Origin: Auriscalpium vulgare
Lineage: Eukaryota; Basidiomycota; Agaricomycetes; Russulales; Auriscalpiaceae
DNA length: 64,000 bases
Direction: 5' to 3'
NCBI GenBank assembly: GCA_019915015.1
Contig: JAHBBC010000004.1
Location: 1-64,000, forward strand
The position numbers and the translations under genes are program-made. Of this stretch, positions 1 to 64,000 are shown piece after piece. Every line of letters begins with the position of its first letter. Within the stretch, counting starts at the first letter, position 1. The notes under the pieces were generated by a model. It made no database searches, was not told where the DNA came from, and saw only the letters and a program-made list of their open reading frames with translations.

Positions 1-1626
1 GCTGAGAATTCAATCTACTTTGAAAGGCAACGTCAGCGAATTTTGCGGTCTAAAATAGTAGACAACGCTGATGTGTTAGAAACCGTTCCGCGTTTCTACG
101 GGATACCCAAAATACATAAGGTGCCAACTAAAATGCGGCCCATTATACCATGTCACTCGGCAGTGATGAATCCCTGCGCTAAATTTGTTTCTAAGAAACT
201 TAAACCGCTTATTTTAGCGGCGCCAACAATCCTACATGGAACCAAAGACTTGGCGATAAAATTAAGTCAACTCAGTCTCGATGCGAAACGTCGCTGGTAC
301 ATTGTTACCGGCGACGTCGTTGCATACTATCCCAACGTCCCGATCGAATCGTGTCTTGCAGTTGTATATCAACTGTACTGCGATTTTGTCTTCGGAAATA
401 TGACGGAGGAGACAAAACCCAACGACCGCGAGCAACTCGAGGTCTTTCGACGTTCCCTGTACGCAGGAAACACTGAGTTGGTTACAGTCTTTCAAGGCAA
501 ATATTATAAGCAGCGCCGCGGACTCGCGATGGGCGTTGCTGACTCGCCGGACCTCGCTAATTTGTGGGGCTCGTATTGCGAGGATAAATATAAAGTTCTT
601 GACCACCCTAGAATTCCTTTCTACGGGAGGTACATCGATGACTGTCTAGCTATCGTATACGCTTCGTCTGAGCGCGAAGCACTCGATACCGTACAATCAG
701 TTGTTAAAATCGATGGCTGTACAATTGAATGGTCTGCGTCCGACTTAAAGCAAGTCTTCTTAGACATGACGCTGTATCGTGATGAGTTTAACACACTCCA
801 GCACATGCCCTACCGCAAGGCGCAGAACCATCAAGAAAGAATTCCGTGGACATCGCACCATCCCTTAGACGTCAAACGAGGTACGTTTATTGGAGAAATG
901 TCCCGGTTAGCCACGCTGTCGAGCACGAGCCGTGCTTATGCAGACGCAATGCGAGGGTTAGTCACTCTCTATAAAGCTCGTGGTTATCCGGAAGCGTTAG
1001 TTGACGCTTGGTTATCATACAATTATAAAGAACGTTGGAACAAACGGATCAGTGTCACCCCTGACCGCAATCCCGGAGGCGTTCTGGTTTTGAAAACCGA
1101 GTACAACACCGCTTGGAATTATTTCAATGCAATGGAGTTTGGAAATACCATCTTAGGATATTGGCGCGAATGGCTCGAAAGAGCTGATCGCGGCGACTTC
1201 AATCGGAAGTATCCACCGCCCGCAGACGGCGATGCGGACGTCTTGGTCACTGATCTTCGTCTTCGGACGGAGGTTTCGCGACTAGGATTCCCTCCCATCG
1301 ACCTGCCTGACGTGCGGAAGCTCGATATCCTTAATCGTCGAATGATCGTGAGTCGCAAACGCACTCGCAATCTATTTGACATTACGAATCTTTGGAAAAA
1401 GGTGGTTTTCCAGGAGTTGGACGAGCGCGTATCTGCCGATGTCGCCCAGGAACTGGACGGGCATATGGCCAAGGTTAATCGGATACGCGACCACGCTCTT
1501 ATCGACGCACCGGCACCCGTAGTCCCTGCCCCTGGTGAAGGGGATTCCTCGGACGAAGATCGGAACATCCATCGTCGACACTCGCCCCCGGCCCCGGACA
1601 CCTGGGTGTACGGACGGACTTGGTGA
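1..1626 (+). CDS. Penelope-like element reverse transcriptase, 5' partial, no GIY-YIG endonuclease
   Basis: The reading frame is open from base 1, so the N-terminus lies outside the window. The visible part is about 541 residues without introns. It starts with the GIPKIHK box typical of Penelope-like RTs, then RT motif A (GDVVAYYPN, near base 313), motif B (RRGLAMGVADSPDLANLW, near 514) and motif C (GRYIDDC, near 628), followed by the FLDMTL segment. After the RT core come about 300 residues of basic and acidic sequence, with no GIY-YIG nuclease before the stop. This fits the endonuclease-deficient Athena/Coprina branch, which is known to add itself to chromosome ends using telomeric 3' overhangs. 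The downstream sequence with CCCTAA-like tracts supports that class. The frame is undamaged as far as seen. Confidence 0.88.
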   Translation, partial: AENSIYFERQRQRILRSKIVDNADVLETVPRFYGIPKIHKVPTKMRPIIPCHSAVMNPCAKFVSKKLKPLILAAPTILHGTKDLAIKLSQLSLDAKRRWYIVTGDVVAYYPNVPIESCLAVVYQLYCDFVFGNMTEETKPNDREQLEVFRRSLYAGNTELVTVFQGKYYKQRRGLAMGVADSPDLANLWGSYCEDKYKVLDHPRIPFYGRYIDDCLAIVYASSEREALDTVQSVVKIDGCTIEWSASDLKQVFLDMTLYRDEFNTLQHMPYRKAQNHQERIPWTSHHPLDVKRGTFIGEMSRLATLSSTSRAYADAMRGLVTLYKARGYPEALVDAWLSYNYKERWNKRISVTPDRNPGGVLVLKTEYNTAWNYFNAMEFGNTILGYWREWLERADRGDFNRKYPPPADGDADVLVTDLRLRTEVSRLGFPPIDLPDVRKLDILNRRMIVSRKRTRNLFDITNLWKKVVFQELDERVSADVAQELDGHMAKVNRIRDHALIDAPAPVVPAPGEGDSSDEDRNIHRRHSPPAPDTWVYGRTW

Positions 1627-2032
1627 GAAGTATCTGTTGGTAGGCCTGTTGGCCTGCTATGGCGGAACGGCTTGTTTACCCTAGGAGCGCCCCCTCGCGG
1701 AGTCGTACCCAAGGGACGCATTGTCGTTACCTTGCTCTGCACACGCGGGCCTGGGTTTGTTCTCCATGTGGGTAGAGCCTAGTAAACCTTAGTGCGCTGA
1801 TGGACACCGCCTGATAGAGAAAATCAACCATGACCGCCACATTCCGGCTGTTCGTGGCGATAAAGAACTCCTCCATTGAACAACGCAAGTTATTCACACA
1901 ACTCACAAGGTCCAAGTGCCCTTGGAAGATTTACAAGACCACGGATCGTCGCGTGGGAGGTAAACCCTTAAGTGAGTATCTGTATAATGCAGAATACGCC
2001 AGCAACTGATGTTCGCTGCAGCCCTGAAACCA

Positions 2033-2094
2033 TAACCCTTAAACCTAAACCTAACCCTAGACCCTCAACCCTAGACCTAACCCTAAACGGTTAG
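2033..2094 (+). repeat. Degenerate telomere-like (CCCTAA)n tract
   Basis: About 60 bases of imperfect CCCTAA/ACCCTAGA units, ending in CCCTAAACGGTTAGG. The equivalent tracts in copies B and C lie at about 2939-3000 and 3499-3560. The units are internal to the element, not at its 3' tip. Confidence 0.8.
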
Positions 2095-2434
2095 GCGCTG
2101 GGCGGGTGGGTTAGGAGTGGTGATGTCATCAGCTCTCGTGGGAGCTGCTTGCATAATGGTGCCTTGCGCTTCTCTGGAAATTTCCGAATTTCCAATTGCG
2201 TTCCCATCGGAATTCTGATTTCTTAATCGGATCAGAATCCGATGGAAGGTTCCTCACCGTTGGTTCGGGTCCGTTCTCACAGGGCATCGCATAATGATGC
2301 GAGAACATCGGTCCCGCGCATGTCGGATCTTGGGAAAGATCCGGCCTTGTCGCGCGGGAAGCGTTGGCAGTGTGGATACCGCCCCACATGCGCTCCCGCG
2401 CTGTGTGGGTCGCGTTCCCATTGGCTGACTGCAG

Positions 2435-2476
2435 GTCCTGATGAGCCTATAAAGGCGAAACGGGTTCGGCGTCGAC
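2435..2476 (+). ncRNA. Hammerhead ribozyme motif, copy A
   Basis: The core reads CTGATGA, stem II GCC/GGC with loop TATAAA, then GAAA, then a 3-bp stem III (ACG/CGT) with a seven-base loop, then the GTC cleavage triplet (2471-2473). Stem I opens with GTC/GAC. All invariant core positions are present. Very short stem III is typical of the hammerheads known from Penelope-like elements. Folding beyond the first three pairs of stem I was not resolved by eye. Confidence 0.8.
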
Positions 2477-2548
2477 ATCCCATCGACTCCCCGTTGACCT
2501 GCCCCTTCTATAGCGCTCTTCAGTGGTCGCTTCGCTCCCCCTCCCTAA

Positions 2549-3454
2549 ACCCTGTTGGCCTGCTATGGCGGAACGGCTTGTTTACCCTAGGAGCGCCCCC
2601 TCGCGGAGTCGTACCCAAGGGACGCATTGTCGTTACCTTGCTCTGCACACGCGGGCCTGGGTTTGTTCTCCATGTGGGTAGAGCCTAGTAAACCTTAGTG
2701 CGCTGATAGACACCGCCTGATAGAGAAAATCAACCATGACCGCCACATTCCGGCTGTTCGTGGCGATAAAGAACTCCTCCATTGAACAACGCAAGTTATT
2801 CACACAACTCACAAGGTCCAAGTGCCCTTGGAAGATTTACAAGACCACGGATCGTCGCGTGGGAGGTAAACCCTTAAGTGAGTATCTGTATAATGCAGAA
2901 TACGCCAGCAACTGATGTTCGCTGCAGCCCTAAAACCATAACCCTTAAACCTAAACCTAACCCTAGACCCTCAACCCTAGACCTAACCCTAAACGGTTAG
3001 GCGCTGGGTGGGTGGGTTAGGAGTGGTGATGTCATCAGCTCTCGTGGGAGCTGATTGCATAATGGTGCCTGCGCTTCTCGGGAAATTTCCGAATTTCCAA
3101 TTTGCGTTCCCATCGGAATTCTGATTTCCTAATCGGATCAGAATCCGATGGAAGGTTCCTCACCGTTGGTTCGGGTCCGTTCTCACAGGGCATCGCATAA
3201 TGATGCGAGAACATCGGTCCCGCGCATGTCGGATCTTGGGAAAGATCCGGCCTTGTCGCGCGGGAAGCGTTGGCAGTGTGGATACCGCCCCACATGCGCT
3301 CCCGCGCTGTGTGGGTCGCGTTCCCATTGGCTGACTGCAGGTCCTGATGAGCCTATAAAGGCGAAACGGGTTCGGCGTCGACATCCCATCGACTCCCCGT
3401 TGACCTGCCCCTTCTATAGCGCTCTTCAGTGGTCGCTTCGCTCCCCCTCCCTAA
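2549..3454 (+). repeat. PLE copy B, 5'-truncated, 906 bp
   Basis: A direct repeat of copy A from about 1645 to 2548, with only scattered substitutions and one-base indels. It has the same telomere-like tract (2939-3000), stem-loop and hammerhead motif, and the same 3' end, CCCTAA at 3449-3454. It lacks any RT sequence. The 5' joint reads CCCTAAACCCTGTTGG, so copy A ends in telomere-type bases before copy B begins. Confidence 0.85.
3341..3382 (+). ncRNA. Hammerhead ribozyme motif, copy B
   Basis: Identical in core and stems to the motif at 2435, with predicted cleavage after 3379. Confidence 0.8.
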
Positions 3455-4014
3455 TGCAGAATACGCCAGCAACTGATGTTCGCTGCAGCCCTGAAACCAC
3501 AACCCTTAAACCTAAACCTAACCCTAGACCCTCAACCCTAGACCTAACCCTAAACGGTTAGGCGCTGGGCGGGTGGGTTAGGAGTGGTGATGTCATCAGC
3601 TCTCGTGGGAGCTGATTGCATAATGGTGCCTGCGCTTCTCCGGAAATTTCCGAATTTCCAATTGCGTTCCCATCGGAATTCTGATTTCCTAATCGGATCA
3701 GAATCCGATGGAAGGTTCCTCACCGTTGGTTCGGGTCCGTTCTCACAGGGCATTGCATAATGATGCGAGAACATCGGTCCCGTGCATGTCGGATCTTGGG
3801 AAAGATCCGACCTTGTCGCGCGGGAAGCGTTGGCAGTGTGGATACCGCCCCACATGCGCTCCCGCGCTGTGTGGGTCGCGTTCCCATTGGCTGACTGCAG
3901 GTCCTGATGAGCCTATAAAGGCGAAACGGGTTCGGCGTCGACATCCCATCGACTCCCCGTTGACCTGCCCCTTCTATAGCGCTCTTCAGTGGTCGCTTCG
4001 CTCCCCCTCCCTAA
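3455..4014 (+). repeat. PLE copy C, 5'-truncated, about 560 bp
   Basis: The third repeat starts at the position equivalent to 1987 of copy A and runs to the same 3' end (CCCTAA, 4009-4014). The 5' joint shares TAA with the end of copy B, which is microhomology. The 3' joint is CCCTAACC followed directly by coding sequence of a Plavaka transposase read on the other strand. Confidence 0.85.
3901..3942 (+). ncRNA. Hammerhead ribozyme motif, copy C
   Basis: Identical in core and stems to the motif at 2435, with predicted cleavage after 3939. It is kept although this copy lost most of its 5' part. Confidence 0.8.
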
Positions 4015-5191
4015 CCTTTGCTGATGTTCCCTATGCTTAGGTACACCGGCCAGGCCTGCTTGTCACCGCTGAATGTCGACAGGTGTGTTTTATCGGATGC
4101 CAGGATGACGGGCGCCACAGCGGCGCCATCGGGAAGTAACTCCTGTTGTCGAGTTTGAGTATCATCGACTGACGAGCACAATACATCAGGCATACCTGGA
4201 TTCCCCACCACCACTCACCACTCCACATCTCTGCAAAGATATCGTCCCCTTCCTGCTCATCCGCGTCATCGCCCGGTGCCTCCGCGTCGTTATCTGGCTC
4301 TTCCGCGCCGTCGTTCGGCCTGGCACCTCCATCATCTTCTTTCTGATGCTCCGGTGCATACATCATGTGGTCCTTGAAGGCAGGATTTCCCATTAGATCC
4401 GCGATCACATCAACGGGGTTGCGAGCCCAGAGGTCAACCGTTTCTTTCTTGAAATTGCCACTGCTATCCGGCATATTTCCGTCGAATGTTATCTCAATGA
4501 GTTTCCAGGACGCTTGGGGTCCGGGAAGGGAATCAATGACGTCTAGAAATGAACGATTGTCGGAGAAGCTGGAGAAGCTCTCGGGATCTGCATTTCTTGC
4601 ACGCTGGCACTAGTTCAGGTGAGTCTTGATCCCGAATGCAGGAAAGTCACGACTTACCAGCTTGGATTTCAACAGGACATCAGTTCTGCGTTGCGAGACA
4701 TTGCTTTCCAAAATCCAGTTGGCCAGCTCCCACTCATCGAGGCTAGCAAACGGTGCGTGGGCCTTGCATTTGGCGTGGATCTGACTGAGTCGGCGCTTCT
4801 CAAACGTCGTGAGCTGCTGCCGTATCCGGGTTCCTACCGGTCTCGGGAAGATTTTCGTCGCAAGAGTGCTCCGTACAGGACCGTGCCGCCTGGGACGTAG
4901 ACGTTCGGATGACGACTGTGGGGTGGCCGGTGGTGAAGGCGTCGATTGACTGATCACGGGTGTAGGAGCTGCTGGGGGAGGATCATTGTCTGAGAGTGAT
5001 GGACCTGCGGGTCTGGGTGTAGGAATAGGTGCGTCTGTGCTATTGCTAGAAGTGCCTGCCTCCGTCTGACTTCGCGCTTGGGCCTCTCGACACTTCGCAT
5101 TTTTTGAGAGGTGTGTCCGCAATCTAGCGAACGATTTGCCGCAGTGCGGACACGGAGTTTGCGCTGGGGGAAGTGTATCTGTGCGAGCCAT
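4015..5191 (-). pseudogene. Plavaka-family transposase, 5' part only
   Basis: The start is the MARTDTL methionine at 5191. A single C2H2 finger (CPHCGKSF, then HLSKNAKC) is followed by a Pro/Ser-rich linker and a helical region. Further on are segments that I recognise from Plavaka transposases of Agaricomycetes: DLWARNPVDVIADLMGNPAF, EMWSGEWWW, and VAPVILASDKTHLSTFSGDK. One in-frame TAG at 4610-4612 interrupts an otherwise continuous frame. A short intron (GTATGC...CAACAG) lies after EWWWGIQ. The reading stops at IGNISK, where the PLE array begins, so the catalytic half is missing. It is a dead remnant: a broken 3' side plus a nonsense codon. Confidence 0.82.
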
Positions 5192-5350
5192 TTGATGATG
5201 AAATTGAAGGATGCAGCAGATCAAAACACTTCAAGACGTCAGGTTTCTCGTGCGTGGGAAACCGGTACAGGCGAACTACAATAAGTCAGCTCTCAGCCCA
5301 CGCCTTGCAGTGCCGTCACTGTCCGGTGGTACCCCTGCACGCTGGCCGCG

Positions 5351-7693
5351 ATGTCTGGGAAACCGGTCTCTCGTCGGGGCCGCCGGCCTGATCCTAACGA
5401 TGGGAACAAGGAAAATCAGCTTACTCCAGCTCCGGCATCAGTCGTGCCTGCCCAAGACCTGCAAGAAGGGCTTCGCCGAGGGACCAGGACCGTTGTCATA
5501 AATCCACGGACTGATCCGCGTGCGCAATTTTCTGTGTCGGGCGCTCGTAGCCTACTGATTTTTTGTCTGTTTAGAGCTCGCCAGCAACTTGCGTCCAGGC
5601 CACGTCACATCTCCTCCTCAAACCGAGCTTGATGCCGCTGCCCTCGATGCAGGCTCCGATAATGACGCAGACATGGATTCACAGTGGAGAGAGACAGGTC
5701 AATTTGGGGCCGATGTCGACCCTGACTACCGACCACAAGCTCCTGCTGCGCCTCGCACAGGCAGGCCGCGCAGCACTCAGGTAGACCCTGCCGGGGAGAG
5801 CATTGGGTCGAACCAAACCAATGCAGGACTTGTCGGTCTTGCCCTGCCGAATGACACGGTGCGTGGTTCTTCATTGTCTTGCTGCATAACAACTGAGGAC
5901 ATCAGTTTCATGCTGTTGCCTATGACTTCAGTGCTAGTACCACGGCCCGTGCGACAGGGAGAGGTTCGCAAGCATCACGCAACCGCATCGCGTCTCTTCG
6001 CGGAGCTACTAATATGCATACTACAAGTCCTGTTTCCCATCACCATGTCCCGGCTATCGTCCCGCAGACTCCAACGTCACACTGGACTGACTCGGCTCCA
6101 ACTGAGACGTTCTCGAGCGACTTGTCTCCTACGAATGCACAATTAGACCGCGGACACTCAATATCTGGTATGTGACGTGCACATATGTCTTTGAAATACT
6201 CGCTTACAATGTACCCACAGACGAGCTTTTCTTGTCCTCACCTCTCTCACAACACAGTCTTCTCGATGGAATTAGCACGAGCTCGACCAGTCCGTCGGTC
6301 GTCCCGATGATGACGATCGCCAACTCCATATCTTGCACCTCGAACACCTCGCACGCCTCAGTGCACGCCTCAGTGCCCGCCGCCCCCGCTCCGACGAAGC
6401 GCGCCGCATCGTCTGAAAATCTAGAAGAGAGAAATGACACGAAACGGCAGAAGAAGGCGGATCACAACAAGAAGCGCCCCAAGCTCAGCGACTTCGAATA
6501 CGACGCCACCCTGCATCACACGATGCAGACAGCCATGAGCCTGCTCAAGGTTTACCACTCCACTGTCGAGCCATTCCCATCAATCTCCGTGCGTGAGCAA
6601 GCGATCCGCGAAAAGTACGAGGCTGCAGCGGGAATCACAGGCCTCGACTTGGCCAAGTTTCCGCTCACACGCCATGCTGAACGTTTTGTGTGTCTTATGC
6701 CATGCTCTCCTTGTAGTTGCCGCACTGACCATTGTCACGCAGCTTGAAATTGAAGAGACCAACGTCCGATCTCGCATCCGGAAGTGTATTGCGCCACTGA
6801 TCAGCCAATCATTTGAATTTATTGATCCCCCACGCACCCACGCTGACAAGCTTCACAATAAACGCCGCGCAATGCATCTCCTTGAGAAGGATCGCTTCAT
6901 TTATCAGGTAATTATCATCTCATTCGCAACTTACAGCGCGCTGACTTGAACTCGCTTCAGAAACTTGATGCGACAACGGGGAAAGGCTCTGGGATATTCC
7001 GGCATCCCCTTGTCCTACGCGGAATTCGTGACACATGGTTCAAGTCCAACGGAAGAGGCCTAGCTGATCAGTATAAACATCATTTCAATCCGATGCCGCA
7101 GCAGGCGATCGCGCTTGTTCTTGGTGTTGTAAGTACTATTACTACGTCTTTAACAAGGTTATTCCTTCTGACCTTTCTGACCCATAGATTCAGCATGAGA
7201 TAGGGCTATGGACGAGCACCGGGACAAGGGAGGAAGAAGGCTTCACGAACAAACACTGGCAAGGCTACCAGAAGTTTTTTAACGAAATGAGTCGTCTGTT
7301 TGGAAGTGCGGATGTCTGGACAAGGTATCGTATGCAGCTCTACAAGGATGCTTGGTGAGTGACATGTGTGTGTCATACGACCCTTCTGACGTGCAAAGAA
7401 GTATTGTTCAAGGCACTGAAGACGGGGACGTCGGGCAGAGTCGGATCGAGCTCGACGACGACGACCTGCGGTCTGAACTTGCGCTCTTGAGCCAGAGCAT
7501 CCAGCAAGTCGAGGCCGTTTCAACATCCGAAGCATTTCAACCTGATACAACACCTCTGGAGTCTGCCAATTCGTTGCCATCGGACACGCATAGTGGCAAC
7601 ACCATGGACATCGAGTCCGAGCCCGAAGCCGCTGTCAACGTGAGGTCGAGCGCCGGCGACACGGAGCACGAGCCCGAACTAAGTACTCTCTGA
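5351..7693 (+). CDS. DUF6532-like protein
   Basis: A multi-exon gene 160 bp from, and head-to-head with, the Plavaka remnant. The first exon starts MSGKPVSRRGRR; a 28-bp intron near 5547 joins it in frame to an acidic, Ser/Pro-rich region. From about 6480 the product becomes a folded helical domain (LHHTMQTAMSLLKVYHSTVE, then IAPLISQSFEF, FRHPLVLRGIRDTWF, FNPMPQQAIALVLG and GYQKFFNEMSRLFG). I recognise this as the DUF6532 pattern common in Agaricomycetes, whose function is unknown. A basic stretch before the domain could be a nuclear signal. The tail is acidic. Several introns are inferred from frame changes at 6690-6740, 6905-6960, 7130-7190 and 7355-7400. No damage was seen. Confidence 0.6.
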
Positions 7694-8089
7694 CGCTTAG
7701 GAGCGCTGATCCACCTCCAGCGGCAGCAAACTAGCAGCTGAGGTCTTCATCGTAGACGCAGACTAGCGTGGTGCGCGGGGACTGGGTTATGTGCGCCATG
7801 ATGTTGCTTATCTTACTTATTGTTTGTAATTCCAAACCACTTAATACTTATCAATACTTCTTAATGTCCATATCAAACAATCTCATTGTGTTTCTCCTCC
7901 GTGCGGGATTGGCTCGGTGTGGTTGGGGACGGAGACTGCTGGCTCGTTACAGAGACGCGGGCCTCTTGACTGAGACAGCTCTCTCTTATATGGTCATTTC
8001 GGATCTAGCCGTCTCGGCACTGGCCCGAAATCTCGTCATCTCAGTCGGCTCTGTCAGGACCTATCCCGCTGTCACTGAGACGTTTGCTT
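7694..8089. other. Intergenic, no supported gene
   Basis: No convincing coding sequence. Several ACTGAGAC-type short repeats occur between 7960 and 8080, next to the break point of the KDZ remnant. Confidence 0.5.
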
Positions 8090-9525
8090 TTTCTGATGTA
8101 TTCTTCATCTTGAGTTTGAAGTTGGCATCTATAGCATAGAATTGAGTGTATTTCCATCTGAACGGCGCGCAGTGAGCTATCAATCCAACTAAGAGATGGG
8201 GCAACTGACGCTTCATCATCGGGAGCGTTCTCCCATCCGTCAGGAAGGTTTCGCCCTGGGTGTGGACACAGCGGGCAGATGACCGCAAGCTCGCCAGGTG
8301 CTGTTCTGTCGATTCCAGCGGGGTCGTGCGCACGCCCTGCGCGCTTTGCGGCGCGGATGTTTCGAAAGCATCGCATAGACCGGATGAATTCTTTGTACCG
8401 GTACTAACAAAGCAGATTAGTATCTGCTAGCAACATGATGAGAGGATCACGTACTTTCGTACGGCGTGTGCCGAGGCCATCCGTGATGCGCATGAGACCA
8501 CTGTAAAAATCGTACGCATTCACTTTCCCCTGCAGGCTCAGCGCATGGAACAATTTGAGTGTTGCAAATGTGGTCACAGTGCTCGGTCTGTGCACCGTTG
8601 CGGGCCACCATGATGCGCGGAGTAACTGGACAACGTGCTGACCGGCTGGTGTGTGTGCGCAATCACAGTAGGCGATGGACACCTCGTGTACTCCTGTCAC
8701 ATCAATGACAACAAGGGGAGATATGCGTTGTGAGGGGACGGGACATCGCTCGCCATCGTGGCCTAGCTGGATGCGAAGGCCGAGCGAGTGGAGTGGTGAC
8801 GGCTCGAAGAATGTGCCCGTCCATTTCTGACCCCAATCAACGGCTGACTGCTCCAACAAAATGAGCCAGACGTACCTGGACACGATGCAGAGGTAGTTGC
8901 TCATGAGCAGATACAATGCAGCCCGCGCAGAGGAAGCGGCCGCCTGTGCAGTCAATGCATCTGAATTCTCCGAGGGTGGAGATGTCGGCCGGACACAGAG
9001 GGCATGAGGGAAGCTTCTCGTTCTCTGCCAGACCCTCGTTTCGGATCAGTTCATCCAGGAAAGTGTCACGAAAGGGTAGCCAGTCTTGGATGGCGTACCC
9101 AGTGCGCTATAGAAAATAGTTAGTACGATGTGCCTGACGAGTCTGTTGCAGCGCACCCGTCTACGTTTCCTTTTCGGCCGTGCTCCCTGAACTGCACTTG
9201 AGGACTCTTCAGGTGCGAGCCCGGGGCCGAGAGTATCTTCGGCGTCGAAGAATGATGGCCCAGTGGTTGGAGGATTGGCTGCAGGCTGTGGAGGCGCAGG
9301 GAATGTCACGACATCTTGATACCTAGTGGCCTGCTGTCTAACCCGTCGACGCCCTTTTGAATCCTTCCCTACGGCGATGTTCTGATGCCGGTTATTGTTG
9401 GTGACCGTGTAGATGTAGTTTGGTTCAGAGGAGGTGGTGGAGGCACTGGCTTGAGCGGCGGGAGTGTCTTCATCGCTGCTAAGCCCCGTGACCGCCGCCC
9501 CGCGATGACGCTTTCGTGGAGGCAT
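8090..9525 (-). pseudogene. KDZ transposase, N-terminal part (CxC2-type zinc cluster)
   Basis: Starts MPPRKRHRG at 9525, with a disordered N-terminus. A cysteine cluster follows (CPLCPADI, then CIDCTGG and CAGC, near 8990-8900), matching the CxC2-like cluster that precedes KDZ transposase domains. Next come the conserved segments LGLRIQLGHDGERCPVP, VVIDVTGVHEVSIAYCDC, LKLFHALSLQGKVNAYDFY and GRAHDPAGIDRT. The frame runs into the first catalytic aspartate region (FYAIDANFKLKMKN), then homology to copy 2 ends. The remaining DDE residues are absent, so it cannot act as a transposase. Confidence 0.82.
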
Positions 9526-9660
9526 TTACCAGCGGGGGCTCAAGGATAGAATAAAATCCAATAGCTCATACGACGCGCGACGAGGGCGCAAGTTAATTGT
9601 AGCTGTTTATTCTACAGTATACATGCAGTGAGAATATACTGTAGATACATAAACCAGCCC

Positions 9661-10290
9661 TCAGAAGCCGAACACCTGCTTGAATGCTCGCCGATTCACA
9701 CTAGCAATGAAATAAATTAGACAAGTCAGATGTATTCATGCTAAGTGCTCACCGGCGACCGGAGAAGATGTGAGCGTTGTCAAGGACAGCAGAGTGTTCC
9801 GCGTCGGAGCCTTGTTCCACCAGCTCAACGTCCTGCGCATAGCCCGCAATTCAGCGGCGATAGCGGTGCACCTCCACAGGATCAATGGCTTCGTGCGTGT
9901 CTAGATACTGGCGGGCGTTGTCGAGAGCTTCGTCAAGACACTTGCGGATAGCCTCGAGATAGAGTGTGTCCGAGTTATCGTAGTCGGCCACGACGAGCTT
10001 GTTGCGAAGTTGAAGGCACTCGCGCTGTGCTTCCCTTTCCTCGTAGGCCATACTCGGTGTGCGCAAAGCATCGCGGGCATGCAAGTCCTTCACCCCGAGG
10101 GTATTTGTGTATGCCCTGGGTCCATCTTTGTCAATGTACCAAACATGAGGACAGAACACAGCGACGTACTTTCTTGTCCCACTGATGATAGCCCTACGCG
10201 CACACTCTTCTACTCTGCGGGTGACTTTGCCCACCTTCCGCCTCCCAAGCCTCTTGACGTAGTTGTATTGATGTTGGTATTGAAGGCAAA
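9661..10290 (-). pseudogene. Small basic helical protein of the KDZ element, copy 1
   Basis: Homologous to the gene at 51124. Shared segments are YNYVKRLGRRKVGKVTRRVE (YNSVKRASRRKVSKEQRLRVE in copy 2), the ALRTP motif, HRYRR before IAG, HIFSGR, and a last exon ending in GF then stop. A TGA at 9851-9853 stands where copy 2 has a leucine codon, so the frame is broken there; the intron and final exon beyond it are still recognisable down to 9661. The first exon was not located. Function unknown; the base-rich N-terminus could bind nucleic acid. Confidence 0.6.
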
Positions 10291-11016
10291 CTGCCCGTCG
10301 GGCACTACTACACGTTCAAATGAGCGTTGAAGATCTCCTCAAATGACTATCCACACACCAAGCTTCGACAGATGTCATGCAGGAGGTAGCAGAGATGTGC
10401 TGGATGATTTGGTGAGGAGGGGTTGGGAGACAAGCGAGTGGAAATCAAATGAGTGTTGGTGGTTGGTGCACGAGTAAAGCCAAGGGCGCGTCGCGGCAAG
10501 TGGCAGCAGCTCAAGTGCGAGTCTACGTGCAGTCCTTTGCAAGCACATCTGAGCAGGCAAACATCTATCGTAACACCTGAACCATGAAGGGGCAATATGT
10601 CCTCAACCAAATACGAGAATTGACAGTCTGCCTGCTGCCCGTTGCTGCGCTATTGCTATGACATGGTGAAACTCCTTCTCAGGCACGACACTGTCTGGCC
10701 TATCTATCCACTCTTCCGAGCTCTATCACACTTTGTTTCCAACGCACGCGCACAGAGAACACAAAAAAGGGAGCCAAACAATGCATTCAACAACATGACC
10801 AGTCATTTTTCTACAGCAACGAGGGGATGTATGTCTAATTTTCGCCGAGAGCCTCCAAGTCCGCTCGCCACTGCCTGTCCAACCAATCACCTGCCGACTT
10901 TGTGTCATGGAACTTGACCATGAGGGCGTTGGGGAACCGGTGCGTCTGCTGCAAGGCTCGCTCACTAGAAAGACTATCAGTCATAGGAAAGAGGGACACC
11001 GTGACAATGCGAACAC
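10291..11016. other. Spacer inside KDZ copy 1
   Basis: No gene could be supported. The missing first exon of the small gene may lie in the left part. Confidence 0.4.
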
Positions 11017-11967
11017 CTACAGCTCAAAGAAGATGCCGGTCGTCCGGCCGCGAGCGACGGCGTAGACAGGCATACGGTGCACCACCTGACCGTCTTCAGG
11101 TTGTGAGACCGAGACTGGGGCCTGCAAGAGACCGACGGAGAGTCCAGGCACCTGCGACTCAATCGAGGGCCAGGGTCGGTTCTCGGCGTTTTCCCACTCG
11201 CCCTCGCCCTCACCCCACGGCTCTCCGATGTTGGCCCATCCGGGCTCGTAGGGGTCGTTGGGGTGGATCTCGTAAGGAGGCGCGGGCGTGGTGGCCGGCT
11301 GGCGAGAAGTCGTGGCGGCCGGCTGGCAAGGAGGCATGGCGGCCGGCTGGCGAGGAGGCATGGCGGCTGACTGGCGAGGAGGCATGGCAGCTGACTGGTG
11401 CGTGCGTGGCTGGCGAGGAGGCACGGCGGATGGCTGGCAAGCGGGAGACTGGGGAGAGCGCGCGGTGGACGACTGGCGAGGAGGGGATGCGGCCGACTGG
11501 CGAGGAGGGGATGCGGCCGACTGGCGAGAGGGTGTTTGAGCAGCTGAGGAGCTGGCTGCGCGAACACTCATTGAGTCGAACATATCAATGAGAGCTGCGG
11601 CGGCGCTATTCTTCTCCATAGCTTCCTCTGCGAGCGAATACGAGGTATGTTTCTTGAACTTGAGGTCGGGGAAGCGGTTCAGCAAGGCGGAGATTGTCGA
11701 CCTGCCAGGAAAATGTGAGACCGGAGAGCTGCGAGTCATAAGAGACTAAGACGCACCAGTCAGTGTAGATGCCAGCGTACGGCGAGCTGGTGACGCCGTA
11801 GTAGGCGGTTTCACCAGGAACAGGTCCGTAAACCCGTCCCGGGAGAATCGGGGCGCTGACGGGGGCAGGAGAGGCTGTAGGTACGGTAGCTAAGATTGTC
11901 GTCGTGTTAGAATGGTGTCTGGCACTTGGTAAAAAGTACTGTACTTACACGCAGCGGGCACCTTCAT
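11017..11967 (-). CDS. RNase H1 N-terminal/viroplasmin-like protein, copy 1
   Basis: The start chosen is ATG at 11967 (MKVPAA), followed by an intron (donor GTAAGT). Exon 2 ends with the segment AGIYTDW; the tryptophan codon is split by an intron (TG|G), and exon 3 continues STISALLNRFPDLKFKKHTS then AEEAMEK. This pattern (YY, x-G-I-Y-x-D-W, F-x-x-A-x-E-A) matches the RNase H1 N-terminal (caulimovirus viroplasmin-like) fold, which binds RNA/DNA hybrids or dsRNA. The rest is a low-complexity Pro/Arg/Gln/Ala region (PPRQSAA repeats) and an acidic tail. It is divergent from the large gene at 12241 with a 273-bp gap. The last exon is intact; the fold call rests on the motif alone. Confidence 0.6.
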
Positions 11968-12240
11968 GGCCGTGGATTGCGGTCGTCAATGTGGTTCGGG
12001 TGATCGTTATCAGCGGAGCAAAGAGAGGAGGTAAAATGCGGCCAAATTTGAAGTCCGCCTTGATGCTCTCCGCTCTCCGCTCTCCGCTCCCCGAGACTTG
12101 GCCGCCTGCGCTGTATCTACCGCAGATCTACAGTGAGTGCAGATCTACAGTGAGCGCGGTCGGCAAAATCCTGTGAAAATGGTTGGAAAACAGCCGGGCA
12201 ATTGCGGCGGGCAATTTCCCATCACCTCTCCCTCACCACG

Positions 12241-15200
12241 ATGGCATGGACACTCCAGGAGCAAGAGGAATTTCTTTGGGAGTTCATGGACGACTATCTC
12301 GCAGCGCAGACGGCAAAGAGCGGCGGGGGAAGGTCCAACAAAGAGTTCAAGAAGCTGTGGTCGAGGCTTTACACCGAGTGGTTCGCGAGGTGGCCGGAAA
12401 CTGACGACAATGGTCAGTCTGTTGTGGACGGCCAACCTCACATGCGACTGGTGAGTGCATATTTCTCACAAGTGGAGTTGAATGGCTCACGGCTTTGTAG
12501 AGGCTCAACCAGTGGTTCTGGAACCACGGGCGCGCTGGGTCGTCGTCGAAAGGAAAAGGAAAAGGAAAAGGAAAGGCCAATTCCACGGCCGATTCGGGCT
12601 CCAGCAAAGGCAGCACGAAGAATACCTGGCACTTCATGAAGCCGACGCGTCGCTACGCCGCACACGAGGCGTATCTCCACGTCTTCTACACGACAACGGG
12701 TGAGGTTAGGAAGGAGTTCGACGACGCGTATGATGCGTACGTGACCGGCCTACCTGCTGGCGTCAAGGCAAAGACGCCCATGGTCTTCAAGAACGAGCTA
12801 GCGAAGAAAAAGCTCGAAACGGCTGACGCCGACGTTCTTCGACGTGTCGAGGAGGCGAAAAGTCGGATGTCGGACCTTGACATCGACTTTGAGGAAGACG
12901 AGGATGCGTCGCCCGAGGAGCGTGAGCGTCGTAGCACCCTGCGTCATCACCAACAGTGAGTAGCTTATTTATCAACTGTATATATTGTGCTCACCATCAT
13001 ACAGTGCCATTGACCAGCTGCCGGCGGCGTTGATGACCGTCGTCGAGGAGGTTCACCGTAGGACGGGTCTGATGGCGACCATCATCGTGGGCGGGCCGCA
13101 ACCCAAGGAAGCTGGGAAAATTAAGTCGTTCGCGTGAGTAGATGCGGTACGCGCGTGCATTCAAACCCACTCACATATGTGCAGCGTTCACTCTAGTCTT
13201 CCTGATGGCCGAAATTTTGGCACTGGCTATGCGGGCTTCAAGGAGAGCGTGCAAGACCCGTTCCGTGCGTTTCTGAACGCCATTTACTGTGAGCATCATT
13301 CGCGTATAGGCCGGTTGTACTTACTCACCAGCACTTCAGCCCCTGCTGTGTGCGCGCAGAACGCTCTGCCCAACCAACGCGCATCCTCAAGGGCACCCAT
13401 CGTGTCGACTGGGGACAAGCAAGAGTCGCCGGGGCCCTCCAATGCGATGGATGTTGATGAGGAGTCGACCGATAAGCCCGACCAACTGGCGGAGGCGGAA
13501 GAAAATAGTCAGAACAACAAGCAGGGCACCCCGGAGAATGACGACAACCTACATGACAAGCAGATGGAGGAAGATGAGGAGGAGATGGACACCAGCGACG
13601 AAGAAGATAAGAGCGACGACTTGGTCTGGAAAGATGATGGAAATGGTGGCCGACGTCGGATGCTGCCCCTCGAGCAGACTCGCGCTCGCAACATGGCCGC
13701 CATTGCGGCTAAATTCTCGGCGCTGGAGAAGGAGCTTGGCCTGCAGCCGCCCCCACCAGCCACGCTCCCGCCAAAGGCGACGAGAACGAGGAAGGCGAAA
13801 GGCGCTGCACCGCAGAGGCAATCTGCGCGTGCCAGCGATGGGTCACAGCTCGTGACATCGCCCAGCTCGGATGCGTTGCCCTCAGGCTCTTCTACCCTTG
13901 TCCCCAGTACCAACTCTACAGAACCCACCCTCGCAACGTCCACAACTCAGTCCACACCCGCGACTTCCTCTGGGCCTGGGCCCGCAACGTCCACGACTCA
14001 GTTGACATCCGCGACTTCCTCTGGGCCTGGGCCCGCATTCGCAGATCCAACTCCAGAGACCTCCACTGAGCTCTCTCGTACAACCTCCGCTGATTCCAGA
14101 CCCGTATCGTCCACCCAGCCTTTGCCGACTCCTTCCACGGAGCGCGCACCCTCCACAACATCAACGGCGGTAACAACGGAACCCGGTTCCACGACTTCCA
14201 CTGCTCGTGCACCCGCGACTTCAACGGAGCCTGCAACAACCGAGCCCGCGCCTGCGACTTCAACCGACGAGCCTGTGACAACGATCGCAACATCCACTGA
14301 GCCTGCAACAACCAAGCCCGCGCCTGCGACTTCAACTGAGCCTGCGACCACCGAGCCCGCACGTGCGACTTCCACCCAGCCTGCAATAGCTGAGTCTGCC
14401 GCTGCATCTTCCACTGCGCAATCTGCGCCCACTGGCATATCCTCCACTCAGCCCGCCGCACTGACTCCGGCGTCCAATTCAAAACTCGTGACGGCTGTGT
14501 CTGTGCCTGCAGCTACGACAACGTCGACTACCCCCAACCCTGCGCCCGCGACGTCGACAACAGCGCTCAGTAAGAACACGGACAACACGGCATCAACTAG
14601 CGCCAGCCCAGGAGATACCGACGACAAATTCCCCGAGTATCTCAAAGGCGACTACGATTATCTCAAGGTGGCTTGCTCCGGCGCTGAGTGGGACAACATC
14701 GTCATGAACTGGATGCGGTTAGAAGCGCGCTTGGACATTCCCTCCGAGGTACGTGGCTATATGTGATCATCATCATGATTCTGATCATGTTGGCAGGCGC
14801 GCGGTAAACATGTTCAGCTCGCGACAAAGTATCGGCCGACACAGATCAAGCAATGGACGGAACGTCACCGACAATACAACAAACCGCCAGCGACAGGCAG
14901 AGGCAAGGAGTTCGCGGCGATTTGGCGCAAGTGGTGGATCAGTCTGCAACCGTCATGGCGTGGGGTGACGTGGCCGCTGGCGCGCCCAACGGATGCACCT
15001 GCGGAGGGCTGGGGCGAGTTGCTGAAGGGCGGGCGCAACGGGTTTGTTATGATTCTGTTCACTCTCGCATGGTGGCTCAGCTCCGTGAAGACCAACACGG
15101 AGCAGAACGAGTGGGCATCGGCCGTCGAGGACGTTGATTGGGCGCTGTCGCAATTTGTCCGCGGCGCTCAGAAGCACCCATCCCCGGAGCCACTGGATGA

Positions 15201-15286
15201 TGAGCGGCAGGTGAAGCGGTACGTGATTCTCCTTTTGTATGATACCATCTCACTGACGAGCACAATGTCAGCCGGCGAAAGAAGTA
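12241..15286 (+). CDS. Large Ser/Thr/Pro-rich protein of the KDZ element, copy 1
   Basis: Six exons with good donors and acceptors: introns at about 12450-12499, 12957-13005, 13134-13184, 13290-13340, 14748-14798 and 15220-15271. The N-terminus (WTLQEQEEFLWEFMDDYLAA, then LWSRLYTEWFARWPE, NQWFWNH) is a compact aromatic helical domain. A middle domain holds the TMVVGGP-like segment (ATIIVGGPQPKEAGKI) and DGRNFGTGY. A long acidic then Thr/Pro/Ala-rich linker follows. The C-terminus (YRPTQIKQW, WWISLQPSWRG, FTLAWWLSSV) is conserved with the gene at 46842-49456, as are the N-terminal and middle domains. It ends RRRKK. No known domain was recognised. No frame damage was seen. Confidence 0.72.
13908..14480 (+). 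repeat. In-frame Thr/Ser/Glu/Pro repeat region
   Basis: Degenerate repeats of about 8-12 codons of the type ATSTEPATTEPAP inside exon 5 of the large gene. The other copy has a shorter region with the same composition, so the linker length is not conserved. Confidence 0.75.
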
Positions 15287-15479
15287 GGGTATACAACTCG
15301 CACGCGGCCATCCCACTCCCATCCCATGTGTCACTTCCCGTAGACTCGCTCTCTGTCCACATAGTTTTTGGTATGACGAATGACAAATCTTCCTGCTGCA
15401 TGCATATTGTATTGAGTGAAAGGGCACAATCTACTCTGTGACTCGAGGCGAAAATTGCCATGACGCGAAAATCACGTGA

Positions 15480-16330
15480 TTTGCACCGTACACTCCGACA
15501 CAATTCTACGAAGTGGATACTGTAGAATGGTCTGCAGCGGCAAGTATCCTGTAGAGCCGATATTCTGTAAAACCTCCCAGATCCTGTAGAATTGCCAGAT
15601 ATCCCGTGTACTGTGAAAACACACAGATCCTGTAGAGTTGCCAGATATCCCGTGTACTGTAAAATCACCCAGATCCTGTAATATGACCTGATATCCCGTG
15701 TACTGTAAAATCACCCAGATCCTGTAATATGACCTGATATCCCATATACTGTAAAACCACCCAGATCCTGTAATATGACCTGATATTCCTTATACTGTAA
15801 AACCACCCGGATCCTGTAAAACCACCCGGATCCTGTAATATGACCTGATATCCCATATACTGTAAAACCACCCAGATCCTGTAATATGACCTGATATCCC
15901 ATATACTGTAAAACCACCCGGATCCTGTAATATGACCTGATATCCCATATACTGTAAAACCACCCAGATCCTGTAATATGACCTGATATTCCGTATACTG
16001 TAAAACCACCCAGATCCTGTAATATGACCTGATATCCCATATACTGTAAAATCACCCAGATCCTGTAATATGACCTGATATCCCGTGTACTGTAAAATCA
16101 CCCAGATCCTGTAATATGACCTGATATCCCATATACTGTAAAACCACCCTGATCCTGTAATATGACCTGATATCCCATATACTGTAGAATCTCCTGCAAT
16201 GACTGCTATCCTGTAGAATATAGTACTCCTACACAATACTGTATTTTCCGCTGCAATGCCCGTATTCTGTACTGTAGAGCCAATGCTATTGCTATAATCA
16301 CAGCGACTTTCCTGCAATTGCAACAATACT
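15480..16330. repeat. 46-bp minisatellite, terminal array of KDZ copy 1
   Basis: About 13 copies of a 46-bp unit built on the blocks ATCCTGTAATATGACC, TGATATCCCATATACTGT and AAAACCACCCAG, clearest from 15565 to 16190. Flanking bases carry looser CTGTAGAA and CTGTAAAA motifs to about 16330. Because 46 is not a multiple of three and the unit lacks minus-strand stops, all three minus frames stay open; these are not genes. Confidence 0.88.
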
Positions 16331-16399
16331 GTTATTCTAGTGGTAGCTACGGCTCCATTTCGCTACTACTCCAGTCATATAGTTACCTTAACTACTGAC

Positions 16400-16760
16400 A
16401 CGGCTCCCTAGTCTCCCTGCCACCACCGCGCTGACGTTATGTCTCCCGCAGCATTTGAGGGCGGCCCGGGCATCGTCATCCCATCCGAGTCGGGCCCTAT
16501 AAGCACCTCCGACCTGCCCGGCGCCGGAAGCCTCTTCCCGCATTACGCAAAGACGTATGTGCTTCCGCGATGTCTTCCTACGCCCGCGCTGAGCAGAGCA
16601 TCGACGCGCTTCTTCTTATTTTCTTTAGCTGCGGGCGGCTGCCCCACGCTGATGCTTAGTCTCCCGCTGTGTATCACACTGACACATGACTCGTTCACGC
16701 CTACATATATGTGCCTTCGGAGTCTGGGACATTTAATCCCATGCGCATATAATGGGCTCG
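16400..16760 (+). pseudogene. Relic of the secreted repeat-protein gene
   Basis: An exon-like segment lies between an acceptor (TCCCGCAG, ending near 16450) and a donor at 16555. The intron that follows (16555-16596) starts GTATGTGCTTCCGCG and ends GCGCTGAGCAG, close to the introns of the gene at 19418. The segment encodes GGPGIVIPSESGPIS, similar in style to the GPG repeats of that gene. No signal peptide or complete frame was found. Confidence 0.45.
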
Positions 16761-16939
16761 GACTCTAAGTAGTCGCCTCGTACTGCGGTACTTGACTCTA
16801 CTCGACATGCCTTCGTGTCTCGTGCGACGCATGCCAGTGGTTAAATTTCAGCGCAAAGCTAATGAACTCGTCTGAGTCTGCGTTACTGTATGCTCTGGTG
16901 CCGAGTCCCGACTAGGCAGATGTCCTGTCGGCAGTTGGC

Positions 16940-16980
16940 GTCTTTTCGCCGGTAGGTCACCTACTAAATCCGGAAGGTGG
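16940..16980 (+). repeat. Inverted repeat, left arm
   Basis: Begins GTCTTTTCGCCGGTAGG and ends AATCCGGAAGGTGG. It matches the reverse complement of 17886-17926 at all but about three of 41 positions. The arm itself contains a small dyad (GTAGGTCACCTAC). Confidence 0.7.
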
Positions 16981-17885
16981 CTCGGCGAACCTTCGGCATC
17001 CCTCTTTTTTTGTAGCTCCGCTACATCTCGTAGTTTATCCTCAGTTATTACTGTAATTACAAATTAAATGCGGGACACATGTACAATCCACAGGCCATGT
17101 GATATATAAGTATTTGCTGTGGCCAGGACGGATTTTTCCACGCGTAGAAGGGCAGTAAAGACACGAAATGTGTTGGATTCAAGAGTACTACCGACGAATA
17201 CAGTAATCTACGGGTGGTGCGGCGGGAGTGTGGCCATCCATCACGGCACGGAGCGCAGTGAGCCCATCCCGACTCCCGACCGCTCTCTTGCACAGTTTCC
17301 CGAGGCGGGGCAGAGGACTGGCGGAGGACGAGCAGCGCGTGCGCTTAGATTCGATCGTCCGATCTCGAGCTTAGCGATCTCCGTGTGCATGTTTAGTGTG
17401 TGCGCGCCTCGGATGCTCAACATACTTTTATTACTCAACTGTGGCCATTCAGCTAGTCCTCAGGCACTCCATTAATTCGTACCTCGAGTCCCTTTCCCCA
17501 TTCTGCCCTCCATAACTCCTCCCGATGCCTTGTGCACTTCCACTCAAAGCTTTTGGGCACTCGACAAGTTGCGGGGTCGACGTTCGCGCCGACGTGGGAG
17601 CCGAGGTCGCCAGATCGGGCAGGCGCGAGGGAGAAGCTGATGCCGACGTAATATTGACGCGAAATTGACCGAAGGACATGGCAGCGCTGCGAGTGGGGAC
17701 GACGAAGGACGACGAAGGTTGGGGAGGGGGAGGAAGAGAGGGAAGGGGAGTTGTGGTCGAGTGGTTGAGTTCTCCGGGCCAGTTCTCATTGTTCGATATA
17801 ACTGCTATTATTATCATTATTTTGTTATTTACAGCTGAATACAAAGTCCGACAGCTGCCGCCGCGCCGGCAGAATCTGACATAAT

Positions 17886-17926
17886 CCACCTTCCGGATTA
17901 AGTAGGTAGCCTACCGGCGAAAAGAC
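17886..17926 (-). repeat. Inverted repeat, right arm
   Basis: Mate of 16940-16980, about 950 bp away outer end to outer end. The intervening DNA has no supported gene. This could be a small non-autonomous element or a fold-back. Confidence 0.7.
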
Positions 17927-19237
17927 AAAGACTCCTGTCGGCGCATCTGGCAGGACTTCGTCCCCGGGCCAACGCCCACCAACATCGACGCCTGTGAACC
18001 ATGCGCAGCGCATCCTCAACCCTTCTCCGCCCGCCACTTGACAACCATCTCCAGAACCGCATCCTGTAACCTGCGCACGCAGTCGCTTCCACTTCGCATC
18101 GCACCACACGGTCCAGCTCGCAGGTCGAGGAAAAGGCTAGCAGGCCGCGGCGCTCGGCCCGGCGCACCGGTCGGCTGCGCCTTTTTTGTGTCGCAGACAT
18201 GCTCTTCCTCCCGCCTCTATACCTCTATGTCACCTCATACTATAGTCTCTGTCTCTCAATCCATATCCCACCTCCGAGTCTGTCCTCCCGCGCGTACGCG
18301 CCGCTCCAGCACCTTATATAACCCCGGTCGAGGAACTTGCGCGCGCGCAAAATAGATCGCCCATGAGCCCGTCTGCAAGCCCAACATGCTGAAGATAATC
18401 TTTGATTTCAGAGCGAAGTAGCTGTGCGGAATAGTCTAAATGAACGGTGCGCAGCGTGCTTTGCTTCGTTTCTGTAATGTCGTCTTACTGCCTTGGCATA
18501 GACTGGTGACCAGCTCTATATCAACAGTGACGACGGGGTGGGTGCTGTGAGATATAGCTCGACACTGTCTTCCGCGCAAGGTCGGCAACGGAGACTAACA
18601 TGTGGAGATCTCCAGACGGCATGCCATAAGATGTCTCTGTTACCTCTTCGACGCTGCGGACCTCCTGGGAATGTCTCCACGGGCCAAGCCCGTAGATGGC
18701 TGTTGTGAGTGCTCATGCGCGCGCATAGAGCGCGATATTGACCCTCCTTGTCGTCTGAGTCAGATTCTCGTCCATTGGCAAAGCAACATACAGCGACAGT
18801 CGTCAAAGAGTGTCCTCAACGTCTTCTGCGACATGACGCGGTGTGCTAAACAAATAACACGGTCGCCTCGCCGCGCCGGCGGCAAGTGTCGGCGTTCGCT
18901 CGCCTCTGCTCCAATTCTTGATACCAAACGATGCGACTTCATCAGCCGCCGGCCGGCACGCGACTTATGTGTTGGAATATCACGTGCGTGTTGAGCTCAA
19001 CGCCGCGCCGGCATCTTCCGGGTACTGTACAGTACTTACGAACCTTATTCCGTGGACATGTAGCTAGCTCTTTTGCTACAATATCCCTTACGGATTACGC
19101 CCAGCTTCGTATACGCTATCCGGCGCTAATTCGAACATCCTTCGTTGTCCCTCGTCGTCCTTGTGCGCGGAGCCAATCATCAACATTATGATGGACTGCG
19201 CGACCAGGCAGTGTCCAGAACGACGGACAGCTCGATG

Positions 19238-19244
19238 TATAAAG
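19238..19244 (+). promoter_or_regulatory. TATA box of the secreted repeat-protein gene
   Basis: TATAAAG lies 180 bp upstream of the ATG at 19418, leaving a plausible 5' leader. Confidence 0.45.
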
Positions 19245-19417
19245 AGTCCCGGTGGACGACGAGAGTTCCTCAGCGCACTGGTTGGTGAGTCCTCCCAGTC
19301 CTCTGTTCCCATTTGTATGCGCGTCTGATGTGCATGGCCTTTTCATAGCCTCAACATCTTCCTTCATCACGACCCACTCTTTTTCACTCACACCAACAGT
19401 ATATCTTGAACGTGCTC

Positions 19418-20513
19418 ATGATGCGCTCTTCTACGACCCTCGCTGTGCTTGTCCTCGCCGCCTCGGCCGCGATCGCGGCTCCCGTGGAGTACGTTCCATT
19501 CTTGCACGCACGTTGTGTCGTCTTATATTGACTCACAAACGCAGGCGTCAGTTAAACCTCGGCCCTGGTTTCGCATTTGGCCCCGGGCTCGCCATACCCC
19601 CTCCTGCCCCAGTGCCCACCGTGGCCAGTCTCGGCCCCGGTTTCAACCTGGGCCCCGGGATCAAAATAGGCCGGTACGTCGTTTACACGTATTTTGTATC
19701 GCTGTCTTGTTTGCTGATGTTGGCTCGCAAACGCAGGCGTGAGCTCGAGGAGCTCACCAACGACCGCAACGCATTTCTTGCTGGAGCCGGTACTCCCCGA
19801 GTTGGAACTTTTGACGTCCTCGAATCCGAGCAAAGCGACAGCTTGTTACGCCGTGCGCTGTCGTATGTGCTCCCACCATGTCTTCCGACGCCCGCGCTGA
19901 CACTCCGACGCAGTCCTGAGGAACTGAAGGCGTTCAAGGACTTCATCCTGGCGCACCCGCCGGCTGCGTCCCGCCGTGACCAACTGTATGTGCTTCTGCC
20001 GTGACTACCAGCTCCTGCGCTGACCCTCTGCTGCAGCGCGTTTGATAGGCTGCAGCTTGACTTCTACAATAAACCTATCACGTACGTGCGCCCGCTATGG
20101 TCTCCAACTTCGCGCTTACGCCCCGGCGCAGTCCTGCGCGGCAGAAGCAATTGGATGAGGCTCTCGCGGCGCCGCCTTCGCCAGCTCCGTCTCGCCGTGC
20201 CACTGACCTGACGTATGTGCCTCCACCGTGCCTTCCAGCTACCGCGCTGACGCTCTTGCGTAGTCCTGAGGCGCAGCAGCAGCTAGATGCTTTCTTCAAT
20301 TCTCTCAGCACGTCTCCAGGGTTCCTTCCGAAGGCATCGACGTCTCCAGCTCCGGCCCGCCGTGCCACTAACCTATCGTATGTGCTTCCACCGTGCCTTC
20401 CAGCTACCGCGCTGACGCTCTCGCGTAGTCCTGAGGCGCAGCAGCAGCTAGGTGATATCCTCCGGCACCTCAGCACGTCTCCAGGGTTCCTTCCGAAGGC
20501 ATCGACTTCATAA
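19418..20513 (+). CDS. Secreted repeat protein with dibasic (Kex2-like) sites, eight exons
   Basis: Exons: 19418-19488, 19545-19673, 19737-19862, 19914-19985, 20037-20081, 20132-20212, 20264-20377, 20429-20513. The product of about 240 residues starts with a signal peptide (MMRSSTTLAVLVLAASAAIA), then GPG repeats, then modules of the type SPEAQQQL...STSPGFLPKAST. RR dipeptides precede most modules (GRREL, LRRAL, SRRDQ, SRRAT, ARRAT), as in precursors cut by Kex2-type proteases. All seven introns are phase 2, and the last five are 50-51 bp and alike in sequence, so whole exons can be duplicated without changing the frame. The last two repeat exons are nearly identical. No family was recognised; small secreted peptides or an effector are possible. 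Confidence 0.75.
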
Positions 20514-20814
20514 CTGCATGACGCATTCACGACGAACTTATGTACTTAGTGTCGAGCGTAGTGTTCCCTGTCGTAGGTCGTTGACGGGAATCACACAGAG
20601 TGTTTCAGGGCCATATATCCAGGCGGGAGTATGGTAATAGGACGCGACGTGCCGGCGCTCATATTAATCGCACAAGAAGGCAGCAGTCGCCCTCAGCATC
20701 CGCGCGCCCTCAGCTGGGCCAACATCGCTCTCCCTCACCCAGTCGGCAGGCGGGGATGTAGCACTAGCTTTTAGAGAGCCATTGCAGAGCATGGCGGTAC
20801 GATTCCGGGATTCT
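20514..20814. other. 3' flank of the Helitron open frame
   Basis: The Helitron 3' end should lie here on the minus strand. A CTAG occurs at about 20763, but no clear terminal hairpin precedes it, so the border is unresolved. Confidence 0.3.
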
Positions 20815-23800
20815 TTACACATACAAGGCGAGGGCAGCCATGCGATCATAGGCGCGGTATAAATCCACATTGTCCTTGAGACCTTCAGATATAAATTTTG
20901 TCTTTGTTGAAACCCCATCATGATACCAGCATTGATCATACAAGTCAAACACGCGGGCAGTAAAATGGAAACTACCATGATAAATAATTCCTGCCAGACG
21001 AAAAGACCTGTTTGCAGAAGGAGATGAATAAGATATATGCTTGCTTAGAGATATTGTGTTTCCTGTCAAGGAGATCATGATAACAGGGGGTAGCGCCCCT
21101 TGAAACTGCACAGACTGGATCAATGGCAAGTTGCATTGATTGCAATTCCTAGATAACACGTTATGTAGCACTTGTTGGAAGAATTCATCAGTTGATTTGG
21201 CAGGTGAATTAGCTGGATCCAATAGAGGTCCTGGCATACGATGTTGTGCATAAATAATGTGACAGGAAGGACACTGTTCTATTTGCTGTATTGACCCATG
21301 CGAAGTCTTAAAAAGTTCAAGACACATGCTTCTGATGTCCGTGCCATCTGTGGAATTGTTTGGGAATTCTCGAACATTGGTATGTCGGATACTAGCCCTG
21401 ACTAAGTCACGTTCAGTTTCAGCAGATCTCGCTGTGACAGGACTTGACCATAGTGTGCTCAATAACTCAAGATGGTCATTACTGTTTGCAATGTACTGAG
21501 TCCAAGTGGGACTGTCGGTTGCAAATATGTTACGCAAAATGGTAAAAGTACTGTCATATGCACAACTCAAAGTTCTCTTGTCCCAGCGAAGACCTTTGAT
21601 CTGTATTCGATGCATGTCTTTGGCGGAAGAGAGTCTAGGACGTTTAGCTTTTTCTAGTTCCGTCTGGTTTGTGATGGTTGTTGTCCTGTCTGCAACTTTA
21701 CGTTTGCGAACTTGTGTCGGCTTTGAAACTTGTGGTGCATTTGTATTACTTGTAGCCTTAGTCGTAATTTTGGAGCCTGCTGGTGGTTTCTTTATGAGAC
21801 CCCATGGAACCTCAGGTTGTTCAGGCAGTCTATCCATCGGCTCTTTTGGTGACCATTTGATCGCGTTATGCAAGTGATTTGGGACAAGAGGCTGGCCACT
21901 TGACTTTCGGTATTCTTGATATTGCACAATAAGTGCTGTCCTTGTGCGAGCATTGATCTCCGGAGGCAGTTTACCCATATAACGCAGTGTGGTAATGTGG
22001 TCGAGGATTTCAAGTTCTCTAAACTCCTGTCTCAACCACCCAGACAGACCACCTTGTATCCGTTGTGGGAAGAAACCTTGCACGATCAGTGTCCCATGTA
22101 AAGAAGAACCTCTGGACAGTGCAGTATAGTATGCTTGGTGTGTACGACAGTTGTGCAGGTCAACGACATTGAATTGTCTTGTTCTACCTTGCGCGGCAAA
22201 ATCTGTCATTGCGTAGTTCGGCACTACAGGCACTTGTTGCCGTGATATGTTCCATGCTGAGTCGTCTGGCATTTCACATGTAAGATCCAGAGTCTGATGG
22301 GACACAGGCACAACATTGATGTCAAGCCCTGGAAGATGGACGGGTTTAGTAGGGTTTGTCAGGCGGACAAACAGCGTATCTAACCCCTGACGTTTGTTGC
22401 CAATGTCAAATGCCTTCCACCCTGTGACAATTCCTTCGGCACCATTGGTCACACCAACCTCTGTGGCTTCATTTTTCTTGATCATTACATGCATTCCTTT
22501 ACACAGTGATAGAATACCCGGGTGATTGTTGGTGACCGCATGCGGTAGATTCCAAAGTGTTTGTTGAGCACTTAGTGCAATAGAATTCACAGTGCGCAAG
22601 GGATCGATTACATTTTTAAGTTTTCTGGATTGCTCATGATCAGCAGATCCCGTAGCACGACCTCTCCACTTATCAACGGAGTATAACTTGACCAGTTGCC
22701 TTCCGTTATCCTTAGCAAACTGTTTGCTGTTCAATTCATTCAACCTGTCACGATGGGAGTTGAGGCCTGTGATTATTGAGACGTATCTGAATTGAGGGTC
22801 ATTAATGTGGGGCTGTTCCGGTCGCTGACCTGCAATCCTTGTTCGTAAGAGCGCTATGTCCTCATCTGTGCAAGCTTTGTAGCGCATGTTTTCGAGTGCC
22901 GTACGAAACTTGGCATCCTCCTCTGACTGTGTTTTCTGCCTCATGTTTTGTCTGAGGATCACCGCATGAGTTGTTTGATGCCATGTGGCCTTTCCCATTG
23001 CAGCTTTCTGCGCTTTGTGGCTATGCGTAGTATGCAAGGTTGAATCTGCCGTTTTGTAGTATAAGGCTGGGCTTGTTGACGGTGGCGGTAGTTGTGCGAA
23101 ATCGCCGGCAAATACCATATTTTTGCCTCCAAACGGGACATCGTATATTTGCATGGCCAAGCACATCTGGGCGCTAATATTATACAAGCTCTCACAGTCG
23201 ACCATGGAGATCTCATCTAGAAACACATACTGCACATGCTTTATTCGATCGCGCACTTCACTAATGGCAGCTGTAGACTGTTTAACACCAAATCCGTTGA
23301 TGCCCAGCACCGAATGATAGGTTGAACCGGATACCAAAGCGGCAGCAGCCCCAGTTGGTGCAAGAACAAGAAACTTGTAGTCTTGGCTCAGTTTTTCGAA
23401 GAAGTACATCAAGGCTTTTATGACTTGTGATTTTCCTGTTCCGCCCATTCCGCCGAGATACATCTTGAGCTGTTCCGATGCAGGATCTAACGCATGATTC
23501 GCAACGATACGGAATGCACGTTTTTGTTCAGTATTAAGCGTAAACAACTTTGCGGTTTCGGTCGCCACATCTTGCTCTTGTTGCGTACCTGGGTGATGTG
23601 CCTCTTGAAGGTAGGCAAGATCAACAAGCTTGACGGCGTCAGCGGATTTCGGGTCGGCATGTTCAGCCGAATTCCGGCCTGCTGCCTTTTCAGCTTGTGC
23701 AATCCTGCTATCAATGATTGCCTGTTTTTCGACAGCCAAGACGTTCTTCCAGTAACTCGCAGCCCTGTCACCACCCATGAAATGAGGCTCCATGTCATGA

Positions 23801-26800
23801 TCCGGGGCGTCTTCTGTAGCACGATCTAACCACCCGCACTCCAACATCACTTTCTCAATCTGATCCATTTGACTCCTACGATTTAACGTCCTTTTACCTA
23901 TAACTTGCCATTGAGCTTCTAACTGTTGAACGAGTTCTTCCACATTCAGAGTATCGTCAATATCATGCACACCGGCCTGGGGTTCCATATCATCTATGAA
24001 TTGGTTGATTATATCTGGACTTAAGTTGCCTTCCGCTATTCCGGCCTTCCTCCTGGCTGCATAGTCGTCCCGGGCGTCGTTGCATTCATAGCGGATTTGC
24101 ATAAAGTTCATAAACCGTTTTTCCGGAGAAGAAAAGGTATGGCGTTCGAACGTCTCCTGCCAGGACAAGTGCTCTTCTTTAAGGTCCGCAGGGTGACACC
24201 AGGGTTTAAACAAAACAAGCATCGCCATGCAGTATTCCTCGATATTGCCTTGATCTTGCCTGGGCATTGCGCCTCCTATGAAATTCGGCACTTTCGCTTC
24301 TTTACTAATACGTACGGCGTGACTTTGACTTTGCGGGTGCGTCGAAGGGAACCTGTGAGGTGTCGACTTTGCCTTGGATGGTTTTGGAACTGACCGTGTT
24401 GGCTCATAATCAGAGTCTGGATCATTTGCCGCTAAAAGCAGGCCTTCATCGTCTGAGTCCAAGTCAGAGTCTAAGCCATCATGCTCCGAGCCATCCGAGT
24501 CGCTTTTCCGGTCATCGGACGTCCGTTTCTCTTTGCGTTTTCGGACTAAGACTTTGGAGCATAGCATGGTCCAAGTGTGTAGGCTCATATCCTTCAATGA
24601 TGCAGGTCTATGTGTGTAATCCATTGTGTTAGATTGGCCTACAATATAACCTTTGATGTTCTTGACTACAATCGTTGGGTCGGATGTTTCAGACTCTTCC
24701 TTAGTAAGACGCCAAAAGTGAGCGACCTCGTTGACATAATTTTTCCAGTACAGCTTGGCAAACTGATGCTTCGTGTAGTGATCCGGATGCTGTAGAAGGT
24801 ACAAGGAAGCCATCGGACCTCCCGTCTCCTGCTTTGAGGTCAAATTGTTGACCACCTGTACCATGATTCTTTTGGCCTTCTGTGTGCTTGACAAAGAGCT
24901 ATCATCTATTATGGCGTTTCTTTCAAATATGGATCTCACAGCTTCAAACATAACGTGAGTGTTCAAAGGGGTCTTGGTAATATAATCCGTTACATACGCT
25001 ATGACGGATTTAATTGCGGTTCCAGACAGCAGACTTTTCACATCGGAATTGCAACGTAAGACGTATGTGAGTACGTAAGTGAAGGTATTGAGCCAAGACT
25101 CGCCATGTTTCATAGTGATACTGCCGTTGTCTGGGTCTACTGTGGTAGTAGGAAAGGTCTCTCTGGGAAAGCGCGATTTGCAGGTGTCGTACTTTTGATT
25201 GATACAGCCGGCGTGATGTTTGTGCTTGTTCAACCTAACTAGCAAGTCATTTACAGTTGACTCATATAGCGCTTTCCATTTGCCGTATTCCACACAGGTA
25301 TGACAGTTGTGTACAGACCGCACGGTGTGGGTATAGCACATGGCCGGAGGGGCAACTGGCAAATTGAGTGCGGGGTTAATATAGTCTATCTCGCCTTGAG
25401 CCTCTTTGATATAGCTGTCAAAGTTCTCTATCGTTCCTGTCGACAGTTGGCCCGCGTGTACGCTCTCCAAGTATTTTATAATCTCTCTCTGGAAATCTGA
25501 CTCCGGATCAAGCACTTTATCCCGGATTTCCTGTGGCGTCGGAGCGCCCGCGATCCACAGCAACAGATGCAAGTGAAGCGTGAGACGACCCTGCTGTTCT
25601 ACAGTTCCGTAGTATCCTGCTGTTTTACCGTATACCCCATCGTGGTCCGCGTCGACACCGAGGACATGTTTTATAAAGAGCTCCACCATCAGGTTGAAGA
25701 ACTTGGCACCGGCCACGGGGTTGTTGGCAATGAGGCGGACGCGCTCGTCCTGGCTGTAGAATGTAGGATATATTGCGGCATCTTTATCAGCGTAATATAA
25801 TGCGATCGGATGGTTGACGTCCGAAGGAGAGAATGTGATAAACCATGAAGGGGCCCCAAGATATGAAATGAGGGACCATATCTCTGTCCGCATATTTTTC
25901 TTACTTGTCTTCGACCCTGGTACGTTCGCCGCGACGTAATCAAGGTCGTTTAACACCTGATAGCAATTCTGTTCCATCTCTGTCTTGTTTGTGATCCGCT
26001 CACCTTTGGAGAGACGTTCAATCAATCCGTTGAGAACAGCCGTATCTACTTTGCTCAGACGTTCCTTGATGTGATCGAAATTAGCCTGCTTAGCTAGAAG
26101 AAATCCTCCTAAACCACCTTGTTTGATTTGCTGATGGTTCAGTGCGATTAGCGGAAACATAGGCTCCTGCTGGAATCGTTTATCATGGTATAGCAACAAG
26201 TCACGTATACATTTCTTGTCGTTGACGCGTCTGACGCCATTAACGTTACCCACCCCACCCAACCCGTACGGGAACAACCATGGGAATATTTGAGGGTATA
26301 GTTGCGGATTGGCATACAAGGACATTGGCTTTTCTGAATGCCCAATTCCCAAGGCCTTCCCGCCCTGCATCAAGTGTTTCAATGCTATGCCGCGTAGTTG
26401 CGCGGTAGACTTGTGTTCCAGCTCGTCACCAGTCAGTCCGTGTATCGTGAACGCGCAGTCGCCTTCCGACGTTGTCGTGTCTTCGGCGTTATACACTGGT
26501 CGGTTTTCCCCAGTCTCGCCGTCTGTTGATAATTTATACTGTGTAACCACGGGCACGCCCTCTTCCTCATACTGAGCCAGGTTCTCGTATGAGATATTGA
26601 GATCTCTGTAGTCCGCATGGTTGCGTTTCAGCCATTCCAGGGCACAAGCGACCTTGTTCCGCCTAACTAATAAAGGCGTACGGCGAAGATCCTTATCTGT
26701 CGGTTTTGTGGGACCTATGTACACGAAACCCAATACCTCATCCAGGTCTTCTCTTGGGGGTGGAAGGGCGGCGTATACCTTCGCAGTAGGAGTTGCGAAG

Positions 26801-28212
26801 AAGACGGCGTTCGCGCTCATTTTGTGCATTCCTGAGGACACGACCCGCACAACAGACCGGTTGTGGCACACTCTTGAAACGAGCATTTTTTCAGCCCAAG
26901 ACAAATTTTGAAGCTGAGGGGGTACATCTCCCAACCAGTTTCCGTTTGCTAAAGCACTGGGAGGCATGCGGCCTTTTTTCAGCGGCCCGTAGCAGGACTT
27001 GCATACGAAAGGCGTTCCGATCATTACGGGCCCGTCATGGGCTCGCGGTTCCTCAGCGACGCTCTGCCTTTCCTTACGCGTGATAAATATGCTCTCAGAC
27101 TCCAATAGCGATGTCTCGAACGCGTTATCCGATAACGGTAAGAGATCCTTCACGCGATATAGGCACGCGCAAACTGAGCACGCGGCTTCTTTGATATGCA
27201 CATCGTCCAACTCCGAGCAAAACCCTGATATAATCAGGTGCATTAGGTCGTCCGACAGAGGGCTCGGTGGAAACACAGGCGTAGCTCCGTATGCGCTGTC
27301 TTCTACCGGCTTCGATTTCCGTTTCGTACTTGGCAGCCCAGCAGCCTTGAACAGCGTTATATGGTGGTTACATGCGTCAGTATGTACATGGTCACCGATT
27401 AGAACCCGCATATCAGAGACGGTTACGTTGGCGAGATGGCCTATTTCGTGCTGCGTGCAAACGCGCCTGAGGTTGTTTCGATTAGTACGTGTCAGCATCT
27501 GTATTGGAACAGAGGTGCGGATGTTGTCCTCTTCCGTCACGGACGGCGTCTTGTCGTCAGTAAAGTGGTCAAAGAATTCATAGAATCTGTCAGCACTCAG
27601 GGGTGCCGTTCCCGGCAACAGGTATGGCTGAAGTTCGTCGGCGGTCCACAGCGTTACCTGTTTACCACGCCCCCCGCCGACGAGCGTAGGTAGTTCAGAG
27701 GGTTGTAGGCGATCATAGGCGTTGGCAAAAATGCACGAATCATCCCTTGTAGAGTGTCTTATCGGTACGCCTACGTACGCATTCGTGCGTGCCTTCAACG
27801 GATGAGAGATGGGGATGAGGAAGCGCCGTATCAGAAACAAAGCAGCGGATGTAAAGTGCGCCAGAGCAAATAACTCGTAGCAGGACGATCGAACATGCGG
27901 ATCGCATGCCTGGACAGTTACGCACAGCAGCTCTGCATAAGACGCAAGTGAGCGAGACCAGCCTCGCTGCAAGAGCGTCACGTATGCGAAGCACCCGCTA
28001 AATACCCAAAGGCACAGGAGGCCATGTAGCCACGATTGCTTTGCCCATATGGCGGACCTGTTGGTCGTTCCATTGCCCATTGGCCACCGTTCTTTTGCCG
28101 TTATGGCGTACACTTTAGTATCCCTTTGGAATGTCTCATTAGACTCTTGGTCGACGTGAGCGTCTCGGGGATTGCGTTGGGTGTGGAGCATGGTGGAGGT
28201 GTGTTGAGGCAA
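20815..28212 (-). CDS. Helitron Rep/helicase with C-terminal cysteine-protease-like domain
   Basis: A single 2465-residue intronless frame. Residues about 330-480 hold a cysteine-rich DUF6570-like part (CSVCACL, VCKSCYGPL). The Rep nuclease has its HUH motif at about 882 (LHLHLLLW) and the two-tyrosine motif at about 1074 (AYVTDYITK). A PIF1-type helicase follows with Walker A at about 1590 (GGMGGTGKSQ), Walker B at about 1667 (FLDEISM) and the later motif AAQGRTRQFNVV. From about 2215 to the end there is an extra domain with LSCAYDSTFTIL, a CPSC and CNQC pair, and YHGSFHF with CWYHDG, arranged like the cysteine and histidine boxes of ubiquitin-specific proteases. The first 150 residues look hydrophobic and uncharacteristic, so the true start may be downstream. 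No stop or shift was seen, so this element may be recent and autonomous. Confidence 0.9.
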   Translation of the reverse strand: MPQHTSTMLHTQRNPRDAHVDQESNETFQRDTKVYAITAKERWPMGNGTTNRSAIWAKQSWLHGLLCLWVFSGCFAYVTLLQRGWSRSLASYAELLCVTVQACDPHVRSSCYELFALAHFTSAALFLIRRFLIPISHPLKARTNAYVGVPIRHSTRDDSCIFANAYDRLQPSELPTLVGGGRGKQVTLWTADELQPYLLPGTAPLSADRFYEFFDHFTDDKTPSVTEEDNIRTSVPIQMLTRTNRNNLRRVCTQHEIGHLANVTVSDMRVLIGDHVHTDACNHHITLFKAAGLPSTKRKSKPVEDSAYGATPVFPPSPLSDDLMHLIISGFCSELDDVHIKEAACSVCACLYRVKDLLPLSDNAFETSLLESESIFITRKERQSVAEEPRAHDGPVMIGTPFVCKSCYGPLKKGRMPPSALANGNWLGDVPPQLQNLSWAEKMLVSRVCHNRSVVRVVSSGMHKMSANAVFFATPTAKVYAALPPPREDLDEVLGFVYIGPTKPTDKDLRRTPLLVRRNKVACALEWLKRNHADYRDLNISYENLAQYEEEGVPVVTQYKLSTDGETGENRPVYNAEDTTTSEGDCAFTIHGLTGDELEHKSTAQLRGIALKHLMQGGKALGIGHSEKPMSLYANPQLYPQIFPWLFPYGLGGVGNVNGVRRVNDKKCIRDLLLYHDKRFQQEPMFPLIALNHQQIKQGGLGGFLLAKQANFDHIKERLSKVDTAVLNGLIERLSKGERITNKTEMEQNCYQVLNDLDYVAANVPGSKTSKKNMRTEIWSLISYLGAPSWFITFSPSDVNHPIALYYADKDAAIYPTFYSQDERVRLIANNPVAGAKFFNLMVELFIKHVLGVDADHDGVYGKTAGYYGTVEQQGRLTLHLHLLLWIAGAPTPQEIRDKVLDPESDFQREIIKYLESVHAGQLSTGTIENFDSYIKEAQGEIDYINPALNLPVAPPAMCYTHTVRSVHNCHTCVEYGKWKALYESTVNDLLVRLNKHKHHAGCINQKYDTCKSRFPRETFPTTTVDPDNGSITMKHGESWLNTFTYVLTYVLRCNSDVKSLLSGTAIKSVIAYVTDYITKTPLNTHVMFEAVRSIFERNAIIDDSSLSSTQKAKRIMVQVVNNLTSKQETGGPMASLYLLQHPDHYTKHQFAKLYWKNYVNEVAHFWRLTKEESETSDPTIVVKNIKGYIVGQSNTMDYTHRPASLKDMSLHTWTMLCSKVLVRKRKEKRTSDDRKSDSDGSEHDGLDSDLDSDDEGLLLAANDPDSDYEPTRSVPKPSKAKSTPHRFPSTHPQSQSHAVRISKEAKVPNFIGGAMPRQDQGNIEEYCMAMLVLFKPWCHPADLKEEHLSWQETFERHTFSSPEKRFMNFMQIRYECNDARDDYAARRKAGIAEGNLSPDIINQFIDDMEPQAGVHDIDDTLNVEELVQQLEAQWQVIGKRTLNRRSQMDQIEKVMLECGWLDRATEDAPDHDMEPHFMGGDRAASYWKNVLAVEKQAIIDSRIAQAEKAAGRNSAEHADPKSADAVKLVDLAYLQEAHHPGTQQEQDVATETAKLFTLNTEQKRAFRIVANHALDPASEQLKMYLGGMGGTGKSQVIKALMYFFEKLSQDYKFLVLAPTGAAAALVSGSTYHSVLGINGFGVKQSTAAISEVRDRIKHVQYVFLDEISMVDCESLYNISAQMCLAMQIYDVPFGGKNMVFAGDFAQLPPPSTSPALYYKTADSTLHTTHSHKAQKAAMGKATWHQTTHAVILRQNMRQKTQSEEDAKFRTALENMRYKACTDEDIALLRTRIAGQRPEQPHINDPQFRYVSIITGLNSHRDRLNELNSKQFAKDNGRQLVKLYSVDKWRGRATGSADHEQSRKLKNVIDPLRTVNSIALSAQQTLWNLPHAVTNNHPGILSLCKGMHVMIKKNEATEVGVTNGAEGIVTGWKAFDIGNKRQGLDTLFVRLTNPTKPVHLPGLDINVVPVSHQTLDLTCEMPDDSAWNISRQQVPVVPNYAMTDFAAQGRTRQFNVVDLHNCRTHQAYYTALSRGSSLHGTLIVQGFFPQRIQGGLSGWLRQEFRELEILDHITTLRYMGKLPPEINARTRTALIVQYQEYRKSSGQPLVPNHLHNAIKWSPKEPMDRLPEQPEVPWGLIKKPPAGSKITTKATSNTNAPQVSKPTQVRKRKVADRTTTITNQTELEKAKRPRLSSAKDMHRIQIKGLRWDKRTLSCAYDSTFTILRNIFATDSPTWTQYIANSNDHLELLSTLWSSPVTARSAETERDLVRASIRHTNVREFPNNSTDGTDIRSMCLELFKTSHGSIQQIEQCPSCHIIYAQHRMPGPLLDPANSPAKSTDEFFQQVLHNVLSRNCNQCNLPLIQSVQFQGALPPVIMISLTGNTISLSKHISYSSPSANRSFRLAGIIYHGSFHFTARVFDLYDQCWYHDGVSTKTKFISEGLKDNVDLYRAYDRMAALALYV

Positions 28213-28343
28213 GGTAGTATACGCCGATAAAATCGCCTCGGAGCAGGCGCGTCGCGTGCTCGTTTAAAATTGGGTCTTAGATCACGCGGTAATTCACGAC
28301 AGGCATAGATTTGCATTGCACAATTGATGTTACGAGGTAGGTA

Positions 28344-30976
28344 CTATTTCCTAGCAGCGCGGCGGCGGGAACTGCCCTGCACAAACTCCGTGGCAGTAGA
28401 TGCGGGGTTCGGGACATCCGAGAGCGGCATGGCAAGGATGAGCGCGCCCTGTATGTTGAACGATAGGGCTTGCTGCATCTGGTTGTTACGGAACGAGGAG
28501 ATGGTGTGGAAGACGGCGACAAAAGAGTCGACCGGTATCTCCTTCTCCCATTTATCCGCATCGTCGCTGAACATCGTGATGATGTCCTCCGGCGCATCGC
28601 GGAGTTTGTCCGGGGCAGGCCCACGGTATCCAGAGCTGATGTCCCACACCGGCACTACGCAGCGGGATTCAGCACTCGAGCCCCTGTATTGGACAGAACG
28701 TGCGTACCACTGTCCGCGGTAGAGAGCGCCTTACGAGTCATAGAGTTGAGGTCGACTGCCGTGCGGCCAGGTGCCGCGTACCGTTTACTTGATGGGCTCG
28801 TTGACATCCACCCTTTGTCCGGACCCTTGGGTGCCGGGGCTGTTACAGAGCCATGAGCGTGGTCCGAGTTATCGGGGTGTAAGCACGGACCTTCAGGCTT
28901 GTCTCCGAACGAGCTGAACCCAACCGTTCCATTGAGGGCGAACAGGTCAAAAGAGCTCTCCCGCATCACAGCGCCGCAGAAACCGAGGAGGCGTTCCCAT
29001 TCAAGGGTGATGGCATGCAGGCGAATCTCTTTGTACAGGGTCGCTGCGCAGGCTCGTCAGCGGTGGCTCGAGATCGCGAAGGAAAGGACGCACAGCCGTT
29101 GTTCGTTGAGCGCGGCGTGAGCAGGTTACTCATGGTGATGAAGCCAAACGTGACCATCAAGCACGTTTGGAAGCGGATGGCAATTGTACTGTTGCCGCCA
29201 CGGGCAGCCAGCATAATTTCGTATTCTCCAGGGTCGGCCCGTGCCGGATTGACGAGTTTCGTTCCCTCACGGGCGAACGCGACTAGATCTGCCAGACCGC
29301 TGTTGCAACGCAGCGTTTAGGCTCTGAAAGCGCATGTGCGAGGAGATGACTTACGCGCAGTCAAGCTCGCCGTACAATTTGTTGTCCGTGAGCGCGCTGA
29401 AGCTACGCGTAAGAATGTCCGGGATCGTAACGACTTGCCTGTCGGTCGGCTAGTCAGCGACATATAGAGGGCGCCTTGCGTGGGCCTACCTCAACGGAGC
29501 GAGGGCAGTTCTGTACGTGCGGATTAAGAGAGGGTCCATACGAGCGGGAATGGTGACATCGCAGCGCGTCATCGGCCTGCGGACGGTAGTCAACGATGGT
29601 ACGGGCAGCATTTGTGGATGACGAACGTGACGGTTTTTCCTGCTTCGGCTATCGCTAGTGCGTCTTGGTGAATCAGCCTACGTTGCCGTCAAATAAATAG
29701 GGTTCCTGCCGGGCATGCAAATGCGCTTACACTGCGCGGTCCTCGGGCGTCATTTCAACGTCCTCGACATCCACTATGGGCGCGGCGGTCTTCCTGCAAA
29801 GAGCGTTATCAGAAAGAGGGGTATGCAAGGTTATAGCGAAGACGAAAGCCGTACGAGGCATTGGTCTTAGACAATAACATCGGTTTCAGAGGCTCGTCGA
29901 AGTTGCCCAGGTCGTCGTCAGGATCCGGGGTGCTGAGTAATGTGAGCATCTCGAGCAATTGTTGTATGCCGCCGACGTACGGCGTCCGCTTCGCGCGAGC
30001 CTTCTTCTTCTTGGTCCCGTCATCACCGGGCGGTGGGGATCTAAGAGGCTTACCTCAAGTCATAGACGAAAGTCGGTGAAGCGACGCTTACGGTGACGCA
30101 TGGCGGGTTGCTTTGCCTTTTGCGGACTTTGACGGTGTGTTGTGCGCGCCCTTTGCCTTGCCGGACTTTGGAGTGCGACTGTCCGAAACGTGATTGGACC
30201 AATGCCATGGTGGCGGCAGATAAAGAAAATACCCACGTAGAGCTGCGTTTCCCGTCACGATTCGTAGGGGCGTCATCACTGGAAGGGGTCCGTGAGACGC
30301 CGGTTTCTATTGAGAGATATAGGCGTACCTAGACATTGTAGACTCGACCGCTTCGTCGTCGATAAGCCTGTCGCGGTGACGCGCCCTCCCTCGGTCGCGC
30401 TTTGCGGCTTTAGGGCCGCTGTTCTCGGACTCTGTGGAGCTGTCGACACGGAAATGAGCGACGGTGTTAGGGCTGCAGCGCGACCGACGCACGAAGATCG
30501 GGACCGGTGGCGACGCTTCTTGCGCCTTCGCTGACGGCGAGATTCGTCGCTATGCTCTTGCTCAGAGTCATCCCTCTCAGATGAACTGTTCGGCGTGTGA
30601 GGGGGCGGTGCACGGCACGAGGGCTCTGACATACCGTGAACGGTGCCGTTTGGAACTGTCGTTGGAATGCGCGTCAGCTGGTAACGGAGGCCACGCAGAA
30701 GTACCCACCTCTTTTTCTTCCGCTTGCGGTCGCCGTCGCTGTCGAGGTCGTCAGGTGGGATTGAACATGGGCGACGCGTTTGCTCTCACCTGTCGTCTTC
30801 TTCGGCGGACAACATCTCCTGGTCGCTCGCAGACCTGAATACACGACAGCATGGTAAGACGCGGTGGAGAAAGCGGCAGAAGTTACGAACATTTCTGCCT
30901 TGGCTTTCTTGCGTTCTTGCTGCGCTGCCTTCTTCGGGGTTGGCTTGGGAGTACGATTAGAAGCGCGAGGAGGCAT
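28344..30976 (-). CDS. Uncharacterised multi-exon agaricomycete family protein
   Basis: Starts MPPRASNRTPKPTPKKAAQQ at 30976; at least eight exons are needed to avoid stops. The N-terminal third is very basic with Ser/Arg-rich stretches and acidic patches, suggesting a nuclear protein. A middle segment reads YVGGIQQLLEMLTLLS. The C-terminal third holds TIPDILTRSFSALTDNKLY, FQTCLMVTFGFITMSNLL, LHAITLEWERLLGFCGAV and a Ser/Lys-rich tail. I have seen this last pattern in large uncharacterised gene families of Agaricomycetes, but know no function. It lies just upstream of the Helitron and is divergent from the gene at 31436. Exon limits are uncertain. Confidence 0.5.
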
Positions 30977-31435
30977 GGCGGACGACTCCGACGGCGTGCC
31001 CTGAAAGAATAGAGGCGGTTTAGCTCGGCATTTTATAGCCGTACGAAGGCGAGCCTCGGATTAGGGCCACGAATCGGCGCACGACTTTGTCTCGGGCTTG
31101 TTCGGCCAGCGGGTAATGCCCAATGCATGCGGTCCGCATGGCTCCTGACTTTTACGAAGATCCGCAATCTTTTACGAAGCTCCGCAATCGGACGTCCATC
31201 ATCCAATCCTGAACCGTCGTGATCGCATGTTATCGGTTCTCCTTTCGTTTCAGTCAATGGCGATCCTTGGTTTGAAATACGCACATGCGGTCTGCGACAA
31301 AGGCCCGAGCCGTGCTGGCCAGGAGGTTTCAGTGTAATGGCGCGGAGATCAACCGAGTTGGCATGAAATCGTGTAGGCGTGAAGGCAGTGCCATCGTGCT
31401 TCACCCTCCCCCGCTGTGGGTATTCGACCGTCGCA
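30977..31435. other. Divergent intergenic region
   Basis: About 460 bp between two divergently read genes. No TATA box was evident. Confidence 0.5.
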
Positions 31436-34400
31436 ATGGACAGGCTGTTGTCTTACCTGAAGGCGGACAATCGTATCGGTGAGCGATATCTCCCAGAAGA
31501 GAGGTGATGCTCACGTAGATGGTAGTGGATCGCGTGTACCGCTGTATCGAGGGACTGGACAATGAGGAGACGGACAAACTGAAGCTACATGACATGGCCA
31601 ACGTCAGTGCAAAGGAGCGCGCCTGACATCATGTTCGCTTACGTTTCTTAGATTGATGCGCTGAGGAACAACATCGACGTATCGAGGACGGAAGAGGGGC
31701 GCACGCAGATAATGCTGAAGGAGAATGGCGAGGCGCTCCTGGATGAGGCCGTGTTCGTCTTGAGGGGCATCGTCATGGAACACGACCTGCCGCCCATAAC
31801 CAACAAAACTCAGTAAGCGTCCTCTGACCCTCCTGGTCACAAACTTATCTTTCGATTTTCCCCAGGCTTCCACAGCACGCCATTTGGGCCAAGCAATCAG
31901 TCACCATCACAGGCCTGGATGCGCCCCAGTTCATCCAGTCAATGGGTGCGGTCCTTGGCATACACCAGCGCATGTCTGCGCTCTTCCGAGAGGGAGACTT
32001 CACGAGATGGCAGCCAGACTATATCGGGGACCTACCTTTGATAACGTTTTCAAACAGGTACGTGACGCCGAAGAGCGTCATGAAGGGCCAGGATGCGGTG
32101 CCGTTCCCAGACAACGTGGACCCACATGGCATCATTCGAAAGGCCTCGGCGCATCTCGGCGTGCACACGCAGGACAACGAAGTGCTCTATTTCGAGAAGC
32201 ACACGTCTGTTGGGTGCGAGCCACCTCACGCCTTTCAGGGATTATGAATTAATGTGCCGATAGACGGGGTCACACGTACAGGCCTGCCGATCCGGCCGTC
32301 TTCCGTGTTGGCCAACTCGTCGAAGTTCAATTTACTTGCTGGGAGTGGGCCGACGCTTAGCACGGCAGTACGATTCCAAGCTCAATACAGGGCTGGATGA
32401 TCCTGTAACTCTGTACAACTGCAAGTACATGAAATAATGATGAAGACTACAGTACTTGATTAATGCTATAACACTATCCCTGAAACACTTCGGTAACATG
32501 CGTGCTCTCTCAAGCCACCGGTACTAAGCACCAAATGGGGTTGTCACTGCTGGCCAGCCTTGAGCCTGCATCAGAGCAAGGTTACGACCCCTGGGCTGGG
32601 GCACGTTTTGAGTAAACAACATAATATCAACATGATCACGTGTAATAATGTCAGCAATGATGTCATTCCGGGGTTACGATTCCCTTGAATCGTTTCTTAT
32701 GTAAGCACCAGTCGCAGTTTTTGGACCCCCATGCAACTTTCATCTTCCCCCCCATATATAGGTATTTGTTCACACGGTCCAATTTCCCTAGCCAACACAA
32801 TTCCCCCTCTTCGCACTTCAAAAGACTCCCATTTCAGACAGTATTTCGCATTTTGTAAGCTAACTAGAATAGATATGCACATAATTTCAGTGGCTCTGAA
32901 GTCAGAAGAAAATGCTCCATAATTGCCATTTCCGGTAAATAATTCCCACGCTCGATCCCATGACGTCAGTCTCGGATGCACAGCACAAGTGCACTCGGAA
33001 ACTACGTCATTCCTCTCTACTCCGGCTACTGTACTACCCGGACTCGATTACCAATCTTTCCAAAACTGTTTATAACAGGAATTGAACTGCAAACCTCCAA
33101 GTTTTGAAGACTATACAGTGCAGATACCACTAGACTACAGAGCCATTGACAATATATACATCAATACATATGTTATAGACTATTCCTGTAGGCTTTTCAA
33201 AGCATCTAAGTCTGTCACCTCCCCATTCGTGCATCCAAAAATCATGTCATGTCTGAGCTCTAGCCAAAGTACTACGGGGAGTGAAATACATATAAGTGTT
33301 TCTATCAGAAATTGAACTGCAGACCATGCCCCTGATCAATATCTGGCGGCCTGCGCAAGCTTGCAAGCGAGGCCGGCCAGGTATTGATTGGGGCATGGTT
33401 GAGTCCATGTTTCACGGAGCAATGCACAATGTTGCTGAGCAAGTTCATGCACAGCGACGATGGGCACCCACATGTAGTACAGTGGTAATGTGTCAGATAG
33501 TACCAGATCCCTTGAGCGCTGAAGAGGGTACTGCGATGTGTGCAAGTGAGTGTCAGGCTCCCGAAGATGATCGGAGTGCGTCTCCGATGAGAGTAGGGAG
33601 GCGCGCGATCAGAGGTGTTGGTTGGAATGCGTGATCAGTCAGAGAATCATCAACGAGGGGTTGGAGGAGAGGATGTGTATTGCAAGCGACTGGGAACGAC
33701 TGCACACTGCACTGTGTGTACGATCATTGAATTATGGTTGGAACAACAGAGAGGAGTGCAGACAACAACACTGAACCATTGGTGTGAATGTTGACTTGTC
33801 AAAAGTGCGAAAATTGGTGAATGATCGCCTCGCAGCGCAGAGCGAAGAGTATCAGGGCTACCCATGATGCCACAGATTGAACTTTAGATATGACTGAGAC
33901 AGGTCAATCTTTCACTTGCATATCACTACCTTCAACATCATTCACTATTCTCAGTACATGCAGACTCTCTACTGCATTTCAAAATCACATCAAGTAGAGG
34001 TTGTAGCCGCAGCAAATGGATACTAACATTAACTACATAATGATATTTACAAACCATTAGAAATGGAATCGTACCTGCCGTGCTTAGCACCGGCCCACTA
34101 CCAGCAAGTCTTAAATTGTGTCTAAAACCCGGAGTGATGTCATCATCTTTCTGCTACTGCTGTTCAAGCCCTGCAATATATCACTGTTTTGCAGCTTCTG
34201 TAGGTGCTCTATGGTCTGAAATATACTGCAAATGGAGCAATGTATGTGAATCATTCCGGGCAAATGAGAGGAAGGTGAAAGTGCAAGTGGATGTGAGTGG
34301 ACATAGCGTGGGAGTGAATTCCCAAAAAGGCGACACAGATGATCGTTGCATGGGGTCGAAAAAATGCTGGATGTAGATGACATAAGCAACGATTCAAAGG

Positions 34401-34729
34401 AATCGTAACGCTTGGGTCAGTCCCGCGCATGGGCAAGAAGGCGAACGAGCAGATGATTCTCAAGATGGTGTCGTTGGCACTGCTAGACAGGGGCATACAG
34501 GAAGTGAGCATGCGTCGTGATAGCGTCTACGAAGATCCTGCTGACGACTACAGGCCTACGACCTGTCGCTCCTAGAGGCCGATATCACGAAATCGACGCA
34601 AGCCGTCATCGTGCGACCCAAGCGTCGTGTCGGTTACAATGAAGGAGCGGTGAAGAAAGCCAGGCTTGACGTCCAGGAGACGGAGGATGTTCCTATGTCG
34701 TCGGCGTCAGAGAAAGTGAAGGTAGATTA
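31436..34729 (+). pseudogene. Uncharacterised family protein, gene split by a 2-kb insertion
   Basis: Exons at 31436-31478, 31526-31602, 31652-31812 and 31866 onward spell a coherent protein (MDRLLSYLKADNRI, DNEETDKLKLHDMA, SVTITGLDAPQFIQSMGAVL, REGDFTRWQPDYIGDLP, YVTPKSVMKGQDAVPFPD). After a further intron (donor near 32216) comes PAVFRVGQLVEVQFTCWE. Coding then stops near 32350. It resumes at about 34415 as SVPRMGKKANEQMILKMVSL followed by ALLDRG and a basic, acidic-ended tail that stops at 34729. In relatives known to me, a VGDIVE segment is followed directly by KMI-type and ALLD segments, so the two halves fit one gene. The inserted DNA has a different base composition. Confidence 0.6.
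32350..34415. mobile_element. AT-rich non-autonomous insertion with GTTACGATTCC ends
   Basis: About 2.05 kb, clearly richer in A+T than its surroundings and without convincing genes. Bases 32673-32701 (GTTACGATTCCCTTGAATCG...) match the reverse complement of 34381-34409 with about three mismatches, and each arm is itself nearly palindromic. A further TACGATTCC lies at 32369 near the left edge. The left edge is set by where coding sequence ends, the right by where it resumes. A precise target duplication was not established (imperfect CTGGGAGT and CTTGGGT). Confidence 0.6.
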
Positions 34730-34808
34730 GCAGCGGTACAGCCAAACAGATGCAAATAAATATGTCATTGGCCAGACCTGTCTTAACGACAAACCACTAA
34801 GAGCCACT

Positions 34809-35536
34809 ATGTCCAGCCCAGTCCTCGCCGGCAACCCGAACAAAGACGTTCTTGTGGGGCGGCGTATGATCGTACGTGATTGACTGGTCGCTTTCCGTAG
34901 CATTGATAAACCCATGCCGCTACTAAGGTCTACTGCGACGCCTGCATCCAAGGTGCGCTTGTCTGCTACCGCAGCAGCGCTCGCACGTGCATCGAGTGCC
35001 GAAGCAAACGCCGGAAGTGCGCGTATTCATTGGGCGTTCATGCATGCAGAGAACCCCCGTGCACTCTGTGTGCGCAGCGTGCCGTTGGATGCTACCAGCT
35101 GCAAGAAAGTGGATGCGTGAGGTGTTTGCAAACGGGCGCTATGTGCTCCGTCGATGCAGGTGTGTACATCCAAGACAGAGCCGTCCCTGATTTCAATGGT
35201 GCGATAGGCCAAACCCAGGAGAACCTTGACACTGCCCGCCGTTCGCCGTCGGCCGGCGACGCGGTGGAGGAGGCGGATGTCAACAAGGACGACCCTGAAG
35301 AGACCGCTCCGCTCGTCGAACCCATACAGGCGATCCTAAGGGACATCGCAAGCCTGCGCGCAGACATCCACAGCATAGAGTACGCGATGGAAACGGGGGC
35401 TTACGATGTGAGCGAAGGCATGGGAGAGGTGATTGATCACGTCGACAGGCTGGACAACCGAGTAGATAAAATGGATGGCAGAGTACAAGAGCTCGACGGT
35501 CGGGTTAAGACCTTGGAGAGAATGCTTAGCGACTAG
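34809..35536 (+). CDS. Protein with two tandem Zn(II)2Cys6 clusters and a coiled coil
   Basis: Exon 1 (MSSPVLAGNPNKDVLVG) joins by a short intron (donor GTACGTG, acceptor near 34929) to a cysteine-rich exon. The first cluster has spacing C-x2-C-x6-C-x7-C-x2-C-x6-C (CDAC...CIECRSKRRKC). About 10 residues later a second cluster has exactly the same spacing (CTLC...CVRCLQTGAMC). Both match the fungal binuclear zinc cluster that binds DNA. An acidic linker follows, then heptad-like repeats at the end (VIDHVDRLDNRVDKMDGRV), likely a dimerising coiled coil. There is no fungal-specific transcription factor domain. It lies 80 bp after the split gene on the same strand and is convergent with the gene at 35666. 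Confidence 0.72.
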
Positions 35537-35665
35537 TAGATGACAAGTTTGGTACGAAGCTTGCCCTTTCCCGACTCGCCGAGTTTGCGGATGAGTTATG
35601 AACAAAGCCGGCACATGGGGAATAGCCTGCGGTGGAAGTACAGAGCGCATCGTATAGAACATATA

Positions 35666-36013
35666 TTAGAGGCGCTCGACATGCACGAGCAACGTGTGAG
35701 GCGGCAGGCCTAGGGATGCAGCAGCTACAAAGTTGATAAGAGGGAATTGTATGAACGTGTGATGTTCGTCTTGGTTCGACAGGGTCTTACAGACGCTCTG
35801 GGTTAGCATAAGGCCCTCTGTGCGATCAGGTAGGTATGCGTCGACCAACACTCTAAGACCACGGTCCCTGGGTCTACGCGCCTTCCTCTCACGAAGATAC
35901 TGTGCGCCAGAAAGTAGGACCGATGTCAGCGGACTCAAGGGTGAGAAAAACCAATAGATGCGAGTGGATCGGGCGATCATGATAAAAGCGCCATTCAATA
36001 ACTGAATCAGCAC
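35666..36013 (-). CDS. Uncharacterised family protein (D family), member 1
   Basis: The C-terminal part (LRVLVDAYLPDRTEGLMLTQ, then TFIQFPLINFVAAASLGLPP) is clearly homologous to the gene at 37450. The N-terminus (LIQLLNGAFIMIA) resembles the first exon of that gene. The true start may lie further upstream in another exon. No motif of known function was found. The stop lies 130 bp from the stop of the convergent zinc-cluster gene. Confidence 0.5.
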   Translation of the reverse strand: MLIQLLNGAFIMIARSTRIYWFFSPLSPLTSVLLSGAQYLRERKARRPRDRGLRVLVDAYLPDRTEGLMLTQSVCKTLSNQDEHHTFIQFPLINFVAAASLGLPPHTLLVHVERL

Positions 36014-36432
36014 ATGCGGAGCGCGTGATGTTCACGCAACGCTGTCATGCGACGCCGCCGCGCCCTTTGTGCCTATTCCGATAGCATCGCAATACCCTCC
36101 ATCTGGGGGTCCTGGCGGCTCGCGTGCGCGCGCGGGAATCAAACGCTATCGAATAGGGTCCGCTCATGTCCGTGATCGCAGCCATGTAGCGATAAGGAAG
36201 GACACGCCGCGGAGGTTTTCGGTGGCGTATGAATCGAAACACGTGCTCGCATTAAGGCTGCGGCGGCGCGCATCTTCCTATACGGGGTGGAGATACGGGG
36301 TGGCGCATCACTGACCGCTGTGGGCATTGACTTGCATATACGCTGACGCGCGCGCGGAAATCATGCGAGTGGGATCATTGCATCCTAGCCATAAGGGCGC
36401 TCACGTAAGCAAGGCATTGTACGTCGCCGCGC

Positions 36433-37246
36433 TCAATTATCGATTAGCACGTTGTGCGACCAGTACGCGAGCCGGTACACCTTCAACAGTCGAAACCAAG
36501 CGAAGCCAGAGCCCTGTGGACCGCTCGAGTAGGAGCGGTATTGAACCTGGGCCTCCACCATAACGAGATCTCCGACGTCCATCTGCTCCACAGACATACG
36601 ATTGGCCTCTCCCTTTGGCCAAGAGGTGCCGATCGTATCGAATACGGAATTGAACCGCTTGACCTGCGCAGAGGTTACAGGATGTGCAGGACGATGGTAT
36701 GAAGACCTTACGTAAATGGCGCCGTCGTCCCCGCGCACCTGAAGACGAGACGCCGTTATGTTACCAGAAACGTTGTTGTTGCGTGCAACTGATCAATCGT
36801 CAGTGACATATCGGATTCGGTGCGTAAGAAGTGCGCACCGAATCTATGTGCGCCTCGCCGGCTCGTCGTGTAGAGCAGGTGCTCTGCCGCCACGGAGACA
36901 GAGTCTTCTAACGGCTGCACAGAGATGCTCACCTCTCCCAAGGGGAGCGAGTACTCGTCCACGATATGCATTGCGGTAATTCGCCCATGATAGAACACGC
37001 GTATGGGTGGACCAATCAGGCTCGTGCCATCGTCGCTCACAATGTTACGAGACAGCAGGTTATTATTCCATATGCAGGGGGGGTCGCTGACGCTTGGCAG
37101 CACGAACACGTCGTCGCTTTGAAAATCTGCCGCAGCGCAGGCAACACGGCTGCATATTCGTGAGTGCTAGAGACGCGACGATGGGCAATAACCACACACC
37201 CTTGCCACGTACGTGAAAGCTCAACCAGGGACGAGGGGGATGTCAT
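36433..37246 (-). CDS. Uncharacterised family protein (P family), member 1
   Basis: Starts MTSPSSLVELSRTWQG; an intron separates it from an exon with DVFVLPSVSDPPCIWNNNLL and RVFYHGRITAMHIVDEYSLP. Later exons encode ASRLQVRGDDGAIY and FDTIGTSWPKGEANR, then VGDLVMVEAQVQYRS and LLKVYRLAYWSHNVLID. The same exons in the same order occur in the gene at 39419. The VGDLVMVEAQ segment recalls the VGQLVEVQF segment of the gene at 31436, so the families may be distant relatives. Function unknown. Confidence 0.55.
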
Positions 37247-37449
37247 GGGGGGTGGATGAAGAGGGGAGGATTAGGAGGGACATCGGTCTCTTAAGAGGCC
37301 CGGCGTAAGCCGGACCTACCCCTGATACCCATTTGCGTCGGTTGAGAGAGGTCCGGCTCCCATGGGGCAGCTCAGTGGAATGCCCCACCATGGTCACTAA
37401 GTTGGATACGTTTGTCAAGCGTTTAACATTACGTGAAAACTCAGTGAAA

Positions 37450-37979
37450 TTAGTGCGGTTCAGCATATACGAGCAACGGGTTGGGAGGGAGAGTTAAAGA
37501 AGCGACGACCCCGACATCGACGATCGGGAACTGTATGAAAGTATCGTATAAACCGGTGATACTCTCTGTGACACAGACGCTGCGGGTCAGGACGAAAGAT
37601 GCTGTAGAATCAGACACATATGCATCCACCAGCACTCCAGCTCGAAGGAAAGCGCGGACGCACACAACCGTCCCGGCATCGATCAGCGTGCCTCTCACAA
37701 ACACGCCGTGGACCATAAAGTACAGCGACCCTGTTCGCATCTTCAACTCTCTGGATGGAGGAACACCATTATAGGTTGGATAGCCGTGCCATATCGGTGA
37801 CAGGGGGCTATTAAAGGCGCCTGGGGTAGACGAGTTCATCGCGAAAGAGACAAAGTCTTTGAACCGGGGGAACTGTGTGACACACATGAGGACAAACAAC
37901 GAAGGGCACTGGCCAGTACGCACGCTGTGAACCCTATTATGAGCATGCCGTCGAATAGCGAGACCGTAAAGCGTACCAT
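37450..37979 (-). CDS. Uncharacterised family protein (D family), member 2
   Basis: First exon MVRFTVSLFDGMLIIGFTA, then an intron (donor GTGCGTAC) and a longer exon with SLYFMVHGVFVRGTLIDAG, LVDAYVSDSTASFVLTRSVC and TFIQFPIVDVGVVASLTLPP. The last two segments align with the gene at 35666. The hydrophobic first exon could be a membrane anchor or a buried strand. Same strand as P members on both sides. Confidence 0.5.
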
Positions 37980-38100
37980 GTTATGACGGCGTTTGTCCCA
38001 CACTCACGTACGCGCTCTTCATACCGCCGCGTTGGCAAGCCTGCCAGGTTGAACAATATAGGGAGACTGCCTTTGTCGTACAGTCTACTTGTAGTCTTAA

Positions 38101-38400
38101 TTAGCCACATGCGACCAAGCAGTAGCCTACGACGGACCTATTATCATGGGCTGCGCACACGATCTCCAAGGGACCACGAAGACGCGCTATATCGAGCGTC
38201 TCCAGAATAAGCACCTCGCCATCCTCCCCATCAGCAACGAGCTCGTGAAAGACGCGGTACCGGTCGGTAGGAAGCAGCGGCAGGTTTCCTGGATGACCGT
38301 TGAAAAGTTCCATGGCGAATAGGCAGGGGCGGGCGACGAGACCCGTGAAGTAAGTGTAGGAAAGATGTCCGGATCCAGTGGCCGCTGTGTTGTACCGCAC
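38101..38400 (-). CDS. Uncharacterised small protein
   Basis: About 100 residues in one frame (HLSYTYFTGLVARPCLFAME, DGEVLILETLDIARLRGP). Strand and spacing fit the surrounding families, but no paralogue was found in the window and the start is uncertain. Confidence 0.3.
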   Translation of the reverse strand: MRYNTAATGSGHLSYTYFTGLVARPCLFAMELFNGHPGNLPLLPTDRYRVFHELVADGEDGEVLILETLDIARLRGPLEIVCAAHDNRSVVGYCLVACG

Positions 38401-38655
38401 GCCCGAGTCAATCCACGCCCGCGTATTGAGTCGAGCACCGAATCAGGGCAAGCGCTAAAGATCGGCTTTTCACAAGTGACGTCCGACAGGAGGTTGACTC
38501 AATGATGCGAAGAGCGCTGGAGAGCTGAAAGCATGGGCAGTAAGTAATACCGAGTGCCTGATTATCGATGTCTAAGTGCGGCCGATGCCTTGAACGGAAG
38601 CCGCAACATAAAATTGAGACCACGCGCGATACCTATTCGACAGTGTCCCGGTATC

Positions 38656-38949
38656 TGCGGAATAACTGCGCCGCGCGGAAGAATGCCCAGTGCTCATGTG
38701 ATACCCACCGGGACACGAGGGACCTCCGACCAAAAATGCGCTACGTACCGCGCGCGTGCTCAAAGATCCGACCGAAGCCCGAGGTCAAGATAACGTCAAA
38801 TTTGCGGAATAACTGCGCCGCGCGGAAGAATGCCCAGTGCTCATGTGATACCCACCGGGACACGAGGGACCTCCGACCAAACATGCGCTACGTACCGCGC
38901 GCGTGCTCAAAGATCCGACCGAAGCCCGAGGTCAAGATAACGTCAACGC
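38656..38949. repeat. 147-bp tandem duplication
   Basis: Two direct copies (38656-38802 and 38803-38949) differing at only one or two bases near the join. The unit is a multiple of three, so a plus-strand frame runs through both (NNCAARKNAQCSCDTH twice). Whether this is coding is doubtful. Confidence 0.85.
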
Positions 38950-39418
38950 ATAACCGACTGGCAGGCGTTATCAGGGACACTGGCCTGATATCGGACGGGG
39001 GCTTCGACCGATGCGCTCCGATGCGACGGTCGAGGTGCTGATACGAACGCCGCCTACAACTGATGGTGTCTGCCGTGTTTGTCCGAGCGCAATACCGCGT
39101 TGCGAAGTTGCGCTTGTCACCGCGCGGACGAGGGCGCGGTGCGCATGGGACCCATCCGGCTCTGAGAGGGAACACAGCGCATGATCGTCGCATTTACTGC
39201 GCGCTGGGCCGGTGATCCGAAGAGGGCCGGGATTTCAACCTGGCAACCGATGTCGACGAAAGGACACAAGGTGCCCCATCAAACGGTTTCAGGTGAGAAA
39301 GGCAAGGCGCAACAGTCACGCAGAGATACGCAACGTAAAGCACACGTCCTGACGGTTTTAAACCAGGCACGGTAACCGGCGGCGACACGCAGGAAACATC
39401 AATCCGATTGAACTTGTT

Positions 39419-40245
39419 TTACGGCGTGTCTATGAGAATGTTGTGGGACCAATATGCCAGCCTGAACACCTTCACCAGCCGGAATACAGTGAACATTGTT
39501 TCGATCCCACCGTGTAAAACGATTCGGCGCTCTATGTTGGCCTCCACCATGACGATGTCGCCCACGCCGATCTCTCTGGCAGGGAGCGTCACAGCGTCGC
39601 CTCTTGGCCACGTCGTGCCGATCGTGTCGTACACCGATCTGAACTGTTTGACCTGGGCCGACGATGAGAAAGGATCGTGATGCCCTACGGTATAACCTAC
39701 GCACCTTAATCATCCCGTTTTCTTCTCGGACCTGGATGCGCATTGCCGTTACAACGTCACACGAGTTGGACCGACGCTTAGCTGAGTAAACATTAGCAGT
39801 AGTACCGTCAACGTAAACGATTACGGACCAGGACTTCCATGGAGAAGATGGTTCGCCGTGTAGAGCATATGTTCCGCAGAGTAGAAGACGTGTTTGTCCA
39901 TCGGGATCACGGATATGCTGACTTCGGCCAGTGGCAGCGAGTAATCGTCTACCATGTTTAGTGCGACAACGCGTCCGTGGTAGAAAACCCGCGTGGGCGG
40001 CTGAATAGCGTCCAAATCATCGCTACGGGCGAGCAGGTTGTTCTTCCACACCCAGTGAAGCTCGCAGAGCTTCGGTAGGACGAATACGTCGACGCCCCCT
40101 AAGACCTGGCCAACAGCAGCGACACGCCTGTCCACATGTCAGAGCACAATTGCTTTAAGCAGACGAGAAACAGTCACCCCTGCCACGTCTGGGAGAGCCC
40201 GTCGTCCTCCGCGTCGGAATCATGCATGTCCGAAATGGGCGCCAT
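39419..40245 (-). CDS. Uncharacterised family protein (P family), member 2
   Basis: Starts MAPISDMHDSDAEDDGLSQT with the WQG ending of exon 1 shared with the gene at 36433. The next exon holds VFVLPKLCELHWVWKNNLLA and RVFYHGRVVALNMVDDYSLP; later exons hold AMRIQVREENGMIK and YDTIGTTWPRG, then VGDIVMVEANIERR and LVKVFRLAYWSHNILID. All exons have a counterpart in member 1, which supports the models of both genes. Confidence 0.58.
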
Positions 40246-40613
40246 GGTGGATAAGCCGCGTAGAAGAACCGCGGGCACCCGTTTTATACGATTCGGCCTT
40301 CGCCGGCGCTATGACCGGGAACCAGCGCGGCAAGCACGAGCGGTCCATTTTCGGGCCAACAAAGCACCTCGCGCAGACTGAAATGCAAACTGCCACGACG
40401 TACATACAGCCGCAGCGTAAACTGAGACCACGTTAGGCTGCGTATATTCTGTCCATGATATCCGATAACATGACGCAGACGCTCTTTTGCTCAACAGCGG
40501 CGCGCCGCGCATGCCGAGCGCCGTTCATGAAAACGGCGTCGCATGCCTTCGAGTAATGCCTCGCCTTCGCAAACGTGTCCCACCTCGAACCGTATCGAGG
40601 CACATTAGACTAA

Positions 40614-41200
40614 AGAAAGATGTTAGAGCTATGCGCGCGCTCGTGGTTAGAGACATTCACTGATTCGATGCAGTACTCGAGGTAGGCGGTGACCTCCTCA
40701 AGCGCCGTTGACGCGCTGGTATCGATCCACCACTCCGAGAGTCCCATAGCGTCATCGGGTAACTCAGCCGGGGTGTAAGGGACGGCTCTGATCATCTCCC
40801 AGCGAAGGGTGCCGGCCTTCAGCTCTGGCATACAGAGGCGGAGAGCCTTGGGAATGACGAGGGTCACTTGGCCGAGTGACGCTACCCCGAAGAGGTAGGT
40901 AACCAGATCCTAACATGTGAGTGTGCGGCGTCAGAGCCCGTTGGTAAGGTGCAGCAGGACACCGCGCACCATCTCTTCCTTCAAGCGGGCGGCAGAATCG
41001 CCCGCCACGATGCCATGGGAGAAGTGTATTGCGGCCTCATACAGTCGCAGAGTCACAACGTTCACGAAGTGCTGGAGTTCAGTGCGAGCTAGTTCGGGCA
41101 GCATGAGGAGCGTGGTTAAGCCGAGGTCGCGGCGTGACAACGACTTTACAGGCGCTACCGGGCGCCGACTCACACGCGTCTTCATCCCGCGCATCATCAT
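40614..41200 (-). CDS. Uncharacterised protein, divergent partner of the gene at 41212
   Basis: Exons encode RRDLGLTTLLMLPELARTEL, LQHFVNVVTLRLYEAAIHFS, then after an intron (acceptor TTAG near 40912) DLVTYLFGVASLGQVTLVIP and MPELKAGTLRWEMIRAVPYT, ending HSSNIFL. Helix-rich, with no known domain. The start is within about 10 bp of the start assigned to the divergent gene, so one of the two starts is probably wrong. Confidence 0.4.
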
Positions 41201-41211
41201 CGCCGCCAGTC

Positions 41212-42046
41212 ATGACTTCAGCTCGCACGAAGAGTTCAGTCAACCAGAGATGGCGTCCGTTTACAGAGAACGTGGAAACAGCACAACTGTACGCCGCCAC
41301 TGCCCGCATTCGGCTGGCATACCGGACACTGCCCCTCTACTCGAATCACCTCCGCTGGTTCTCTCAAGGCATTGCCCGCGAAGTTGTGCGTACAACGGCA
41401 ACGTTTCGCTGTCAATTCACGTATACTTTACCTATAGGAATTCATACCAGCCTTGCTGGGGATGCAGATACTAGAGGAGACCGACGAGTTTTACATAACG
41501 AAGCCTGTCTGCGATATCCGCTGGTACGGACGATCGGCGGCCGTCGTGGAAGACAACCTGGACGTCATCTACAGCATGCTGCCGCAGGGACCTGAGCAAC
41601 AGACTATGGGCTATACAGAGGCACGCATCGCCAATCCGTGGTGGGAAGAGTGTCAGCTTCATCAGAGCGAGATTAAGTGGGCCCTCTCAGACTGCTCCGA
41701 ACGATGGTCGGCGAACCAGGTGCGTACCTGGACTCTATTATAACTAAACCGCATGACTCAAGTTCAGACAGATGGTGAGAGATCAACCGGAGAAGAAAAA
41801 ACTTTGGGTGCTTGATTTGGCCGCAGGTAAGAGCTCATTTATGTCCTACGTAGCTTCTTCCTCAGTCGCAGCCATATTAACACAGACCACTTTCGATTGG
41901 GTGTCGAGAGACGCGCGCCAAGGATGGTAGACGACGTCCGCTTGTTGCGCGCAAAGGCGGCGAGCGTCATAGTGGCTGCGTGCGTAGAGAAACACCGCGT
42001 GGCCGCCAGTCTTGACAGAGCCATGTCTGCACTGTACAGTCGTTAG
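41212..42046 (+). CDS. Uncharacterised helical protein
   Basis: Exon 1 ends in WFSQGIAREV at a GT donor (41390). Exon 2 has FLGMQILEETDEFYITKPVC and WWEECQLHQSEIKWALSDCS, exon 3 MVRDQPEKKKLWVLDLAA, and exon 4 RMVDDVRLLRAKAASVIVAA down to YSR. The alternating charged and hydrophobic residues suggest long helices. Exon 1 is homologous to the fragment at 44339. An alternative ATG at 41134 would overlap the divergent gene. Confidence 0.45.
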
Positions 42047-42083
42047 GCCGCTTCACCTGAACCGCGTTATTATTCACAAAATA

Positions 42084-44338
42084 TTACACATGGTGAGGGT
42101 CGTGAAGGAGATCGTCGAGATAGGATATATAGTTTTGTATTGTGGCTCCGGCTTCGGATCCCAGCTGATCCACCTGGTCCCACCTGTCCCAGTCTCGAAA
42201 AGCAGCGTCGGTTCGTTGAAGAAGATCAACACGCAACATAGTCTCCGCCAATGTTTCACCGGCTGTGGGAAATTTAGCTAAACGACAAACAAGATATGTT
42301 CGACGGAACGCACTGAATACTCGCGGCTGCTGCCAGATCAACGTTCTCGCCCTCCAACGAAGGAGAAGAGTTCGGTCTAGTGCGCGTCATGCGTCGGTTT
42401 CGTCACAGGAACTTCGAACTCACCGTATCCGTCGAGGTTCTCCATCGGCTCGGGCTCATTTCCTGGCACCGGTCCTGGCTCTGTCACCGCGCTCGTCAGT
42501 AATTCGGACGGGCAGGCTCACAGCGCAACTCACCATATTCAACGAGGCCCGCCCTCGGCTGGAGCTCCTTTACTGGCTCCAGGCCCGTCTCTGCCACCGC
42601 GTTCGTCAGCGGTCCTCGCGCGCAGGCCCCCATTGCAACTCACCGAGCTCAGGTACGTCGTCCATCACGATGTCCTGCACGCCTTCTCCATCGCGTAATG
42701 GGTTCGTGGCCACCGAGGCGGTCGTGCCTGCACCCGGGTCTGACAAAGTGGCAATGAGCGAACGTCATTGCACGGCGCGTGCGACCGACCTGGCTGTTCG
42801 GTCAAAGCGCGCTCTCCCGAGTGTGAGGCATGGGCAGCGCTGGTTTCCGCGATACCTTTGGGTTCAACGGCTGCTCGGGATGATGAGAGACGGGGACGCG
42901 CAAGGATGCACGATACGATACTGACCACGCCGTTTGCCTCTCGCCCGATCCGTGAGGTCGGTAGAGGTCGCGCCGGTGGAGTTGCCTTCGGGCGGATCAA
43001 CTGTACGAACAGGCGATTGAGGTTAATGCGCCAGAACAGTAAGACATCACGGACCTCGCGCGTTGCGACCGCTGTCCAGACCTTCCATGTCCGGAGACGT
43101 GCGCGGCTCTGCATGCGGTGTTAGTATGTTTAAAGCGTGCAATGTAAGCACGTACCGTTCGCCTCGCCTTTGAACCCAAGCGAAAACAAGAACGGCGGCG
43201 GCACCAGCGGGGGATCGCCTGTCGGGTCGTCCATGGGGTGCGGAAGCTGTGTGGCGGGCCCGTCGCTTATGAACACCGCGCCGAGGGAACGCCCAGAAGC
43301 GGAGGTACACGCCAACGCACCTCTCCTTGCGCGTTGCGACCGCTGTCCAGACCTTCCTTTTCCGGGGACGTGCCTGACTCTGCATGCGGTGTTAGATCGT
43401 CTTACTGGTGTTATACAATGTAAGTACGTACCGTTCGCCTCGCCTTTGAACCCAAGCGAAAACAACAACGGCGGCGGCACCAGCGGGGGATCGTCTGTCG
43501 GGTCGTCCGCGGGGTGCGGAAGCTGTGTGGCGGATCCGTCGCCTATGAACACCGCGCCGCGGGAACGACCAGAAGCGGAGGTACAAGTCAACGCACCTCT
43601 CCTCTCTCAACGAGGTTATGAATCTCATCCATCACGATGTCCGGCACGCCTTCACCACCGTGCGCTGCATTCGCAGCCACCGATGCAGTCGGGCCTGCAC
43701 CAGGGTCTGATAATGGCAATGAGCGAGCGTCCTTGCACGACGCATGTGACCCACCTGGCGGTTCGGTCGCAGTGCTCGCTCCTGATTTTGAGGCATGGGT
43801 GGCGCCGGTTCCTGCGATGCCCTCGAGTTGAACGGCTGCTCGGATGATGAGAAACCTGCACGAGCAATGATGGACGGCGCGAAACTCACCGCGCCCTTCG
43901 GCACTCGCCCGGTCCATGAGGTCAGGAGAGGTTGCGCCGGTGGGGTTGCCTTCGATGACTTTGACTGTGCGAACAGGTGATTCAGTTTAGTGCGCCAGAA
44001 GAGCAGCATGTCACGGACCTTGCCCGTGGTCACCGTTGTCCAGGCCTTCCTTGTCTTGCGACGTGCTCGTCTCTGCCCTTGGTGTTAGATCGCCCAAAAT
44101 TTGGTTTATCCAATGTAAGGACGTACCGTTCCCGTCGCCTTTAAACTTAAGCGAAAAGAGGAATGGAGGGGCCACCAGCTGGGGATCGCCTGTGGGATCG
44201 TCCATGGTGGGAGTAGAGACGCGCGCAAGCCGTGTGGCGGTCCGCCGCTTATGAACACCGCGCCGTGGGAACACGCGGAAGCGGAGGTACCTACACGCCA
44301 ACGCACCTCCCTTCCACTCTATCCTCTCCGCTGTAACC
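42084..44338 (-). CDS. Uncharacterised gene with tandemly duplicated exon modules
   Basis: Three homologous exons encode MDDPTGDPPLVPPPFLFSLG-type sequence followed by FKGEANG (near 43180, 43470 and 44150). Two encode VRDMLLFWRTKLNHLFAQ-type sequence, followed by SDPGAGPTASVAAN and GVPDIVMDE (near 44030-43600 and 43060-42660). Two or three short exons end in a Tyr-Gly codon pair at a GTGAGTT donor (near 42650, 42530 and 42410). The terminal exon reads LRVDLLQRTDAAFRDWDRWD to 42084. DNA identity between copies is high, so the duplications are recent. Whether this is one long gene or several broken ones cannot be told by eye. Confidence 0.4.
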
Positions 44339-44560
44339 ATGGCTGCCATAGAAGAGCACGGCGAGTTCAACAGACGTGTGGCGCGCATTGTCGAAGCGGC
44401 GAAGAAGCTGCAAGAGTTAGGGCCCCTCCCTCTGTCTTCCTACCTCCAGAACCTCGCCCGTGAAGTGGTATGTATGATCCTACGGACTCCGGGGTATGCT
44501 AATGCATTTGCACAGACAGAAACAGTCCAGTACCAGAACAATGCCGAGCCCTGTCTGTCA
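44339..44560 (+). pseudogene. First exon of a helical-protein gene cut by KDZ copy 2
   Basis: MAAIEEHGEFNRRVARIVEA runs to YLQNLAREV at a GTATGT donor, matching exon 1 of the gene at 41212. The following exon is at most a few tens of bases before the KDZ element begins near 44570, and no continuation was recognised beyond it. Confidence 0.45.
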
Positions 44561-44724
44561 TTAAGGTAAACTTTGGCCTACTAGAGTAGCAAATCGAAAG
44601 TATCAATACCAACTGAATGTAGAACTTTACTATGTGCCTGCAATAACATCTACTTTGGTGGGGCTCTATAGGCGGCGTAGTAATCACTTTGCTCTACTTT
44701 CCAGGCCTCGGGATGGGTACTGTA

Positions 44725-46450
44725 GTGAGTAATTCACATAGTATTTACTTTTATCCGCGCGGGACGCTCACAAAGTGTTTACCTTCCGTCTGCAGTATTT
44801 ACTTCCACTCGTATATTCAGGCCGGGCCCTGCACGGGCAGTGTTTACTTTTGCCTGCGTGCGGTCCCGCGCCGCGCTCACATAGTGTTCAATTTCGATGG
44901 GATCTCCCAGTAAGTGTTTACTTTCGCTGGGATCTCCCAGTATTAACTTCCGCTCGGATATCCAGGCCAGGCCCTGCGCGCGCAGTATTTACTCTACCCG
45001 CGTGCGGTCCCGCGCTGCGCTCATATAGTATTCACTTTCGATGGGATCTCCCAGTAAGTGTTTACTTTCGCTGGGATCTCCCAGTATTCACTTCCGCTCG
45101 GATATCCAGGCCGCGCGCAGTATTTACTCTTGCCCGCGTGCAGTCCCGCGCCGTGCTCACATAGTATTCACTTTCGATGGGATCTCCAAGTAAGTGTTTA
45201 CTTTCGCTGGGATCTCCCAGTATTCACTTCCGCTCGGATATCCAGGCCAGGCCCTGCGCGCGCAGTATTTACTCTAGCCCGCGTGCGGTCCCGCGCCGCG
45301 CTCACATAGTATTCACTTTCGATGGGATCTCCCAGTAAGTGTTTACTTTCGCTGGGATCTCCCAGTATTCACTTCCGCTCGGATATCCAGGCCGCGCGCA
45401 GTATTTACTCTTGCCCGCGTGCAGTCCCGCGCCGTGCTCACATAGTATTCACTTTCGATGGGATCTCCAAGTAAGTGTTTACTTTCGCTGGGATCTCCCA
45501 GTATTCACTTCCGCTCGGATATCCAGGCCGCGCGCAGTATTTACTCAGTATTCACTTCCGCTCGGATATCCAGGCCAGGCCCTGCGCGCGCAGTATTTAC
45601 TCTAGCCCGCGTGCGGTCCCGCGCCGCGCTCACATACTGTACCATTTCGGAGATAGGCTCGCGGGGGTCAGCCTGTGACCATAAATTCCATATGCTCGTT
45701 CGGCTGGAAGTGCTCGCGGGACAGCGGGACCTGTGACCGAGCAAAAAATATGCTCGATCACATGATGTTAACTTCCGGCGGGGTGGCAGTGCACTAGTAA
45801 GCGCTGGGGTACAATTCTTGTGATCTCGACAGTCAACATCACGAGAATTGTACCCCAGCGCCTAACCGTCAACTGGACATTCGTGCAACTGGCGCCAAGT
45901 ACGTGCACATGCTCGCAACTTACTGTGACCTGTGACCAAGTGCGAAATATGCTCTGCTCGCGGGCCCCTGTGACCTGTGACCCGAGCATGTCTCCGAAAT
46001 GGTACAGTAGTATTCACTTTTCGATGGGATCTCCCAGTAAGTGTTCACATTTGATGGGATCTCCCAGTATTAACTTCTGCTCGGATATCCAGGCCAGGCC
46101 CTGCGCACGGTCCCGCGCCGCAATCACATAGTGTTTACTTTCGCCCCAATACCACTCGGCTGTTCAGGCCAGGCTTGTCCGCGTAGTATTCACTCTTGCC
46201 TGCGCGCGGTCCCCCACCTCGATCACATGGTGTTTACTTTGAATTGGATCCCCCAGAATTCACTTCTACCCGGATATTCATGCCAGACCCTATGCGGTAG
46301 TATTTATTATTGCCTGCGCGCCATCTGGCGCTGCAATCACATAGTATTTACTTTTGGACCACTCGACTTGTCGAGATCGGCAGACGGAAGTATATACTCT
46401 TTGTGGGCTCGGGAAATGCGAAGTTCACGTAGAGTCCGCACAGTGTTTAC
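44725..46450 (+). repeat. Left subterminal array, AGTATTYACT / AGTGTTTACT motifs
   Basis: Many copies of AGTATTTACT, AGTATTCACT and AGTGTTTACT, mostly followed by pyrimidine-rich bases. Between 44900 and 45620 they form units of 136 and 145 bp that alternate, giving a 281-bp higher-order repeat with GATGGGATCTCCCAGTAAGT and CGCTCGGATATCCAGGCC blocks. To the right (45650-46000) the array is interrupted by TGTGACC-type repeats and a short inverted pair around 45800-45860 (GCGCTGGGGTACAATTCT). Confidence 0.85.
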
Positions 46451-46841
46451 TATGTGCTACTCAGACAGACGAAGTTAAATGCAACCTTTATCATTGACGC
46501 GCGAGAGTCGAGAGTACAGTGGGTAGCAAAGAAAGGGCTACGCAACAGAACATACACAGATATGCAGTGCGTTGAGCACCGAGAGAAGCAGGCGTACAAA
46601 GACGGCGTGTTGAGCGCCGAGCAGTACCGTATCAGGGGAACCAGGAAAAAGCGACATGTTGAACGCCGCACAACCGAGCAATAATACTCCGGGACGAATA
46701 CTCCGGGACGCGTGTTGAAGCACCAGCACGGGTCGTAACAACTGGGTATCTTGAATAATCGTGCACCGTCGCATTAGGCGGCGAGACGTGCTGATTTGCG
46801 CGGCGCTGACTTGCCCGTTGATTTGCGCCTGGTTGTGACCG
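46451..46841. other. Spacer inside KDZ copy 2
   Basis: Only short frames of unlikely composition; nothing supported. Confidence 0.4.
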
Positions 46842-49456
46842 TCAGCAAATGTATTCCATCACAATATGAAGGACAAACTTCTTTTCAGGCGACTTGATCT
46901 CTCCGGAGGAGTCCGCAGATCGCTTCTTCCCGGCGTGAGTTTCTTCCTCAAGCACCAGGCTCTCGCTGACTGCCGGTTGCTTGTTCTGCAAGCGTGAGAC
47001 GAGATTGTCTGCGACCCACAATACATCCTCCAGCGCCGATTCCCATTCCCGTTGCTCCGTCACTGACATCGTTGCGCCGTACCAGAAGCAGAGGGAAAAC
47101 AGCACGAGCCCAAAGCCAGTGCGCCCACCTTTCATGCAGCTCTGCCACTCCTCGGAGGGACGCGCCTGTCTCTTCAATGGCCATTTTGCACCACGCCACT
47201 CCGGCTGGAGACCTATCCACCACATCCGCCAGTTGTCGGCATAGGCGTCGACGTCGAGGATGACGGGGGCTTCGAATAATCGCGGCTGCGAATCCAGCGG
47301 CTAACTTCGGTGGGGCGACTGCCCGTACTCGACAGCTGGAAGTTCTTTCCCTGAGAGAAGGTTCGGATATCAGTTGCTGATTGATAAGGCGAAATTGACA
47401 CGCACCTTGCCAGAGGGAAATCCCATCAGGTCCTCAATCGCGACCCATCTTTCTACCAGCGTCGTCCACCCGTTGTCGCCATCAATCGCCTCCAGGAGAT
47501 ACTCATATTCGGTGATTAGCCATGCTGGCCAGCGTGGGCGGTCTTCTGCGGATGTCGTATCCGGAGTGGCGCTCTCGGACGGTGTCATTTCGTCAATGAG
47601 TGGTACAGCCGCGGGGAGGGTCGTAGGAATGGCGGCATCAGGTGAAGTGGATGCCGGAGGAAGCGCGTCGTCAGCGGCCAACGAAGAGCTGCCATGGATA
47701 TGGGAAGAGTTGGACTCAGGCTCTTGGTGCGCCGTCGTCGTCGCTATGCTCGATGTCTGCGCAGGTGCGATAGTCGTCGGAGCACTAGCGCCAGATGAAT
47801 GAGGTGGGACTTCCGCGTCTGCGGACTGCCGGCCTAGTTCATCACCGGCGCCGGGCTCTGCGCTGTCGACTTGGCGCTCGTCGTCAACTCTGGTCAACGC
47901 ATTGTCAGCATCTCTCATTGCACAAACACCAGAGACACTCACGAAGGCTGTTCTTTGGACTTGATCCTTTCGGAGTGCCGCGGTGGTCCGGTCTCCAGAG
48001 CCAGAGCAGCAAGCTTCTCGCGCTGGATGGCTCTATCAGCCGCCGCTTTCTCCTCAACTGTTTGCGGCTTGTCTGAAGGTAAAACGCCGGCATCTCTCAG
48101 CAACTGCTGATTCCTCTCGATGTTAGCAAAACGTTGTTGCTCGTACGCCGTCCGCTTTGGAGGTGCCGTCACAATGGGAGCAGGTTCGACATCCTCGATT
48201 CTGTCGGCCTCGTAGTCATCGATGTCGGCCTCTTCCTCAGATGTCGCCTCATCGCTGGCCTCCGTGGACTTCCTGCGCTTTGCTTTCGACCGCTGCCTCT
48301 TCCCAGATGACTGATGAACTGGCGCTTTGTCATCGGCCGACGCATTAGACGACTGCGCGGAGTCAGGGACGGAGGACTGCGCTGTGTCGGACGACGTCAC
48401 GGTTTTGGGTTCCGATGCACCCGCAGCCGCACTGGACACTGTATTGCCAATATTTGCTGAATATGAGGTGAGCTCATTACTCCTTGTCGAATAAATGGAC
48501 ACGACTCACGATACACGCTACGCAGAAAAGTGCGGAACGGCTGCTCGACCTTTTCCTTGAATTCTGGGTACATGGTGGCGAAGTTGCGACCATCTTCAAG
48601 GCGCGTGTGGAGTCTGGATTGATTGCGGTGAGCACGCACACATAGATAGTATATTCTTCACTACTGACGCGTATGAAATGATCTTGCCATCGCCATCAGG
48701 CGACGGCCCGCCGACAAGCATCGTACAGGTCCAGTTCGTCAAGTCGTTAACCTGGCTAACGGCCAACGCCAACGTATCCGGCAACATCTCCACATTCCTG
48801 GGGAAGCAAATGGTGAGCTGCTCGGCTATCCTGCTATACGAACACGCACTTACCGTCGAACGGCTGCCTCATCCGACTTGTCCTCCACCTCATCGCCCTC
48901 ACGCGCCGCCTTGACGGCTGCGCGGACGTCCTCTGGCTCCTCCGCTAACAGTTGCTTACACTTTTCGTTCTGGAAGGCGAGCTTGCGATCGTCGTTAGGT
49001 ACTTCGCCCTCAGGAAGGTCGGCAATGTGTTTCGCCCACGCGTCGTCAACCAGAGGCTTCAGCCTCTTCCAGTAGAGCTGTTGGAAGATTTGATGCTCCG
49101 GCTTTTTGCGAGGCGCCTTTGCGGCCAGATTGAGAATACCGCCGCGTCGGCGAGTGCTGGCACGGACGGTATCGCGTGAGTTGTTGTTGAACCATTGCCT
49201 GATGCGCTTTAAAATGCATAGATGAGTATTATGACGCACTCCATGGTGTGAATGAATTACTGACCTTGTGGATGTCCGGGCATCCTTTGACAGCTGGCTT
49301 CGTAGACCCATCCATCGTCTCCGGAAATGCGAGGAACCATTCTGAGTAGAACTTCGGCCAAAGCTCCTTCACAACAAGCGAGCCCTTTGCCTGAGCCTCC
49401 TTGTACTCAGCAAGGTGCGCGAGCAGCCATTCGCTCTGCTCAGCAGTGGCCCACAT
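46842..49456 (-). pseudogene. Large Ser/Thr/Pro-rich protein of the KDZ element, copy 2, frameshifted
   Basis: Begins MWATAEQSEWLLAHLAEYKE at 49456, then LWPKFYSEWFLAFPE, a QWFNNNS segment, TCTMLVGGPSPDGDGKI, LEDGRNFATMYPEF, a long acidic/basic and Ser/Thr/Pro linker, LITEYEYLLEAIDG, RPTEVSRWIRSRDYSK, WWIGLQPEWRG and FSLCFWYG. Each has its counterpart in the same order in the gene at 12241. Between RDYSKP and the next segment the frame changes by one base at a run of five G (47265-47269). Either the run lost or gained a base or an unseen splice restores the frame. The last exon ends EYIC. Confidence 0.68.
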
Positions 49457-49634
49457 GTCGATGCAAGGAGGAGCAAGAGGACGCGTGCAAATGGTGGAGA
49501 AAGGGAAGTTTTCACTCAGCTACTCCGCCATCAGACCCGTACTGAGCTCCGCCAATTTTACTATGTCCCCTAGATCCATTTTACTTTCAGGAGTCCCGGC
49601 CGAGGGGACCGTGCGTGAGACGCGCGCGTTGCCT

Positions 49635-49642
49635 TATATAAA
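49635..49642 (+). promoter_or_regulatory. TATA box of the viroplasmin-like gene
   Basis: TATATAAA about 72 bp before the ATG at 49714, inside the 258-bp region between the two divergent genes. Confidence 0.5.
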
Positions 49643-49713
49643 GCGCGATCGGCACCTCGATCACTATCGTCTGCCCCATCACCCCGCCCCCCAGCGACGT
49701 GCTGCGACATACG

Positions 49714-50538
49714 ATGACTTCATTTCCTCCGCCCTCCAGCACTCCCAACGCCTCAGGTGCGTCTCTCAATTTTTAATTCCTCAATGTGTGTGCTCATTTT
49801 GCCACCCAGTTACCGAGGGTCTCCCGCCCGATGAGCGCCTCCCCAGCTACACGGAGGTGTTCGTCCCCGGCGCGAGAGCATACTATGTGATCCTGGATGG
49901 CAAATATCGTGGGATATACACTAACTGGTATGTTTCCCGCTCGTGCTGTCGTTTTCCATGCGTCTCATACTACGCCATGCTCCAGGGCTGTCGTTGGGTC
50001 CATTCTTCCCATCATCAAAGCCAATCATCGCAAGGTGTTCTCGTTCCACGATGCCGAAGAAGCTCTCCGGGAGTCCGATGTTGCCGTGGCCATAGTGACT
50101 GCCCATCTTGCAGGTCTGTCGGTCAACAGCGGCGATCAAGTCAAAGCGCCGGTCCAGCCTAAAGCTCCTGTCAATCCCGGAGCGCACGAGAGTGACGCAT
50201 CCTCCACGGTCTTGCAGCCTGCGCAACGCAGCGCCATAGCTGGTCCACTGCCCGCAGTGGCAACACAGCCAGCTCTGCCGTTGCCTCTGCTTTCGAGTGG
50301 CGAGCTTATCGCGCTTATCGCCTCTTCTGCGGATATTGGTAAGACCTTGTTCCCAATGCTCGGCGCCCATGTGCTCATTTCTTATCAGAAGAAGGCCGGG
50401 AAGAGTATCTCAAAGGACGCGGCGGTCGCCCTGCCGGTGGTGGTTGGCCCTACCTCGCAGTCGCTCGTGGACGCAAGCGTGGAATCTTTGCCAATTCGTG
50501 AGCCGCGATCACACCCTCTGACACCGATCGTACTCTGA
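49714..50538 (+). CDS. RNase H1 N-terminal/viroplasmin-like protein, copy 2
   Basis: Exons 49714-49756, 49810-49927 and 49986-50538. The fold signature is RAYYVILDGKYRGIYTNW, then AVVGSILPIIKANHRKVFSF and HDAEEALRESD. The tryptophan codon is split TG|G by the second intron, exactly as in copy 1. The rest is Ala/Pro/Val-rich and probably disordered, unlike the Pro/Arg/Gln-rich tail of copy 1. In RNase H1 this domain binds RNA/DNA hybrids; no RNase H catalytic domain follows here. The frame is intact. Confidence 0.65.
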
Positions 50539-51123
50539 CAATACGACCGCCAACAGGCCTGAAGCCAGCGCACTTGTTATTGGATATCCTGGGTTCTTGT
50601 CGAGGGGCTTTCGTACGGTCGGTGCGGCCCATCTGTGGCTACTTGATCATCCGCAGTAGATACATTCTCCGTCGTTAAATAGAATGAATCATGCTCTTGT
50701 TTTGGTTGGCATATATCAGATTGGTGTGAACATAAGATTTATTGCGTCCAATCGTGTGTGATTGCAACGAGTGGTGTTGAACGCGCACTTTGGACAGGCG
50801 TATCAGGCGTTAGAGGTGTCTCAAACATCTTGTTCACTCAGCAGCGAGACGAATGAGCCGATCTACGACTTCTGGCAACGACATATATAATGTATATACA
50901 TGCCCTACTGTACTAGAGGACTGCGATTGCTGACGATGTGAAGTAGTGGAGAGATCGTGCATATGTTGTGTGAGGAGTAGCTTGACGCGCTGTTCTTGGC
51001 TTGCACGCCTTTCTTGGCTTGCGCGCCTTCACTCTGACCTCCACTCATACCTCTGTGCCTCTTCCTCACTGCTCATCCCCACACCGTTTCCCAGTCACCG
51101 TCGTCTCGTCATAATTTCACTGA
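50539..51123. other. Spacer inside KDZ copy 2
   Basis: No supported gene; probably 3' and 5' flanking DNA of the two neighbours. Confidence 0.45.
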
Positions 51124-51870
51124 ATGCCTGACAAAGTTGATCGACGGCGGGAGGACTACATAAGGTGCGTGATCGTCCATGTTGTAGGCCAGGCAACGTA
51201 CTGAGTTCTGCATTTTCTTTCTTTCGTGCAGACATAAAGACCAGCGCCGCGAGTACCAGAAGGCATACAATAGCGTCAAACGTGCAAGTCGCCGTAAGGT
51301 CAGCAAGGAGCAGCGCCTTCGCGTCGAGCATGCACGAAAGATTGTGCGGCACTTCCGTTTGCCTACGTACGTTCTAGCTTTCCTCATAGGCTTCATTTTA
51401 CTCAACAATGAATGCCTAGGCCATTCAGGAGTGATATAGCCTCCATCTCGAAGGACGAAGATCCCCTGCGCACACCGCAAATGCGTCGCCTCGAGGAAGG
51501 TGTCTGGCAAGATTGGACAAACCATCGCGAGGACCTGATGGCAGCCCACGGCGACAATTGGATGCCGCTCTACATTGAAAACGTACGTGTCGCTATCAAG
51601 GAGCAGCTGGAGCATGTCAAAAGATTGCAAGACACCAACACGGCCTCGGAGACGGAGGTCCACGCGCATCGTAGGTTAATCGCGGGCTTACATCAGGAGA
51701 TCGACATCATACAGCATGGTACGGACGTATACGAGGCTTCGCTGTTTGAAGAAATGTTCATTTTCAGCGGTCGAGGGTACGTCTGCCTTTCATTTCTTGT
51801 TCTCATCGACGCTGAATGTCACCGTTGCAGGGTTCGCAGGGCATACTTTCTGCGTGTGTACGGATTCTGA
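51124..51870 (+). CDS. Small basic helical protein of the KDZ element, copy 2
   Basis: Exon 1 MPDKVDRRREDYIR, intron, exon 2 rich in Lys/Arg (YNSVKRASRRKVSKEQRLRV), intron (GTACGTTC...CCTAG), exon 3 with LRTPQMRRLEEGVWQDWTNH, AIKEQLEHVKRLQDTNTASE and AHRRLIAGLHQEIDIIQHGT, last exon ending RVYGF. About 210 residues, largely helical with a basic N-terminal third. No known domain. It precedes the transposase by 150 bp on the same strand, as does its damaged paralogue at 9661-10290. The frame is intact. Confidence 0.62.
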
Positions 51871-52016
51871 TGCAATGTTGATCCCCCATGTGTCTGCCGT
51901 GTCCGCCGTGTCTGCGCCGTGTCCCCTCCGTGCCCGCCATGTCCTCACCGTGCCCGCCCTTGTCTTCAACTCGTAGTAGTGTTATGTAATACATATCCTC
52001 TCTGTGTTGTATCCCC

Positions 52017-55000
52017 ATGCCTGGCCCTCGCCGCAAACGAAAACAAGCCGTTGTTACTGTCACCAGAGCGACTGACGATGCTGACCAGGTGCCGCCGACA
52101 CAAGTCGCCTCCCGACATATCAATATTGCGATTGGCTCAGGCCGCAGGCAAAAGAGGAAGCTCAATCATGCGACTTCTCATCATGTCGAGGATGTCGAGG
52201 TCCCCGCAGCTCCGTCTCTCCATTTTGAACCCCCTCCCGAGCCTGAGGACACCCCAGATTACTTCCCAGACTCTCAGATCGTCCATGTGGAAGATATTGC
52301 GGTACCGCGGCGGCGGCGGCGACGAGGACGGGCGCGTTCTTTCACACAGATTTCTGCCCTCTCGAAACTAATCAAAACTTAGGGTGCGCGCAAACCTATT
52401 GATGCATGGCTCCCATTCCGCTCGCAGTTTGTCGATGAACTGCTCCGTATGGAGGGTCTTGGAGACAACGAAAACCTACCCATCTGCGGTCGCTGCAAGG
52501 CGAAGGACAGAGAGATCCGCTGCGCAAGCTGTATGACAGGGGAGCATTTCTGCAGCAACTGTGTTGTGCTTGAGCATGAGAGGCTTCCCTTTCATCGTAT
52601 TGAGGTGCGTGCTGATTCGCATCAACGCGGCCATTTCATTCTAACAGTCTACACTAGAGATGGAACGGCCAATATTTCGAGAAGTACACGCTCTGCGCTG
52701 CCGGTCAGCGCCTTCAACTCGGCCATGGCGGCGGTATCTGTCCTCATCCCCTCGTCAAAAATACGCCCATGACAGTCATTGACATAAGCGGCATTCACGA
52801 AGTCTACATTGACTTCTGCGAGTGCGGCATCGTTGGCGCCGCACATCACTTCACCCAACTCCTTCGTGCCTCCCTCTGGCCTGCGACTATCGAACGTCCG
52901 CAGACTGCAATTACCCTGCGCACATTGAAGACATTTCATGCTCTCAATCTCCAGAGCAAACTCAATGCGTACGACTTCTGGTGCAGCCTTGTTCGCCTCA
53001 CGGATGGTATTGGTACACGTCCTCCAAAGGTCCGTCAATTAATCATTCTTGCACTTCCTTGCTAACGCATGGCCGTAGTACCGCTACCGAGAATTCATCC
53101 GGGTGGCACGCTTTTATCGAAATGTCCGTGCGCTCAAACGGTCAGCGCGCGGTCATGATCCTGCTGGTATCGAGGCAACGGCACCGGGCGCGCTTGTTGT
53201 GCAGTGCCCGCAGTGCCCGCAGCCCGGCGTAAATATGCCGGACGGCTGGGAAGATGCACCGGACAGTGAGCGGTAGGTCGGCTTCTTTTGCACATCAGCT
53301 ATTACTCATACCTTTCATACAGATGGAAGCACGCTATGTTCTTAGCCATGGACGCGAATTTCAAGATGAAGCTCAAGAATCGCGGTCTCGTCGACACTGA
53401 GCTGTCTCCTGGATGGAGCTACTTTGTCGAGCAAAAGACGTACAGCGCTCACTGCGAGAAGTACCAGCACGAACCAGAGGTACGCAATATCCTTATCTAT
53501 CAATCACGATTGTATTAAGACTGCAATGTAGCCGAAGTACTGTGATTCCAATCACGCCGCGGTCGACAAGGCGAACATGCCGACGCAACGCCGGTTCAGC
53601 ATCAACGGCGTCGGGGCTGTCGTCTGCTCGAGGCACTGCTTTTACCTTCGACATTCTGTTGGGGATCTCCGCTTTGGTGAAAGGTACGTCTATTGTTCTA
53701 AGTCCAAACAGCTTTCATTAACGGCTTGGTAGGTATGCAAGCATGGACTATATGTTGCTATCTGCACTCGCACTGTCTGCGCCGGCCATCAAGACGCTCT
53801 ACATCTCTTATGACATCGCATGCTCGTTCTCAAAGAACTTCCAGACCCGCATGCCGAGATACCCGGTCAATTTCCACATTGATCCGGAGGCCCTGCGACT
53901 TAAGTGGGGTGTTCCGAAGTTTCACCTCATCGCACACGGCCCCAAGTGCCAGACAGAATTCTCGCTCAACAATACGTGGGGAGTGGGGCGCACACATGGA
54001 GAGGGGGTAGAGACGGGGTGGGCAGAGCTCAACGGCTTCGCGTTGAGTACACGCGAGATGACAGGCCCGGCACGTCAAGAGAATCTAGATGATGCGTGCG
54101 GCGGCATCAATTGGCGCAAGACCATATCAATTCGTGAGTGCGACCCTGAATGATAAGAAGCAGTAGCTGATGTCACGCACCACGGAATCTGCAGCGCAAG
54201 CCGTGAAGAAGAGCTTGAAGGTTGCAGTGGAGGCGCTACGCAAGCAGCGCATTGCATTTGATGAATCCTGCGAGAACATCCCGCAGGACACGCAGGAGGA
54301 GTGGACAGAAATGATGCGTGCATATGAAATCGACAAGACGGCGCCGAATCCATACGAGGAGCCGGTTGTTGGTAAGTTCCGCTTCCCCATTTGCATTCCT
54401 CTTATTGATCCGGATCGTCCGCACAGCAATGTCCCTGGTTGATGTGCGCCTTGAACTGGCGGAAGAGGAGGCACGGGAGGCGGTCCAAGGGCAGCTATCG
54501 CCTCACGAGACGACAGCAAGCATGTTCTTGACGGTCGGTTTTGAATTGGAGGAGCAACAGTACGTCGATTCATTGTCGCTATACTAATGCTGCTAACTGT
54601 TGCCCAGACGTCTCGTACGGGAGAAGGCCAAGAGTGTTGCTGCCGGCGCCCGCATTGATCCGGAGGCATCGGAGTCATCAGGAAAGACTCGTCGGAGCAG
54701 AAGAACGCCAAAGGACCGGCACAATAGCGTCGAGAAAGTCGCGCTGCGGGAGAAGCAGGCTGTGCTCCGGCACAGACTCGCATCCTGGCGCCCCATTCAA
54801 CAACTCTACATTCCATGCGTCACTCAATTGCTCTCCAACTCGCAGGACACAGACATTGATGCCTTGGCATTCAACACTACGCCCTCAGCAAGTGATCACC
54901 CTGAGAACGAGGTTCTGTATCTGCCATCGCAGCTCCCGCTTGAGCTGCGTCGCACAGGATGTGTCTCTGGGCTGGCCGACAAGGAGCGACGGCTACGCTT

Positions 55001-56021
55001 AGCACAGGCTGAGGACGCCCTCTACCAGGTGCGTGATTGACCGCTCGAGCATACTGAGTGCACAACTGACTCTCTTAATTCGACAGGTGCGCCGCTCTCT
55101 ACGTATCCGCCACACGCATGTGCACTTCAAGCGCGTACACATTGCAGGCCCTGGGCAAAACGCAAACACGCGTGCGCGGACCTTCATTACGCGGCTGATG
55201 GAGAAGGTTACGCGTCATGCGCAGCGCTACCGTGCCGCGTATTCCGCTCTCGAGTAGCTCGACCCCGATGGCGACTGGAGGCACAAGCTCCGAGAGTTGC
55301 GTGACAGCGACCTCAAGGGACCGCGCCAGGAGCCAAATCAGCTCGGGAAAGGCCACTTTGAAGCAAGCTGGATATGGCGCAACTTACGACCGGACATCCG
55401 CGATGTTCCAGGGGCAGACGAGGATGCAACGGAGGCAGAGATTACAGACAGTACGTGCAAGTTGTTTCGACGCGTGGTTTCCCTTACTGAGCTTCTGTTA
55501 TAGGTGTCCGCGTAGACTGGGTAAATGCCAAGGCCCGTGTTGAGCGTTGGGAAGAAGAGATTGAGCTACTACAAGTTGAAATGGTACGCGCGGTACGTTT
55601 TATGCGCGCACGGGCAAACGAGTGGAGGGCCTTACTCAACAGCCGGCCTGATGTCCGCCCCGATATTGTGGCAGGACTGAATGCATATGCCCGCCGTCAA
55701 GCTGCTCAGTTCGACGAGATTGGGGACTCGTTCATCGCGTTCTGGAAGCCCCTCCTTGCGGGTTTGGAGCTGCCGGATCTCTGGCCAGAGGTCTCCAACG
55801 AGCCCGCGACATGCATTGCCGACTCCGCTCCACGATACGATTACGGTGCGCAAACGGAGGGCAGCGCACAATCTGACGATGGCACGGGCTCAGAGGGTGG
55901 TGAGGAGGACTCGTCAGACGAGCTGGACTCTTCTGCGTTGACGGCGGCGGGCAGATTGGATGGAGCCGACCTCATACAGCCAGGAGGTGACGTAGATAAT
56001 ATTATTGATGATGCGCTGTAG
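52017..56021 (+). pseudogene. KDZ transposase, full length but with one amber codon
   Basis: About a dozen exons. The order is a basic N-terminus (MPGPRRKRKQAVVT), the CxC2-type zinc cluster (CGRCKAKDREIRCASC), IDISGIHEVYIDFCECG, LKTFHALNLQSKLNAYDFW and ARGHDPAGIEATAPG. The DDE core follows: FLAMDANFKMKL (first Asp, near 53350), YISYDIACSFSKNF (second Asp, near 53805), and THGEGVETGWAELNGFALS (Glu, near 54000). Helical C-terminal parts follow (LYIPCVTQLL, RRTGCVSGLADKE, SWIWRNLRPDIRDVPGADED) and an acidic end. At 55255-55257 a TAG lies between ALE and LDPDGDW, where relatives have glutamine; CAG to TAG is one transition. Everything else reads through, so inactivation looks recent, or the codon may be read or edited. 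Confidence 0.82.
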
Positions 56022-56169
56022 GCGCGAATGAATTTTTTCCACGAGTCTGGACTGTGAGCCTTGCGGTAACAAAAAACCTTTGCAAGTCGTGACTTAGGTC
56101 GGCTATGTTCTCCAGAGTGATTACTACGCTATAGGCCGCACATGTACAAGGCACCCGTAGTAGTTACTA

Positions 56170-57310
56170 CTATGTACGCTAGGCTGCCTCAAGTCCTCGT
56201 AATAGTGAACACCGGCCATTACCAGCCGCAATGAATCCTACGCTATACGCCGCAATATACAAGGCGCAGAAATTAAATACCACGCATGCAGTGCCGGGCG
56301 GAGTGAAAGTAAATACTCGGGGCCCGCAGAGTGAAAGTAAATAAGGCTCCTGGAGTGAATACTGCAAGCAGGCTCCCGATAATGCGCGCCCGGAGTGAAT
56401 ACTGTGTGCCCGGATTACTGTGCGCCCGGAGTAATTACTACGTGCCCAGAGCGCGCCCGGAGTAAATACTGAGCATCCGGAGTGAATTCTGCACGCACGG
56501 AGTGAATTCTGCACGCACGGAGTGAATTGTGCGCCCGGAGTGAATACTGCGCGCCCGGAGTACTGCCCACCCAGAGTGATTACTGCGTGCCCGGAGTGCC
56601 CCCGGAGTGAATACTGAGCAGCGGAGTGAATTCTGCACGCACGGAGTAAACTGCGCGCCCGGAGTGAATACTGCGCGCCCGGAGTAAATACTGAGCAGCG
56701 GAGTGAATTCTGCATGCACAGAGTGAATTGTGCGCCCGGAGTGAATACTACGCGCCCGGAGTACTGCCCACCCAGAGTAATTACTGCGTGCCCAGAGCGC
56801 CCCCGGAGTGAATACTGAGCAGCGGAGTGAATTCTGCACGCACGGAGTAAACTGCGCGCCCGGAGTGAATACTGCGCGCCCGGAGTAAATACTGAGCAGC
56901 GGAGTGGATTCTGCACGCACGGAGTGAATTGTGCGCCCGGAGTGAATACTGGGAGTACTGCCCACCCAGAGTAATTACTGCGTGCCCAGAGCGCCCCCGG
57001 AGTGAATACTGAGCAGCGGAGTGAATTCTGCACGCACGGAGTAAACTGCGCGCCTGGAGTGAATACTGCGCGCCAGGAGTACTGTCCACCCGGAGTAATT
57101 ACTGGGTGCCCGGAGTAAATAATGCGCGTCCCTTGTGCACCCGCAGTGAATACTGCGTGCCAAACACCAGTGAATACTATGCATCCCTGTTTATGTACAT
57201 ATTGGCCCACACGGGGCCTGTAGTAAATACTGTAATGCGGCAAAGTAAATACAGCACCGTAAAATACCTGAGGTCTGAACACCTTAAAGGGTGCACAGTA
57301 ATTACTATGC
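56170..57310 (-). repeat. Right subterminal array, same AGTATTYACT motif inverted
   Basis: On the plus strand the motif appears as CGGAGTGAATACTG and AGTAAATACT, the reverse complement of the left array motif. Between 56600 and 57110 units of about 200 bp recur, with GCGCGCCCGGAGT spacers. A 381-codon open minus frame through this array is an accident of composition. Confidence 0.85.
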
Positions 57311-57420
57311 ACTGAAGTACACACTTTACTACGATGTATATGTATCAGCTAGTATTGGAACTTTGCATTTGCTACTGTACTAGACTAAAGTACTACTTTA
57401 CTAACCGACAGAGTTGCAAT

Positions 57421-57715
57421 GCCCGGGCCAACATACCTGTCCCTGGTGTCCTTAGAGTCGCCCTGGAGCAGGTCAAGTCTGCATTCGCTTCAAACGCCGA
57501 AGTCAACTTCCGCGCCATCCTCGACTGTCAAGACATGGTGGCCACCCCCTTGGCGCACGGACAACACCTAGGCCCCGATCAGTGGTGGAACACTCTCGGT
57601 CCGTTGCGTTTAAATCTGCTTCCGTTGCTCTGCTCAATTACATGCAGCCCGATCACTTGCGCGGAAACCCCGGACTCCAACTGCTGGTGTCGAACACAAA
57701 CAAGTCGGAAGAAAG
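57421..57715. other. Flank right of KDZ copy 2
   Basis: A short frame (LRVALEQVKSAFASNAEVNF) could be a cut exon of a neighbouring gene; nothing more can be said. Confidence 0.3.
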
Positions 57716-59080
57716 GTGTCGCATCCGGACACACAACACACTCCCGCAGGCCGCCCGCCCCCTCAGACCAGACCAGCCGCGCGCGCTGGCGACGTTATCC
57801 GCCGCATCCCGATGATGACCACATCTGCCAGGAAAAGGCCCGGTCCTTCCGATCCGACTCCGACTCCGCCCCGGAGTGAAGCGGATACCGGACCGAGAGA
57901 CGACGGTAAAGTGAGGCCCTGACACCTTCGAAGGCGGGCGTAACGTTAACGTGTCCCGTCTCAGTGTGAGCGCTGCAAGAAGAGCAAAGTCGAGTGCATC
58001 AGGACCGCGCATGACGCGTGCCTGCCATGTCACAACGCGCGACAGAAATGCTCGCACTCATTGGGAAGGGGCAGATGGGGGCCACGGGCTCAAGAGAAGG
58101 CCGATGAAAGTCCGAGGACGACAGCGACGGCTCAAACGTCTGCAAAGAGGAAGAGGCGGGAATCAGCCGAGTCCCAGGAACATAGCACAGGCCAGTTTCA
58201 TGCTACGTAAGGTATCCGTCGACCTCGCGCTCACGCAGAGAATCAGAGCGCAGCCCGGATGATGCGCCAACAGAAATAGTCGCAGTTGAACCACGCACCA
58301 AGAAGATGAGGACTCGACAGACTGGAAAGGGGAAGTCAACGAAGTCCGCGACTGTCAGTGAAGGTAGACTTGCTTTCCAACGCCAGTTACTGTCGACGAC
58401 GTGCTCACGCGCGCCACCAGAGCCCGCAGTGCCACCACAGCACGCCCCAAAGGCAACACCGTCTCGCACAGGTGCGGTAGATTTGCACAGCCTCTGGCCT
58501 GTAGCTAACGATTTAAGCGAAGCAGCCAACGGAAGCAACGCGGTCGAGAGGGTCGCCGTGGCGAATGTCAAAGCGCTGGCTGTCGCGAAGCCCTTGCATT
58601 TGCCGCTCAAGGAGACGGACACGCCCGAGTTCGCCGCTCTCAGACATCTGATCACCGGACTAGAGAGTCTGACTCGGCGTGGCGACCGGTGGGACACGGG
58701 TCTCGAACGATTGGACGCGCAGGAGGCAAACGCAAAACGTAGCGCGGAGCAAGTAGCCTCGCTGGAGGCAGAAGTGAAGCGCGGCTCTGAAAGCCTGGCC
58801 TTGCTACAGGCGGAAGACAGGACACGAGCCGAGAGCCTGGCTACCTTGCACGCGCAGATGGCCAAAGTGCAGGCGCAAATGGCGTCCATCCGTACGTTTA
58901 CACTGCGGTCCCGATGACGTGGTACTAACGATGGGCTTTGCAGTCATAGATCAGACAGGCGGCGAGGGAGCAACAGAGAGCGACACCCGACCGATGCGTA
59001 AGACGTTGGCTCGCCCCGCGCCTGCTTCCAGGGGCGGGCTGTCGAACGCACCAGACACTTCGGCTGTTGCGAGCGGCTAG
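57716..59080 (+). CDS. Zn(II)2Cys6 cluster protein with coiled coil
   Basis: Exon 1 (MSHPDTQHTPAGRPPP) ends near 57911; an intron ending CTCAG leads to the cluster CERCKKSKVEC...CLPCHNARQKC, spacing C-x2-C-x6-C-x7-C-x2-C-x6-C as in the gene at 34809. A basic RKRR stretch, a Pro-rich part and a long heptad-rich helix (SAEQVASLEAEVKRGSESLA) follow. The last intron (near 58890-58945) leads to a tail ending SAVASG at 59080. No other transcription factor domain. Convergent with the gene at 59397. Confidence 0.65.
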
Positions 59081-59396
59081 CTGCTCCCTGAAGGAAGGTT
59101 TGCTGACGACAAAGGGGCGTGATGTCGTATTTACCTCATATGGCCCATCTTTCTTGAGACGGTTAACGGGCGTTGTGGCGTGTTTTTCTTTCCAAGCGGC
59201 ACACGGTTACTCATGTAATACCATAGCGCTGATTCGGGCTATACTTGTCACTCGAGGCATTCGAGCGTGCGATTAAAAGAGGAACGTGAGCCGCGCGCGA
59301 GACATCGGCAGCGCCAGGATGCGCGAAAGCCGCGCCGACGCAGTGGTCGGTTGCAGTGCACGACCTCGGCAGCAAATACATTCGCGAGGCATCTGT

Positions 59397-60180
59397 TCAA
59401 CGTACGGTAGCCACGACGTAGTCACCACCGGAAACCATGAGAGTTTCTTTTATAGGTATCAAAGGAAACTGCCAACGCCAAATGCACCTGGACCTATCAG
59501 GACCCCATAAGAGAACCGCCGCGCGAGAGACCAACCAAGCATTATCGTCACCATCAACAGGATGAACGACGGCACCGCCAACCCAAAAGTCATCCAGCTG
59601 TACGACCACCGGAACAGGAAAGGCCTTCACGGTGTCCGGATGGCCCTCGTCGAGGCAAAGGAGGTGATACCGTTCACCGCGGACAAGTTGAACGTAGGTT
59701 GGAGGAGGTGCGCAGCACATGTCCGGTATACCCAACGACGCCCGCATCAAATCGCATGTTGGGGTAACGACGTGGTCAACGGCTGAGGCAATAACCGATG
59801 CGAGGTGTCGACACTGTGTGGATATGAGACAGGCGGAGGATACAAAAGCCGGAGCGCGTGCATACCCTAGGGAGCAGTCAGAGAGGATCGAAAGGTATGG
59901 GCTGGGACCTACTCAGTAGCTGTCAGGTGGCAAATATCGGCTTTGCCAATGTACCGGAGGATCTTTGGGTCCATTACCCTGTGATGATCGCTGATGAGGA
60001 GAAACGAGCTGCGAGAAAAACAGATACGGACATGGGATGGACGACTCCGATGTCACCTCCGCGGAGCCACAACAGCCTTGTTCTAACGCCAACGGCACCT
60101 ACGACGCGGCTATACACTTGATGTATTCCGGTGAGGGCTGCATCGCTCGCAAATGCGTCGGAGACAACAACGCAGGCCAT
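59397..60180 (-). CDS. Uncharacterised family protein (Q family), member 1
   Basis: The N-terminal exon has IHQVYSRVVGAVGVRTRLLW then LRGGDIGVVHP; the C-terminal exon has YVQLVRGERYHLLCLDEGHP and VLLWGPDRSRCIWRWQFPLI, ending DYVVATVR. Both halves align with the gene at 61514. The GDIGVVHP segment is loosely like the viroplasmin signature, but the support is weak. Stop-to-stop distance to the zinc-cluster gene is about 320 bp. Confidence 0.5.
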
Positions 60181-60269
60181 CGATGTTGGGGGAGAAGGGA
60201 CGGCGCCACTGGGCTCCGGCCTGTATGCGTACGGAACAATTCGGGATCGGAGTATGTAAGTAAGGTGGA

Positions 60270-60676
60270 AAAATAAGAGCCTCACGGGACAAAGGATCTG
60301 CTACAGGGTCCATATCTAAAGGGAGTAAAATGTACAGATGGCGACAGACGCAAGAGCCCATCGAAGGTGACCAGAACACAACCGTCTCGGGGTACAGGAG
60401 TCAACCAACCCAGTCTCCGTCAAAAAGGTAACCATGATGTAGGCGTCTGTAAAGTATTTGAGGCGGACGGTGGAAGTGTAGTTCTGTATCAGGTGTCTGC
60501 CTGGCTAAATATCGGCGGGTCCGCGCCCATTTGGCATCAATCAGGCGGGCATCAAAAATTTTCCCGGACCAGCGCAAGAGACCCGCGGCCGTGCGGCGAT
60601 GCGTCCCTCTACAGAGTGCATTGGACGTTACGGAAATGCCTAAGGCAACGTCCCTGGTAAAGTCCGCAGAGCACAA
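60270..60676 (-). pseudogene. Q family fragment
   Basis: Carries PDTELHFHRPPQILYRRLHH and SPSMGSCVCRHLYILLPLDM, counterparts of the C-terminal half of the gene at 61514. No N-terminal half is present, the pieces lie in different frames, and the zinc-cluster gene on the other strand overlaps it. Confidence 0.45.
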
Positions 60677-61419
60677 GGTTGGTCCCGCAACTGTGACCGG
60701 TTTTCGAGCTAACGTGCGTCGTTACAGATGGGGTGCGCCAGGTGCCAAGAAAAGAGTCTTGTCTGCGGCCGCAAGTCTCAGCATAAGCGATGCGCTCCCT
60801 GCGCGAAAGCGCATAGCAAGTGCGTCGCATTGTACCCTATGCCAGTTCCGCGGTGTGTACAGGCACGTAGATCGCGGGGTAAGGATAGCCATTACACTGA
60901 CGAGACGTCAGAGCAAAGTCAGTGCCGTCCGCGGGTCGGAGACCCCGTCCGACACAAGCACGGACAAGGACGAGCGAGAAGCCAAGCGAATCCGTGCCGG
61001 ATTCATTGACGGCGATGCTCTGTCAATGGATGGCGAAAAGATGGAGGTGCGTGCTTTTTCGCGGGGCATGGACGACCATCCCACTGACGAGGCAACGTCA
61101 GAGCAAAGCCAGTGCCGTCCGTGAGTCGGAGTTCTCGTCGGACACAAGCACGGACGAGGACGAGCGAGAGGCCAAGCGAATCCGTGCCGGATTCGTTGAA
61201 GGCGATGCTACGTCAACGGACGGAGCAAAGAACGAGGTGCGTGCTCCATCCCAGCCCGCGTACACGTTGACAGAAGGCAGTCCACAGTACGTATCGATTC
61301 TTCGAAGCTCGTACGAAAGGCTTCTTCGGCAAGAGCAGTACCTGTGTGACACGCTCATGCGGATGGGAAACGTTGCCAAAGCCAACATCCGTACACTGAA
61401 GGAGGCAGGGGGGAGGTAA
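60636..61419 (+). CDS. Zn(II)2Cys6 cluster protein with internal duplication
   Basis: Exon 1 MPKATSLVKSAEHKVGPAT, an intron of 35 bases ending TTACAG, then the cluster CARCQEKSLVC...CAPCAKAHSKC (C-x2-C-x6-C-x8-C-x2-C-x6-C). Downstream an acidic exon occurs twice (DTSTDKDEREAKRIRAGF and DTSTDEDEREAKRIRAGF) through a duplication of about 190 bp. The C-terminus (SILRSSYERLLRQEQYLCDT) is helical. The splice that links the cluster to the acidic part is not resolved, so the gene may be damaged. Convergent with the gene at 61514. Confidence 0.5.
60890..61248 (+). repeat. Tandem duplication of about 190 bp
   Basis: CACTGACGAG...CGTCAGAGCAAAG at about 60895 recurs at about 61083, and homology continues through ATCCGTGCCGGATTC to GAGGTGCGTGC, with scattered substitutions. 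Confidence 0.75.
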
Positions 61420-61513
61420 ACTGAAAACATATGTGACCTACGCTCCATGTGAAGCCGATTGTATACGTAGCAGCATCGTGCTCAACGCTCATTACGAATG
61501 GGAGGTGTGGTTA

Positions 61514-62355
61514 TCAAGGCGTAAGGACTACTGCATCGCCCGTTACCGGATGTGCGACAGGGCTAGTATCTAAAGGTAAGAGGGGAAACTGAAGTCTGCA
61601 TATGCAGGAACCCGCGGACGGTGACCAGTAGGTAACAAGCACCGGCTTCATGTCGCTGTCATATCCTTCGTCACCATCCGGTTCTCTGCTCTCCGTAACG
61701 TAGGTGAAGCTAACGAAATCCTCACCGAAGTCATTCAGGCGAATGAGCAGCGGGTAAAACTGCGGAGTGGCAGGGTCGACAGGTACGCTCGAGTACGGGT
61801 ACGTGCGATAGATCTGCCCTCGACGAAGATGCAGGTATCGCGGAGGTGGCGCTACGTATCTAAGCTGGTCACCCTCCAGCATGAGCAGCCTTCTGTCCAT
61901 GGGGTTGGGAATGGTATGATGTGGTCCTGCGACGCATGGACGATGGCATCCAGGTCGCTGTACTGTGAGTTGATCAGTGACCGTGAGGCGGATAAGGTGC
62001 TGTGACCGACCCTGCAAGCGTGTTAACGAGGGCGGCGATGTGAGCGGATGATAGCACGTACGTGTCAATGAAGAGGTGCTGGGGTTGCGCAATGAGGGAG
62101 GCGCTATACATCTCTGACTCCGCATATCCACCCCTGGTACACAGTGAGGACGGAGGGCATGCAGATAGGAGGTGGTTTGCACCTGTCTGTGTAGACGCCA
62201 ATATGACCGCCATCAAGCCATATCAGGAGGGCATCCCCTACGGACCCAGTCACGTCCGCATAGACGCGCTGAATAGGGCTCATTTCGCCCGAGGCCGTGG
62301 TCATAATACCGGTGTGGGAGTCGAGGAATGAAGCTTTATTCTCTATCTGGGGCAT
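61514..62355 (-). CDS. Uncharacterised family protein (Q family), member 3
   Basis: Begins MPQIENKASFLDSHTGIMTT; the first exon contains IQRVYADVTGSVGDALLIWL and GGHIGVYTD. After introns comes MDRRLLMLEGDQLRYVAPPP, YLHLRRGQIYRTYP, LLIRLNDFGEDFVSFTYVTE, and SAGSCICRLQFPLLPLDTSP to the stop at 61514. Member 1 has the same order. The QFPLLPLD part resembles the QFPLINF part of the D family, so D and Q may be related. Function unknown. Confidence 0.55.
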
Positions 62356-63296
62356 AGCAGGTGGACGCGGGCAGAGGCGAGTGCGAAGTTCGGCAGGTCC
62401 TTTTTTCTAAAGCCGACGAGCCGAGCGTTGTCCTAAATACCGATCACAATAGCACACCGCATTTTCACGGACGGCTCATATGCAGCGCCGTATCTGAGCA
62501 GACATGTGAAGGTCGCGGTTGTTGTTCGAGACATTCATCAGAGCCGGTCCCTCTATGAAGCGCAAGTTGGGCTTGGCGTAGTGCGCGGCAGGAGGCGGCG
62601 GTCCCAACTGGAACTTGAAGGTAGGATGAGGCGTGAGGTTTGACGGGCGTGGGTTCGATTACGTGTAAGCGCTGGATGGAGCGTTAGGTCACCAAACGCG
62701 TCCCGGCTACCACGACAGCATCCGGTCTGCCAGCGCATCCACCAACGTCCGCCAATCCACACAAACGCACAGAAACCGCGATCTTATTAAAGGTATGCAA
62801 ACCTCGATAGCGCATCTTCTACCGACGGGGAGCCGTCGTCTTCTACCAAAGTTTACACTCCAAGCCCGTGCGCATGAACAGCGTTCCATTTCCCCTTTCC
62901 CTGTGCCGCCATCCTGAATGCGAGCTGGGCACCCAACGGCCCTTTCGCGCAATCCTTTTCTTCCCTACGCCCTTTCGACGCACTCTTCAGTGCGAAAGGG
63001 TCACTCCTGGGACCCGACGTGACGTGGAGGACACCACTTAGCCCATGCGCCTCCTTCCCGCGTACAACTTCTACACGTCCTTCGATGCGAATGGGTCCAT
63101 CCAGGGCCCCGACGCTTCGACTGTCCTTCTGCTACCTACGCATCTCACTGGTTGGCGCGAAAGGGACCTTGTTATGACAGATGCGATGTTGTGAGCCGCC
63201 TCCCTGCCCAGCCAGAGAGCAACGTCCACGCATTTCTCATCATAATGATATTACGCACGGGTATTCTGACAACATCGACTTTGTTTCACAGAATAC
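62356..63296. other. Intergenic, with a hairpin at 62970-63000
   Basis: No supported gene in about 940 bp. A stem of about 12 bp (CCCTTTCG...CACT against AGTGCGAAAGGG) with a 3-base bulge and a CTTC loop lies at 62970-63000, and a related CGAATGGGTCCA segment occurs about 100 bp later. Confidence 0.5.
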
Positions 63297-64000
63297 ATGG
63301 CCGACCGACTGAAGGTGAGTTTGCGCTCAATGTAAGTTGCAGTCGTAGCTCATGGACCTTGTCAGTTTGCCAAGACACGATCAGGGCGTATATATGCACC
63401 AATCTCGCATCTGACGCCGCTGTCGACCAACCTCAAATACGAGCTGCTCCTTCAAAAGGCCGTCCAGCGCGACGACGAGGAGGCGGACGGGATGGACCTC
63501 GGAAGACGCATCGCACGGTTCTGCGCAGCAACTCTGGCGGCCGAACGCATAGGCCGCGACGGAATATCCGCACCGTCATCACCAACCTCTCTGTCTCCCC
63601 TCACGACCTCACCGATAACAAGCAGGCCGCCGTCAAGCAGCGGATCCGATAGCGACCGCTCGGACAGGTCGTACGAAGACCCTTCTGCGTTCGTTAAACC
63701 ATCGTAATTCGTACTAACGACGCTGACGCCGCCAACAGGCTCGATCACACTACGGACAAAGGGGCGGCAGCCGCGAAGGCTTCGACGGCGTCCCAGAAGC
63801 GAAGGCGTCGACGGAGCGTCGCCATCACGCGACCGCACAACCGGCGAATGCCGACAGCTGACGATGCAAGCACCTCGGTCGCAGGGCATCCCTCGCCCCG
63901 CGATCGCGAAGTTGCGGACGGGAGGGCGCCAACGGCGCCTGTGGCTGGCAGCCGGCCGGGTGCCGTGTTCGAGCCGCGCATACAACATGGGCGCAAACCG
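63297..64000 (+). CDS. Uncharacterised family protein, 3' partial
   Basis: Exon 1 MADRLK (63297-63314), intron 63315-63365, exon 2 63366-63703 (FAKTRSGRIYAPISHLTPLS, then RRIARFCAATLAAER and a Ser/Thr/Pro-rich part), intron 63704-63738 (35 bases, CTAAC branch site), exon 3 from 63739 open to the window end (QKRRRRRSVAITRPHN). The IYAPISH opening and RVARF-type helix recall another uncharacterised agaricomycete family. The basic exon 3 suggests nuclear location. Confidence 0.5.

Follow-up and report, generated by a model that had tools for sequence, protein, structure and literature searches.

A KDZ transposon of Auriscalpium vulgare with three accessory genes, one of them encoding a predicted tandem RNA-DNA hybrid-binding protein

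Introduction

TET-carrying KDZ elements of the Agaricomycotina, termed Kyakuja, have been described as lacking terminal inverted repeats, with CA..TG ends and target duplications of 7 bp (PMC12730594). Terminal inverted repeats are already known from reports on other KDZ elements (PMC12810828, PMC8290104), and in the intact KDZ transposons reported from Pleurotus, a CxC2 region precedes the KDZ region (PMC7641404). Outside this superfamily, a nuclease-free construct engineered with two RNase H1 hybrid-binding domains is reported to bind RNA-DNA hybrids with a Kd of 10.4 nM and double-stranded RNA weakly (PMC7888926).

Here, we analyze a stretch of 64,000 nucleotides (the window; positions 1 to 64000 of contig C4) from Auriscalpium vulgare, whose genome was searched as 51.6 Mb in 96 contigs. 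A preliminary description, made from the letters of the window, had proposed that a KDZ transposon with three accessory genes (referred to below as helpers) is present twice: as copy 2 and as an inverted and truncated copy 1. We delimited copy 2 to the base, followed the helpers through the genome, and considered what they might do for the transposon.

Results

Copy 2 is a KDZ element of 12,871 bp that occupies positions 44546 to 57416 of the window (+ strand) and reads 5'-GAGCCCTGTC...GACAGAGTTG-3'. It had been recognized correctly as one element, while its limits, previously given as 44570 to 57420, are revised here by alignment with a second copy and by empty sites. The second copy, C26:357548-370456, aligns in inverted orientation with window positions 44545 to 57416 from end to end, and the flanks of the two copies are unrelated. 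They differ by 40 substitutions and 4 indels, three of the latter falling in the arrays described below. When the window flanks were searched together with the element ends, four empty target-like sites were found, each 100% identical (C1:174116-174198, C23:473411-473493, C9:355572-355654, and C4:1932266-1932348), and at all four the matches to the left and right flanks overlap, by their coordinates, by exactly 7 bp. These uninterrupted target copies place the element at 44546 to 57416 and set the target duplication at 7 bp. The duplicated letters are CAATGCC, at 44539 to 44545 on the left and, as read from the flank of the window copy, at 57417 to 57423 on the right; the C26 copy has its own duplication, GAGGTGC, in both flanks. 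Thus, 7-bp duplications are seen as letters in two copies and as coordinates at four empty sites. The data show that this stretch moves as one unit.

The element termini are 5'-GA..TG-3'. Imperfect terminal inverted repeats begin 5 bp from each end, the left one at 44551 to 44616 (+) and the right one at 57345 to 57411 (-); 51 of 67 alignment columns are identical, a score that was reached in none of 500 shuffles, and the two ends score far lower when aligned in direct orientation. Inside the repeats lie two subterminal arrays of the motif AGTATTNACT, with strictly segregated strands: 22 motifs on the left (44740 to 46352), all on the + strand, and 18 on the right (56308 to 57231), all on the - strand. 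A 136-bp tandem array at 44793 to 45529 forms part of the left one. By motif count, AGTATTNACT is absent from the element core and from the rest of the 64-kb window. Left-end stretches of four other elements also contain the motif, with matching relative orientation: L032 (21 motifs), L033 (28), L035 (5), and L034 (1). The arrays probably serve as binding sites for the transposase or for a helper.

Between the arrays, the left of which comes first and the right of which is inverted, the gene order is large helper (-), viroplasmin-like helper (+), small basic helper (+), and KDZ transposase (+). The transposase gene (52017 to 56021, +) encodes a basic N terminus, a CxC2 zinc-cluster domain within 52658 to 53035 (123.9 bits against a cut-off of 27), and, following it, a KDZ domain within 53722 to 54150 (PF18758, 117.7 bits against a cut-off of 26.6, covering model positions 97 to 217 in the exon scored). 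The large gene (46774 to 49456, -) has about seven exons, whose ends were placed by eye. It is frameshifted in the window copy and free of the frameshift in the C26 copy. Six of its exons were searched for and recur in the same order in L032 to L035, and four of the six were found in copy 1. The basic C-terminal tail of the predicted protein looks like a nuclear signal. No Pfam family matched the large gene at cut-off, and a profile search of exon 2 against the PDB returned three weak, unrelated matches with no HMG protein among them. Iyer et al. are said to have described, in 2014, a divergent HMG domain in KDZ elements, and the HMG-domain protein so described may, we presume, be the product of the large gene here.

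The small basic gene (51124 to 51870, +; its 3' end was placed by similarity to the database protein P0002) has relatives of 187 to 188 amino acids, and profile searches found no known domain in it. We considered whether it might be the N terminus of the transposase and rejected this assignment, since the transposase has its own first exon at 52017 and the small gene lies separately at 51124 to 51870. Among annotated relatives, a viroplasmin-like gene and a small gene have consecutive locus tags in two cases (FA95DRAFT_1613006/_1613007 and FA95DRAFT_1607657/_1607656), and a single annotated model, P0005, covers parts of both. The protein-database relatives, retrieved by searches of limited sensitivity that excluded the large protein (1, 2, and 3 proteins), are all named Auriscalpium vulgare. 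A viral-contig scan gave 12 pattern stretches, of which none was confirmed.

The viroplasmin-like gene lies at 49714 to 50659 (+) in copy 2 and at 10838 to 11827 (-) in copy 1. An initial model of this gene retained an intron as coding sequence and did not reach the Pfam cut-off, and it was the relative P0001 that revealed a second domain. The Cauli_VI family (PF01693; curated cut-off, 21 bits) matches in two stretches in each of four proteins: 43.2 bits in the window element, 45.1 in P0001, 35.2 in P0004, and 63.4 in copy 1, where the first domain alone reaches 33.6. The merged model P0005 scores 16.2 bits, below the cut-off. The RNase H1-N-like character first ascribed to this protein is thus borne out, while the domain count had to be corrected to two per protein, the two domains being separated by a long low-complexity linker. 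For the copy 1 protein, the best match of solved structure is the hybrid-binding domain of human RNase H1 (PDB 3bsu), at a modest E value of 0.0087; the same kind of search with P0001 returned no RNase H1 match. In P0001, the first domain aligns with the N-terminal portion of an NCBIfam RNase H model (E value of 8.5e-5, 22.6 bits), with a score far below the whole-protein cut-off of that model. One tyrosine, one tryptophan, and one Arg-Lys pair are invariant in a four-sequence alignment of the first domain, and these may correspond to hybrid-contacting residues of the human RNase H1 domain. An AlphaFold2 model of P0001, built from only 3 sequences, has a pLDDT of 31. Pfam searches gave no match to an RNase H catalytic domain in any of the three proteins scored (P0001, that of copy 1, and the window model). 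These comparisons support a protein with two putative hybrid-binding domains and no nuclease.

Copy 1 (8099 to 16355, -), which was delimited by its match to contig C57, is a diverged relative of the window element. It opens with the same GAGCC, at 16355, and has a different array unit. It is 98% identical to C57:61628-69810, and the match stops at 8099; the C57 relative has its KDZ domain at C57:60889-61299, beyond this breakpoint. Every gene class is detectable in copy 1, the transposase being reduced to its N-terminal and CxC2 part, and no KDZ domain of copy 1 is among the matches listed. Copy 1 is a truncated remnant. In the exons compared, the amino acid differences between copies 1 and 2 are 61% for the large protein, 50% for the viroplasmin-like protein, 60% for the small protein, and 48% for the transposase, of which only the CxC2 part could be compared. 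With differences of this size, the copies are not a recent segmental duplication.

Distances among six elements (copies 1 and 2 and L032 to L035) correlate for all six pairs of genes, with r of 0.82 to 0.93 and p of 0.0014 to 0.0028 (720 permutations), indicating that the set diverged together. The preliminary description had called copy 1 inverted and truncated, the gene order common to both copies, and the four proteins paralogs that had stayed together without a recent duplication, and all of this agrees with what we found. Between L032 and L033, dN/dS is 0.109 for the large gene, 0.139 for the viroplasmin-like gene, 0.309 for the small gene, and 0.117 for the transposase gene, at dS of 0.31 to 0.48. 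Three more diverged pairs gave 0.08 to 0.28 where dS was computable; dS was saturated for the small and transposase genes of L034 versus L035. The exons compared show purifying selection on all four genes, in values that come from exons found by similarity only and that therefore favor the conserved parts.

We then asked how often the helpers accompany KDZ transposases in this genome. For the KDZ list, 150 of 204 candidates were scored, and the 150 matches listed, of 168, were merged to 108 loci; Plavaka elements, with 80 loci merged from 127 rows, served as a control. Among the matches listed, a KDZ locus is found no more than 15 kb away from at least 39 of 57 large loci, at least 21 of 26 viroplasmin-like loci, and at least 35 of 39 small loci; for Plavaka loci, the corresponding counts are 3, 0, and 3. 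The remaining 18 of 57, 5 of 26, and 4 of 39 are more than 15 kb from any KDZ locus among the matches listed, and several of them still group with other helpers. Some of the eight PF01693 matches that entered the list of 26 viroplasmin-like loci may be host genes.

A stricter geometry requires the large gene on the opposite strand 6 to 10 kb upstream of the KDZ locus and, on the same strand upstream, the viroplasmin-like gene at 3.3 to 5.4 kb and the small gene at 2.0 to 3.8 kb; 31 viroplasmin-like loci entered this comparison, the 26 of the 15-kb test and five more. All three helpers are so placed at 16 of the 108 KDZ loci among the matches listed and at least two at 26, the latter including nine loci with the large and small genes and one with the large and viroplasmin-like genes; 11 loci have one helper and 71 have none. 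At 9 of the 26 multihelper loci, the viroplasmin-like gene was not detected among the matches listed. No Plavaka locus (0/80) has any helper in this geometry, and no KDZ locus among the matches listed (0/108) has two or more in its mirror image. The limits of the geometry were set after the distances had been seen, and hence the controls, rather than the absolute numbers, carry the weight. Since 71 of these KDZ loci show no helper in this geometry, the set is a feature of one part of the superfamily.

Both ends were matched in eight elements, and all eight enclose matches to all four genes. Besides the window and C26 copies, these are C4:1113130-1125891, with an end identity of 100%, and five with end identities of 78 to 84% (C2:2939070-2952424, C22:380185-393916, C22:435625-449241, C42:124607-138309, and C25:189880-206734). 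The C25 element exceeds the other seven in length and lies outside the strict geometry. The expectations that the helpers would co-occur with KDZ transposases within about 15 kb and that common ends, with terminal repeats and target duplications, would bracket the set are both supported in this genome. That other elements of this genome have kept the set makes it probable that the helpers work for the transposon.

Transitions make up 33 of the 40 substitutions that separate the window copy from the C26 copy, and all but three of them, 30 of 33, fall within CpG. CpG accounts for 29% of the G/C bases of the element, and the enrichment of transitions in CpG is significant (p = 1.7e-13). This is the pattern expected from deamination of methylated CpG after insertion and suggests that the element is methylated at CpG. 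TET/JBP genes, known from KDZ elements and not seen in this one by the first reading, are indeed elsewhere: the genome has 17 matches to PF12851, 11 with scores above the family cut-off, and none of the 17 is in the window or in any of the eight delimited elements. Of the 17, 8 are at fixed offsets from KDZ groups other than the helper-carrying elements: six are oppositely oriented and 4.6 to 4.8 kb upstream of the members of one group, and the other two are 14.3 kb upstream of a second group. One member of the 14.3-kb pair is also 11.8 kb downstream of the helper-carrying C10:99314; its offset is common to the other member of the pair. Two further matches are 21 to 24 kb upstream of KDZ loci, one is outside the helper-carrying element of C2:2948667, at 21.5 kb from this locus, and the others have no KDZ locus within 25 kb among the matches listed. 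As TET loci are few, this is no more than suggestive of TET genes being kept apart from helper-carrying elements.

Discussion

In our judgment, the window element is quite probably a cut-and-paste transposon of autonomous type that belongs to the KDZ superfamily and has four genes, three of which are helpers kept for its own benefit in roles such as those proposed here. The KDZ transposase would recognize the terminal repeats together with the facing AGTATTNACT arrays, pair the ends, and excise the element, and the helpers would be retained because they profit the element. At sites of element transcription, the viroplasmin-like protein would coat RNA-DNA hybrids or else double-stranded RNA, and this coating would blunt RNA-guided silencing or CpG methylation of the element; from the domain content, we regard this role as plausible, if short of probable. 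For the large protein and the small basic protein, the most likely roles would be auxiliary ones at the element ends or in chromatin. A more far-reaching reading is that a natural, nuclease-free tandem binder of RNA-DNA hybrids shields the element from both RNA-guided silencing and CpG methylation and thus represents a second antisilencing route in the superfamily, parallel to TET; we put this forward tentatively and consider it rather doubtful. If true, the element would be a DNA transposon interfering with RNA-DNA hybrids rather than removing methyl marks, and a case both simple and testable. With exact ends and an array motif at hand, binding and transposition assays can be designed.

The helpers could instead act in transposition: by binding R-loops or hybrids, either in the end arrays or where targets are transcribed, the viroplasmin-like protein would steer excision or the choice of target, and the large and small proteins would be cofactors that bind the ends. 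Tight linkage to the transposase, the strictly segregated inverted arrays, and a large-gene dN/dS as low as that of the transposase all fit such a role, but the 71 of 108 KDZ loci among the matches listed that have no helper in the strict geometry imply that the KDZ core may not need them, and we hold this explanation to be possible but somewhat unlikely. A passive origin, in which host genes were captured and are carried as passengers, has a precedent in the Pleurotus Helitron reported to have captured a viroplasmin-domain gene (PMC4289320); it is very improbable here in view of dN/dS values of 0.11 to 0.31 and of the correlated divergence and common geometry of all three helpers at 16 KDZ loci among the matches listed. 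Least credible by far is that the association is a by-product of transposon-rich regions, with different elements as close neighbors, for although 10 of 80 Plavaka loci are within 15 kb of a KDZ locus among the matches listed and the window contains Plavaka fragments, the strict geometry is found at 0 of 80 Plavaka loci and, mirrored, at 0 of 108 KDZ loci among the matches listed, in eight elements one pair of ends encloses all four genes, and at the empty sites the two flanks meet.

Our literature search found no paper that joins KDZ and viroplasmin. En/Spm has the helper protein TnpA beside its transposase and inverted subterminal repeats. The window element resembles it in that each end has an array of a short motif, the two arrays being inverted, and in that a helper protein accompanies the transposase; it differs in that the transposase is unrelated and the target duplication is of another length. 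The viroplasmin-like protein belongs to the same domain family as human RNase H1 (PDB 3bsu), and two such domains are reported in the Drosophila enzyme (PMC7657459); unlike RNase H1, the window protein has no RNase H catalytic domain, and a long low-complexity linker lies between its domains. Helitron HELPO1.3 of Pleurotus likewise has a viroplasmin-domain gene, capE, on a fungal DNA transposon, but it is a rolling-circle element, capE is described as captured (PMC4289320), and the element is not known to carry a KDZ transposase.

KDZ1 to KDZ3 of Cryptococcus, which have been shown to move, share with the window element the superfamily, terminal inverted repeats, and a broadly similar length (about 9 to 11 kb); as reported, they differ in having CxC1 rather than CxC2, terminal inverted repeats of 139 to 241 bp, and duplications of 4 to 8 bp (PMC12810828), and they are not known to carry a comparable helper set. 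Kyakuja is alike in its KDZ transposase, 7-bp duplications, 3' TG, and an accessory gene inside the element, whereas the window element has no TET/JBP gene, a left end of GA rather than CA, and three other helpers (PMC12730594). Its imperfect terminal inverted repeats, about 67 bp long, stand against the report of none in Kyakuja, and the main text of that paper does not use the term subterminal (PMC12730594). The imperfect inverted repeats weaken the kinship with Kyakuja, and because of them we did not file the window element under that name. Mushroom genomes commonly contain multi-copy gene families of unknown function, and three of them are here parts of one kind of transposon, kept under selection there.

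Helper genes apart from KDZ transposases

At three sites the helper genes (the large, viroplasmin-like and small basic genes carried beside the KDZ transposase) have matches that are still clustered, yet lie more than 15 kb from every KDZ match among those listed, which are 150 of the 168 found, merged to 108 loci. These groups (C8:1401214-1405767, C22:638711-641439 and C19:255307-260113) are possibly truncated elements resembling copy 1, the diverged relative of the complete KDZ element in the window. Immediately beyond the end of copy 1, 51 bp at 16356-16406 match, in reverse orientation, short stretches at C20:158545, C26:179168, C10:355180 and C8:1398571. In these other groups with helper genes, the distance to the large-gene match is ~2.6 to 2.9 kb; the segment beside copy 1 is perhaps the end remnant of an adjacent element.

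A KDZ group distinct from the helper-carrying one has a TET match 4.6 to 4.8 kb upstream, at a fixed offset and in opposite orientation (C8:1574222, C9:159284, C9:497651, C13:543874, C13:411399 and C14:942433).

Other features of the window

Tandem duplications are found at 38656-38946 (147-bp unit, 99% matches) and 43054-43604 (276-bp unit, 88% matches), and the minus strand at 4017-4567 holds a Plavaka transposase domain in two pieces. The contig opens within a reverse-transcriptase-like frame (1-240; FYGIPKIHK..., read by eye), and degenerate telomere-like AACCCT repeats follow in three blocks at 2027-3553, a pairing also seen in telomere-associated Penelope-like elements.
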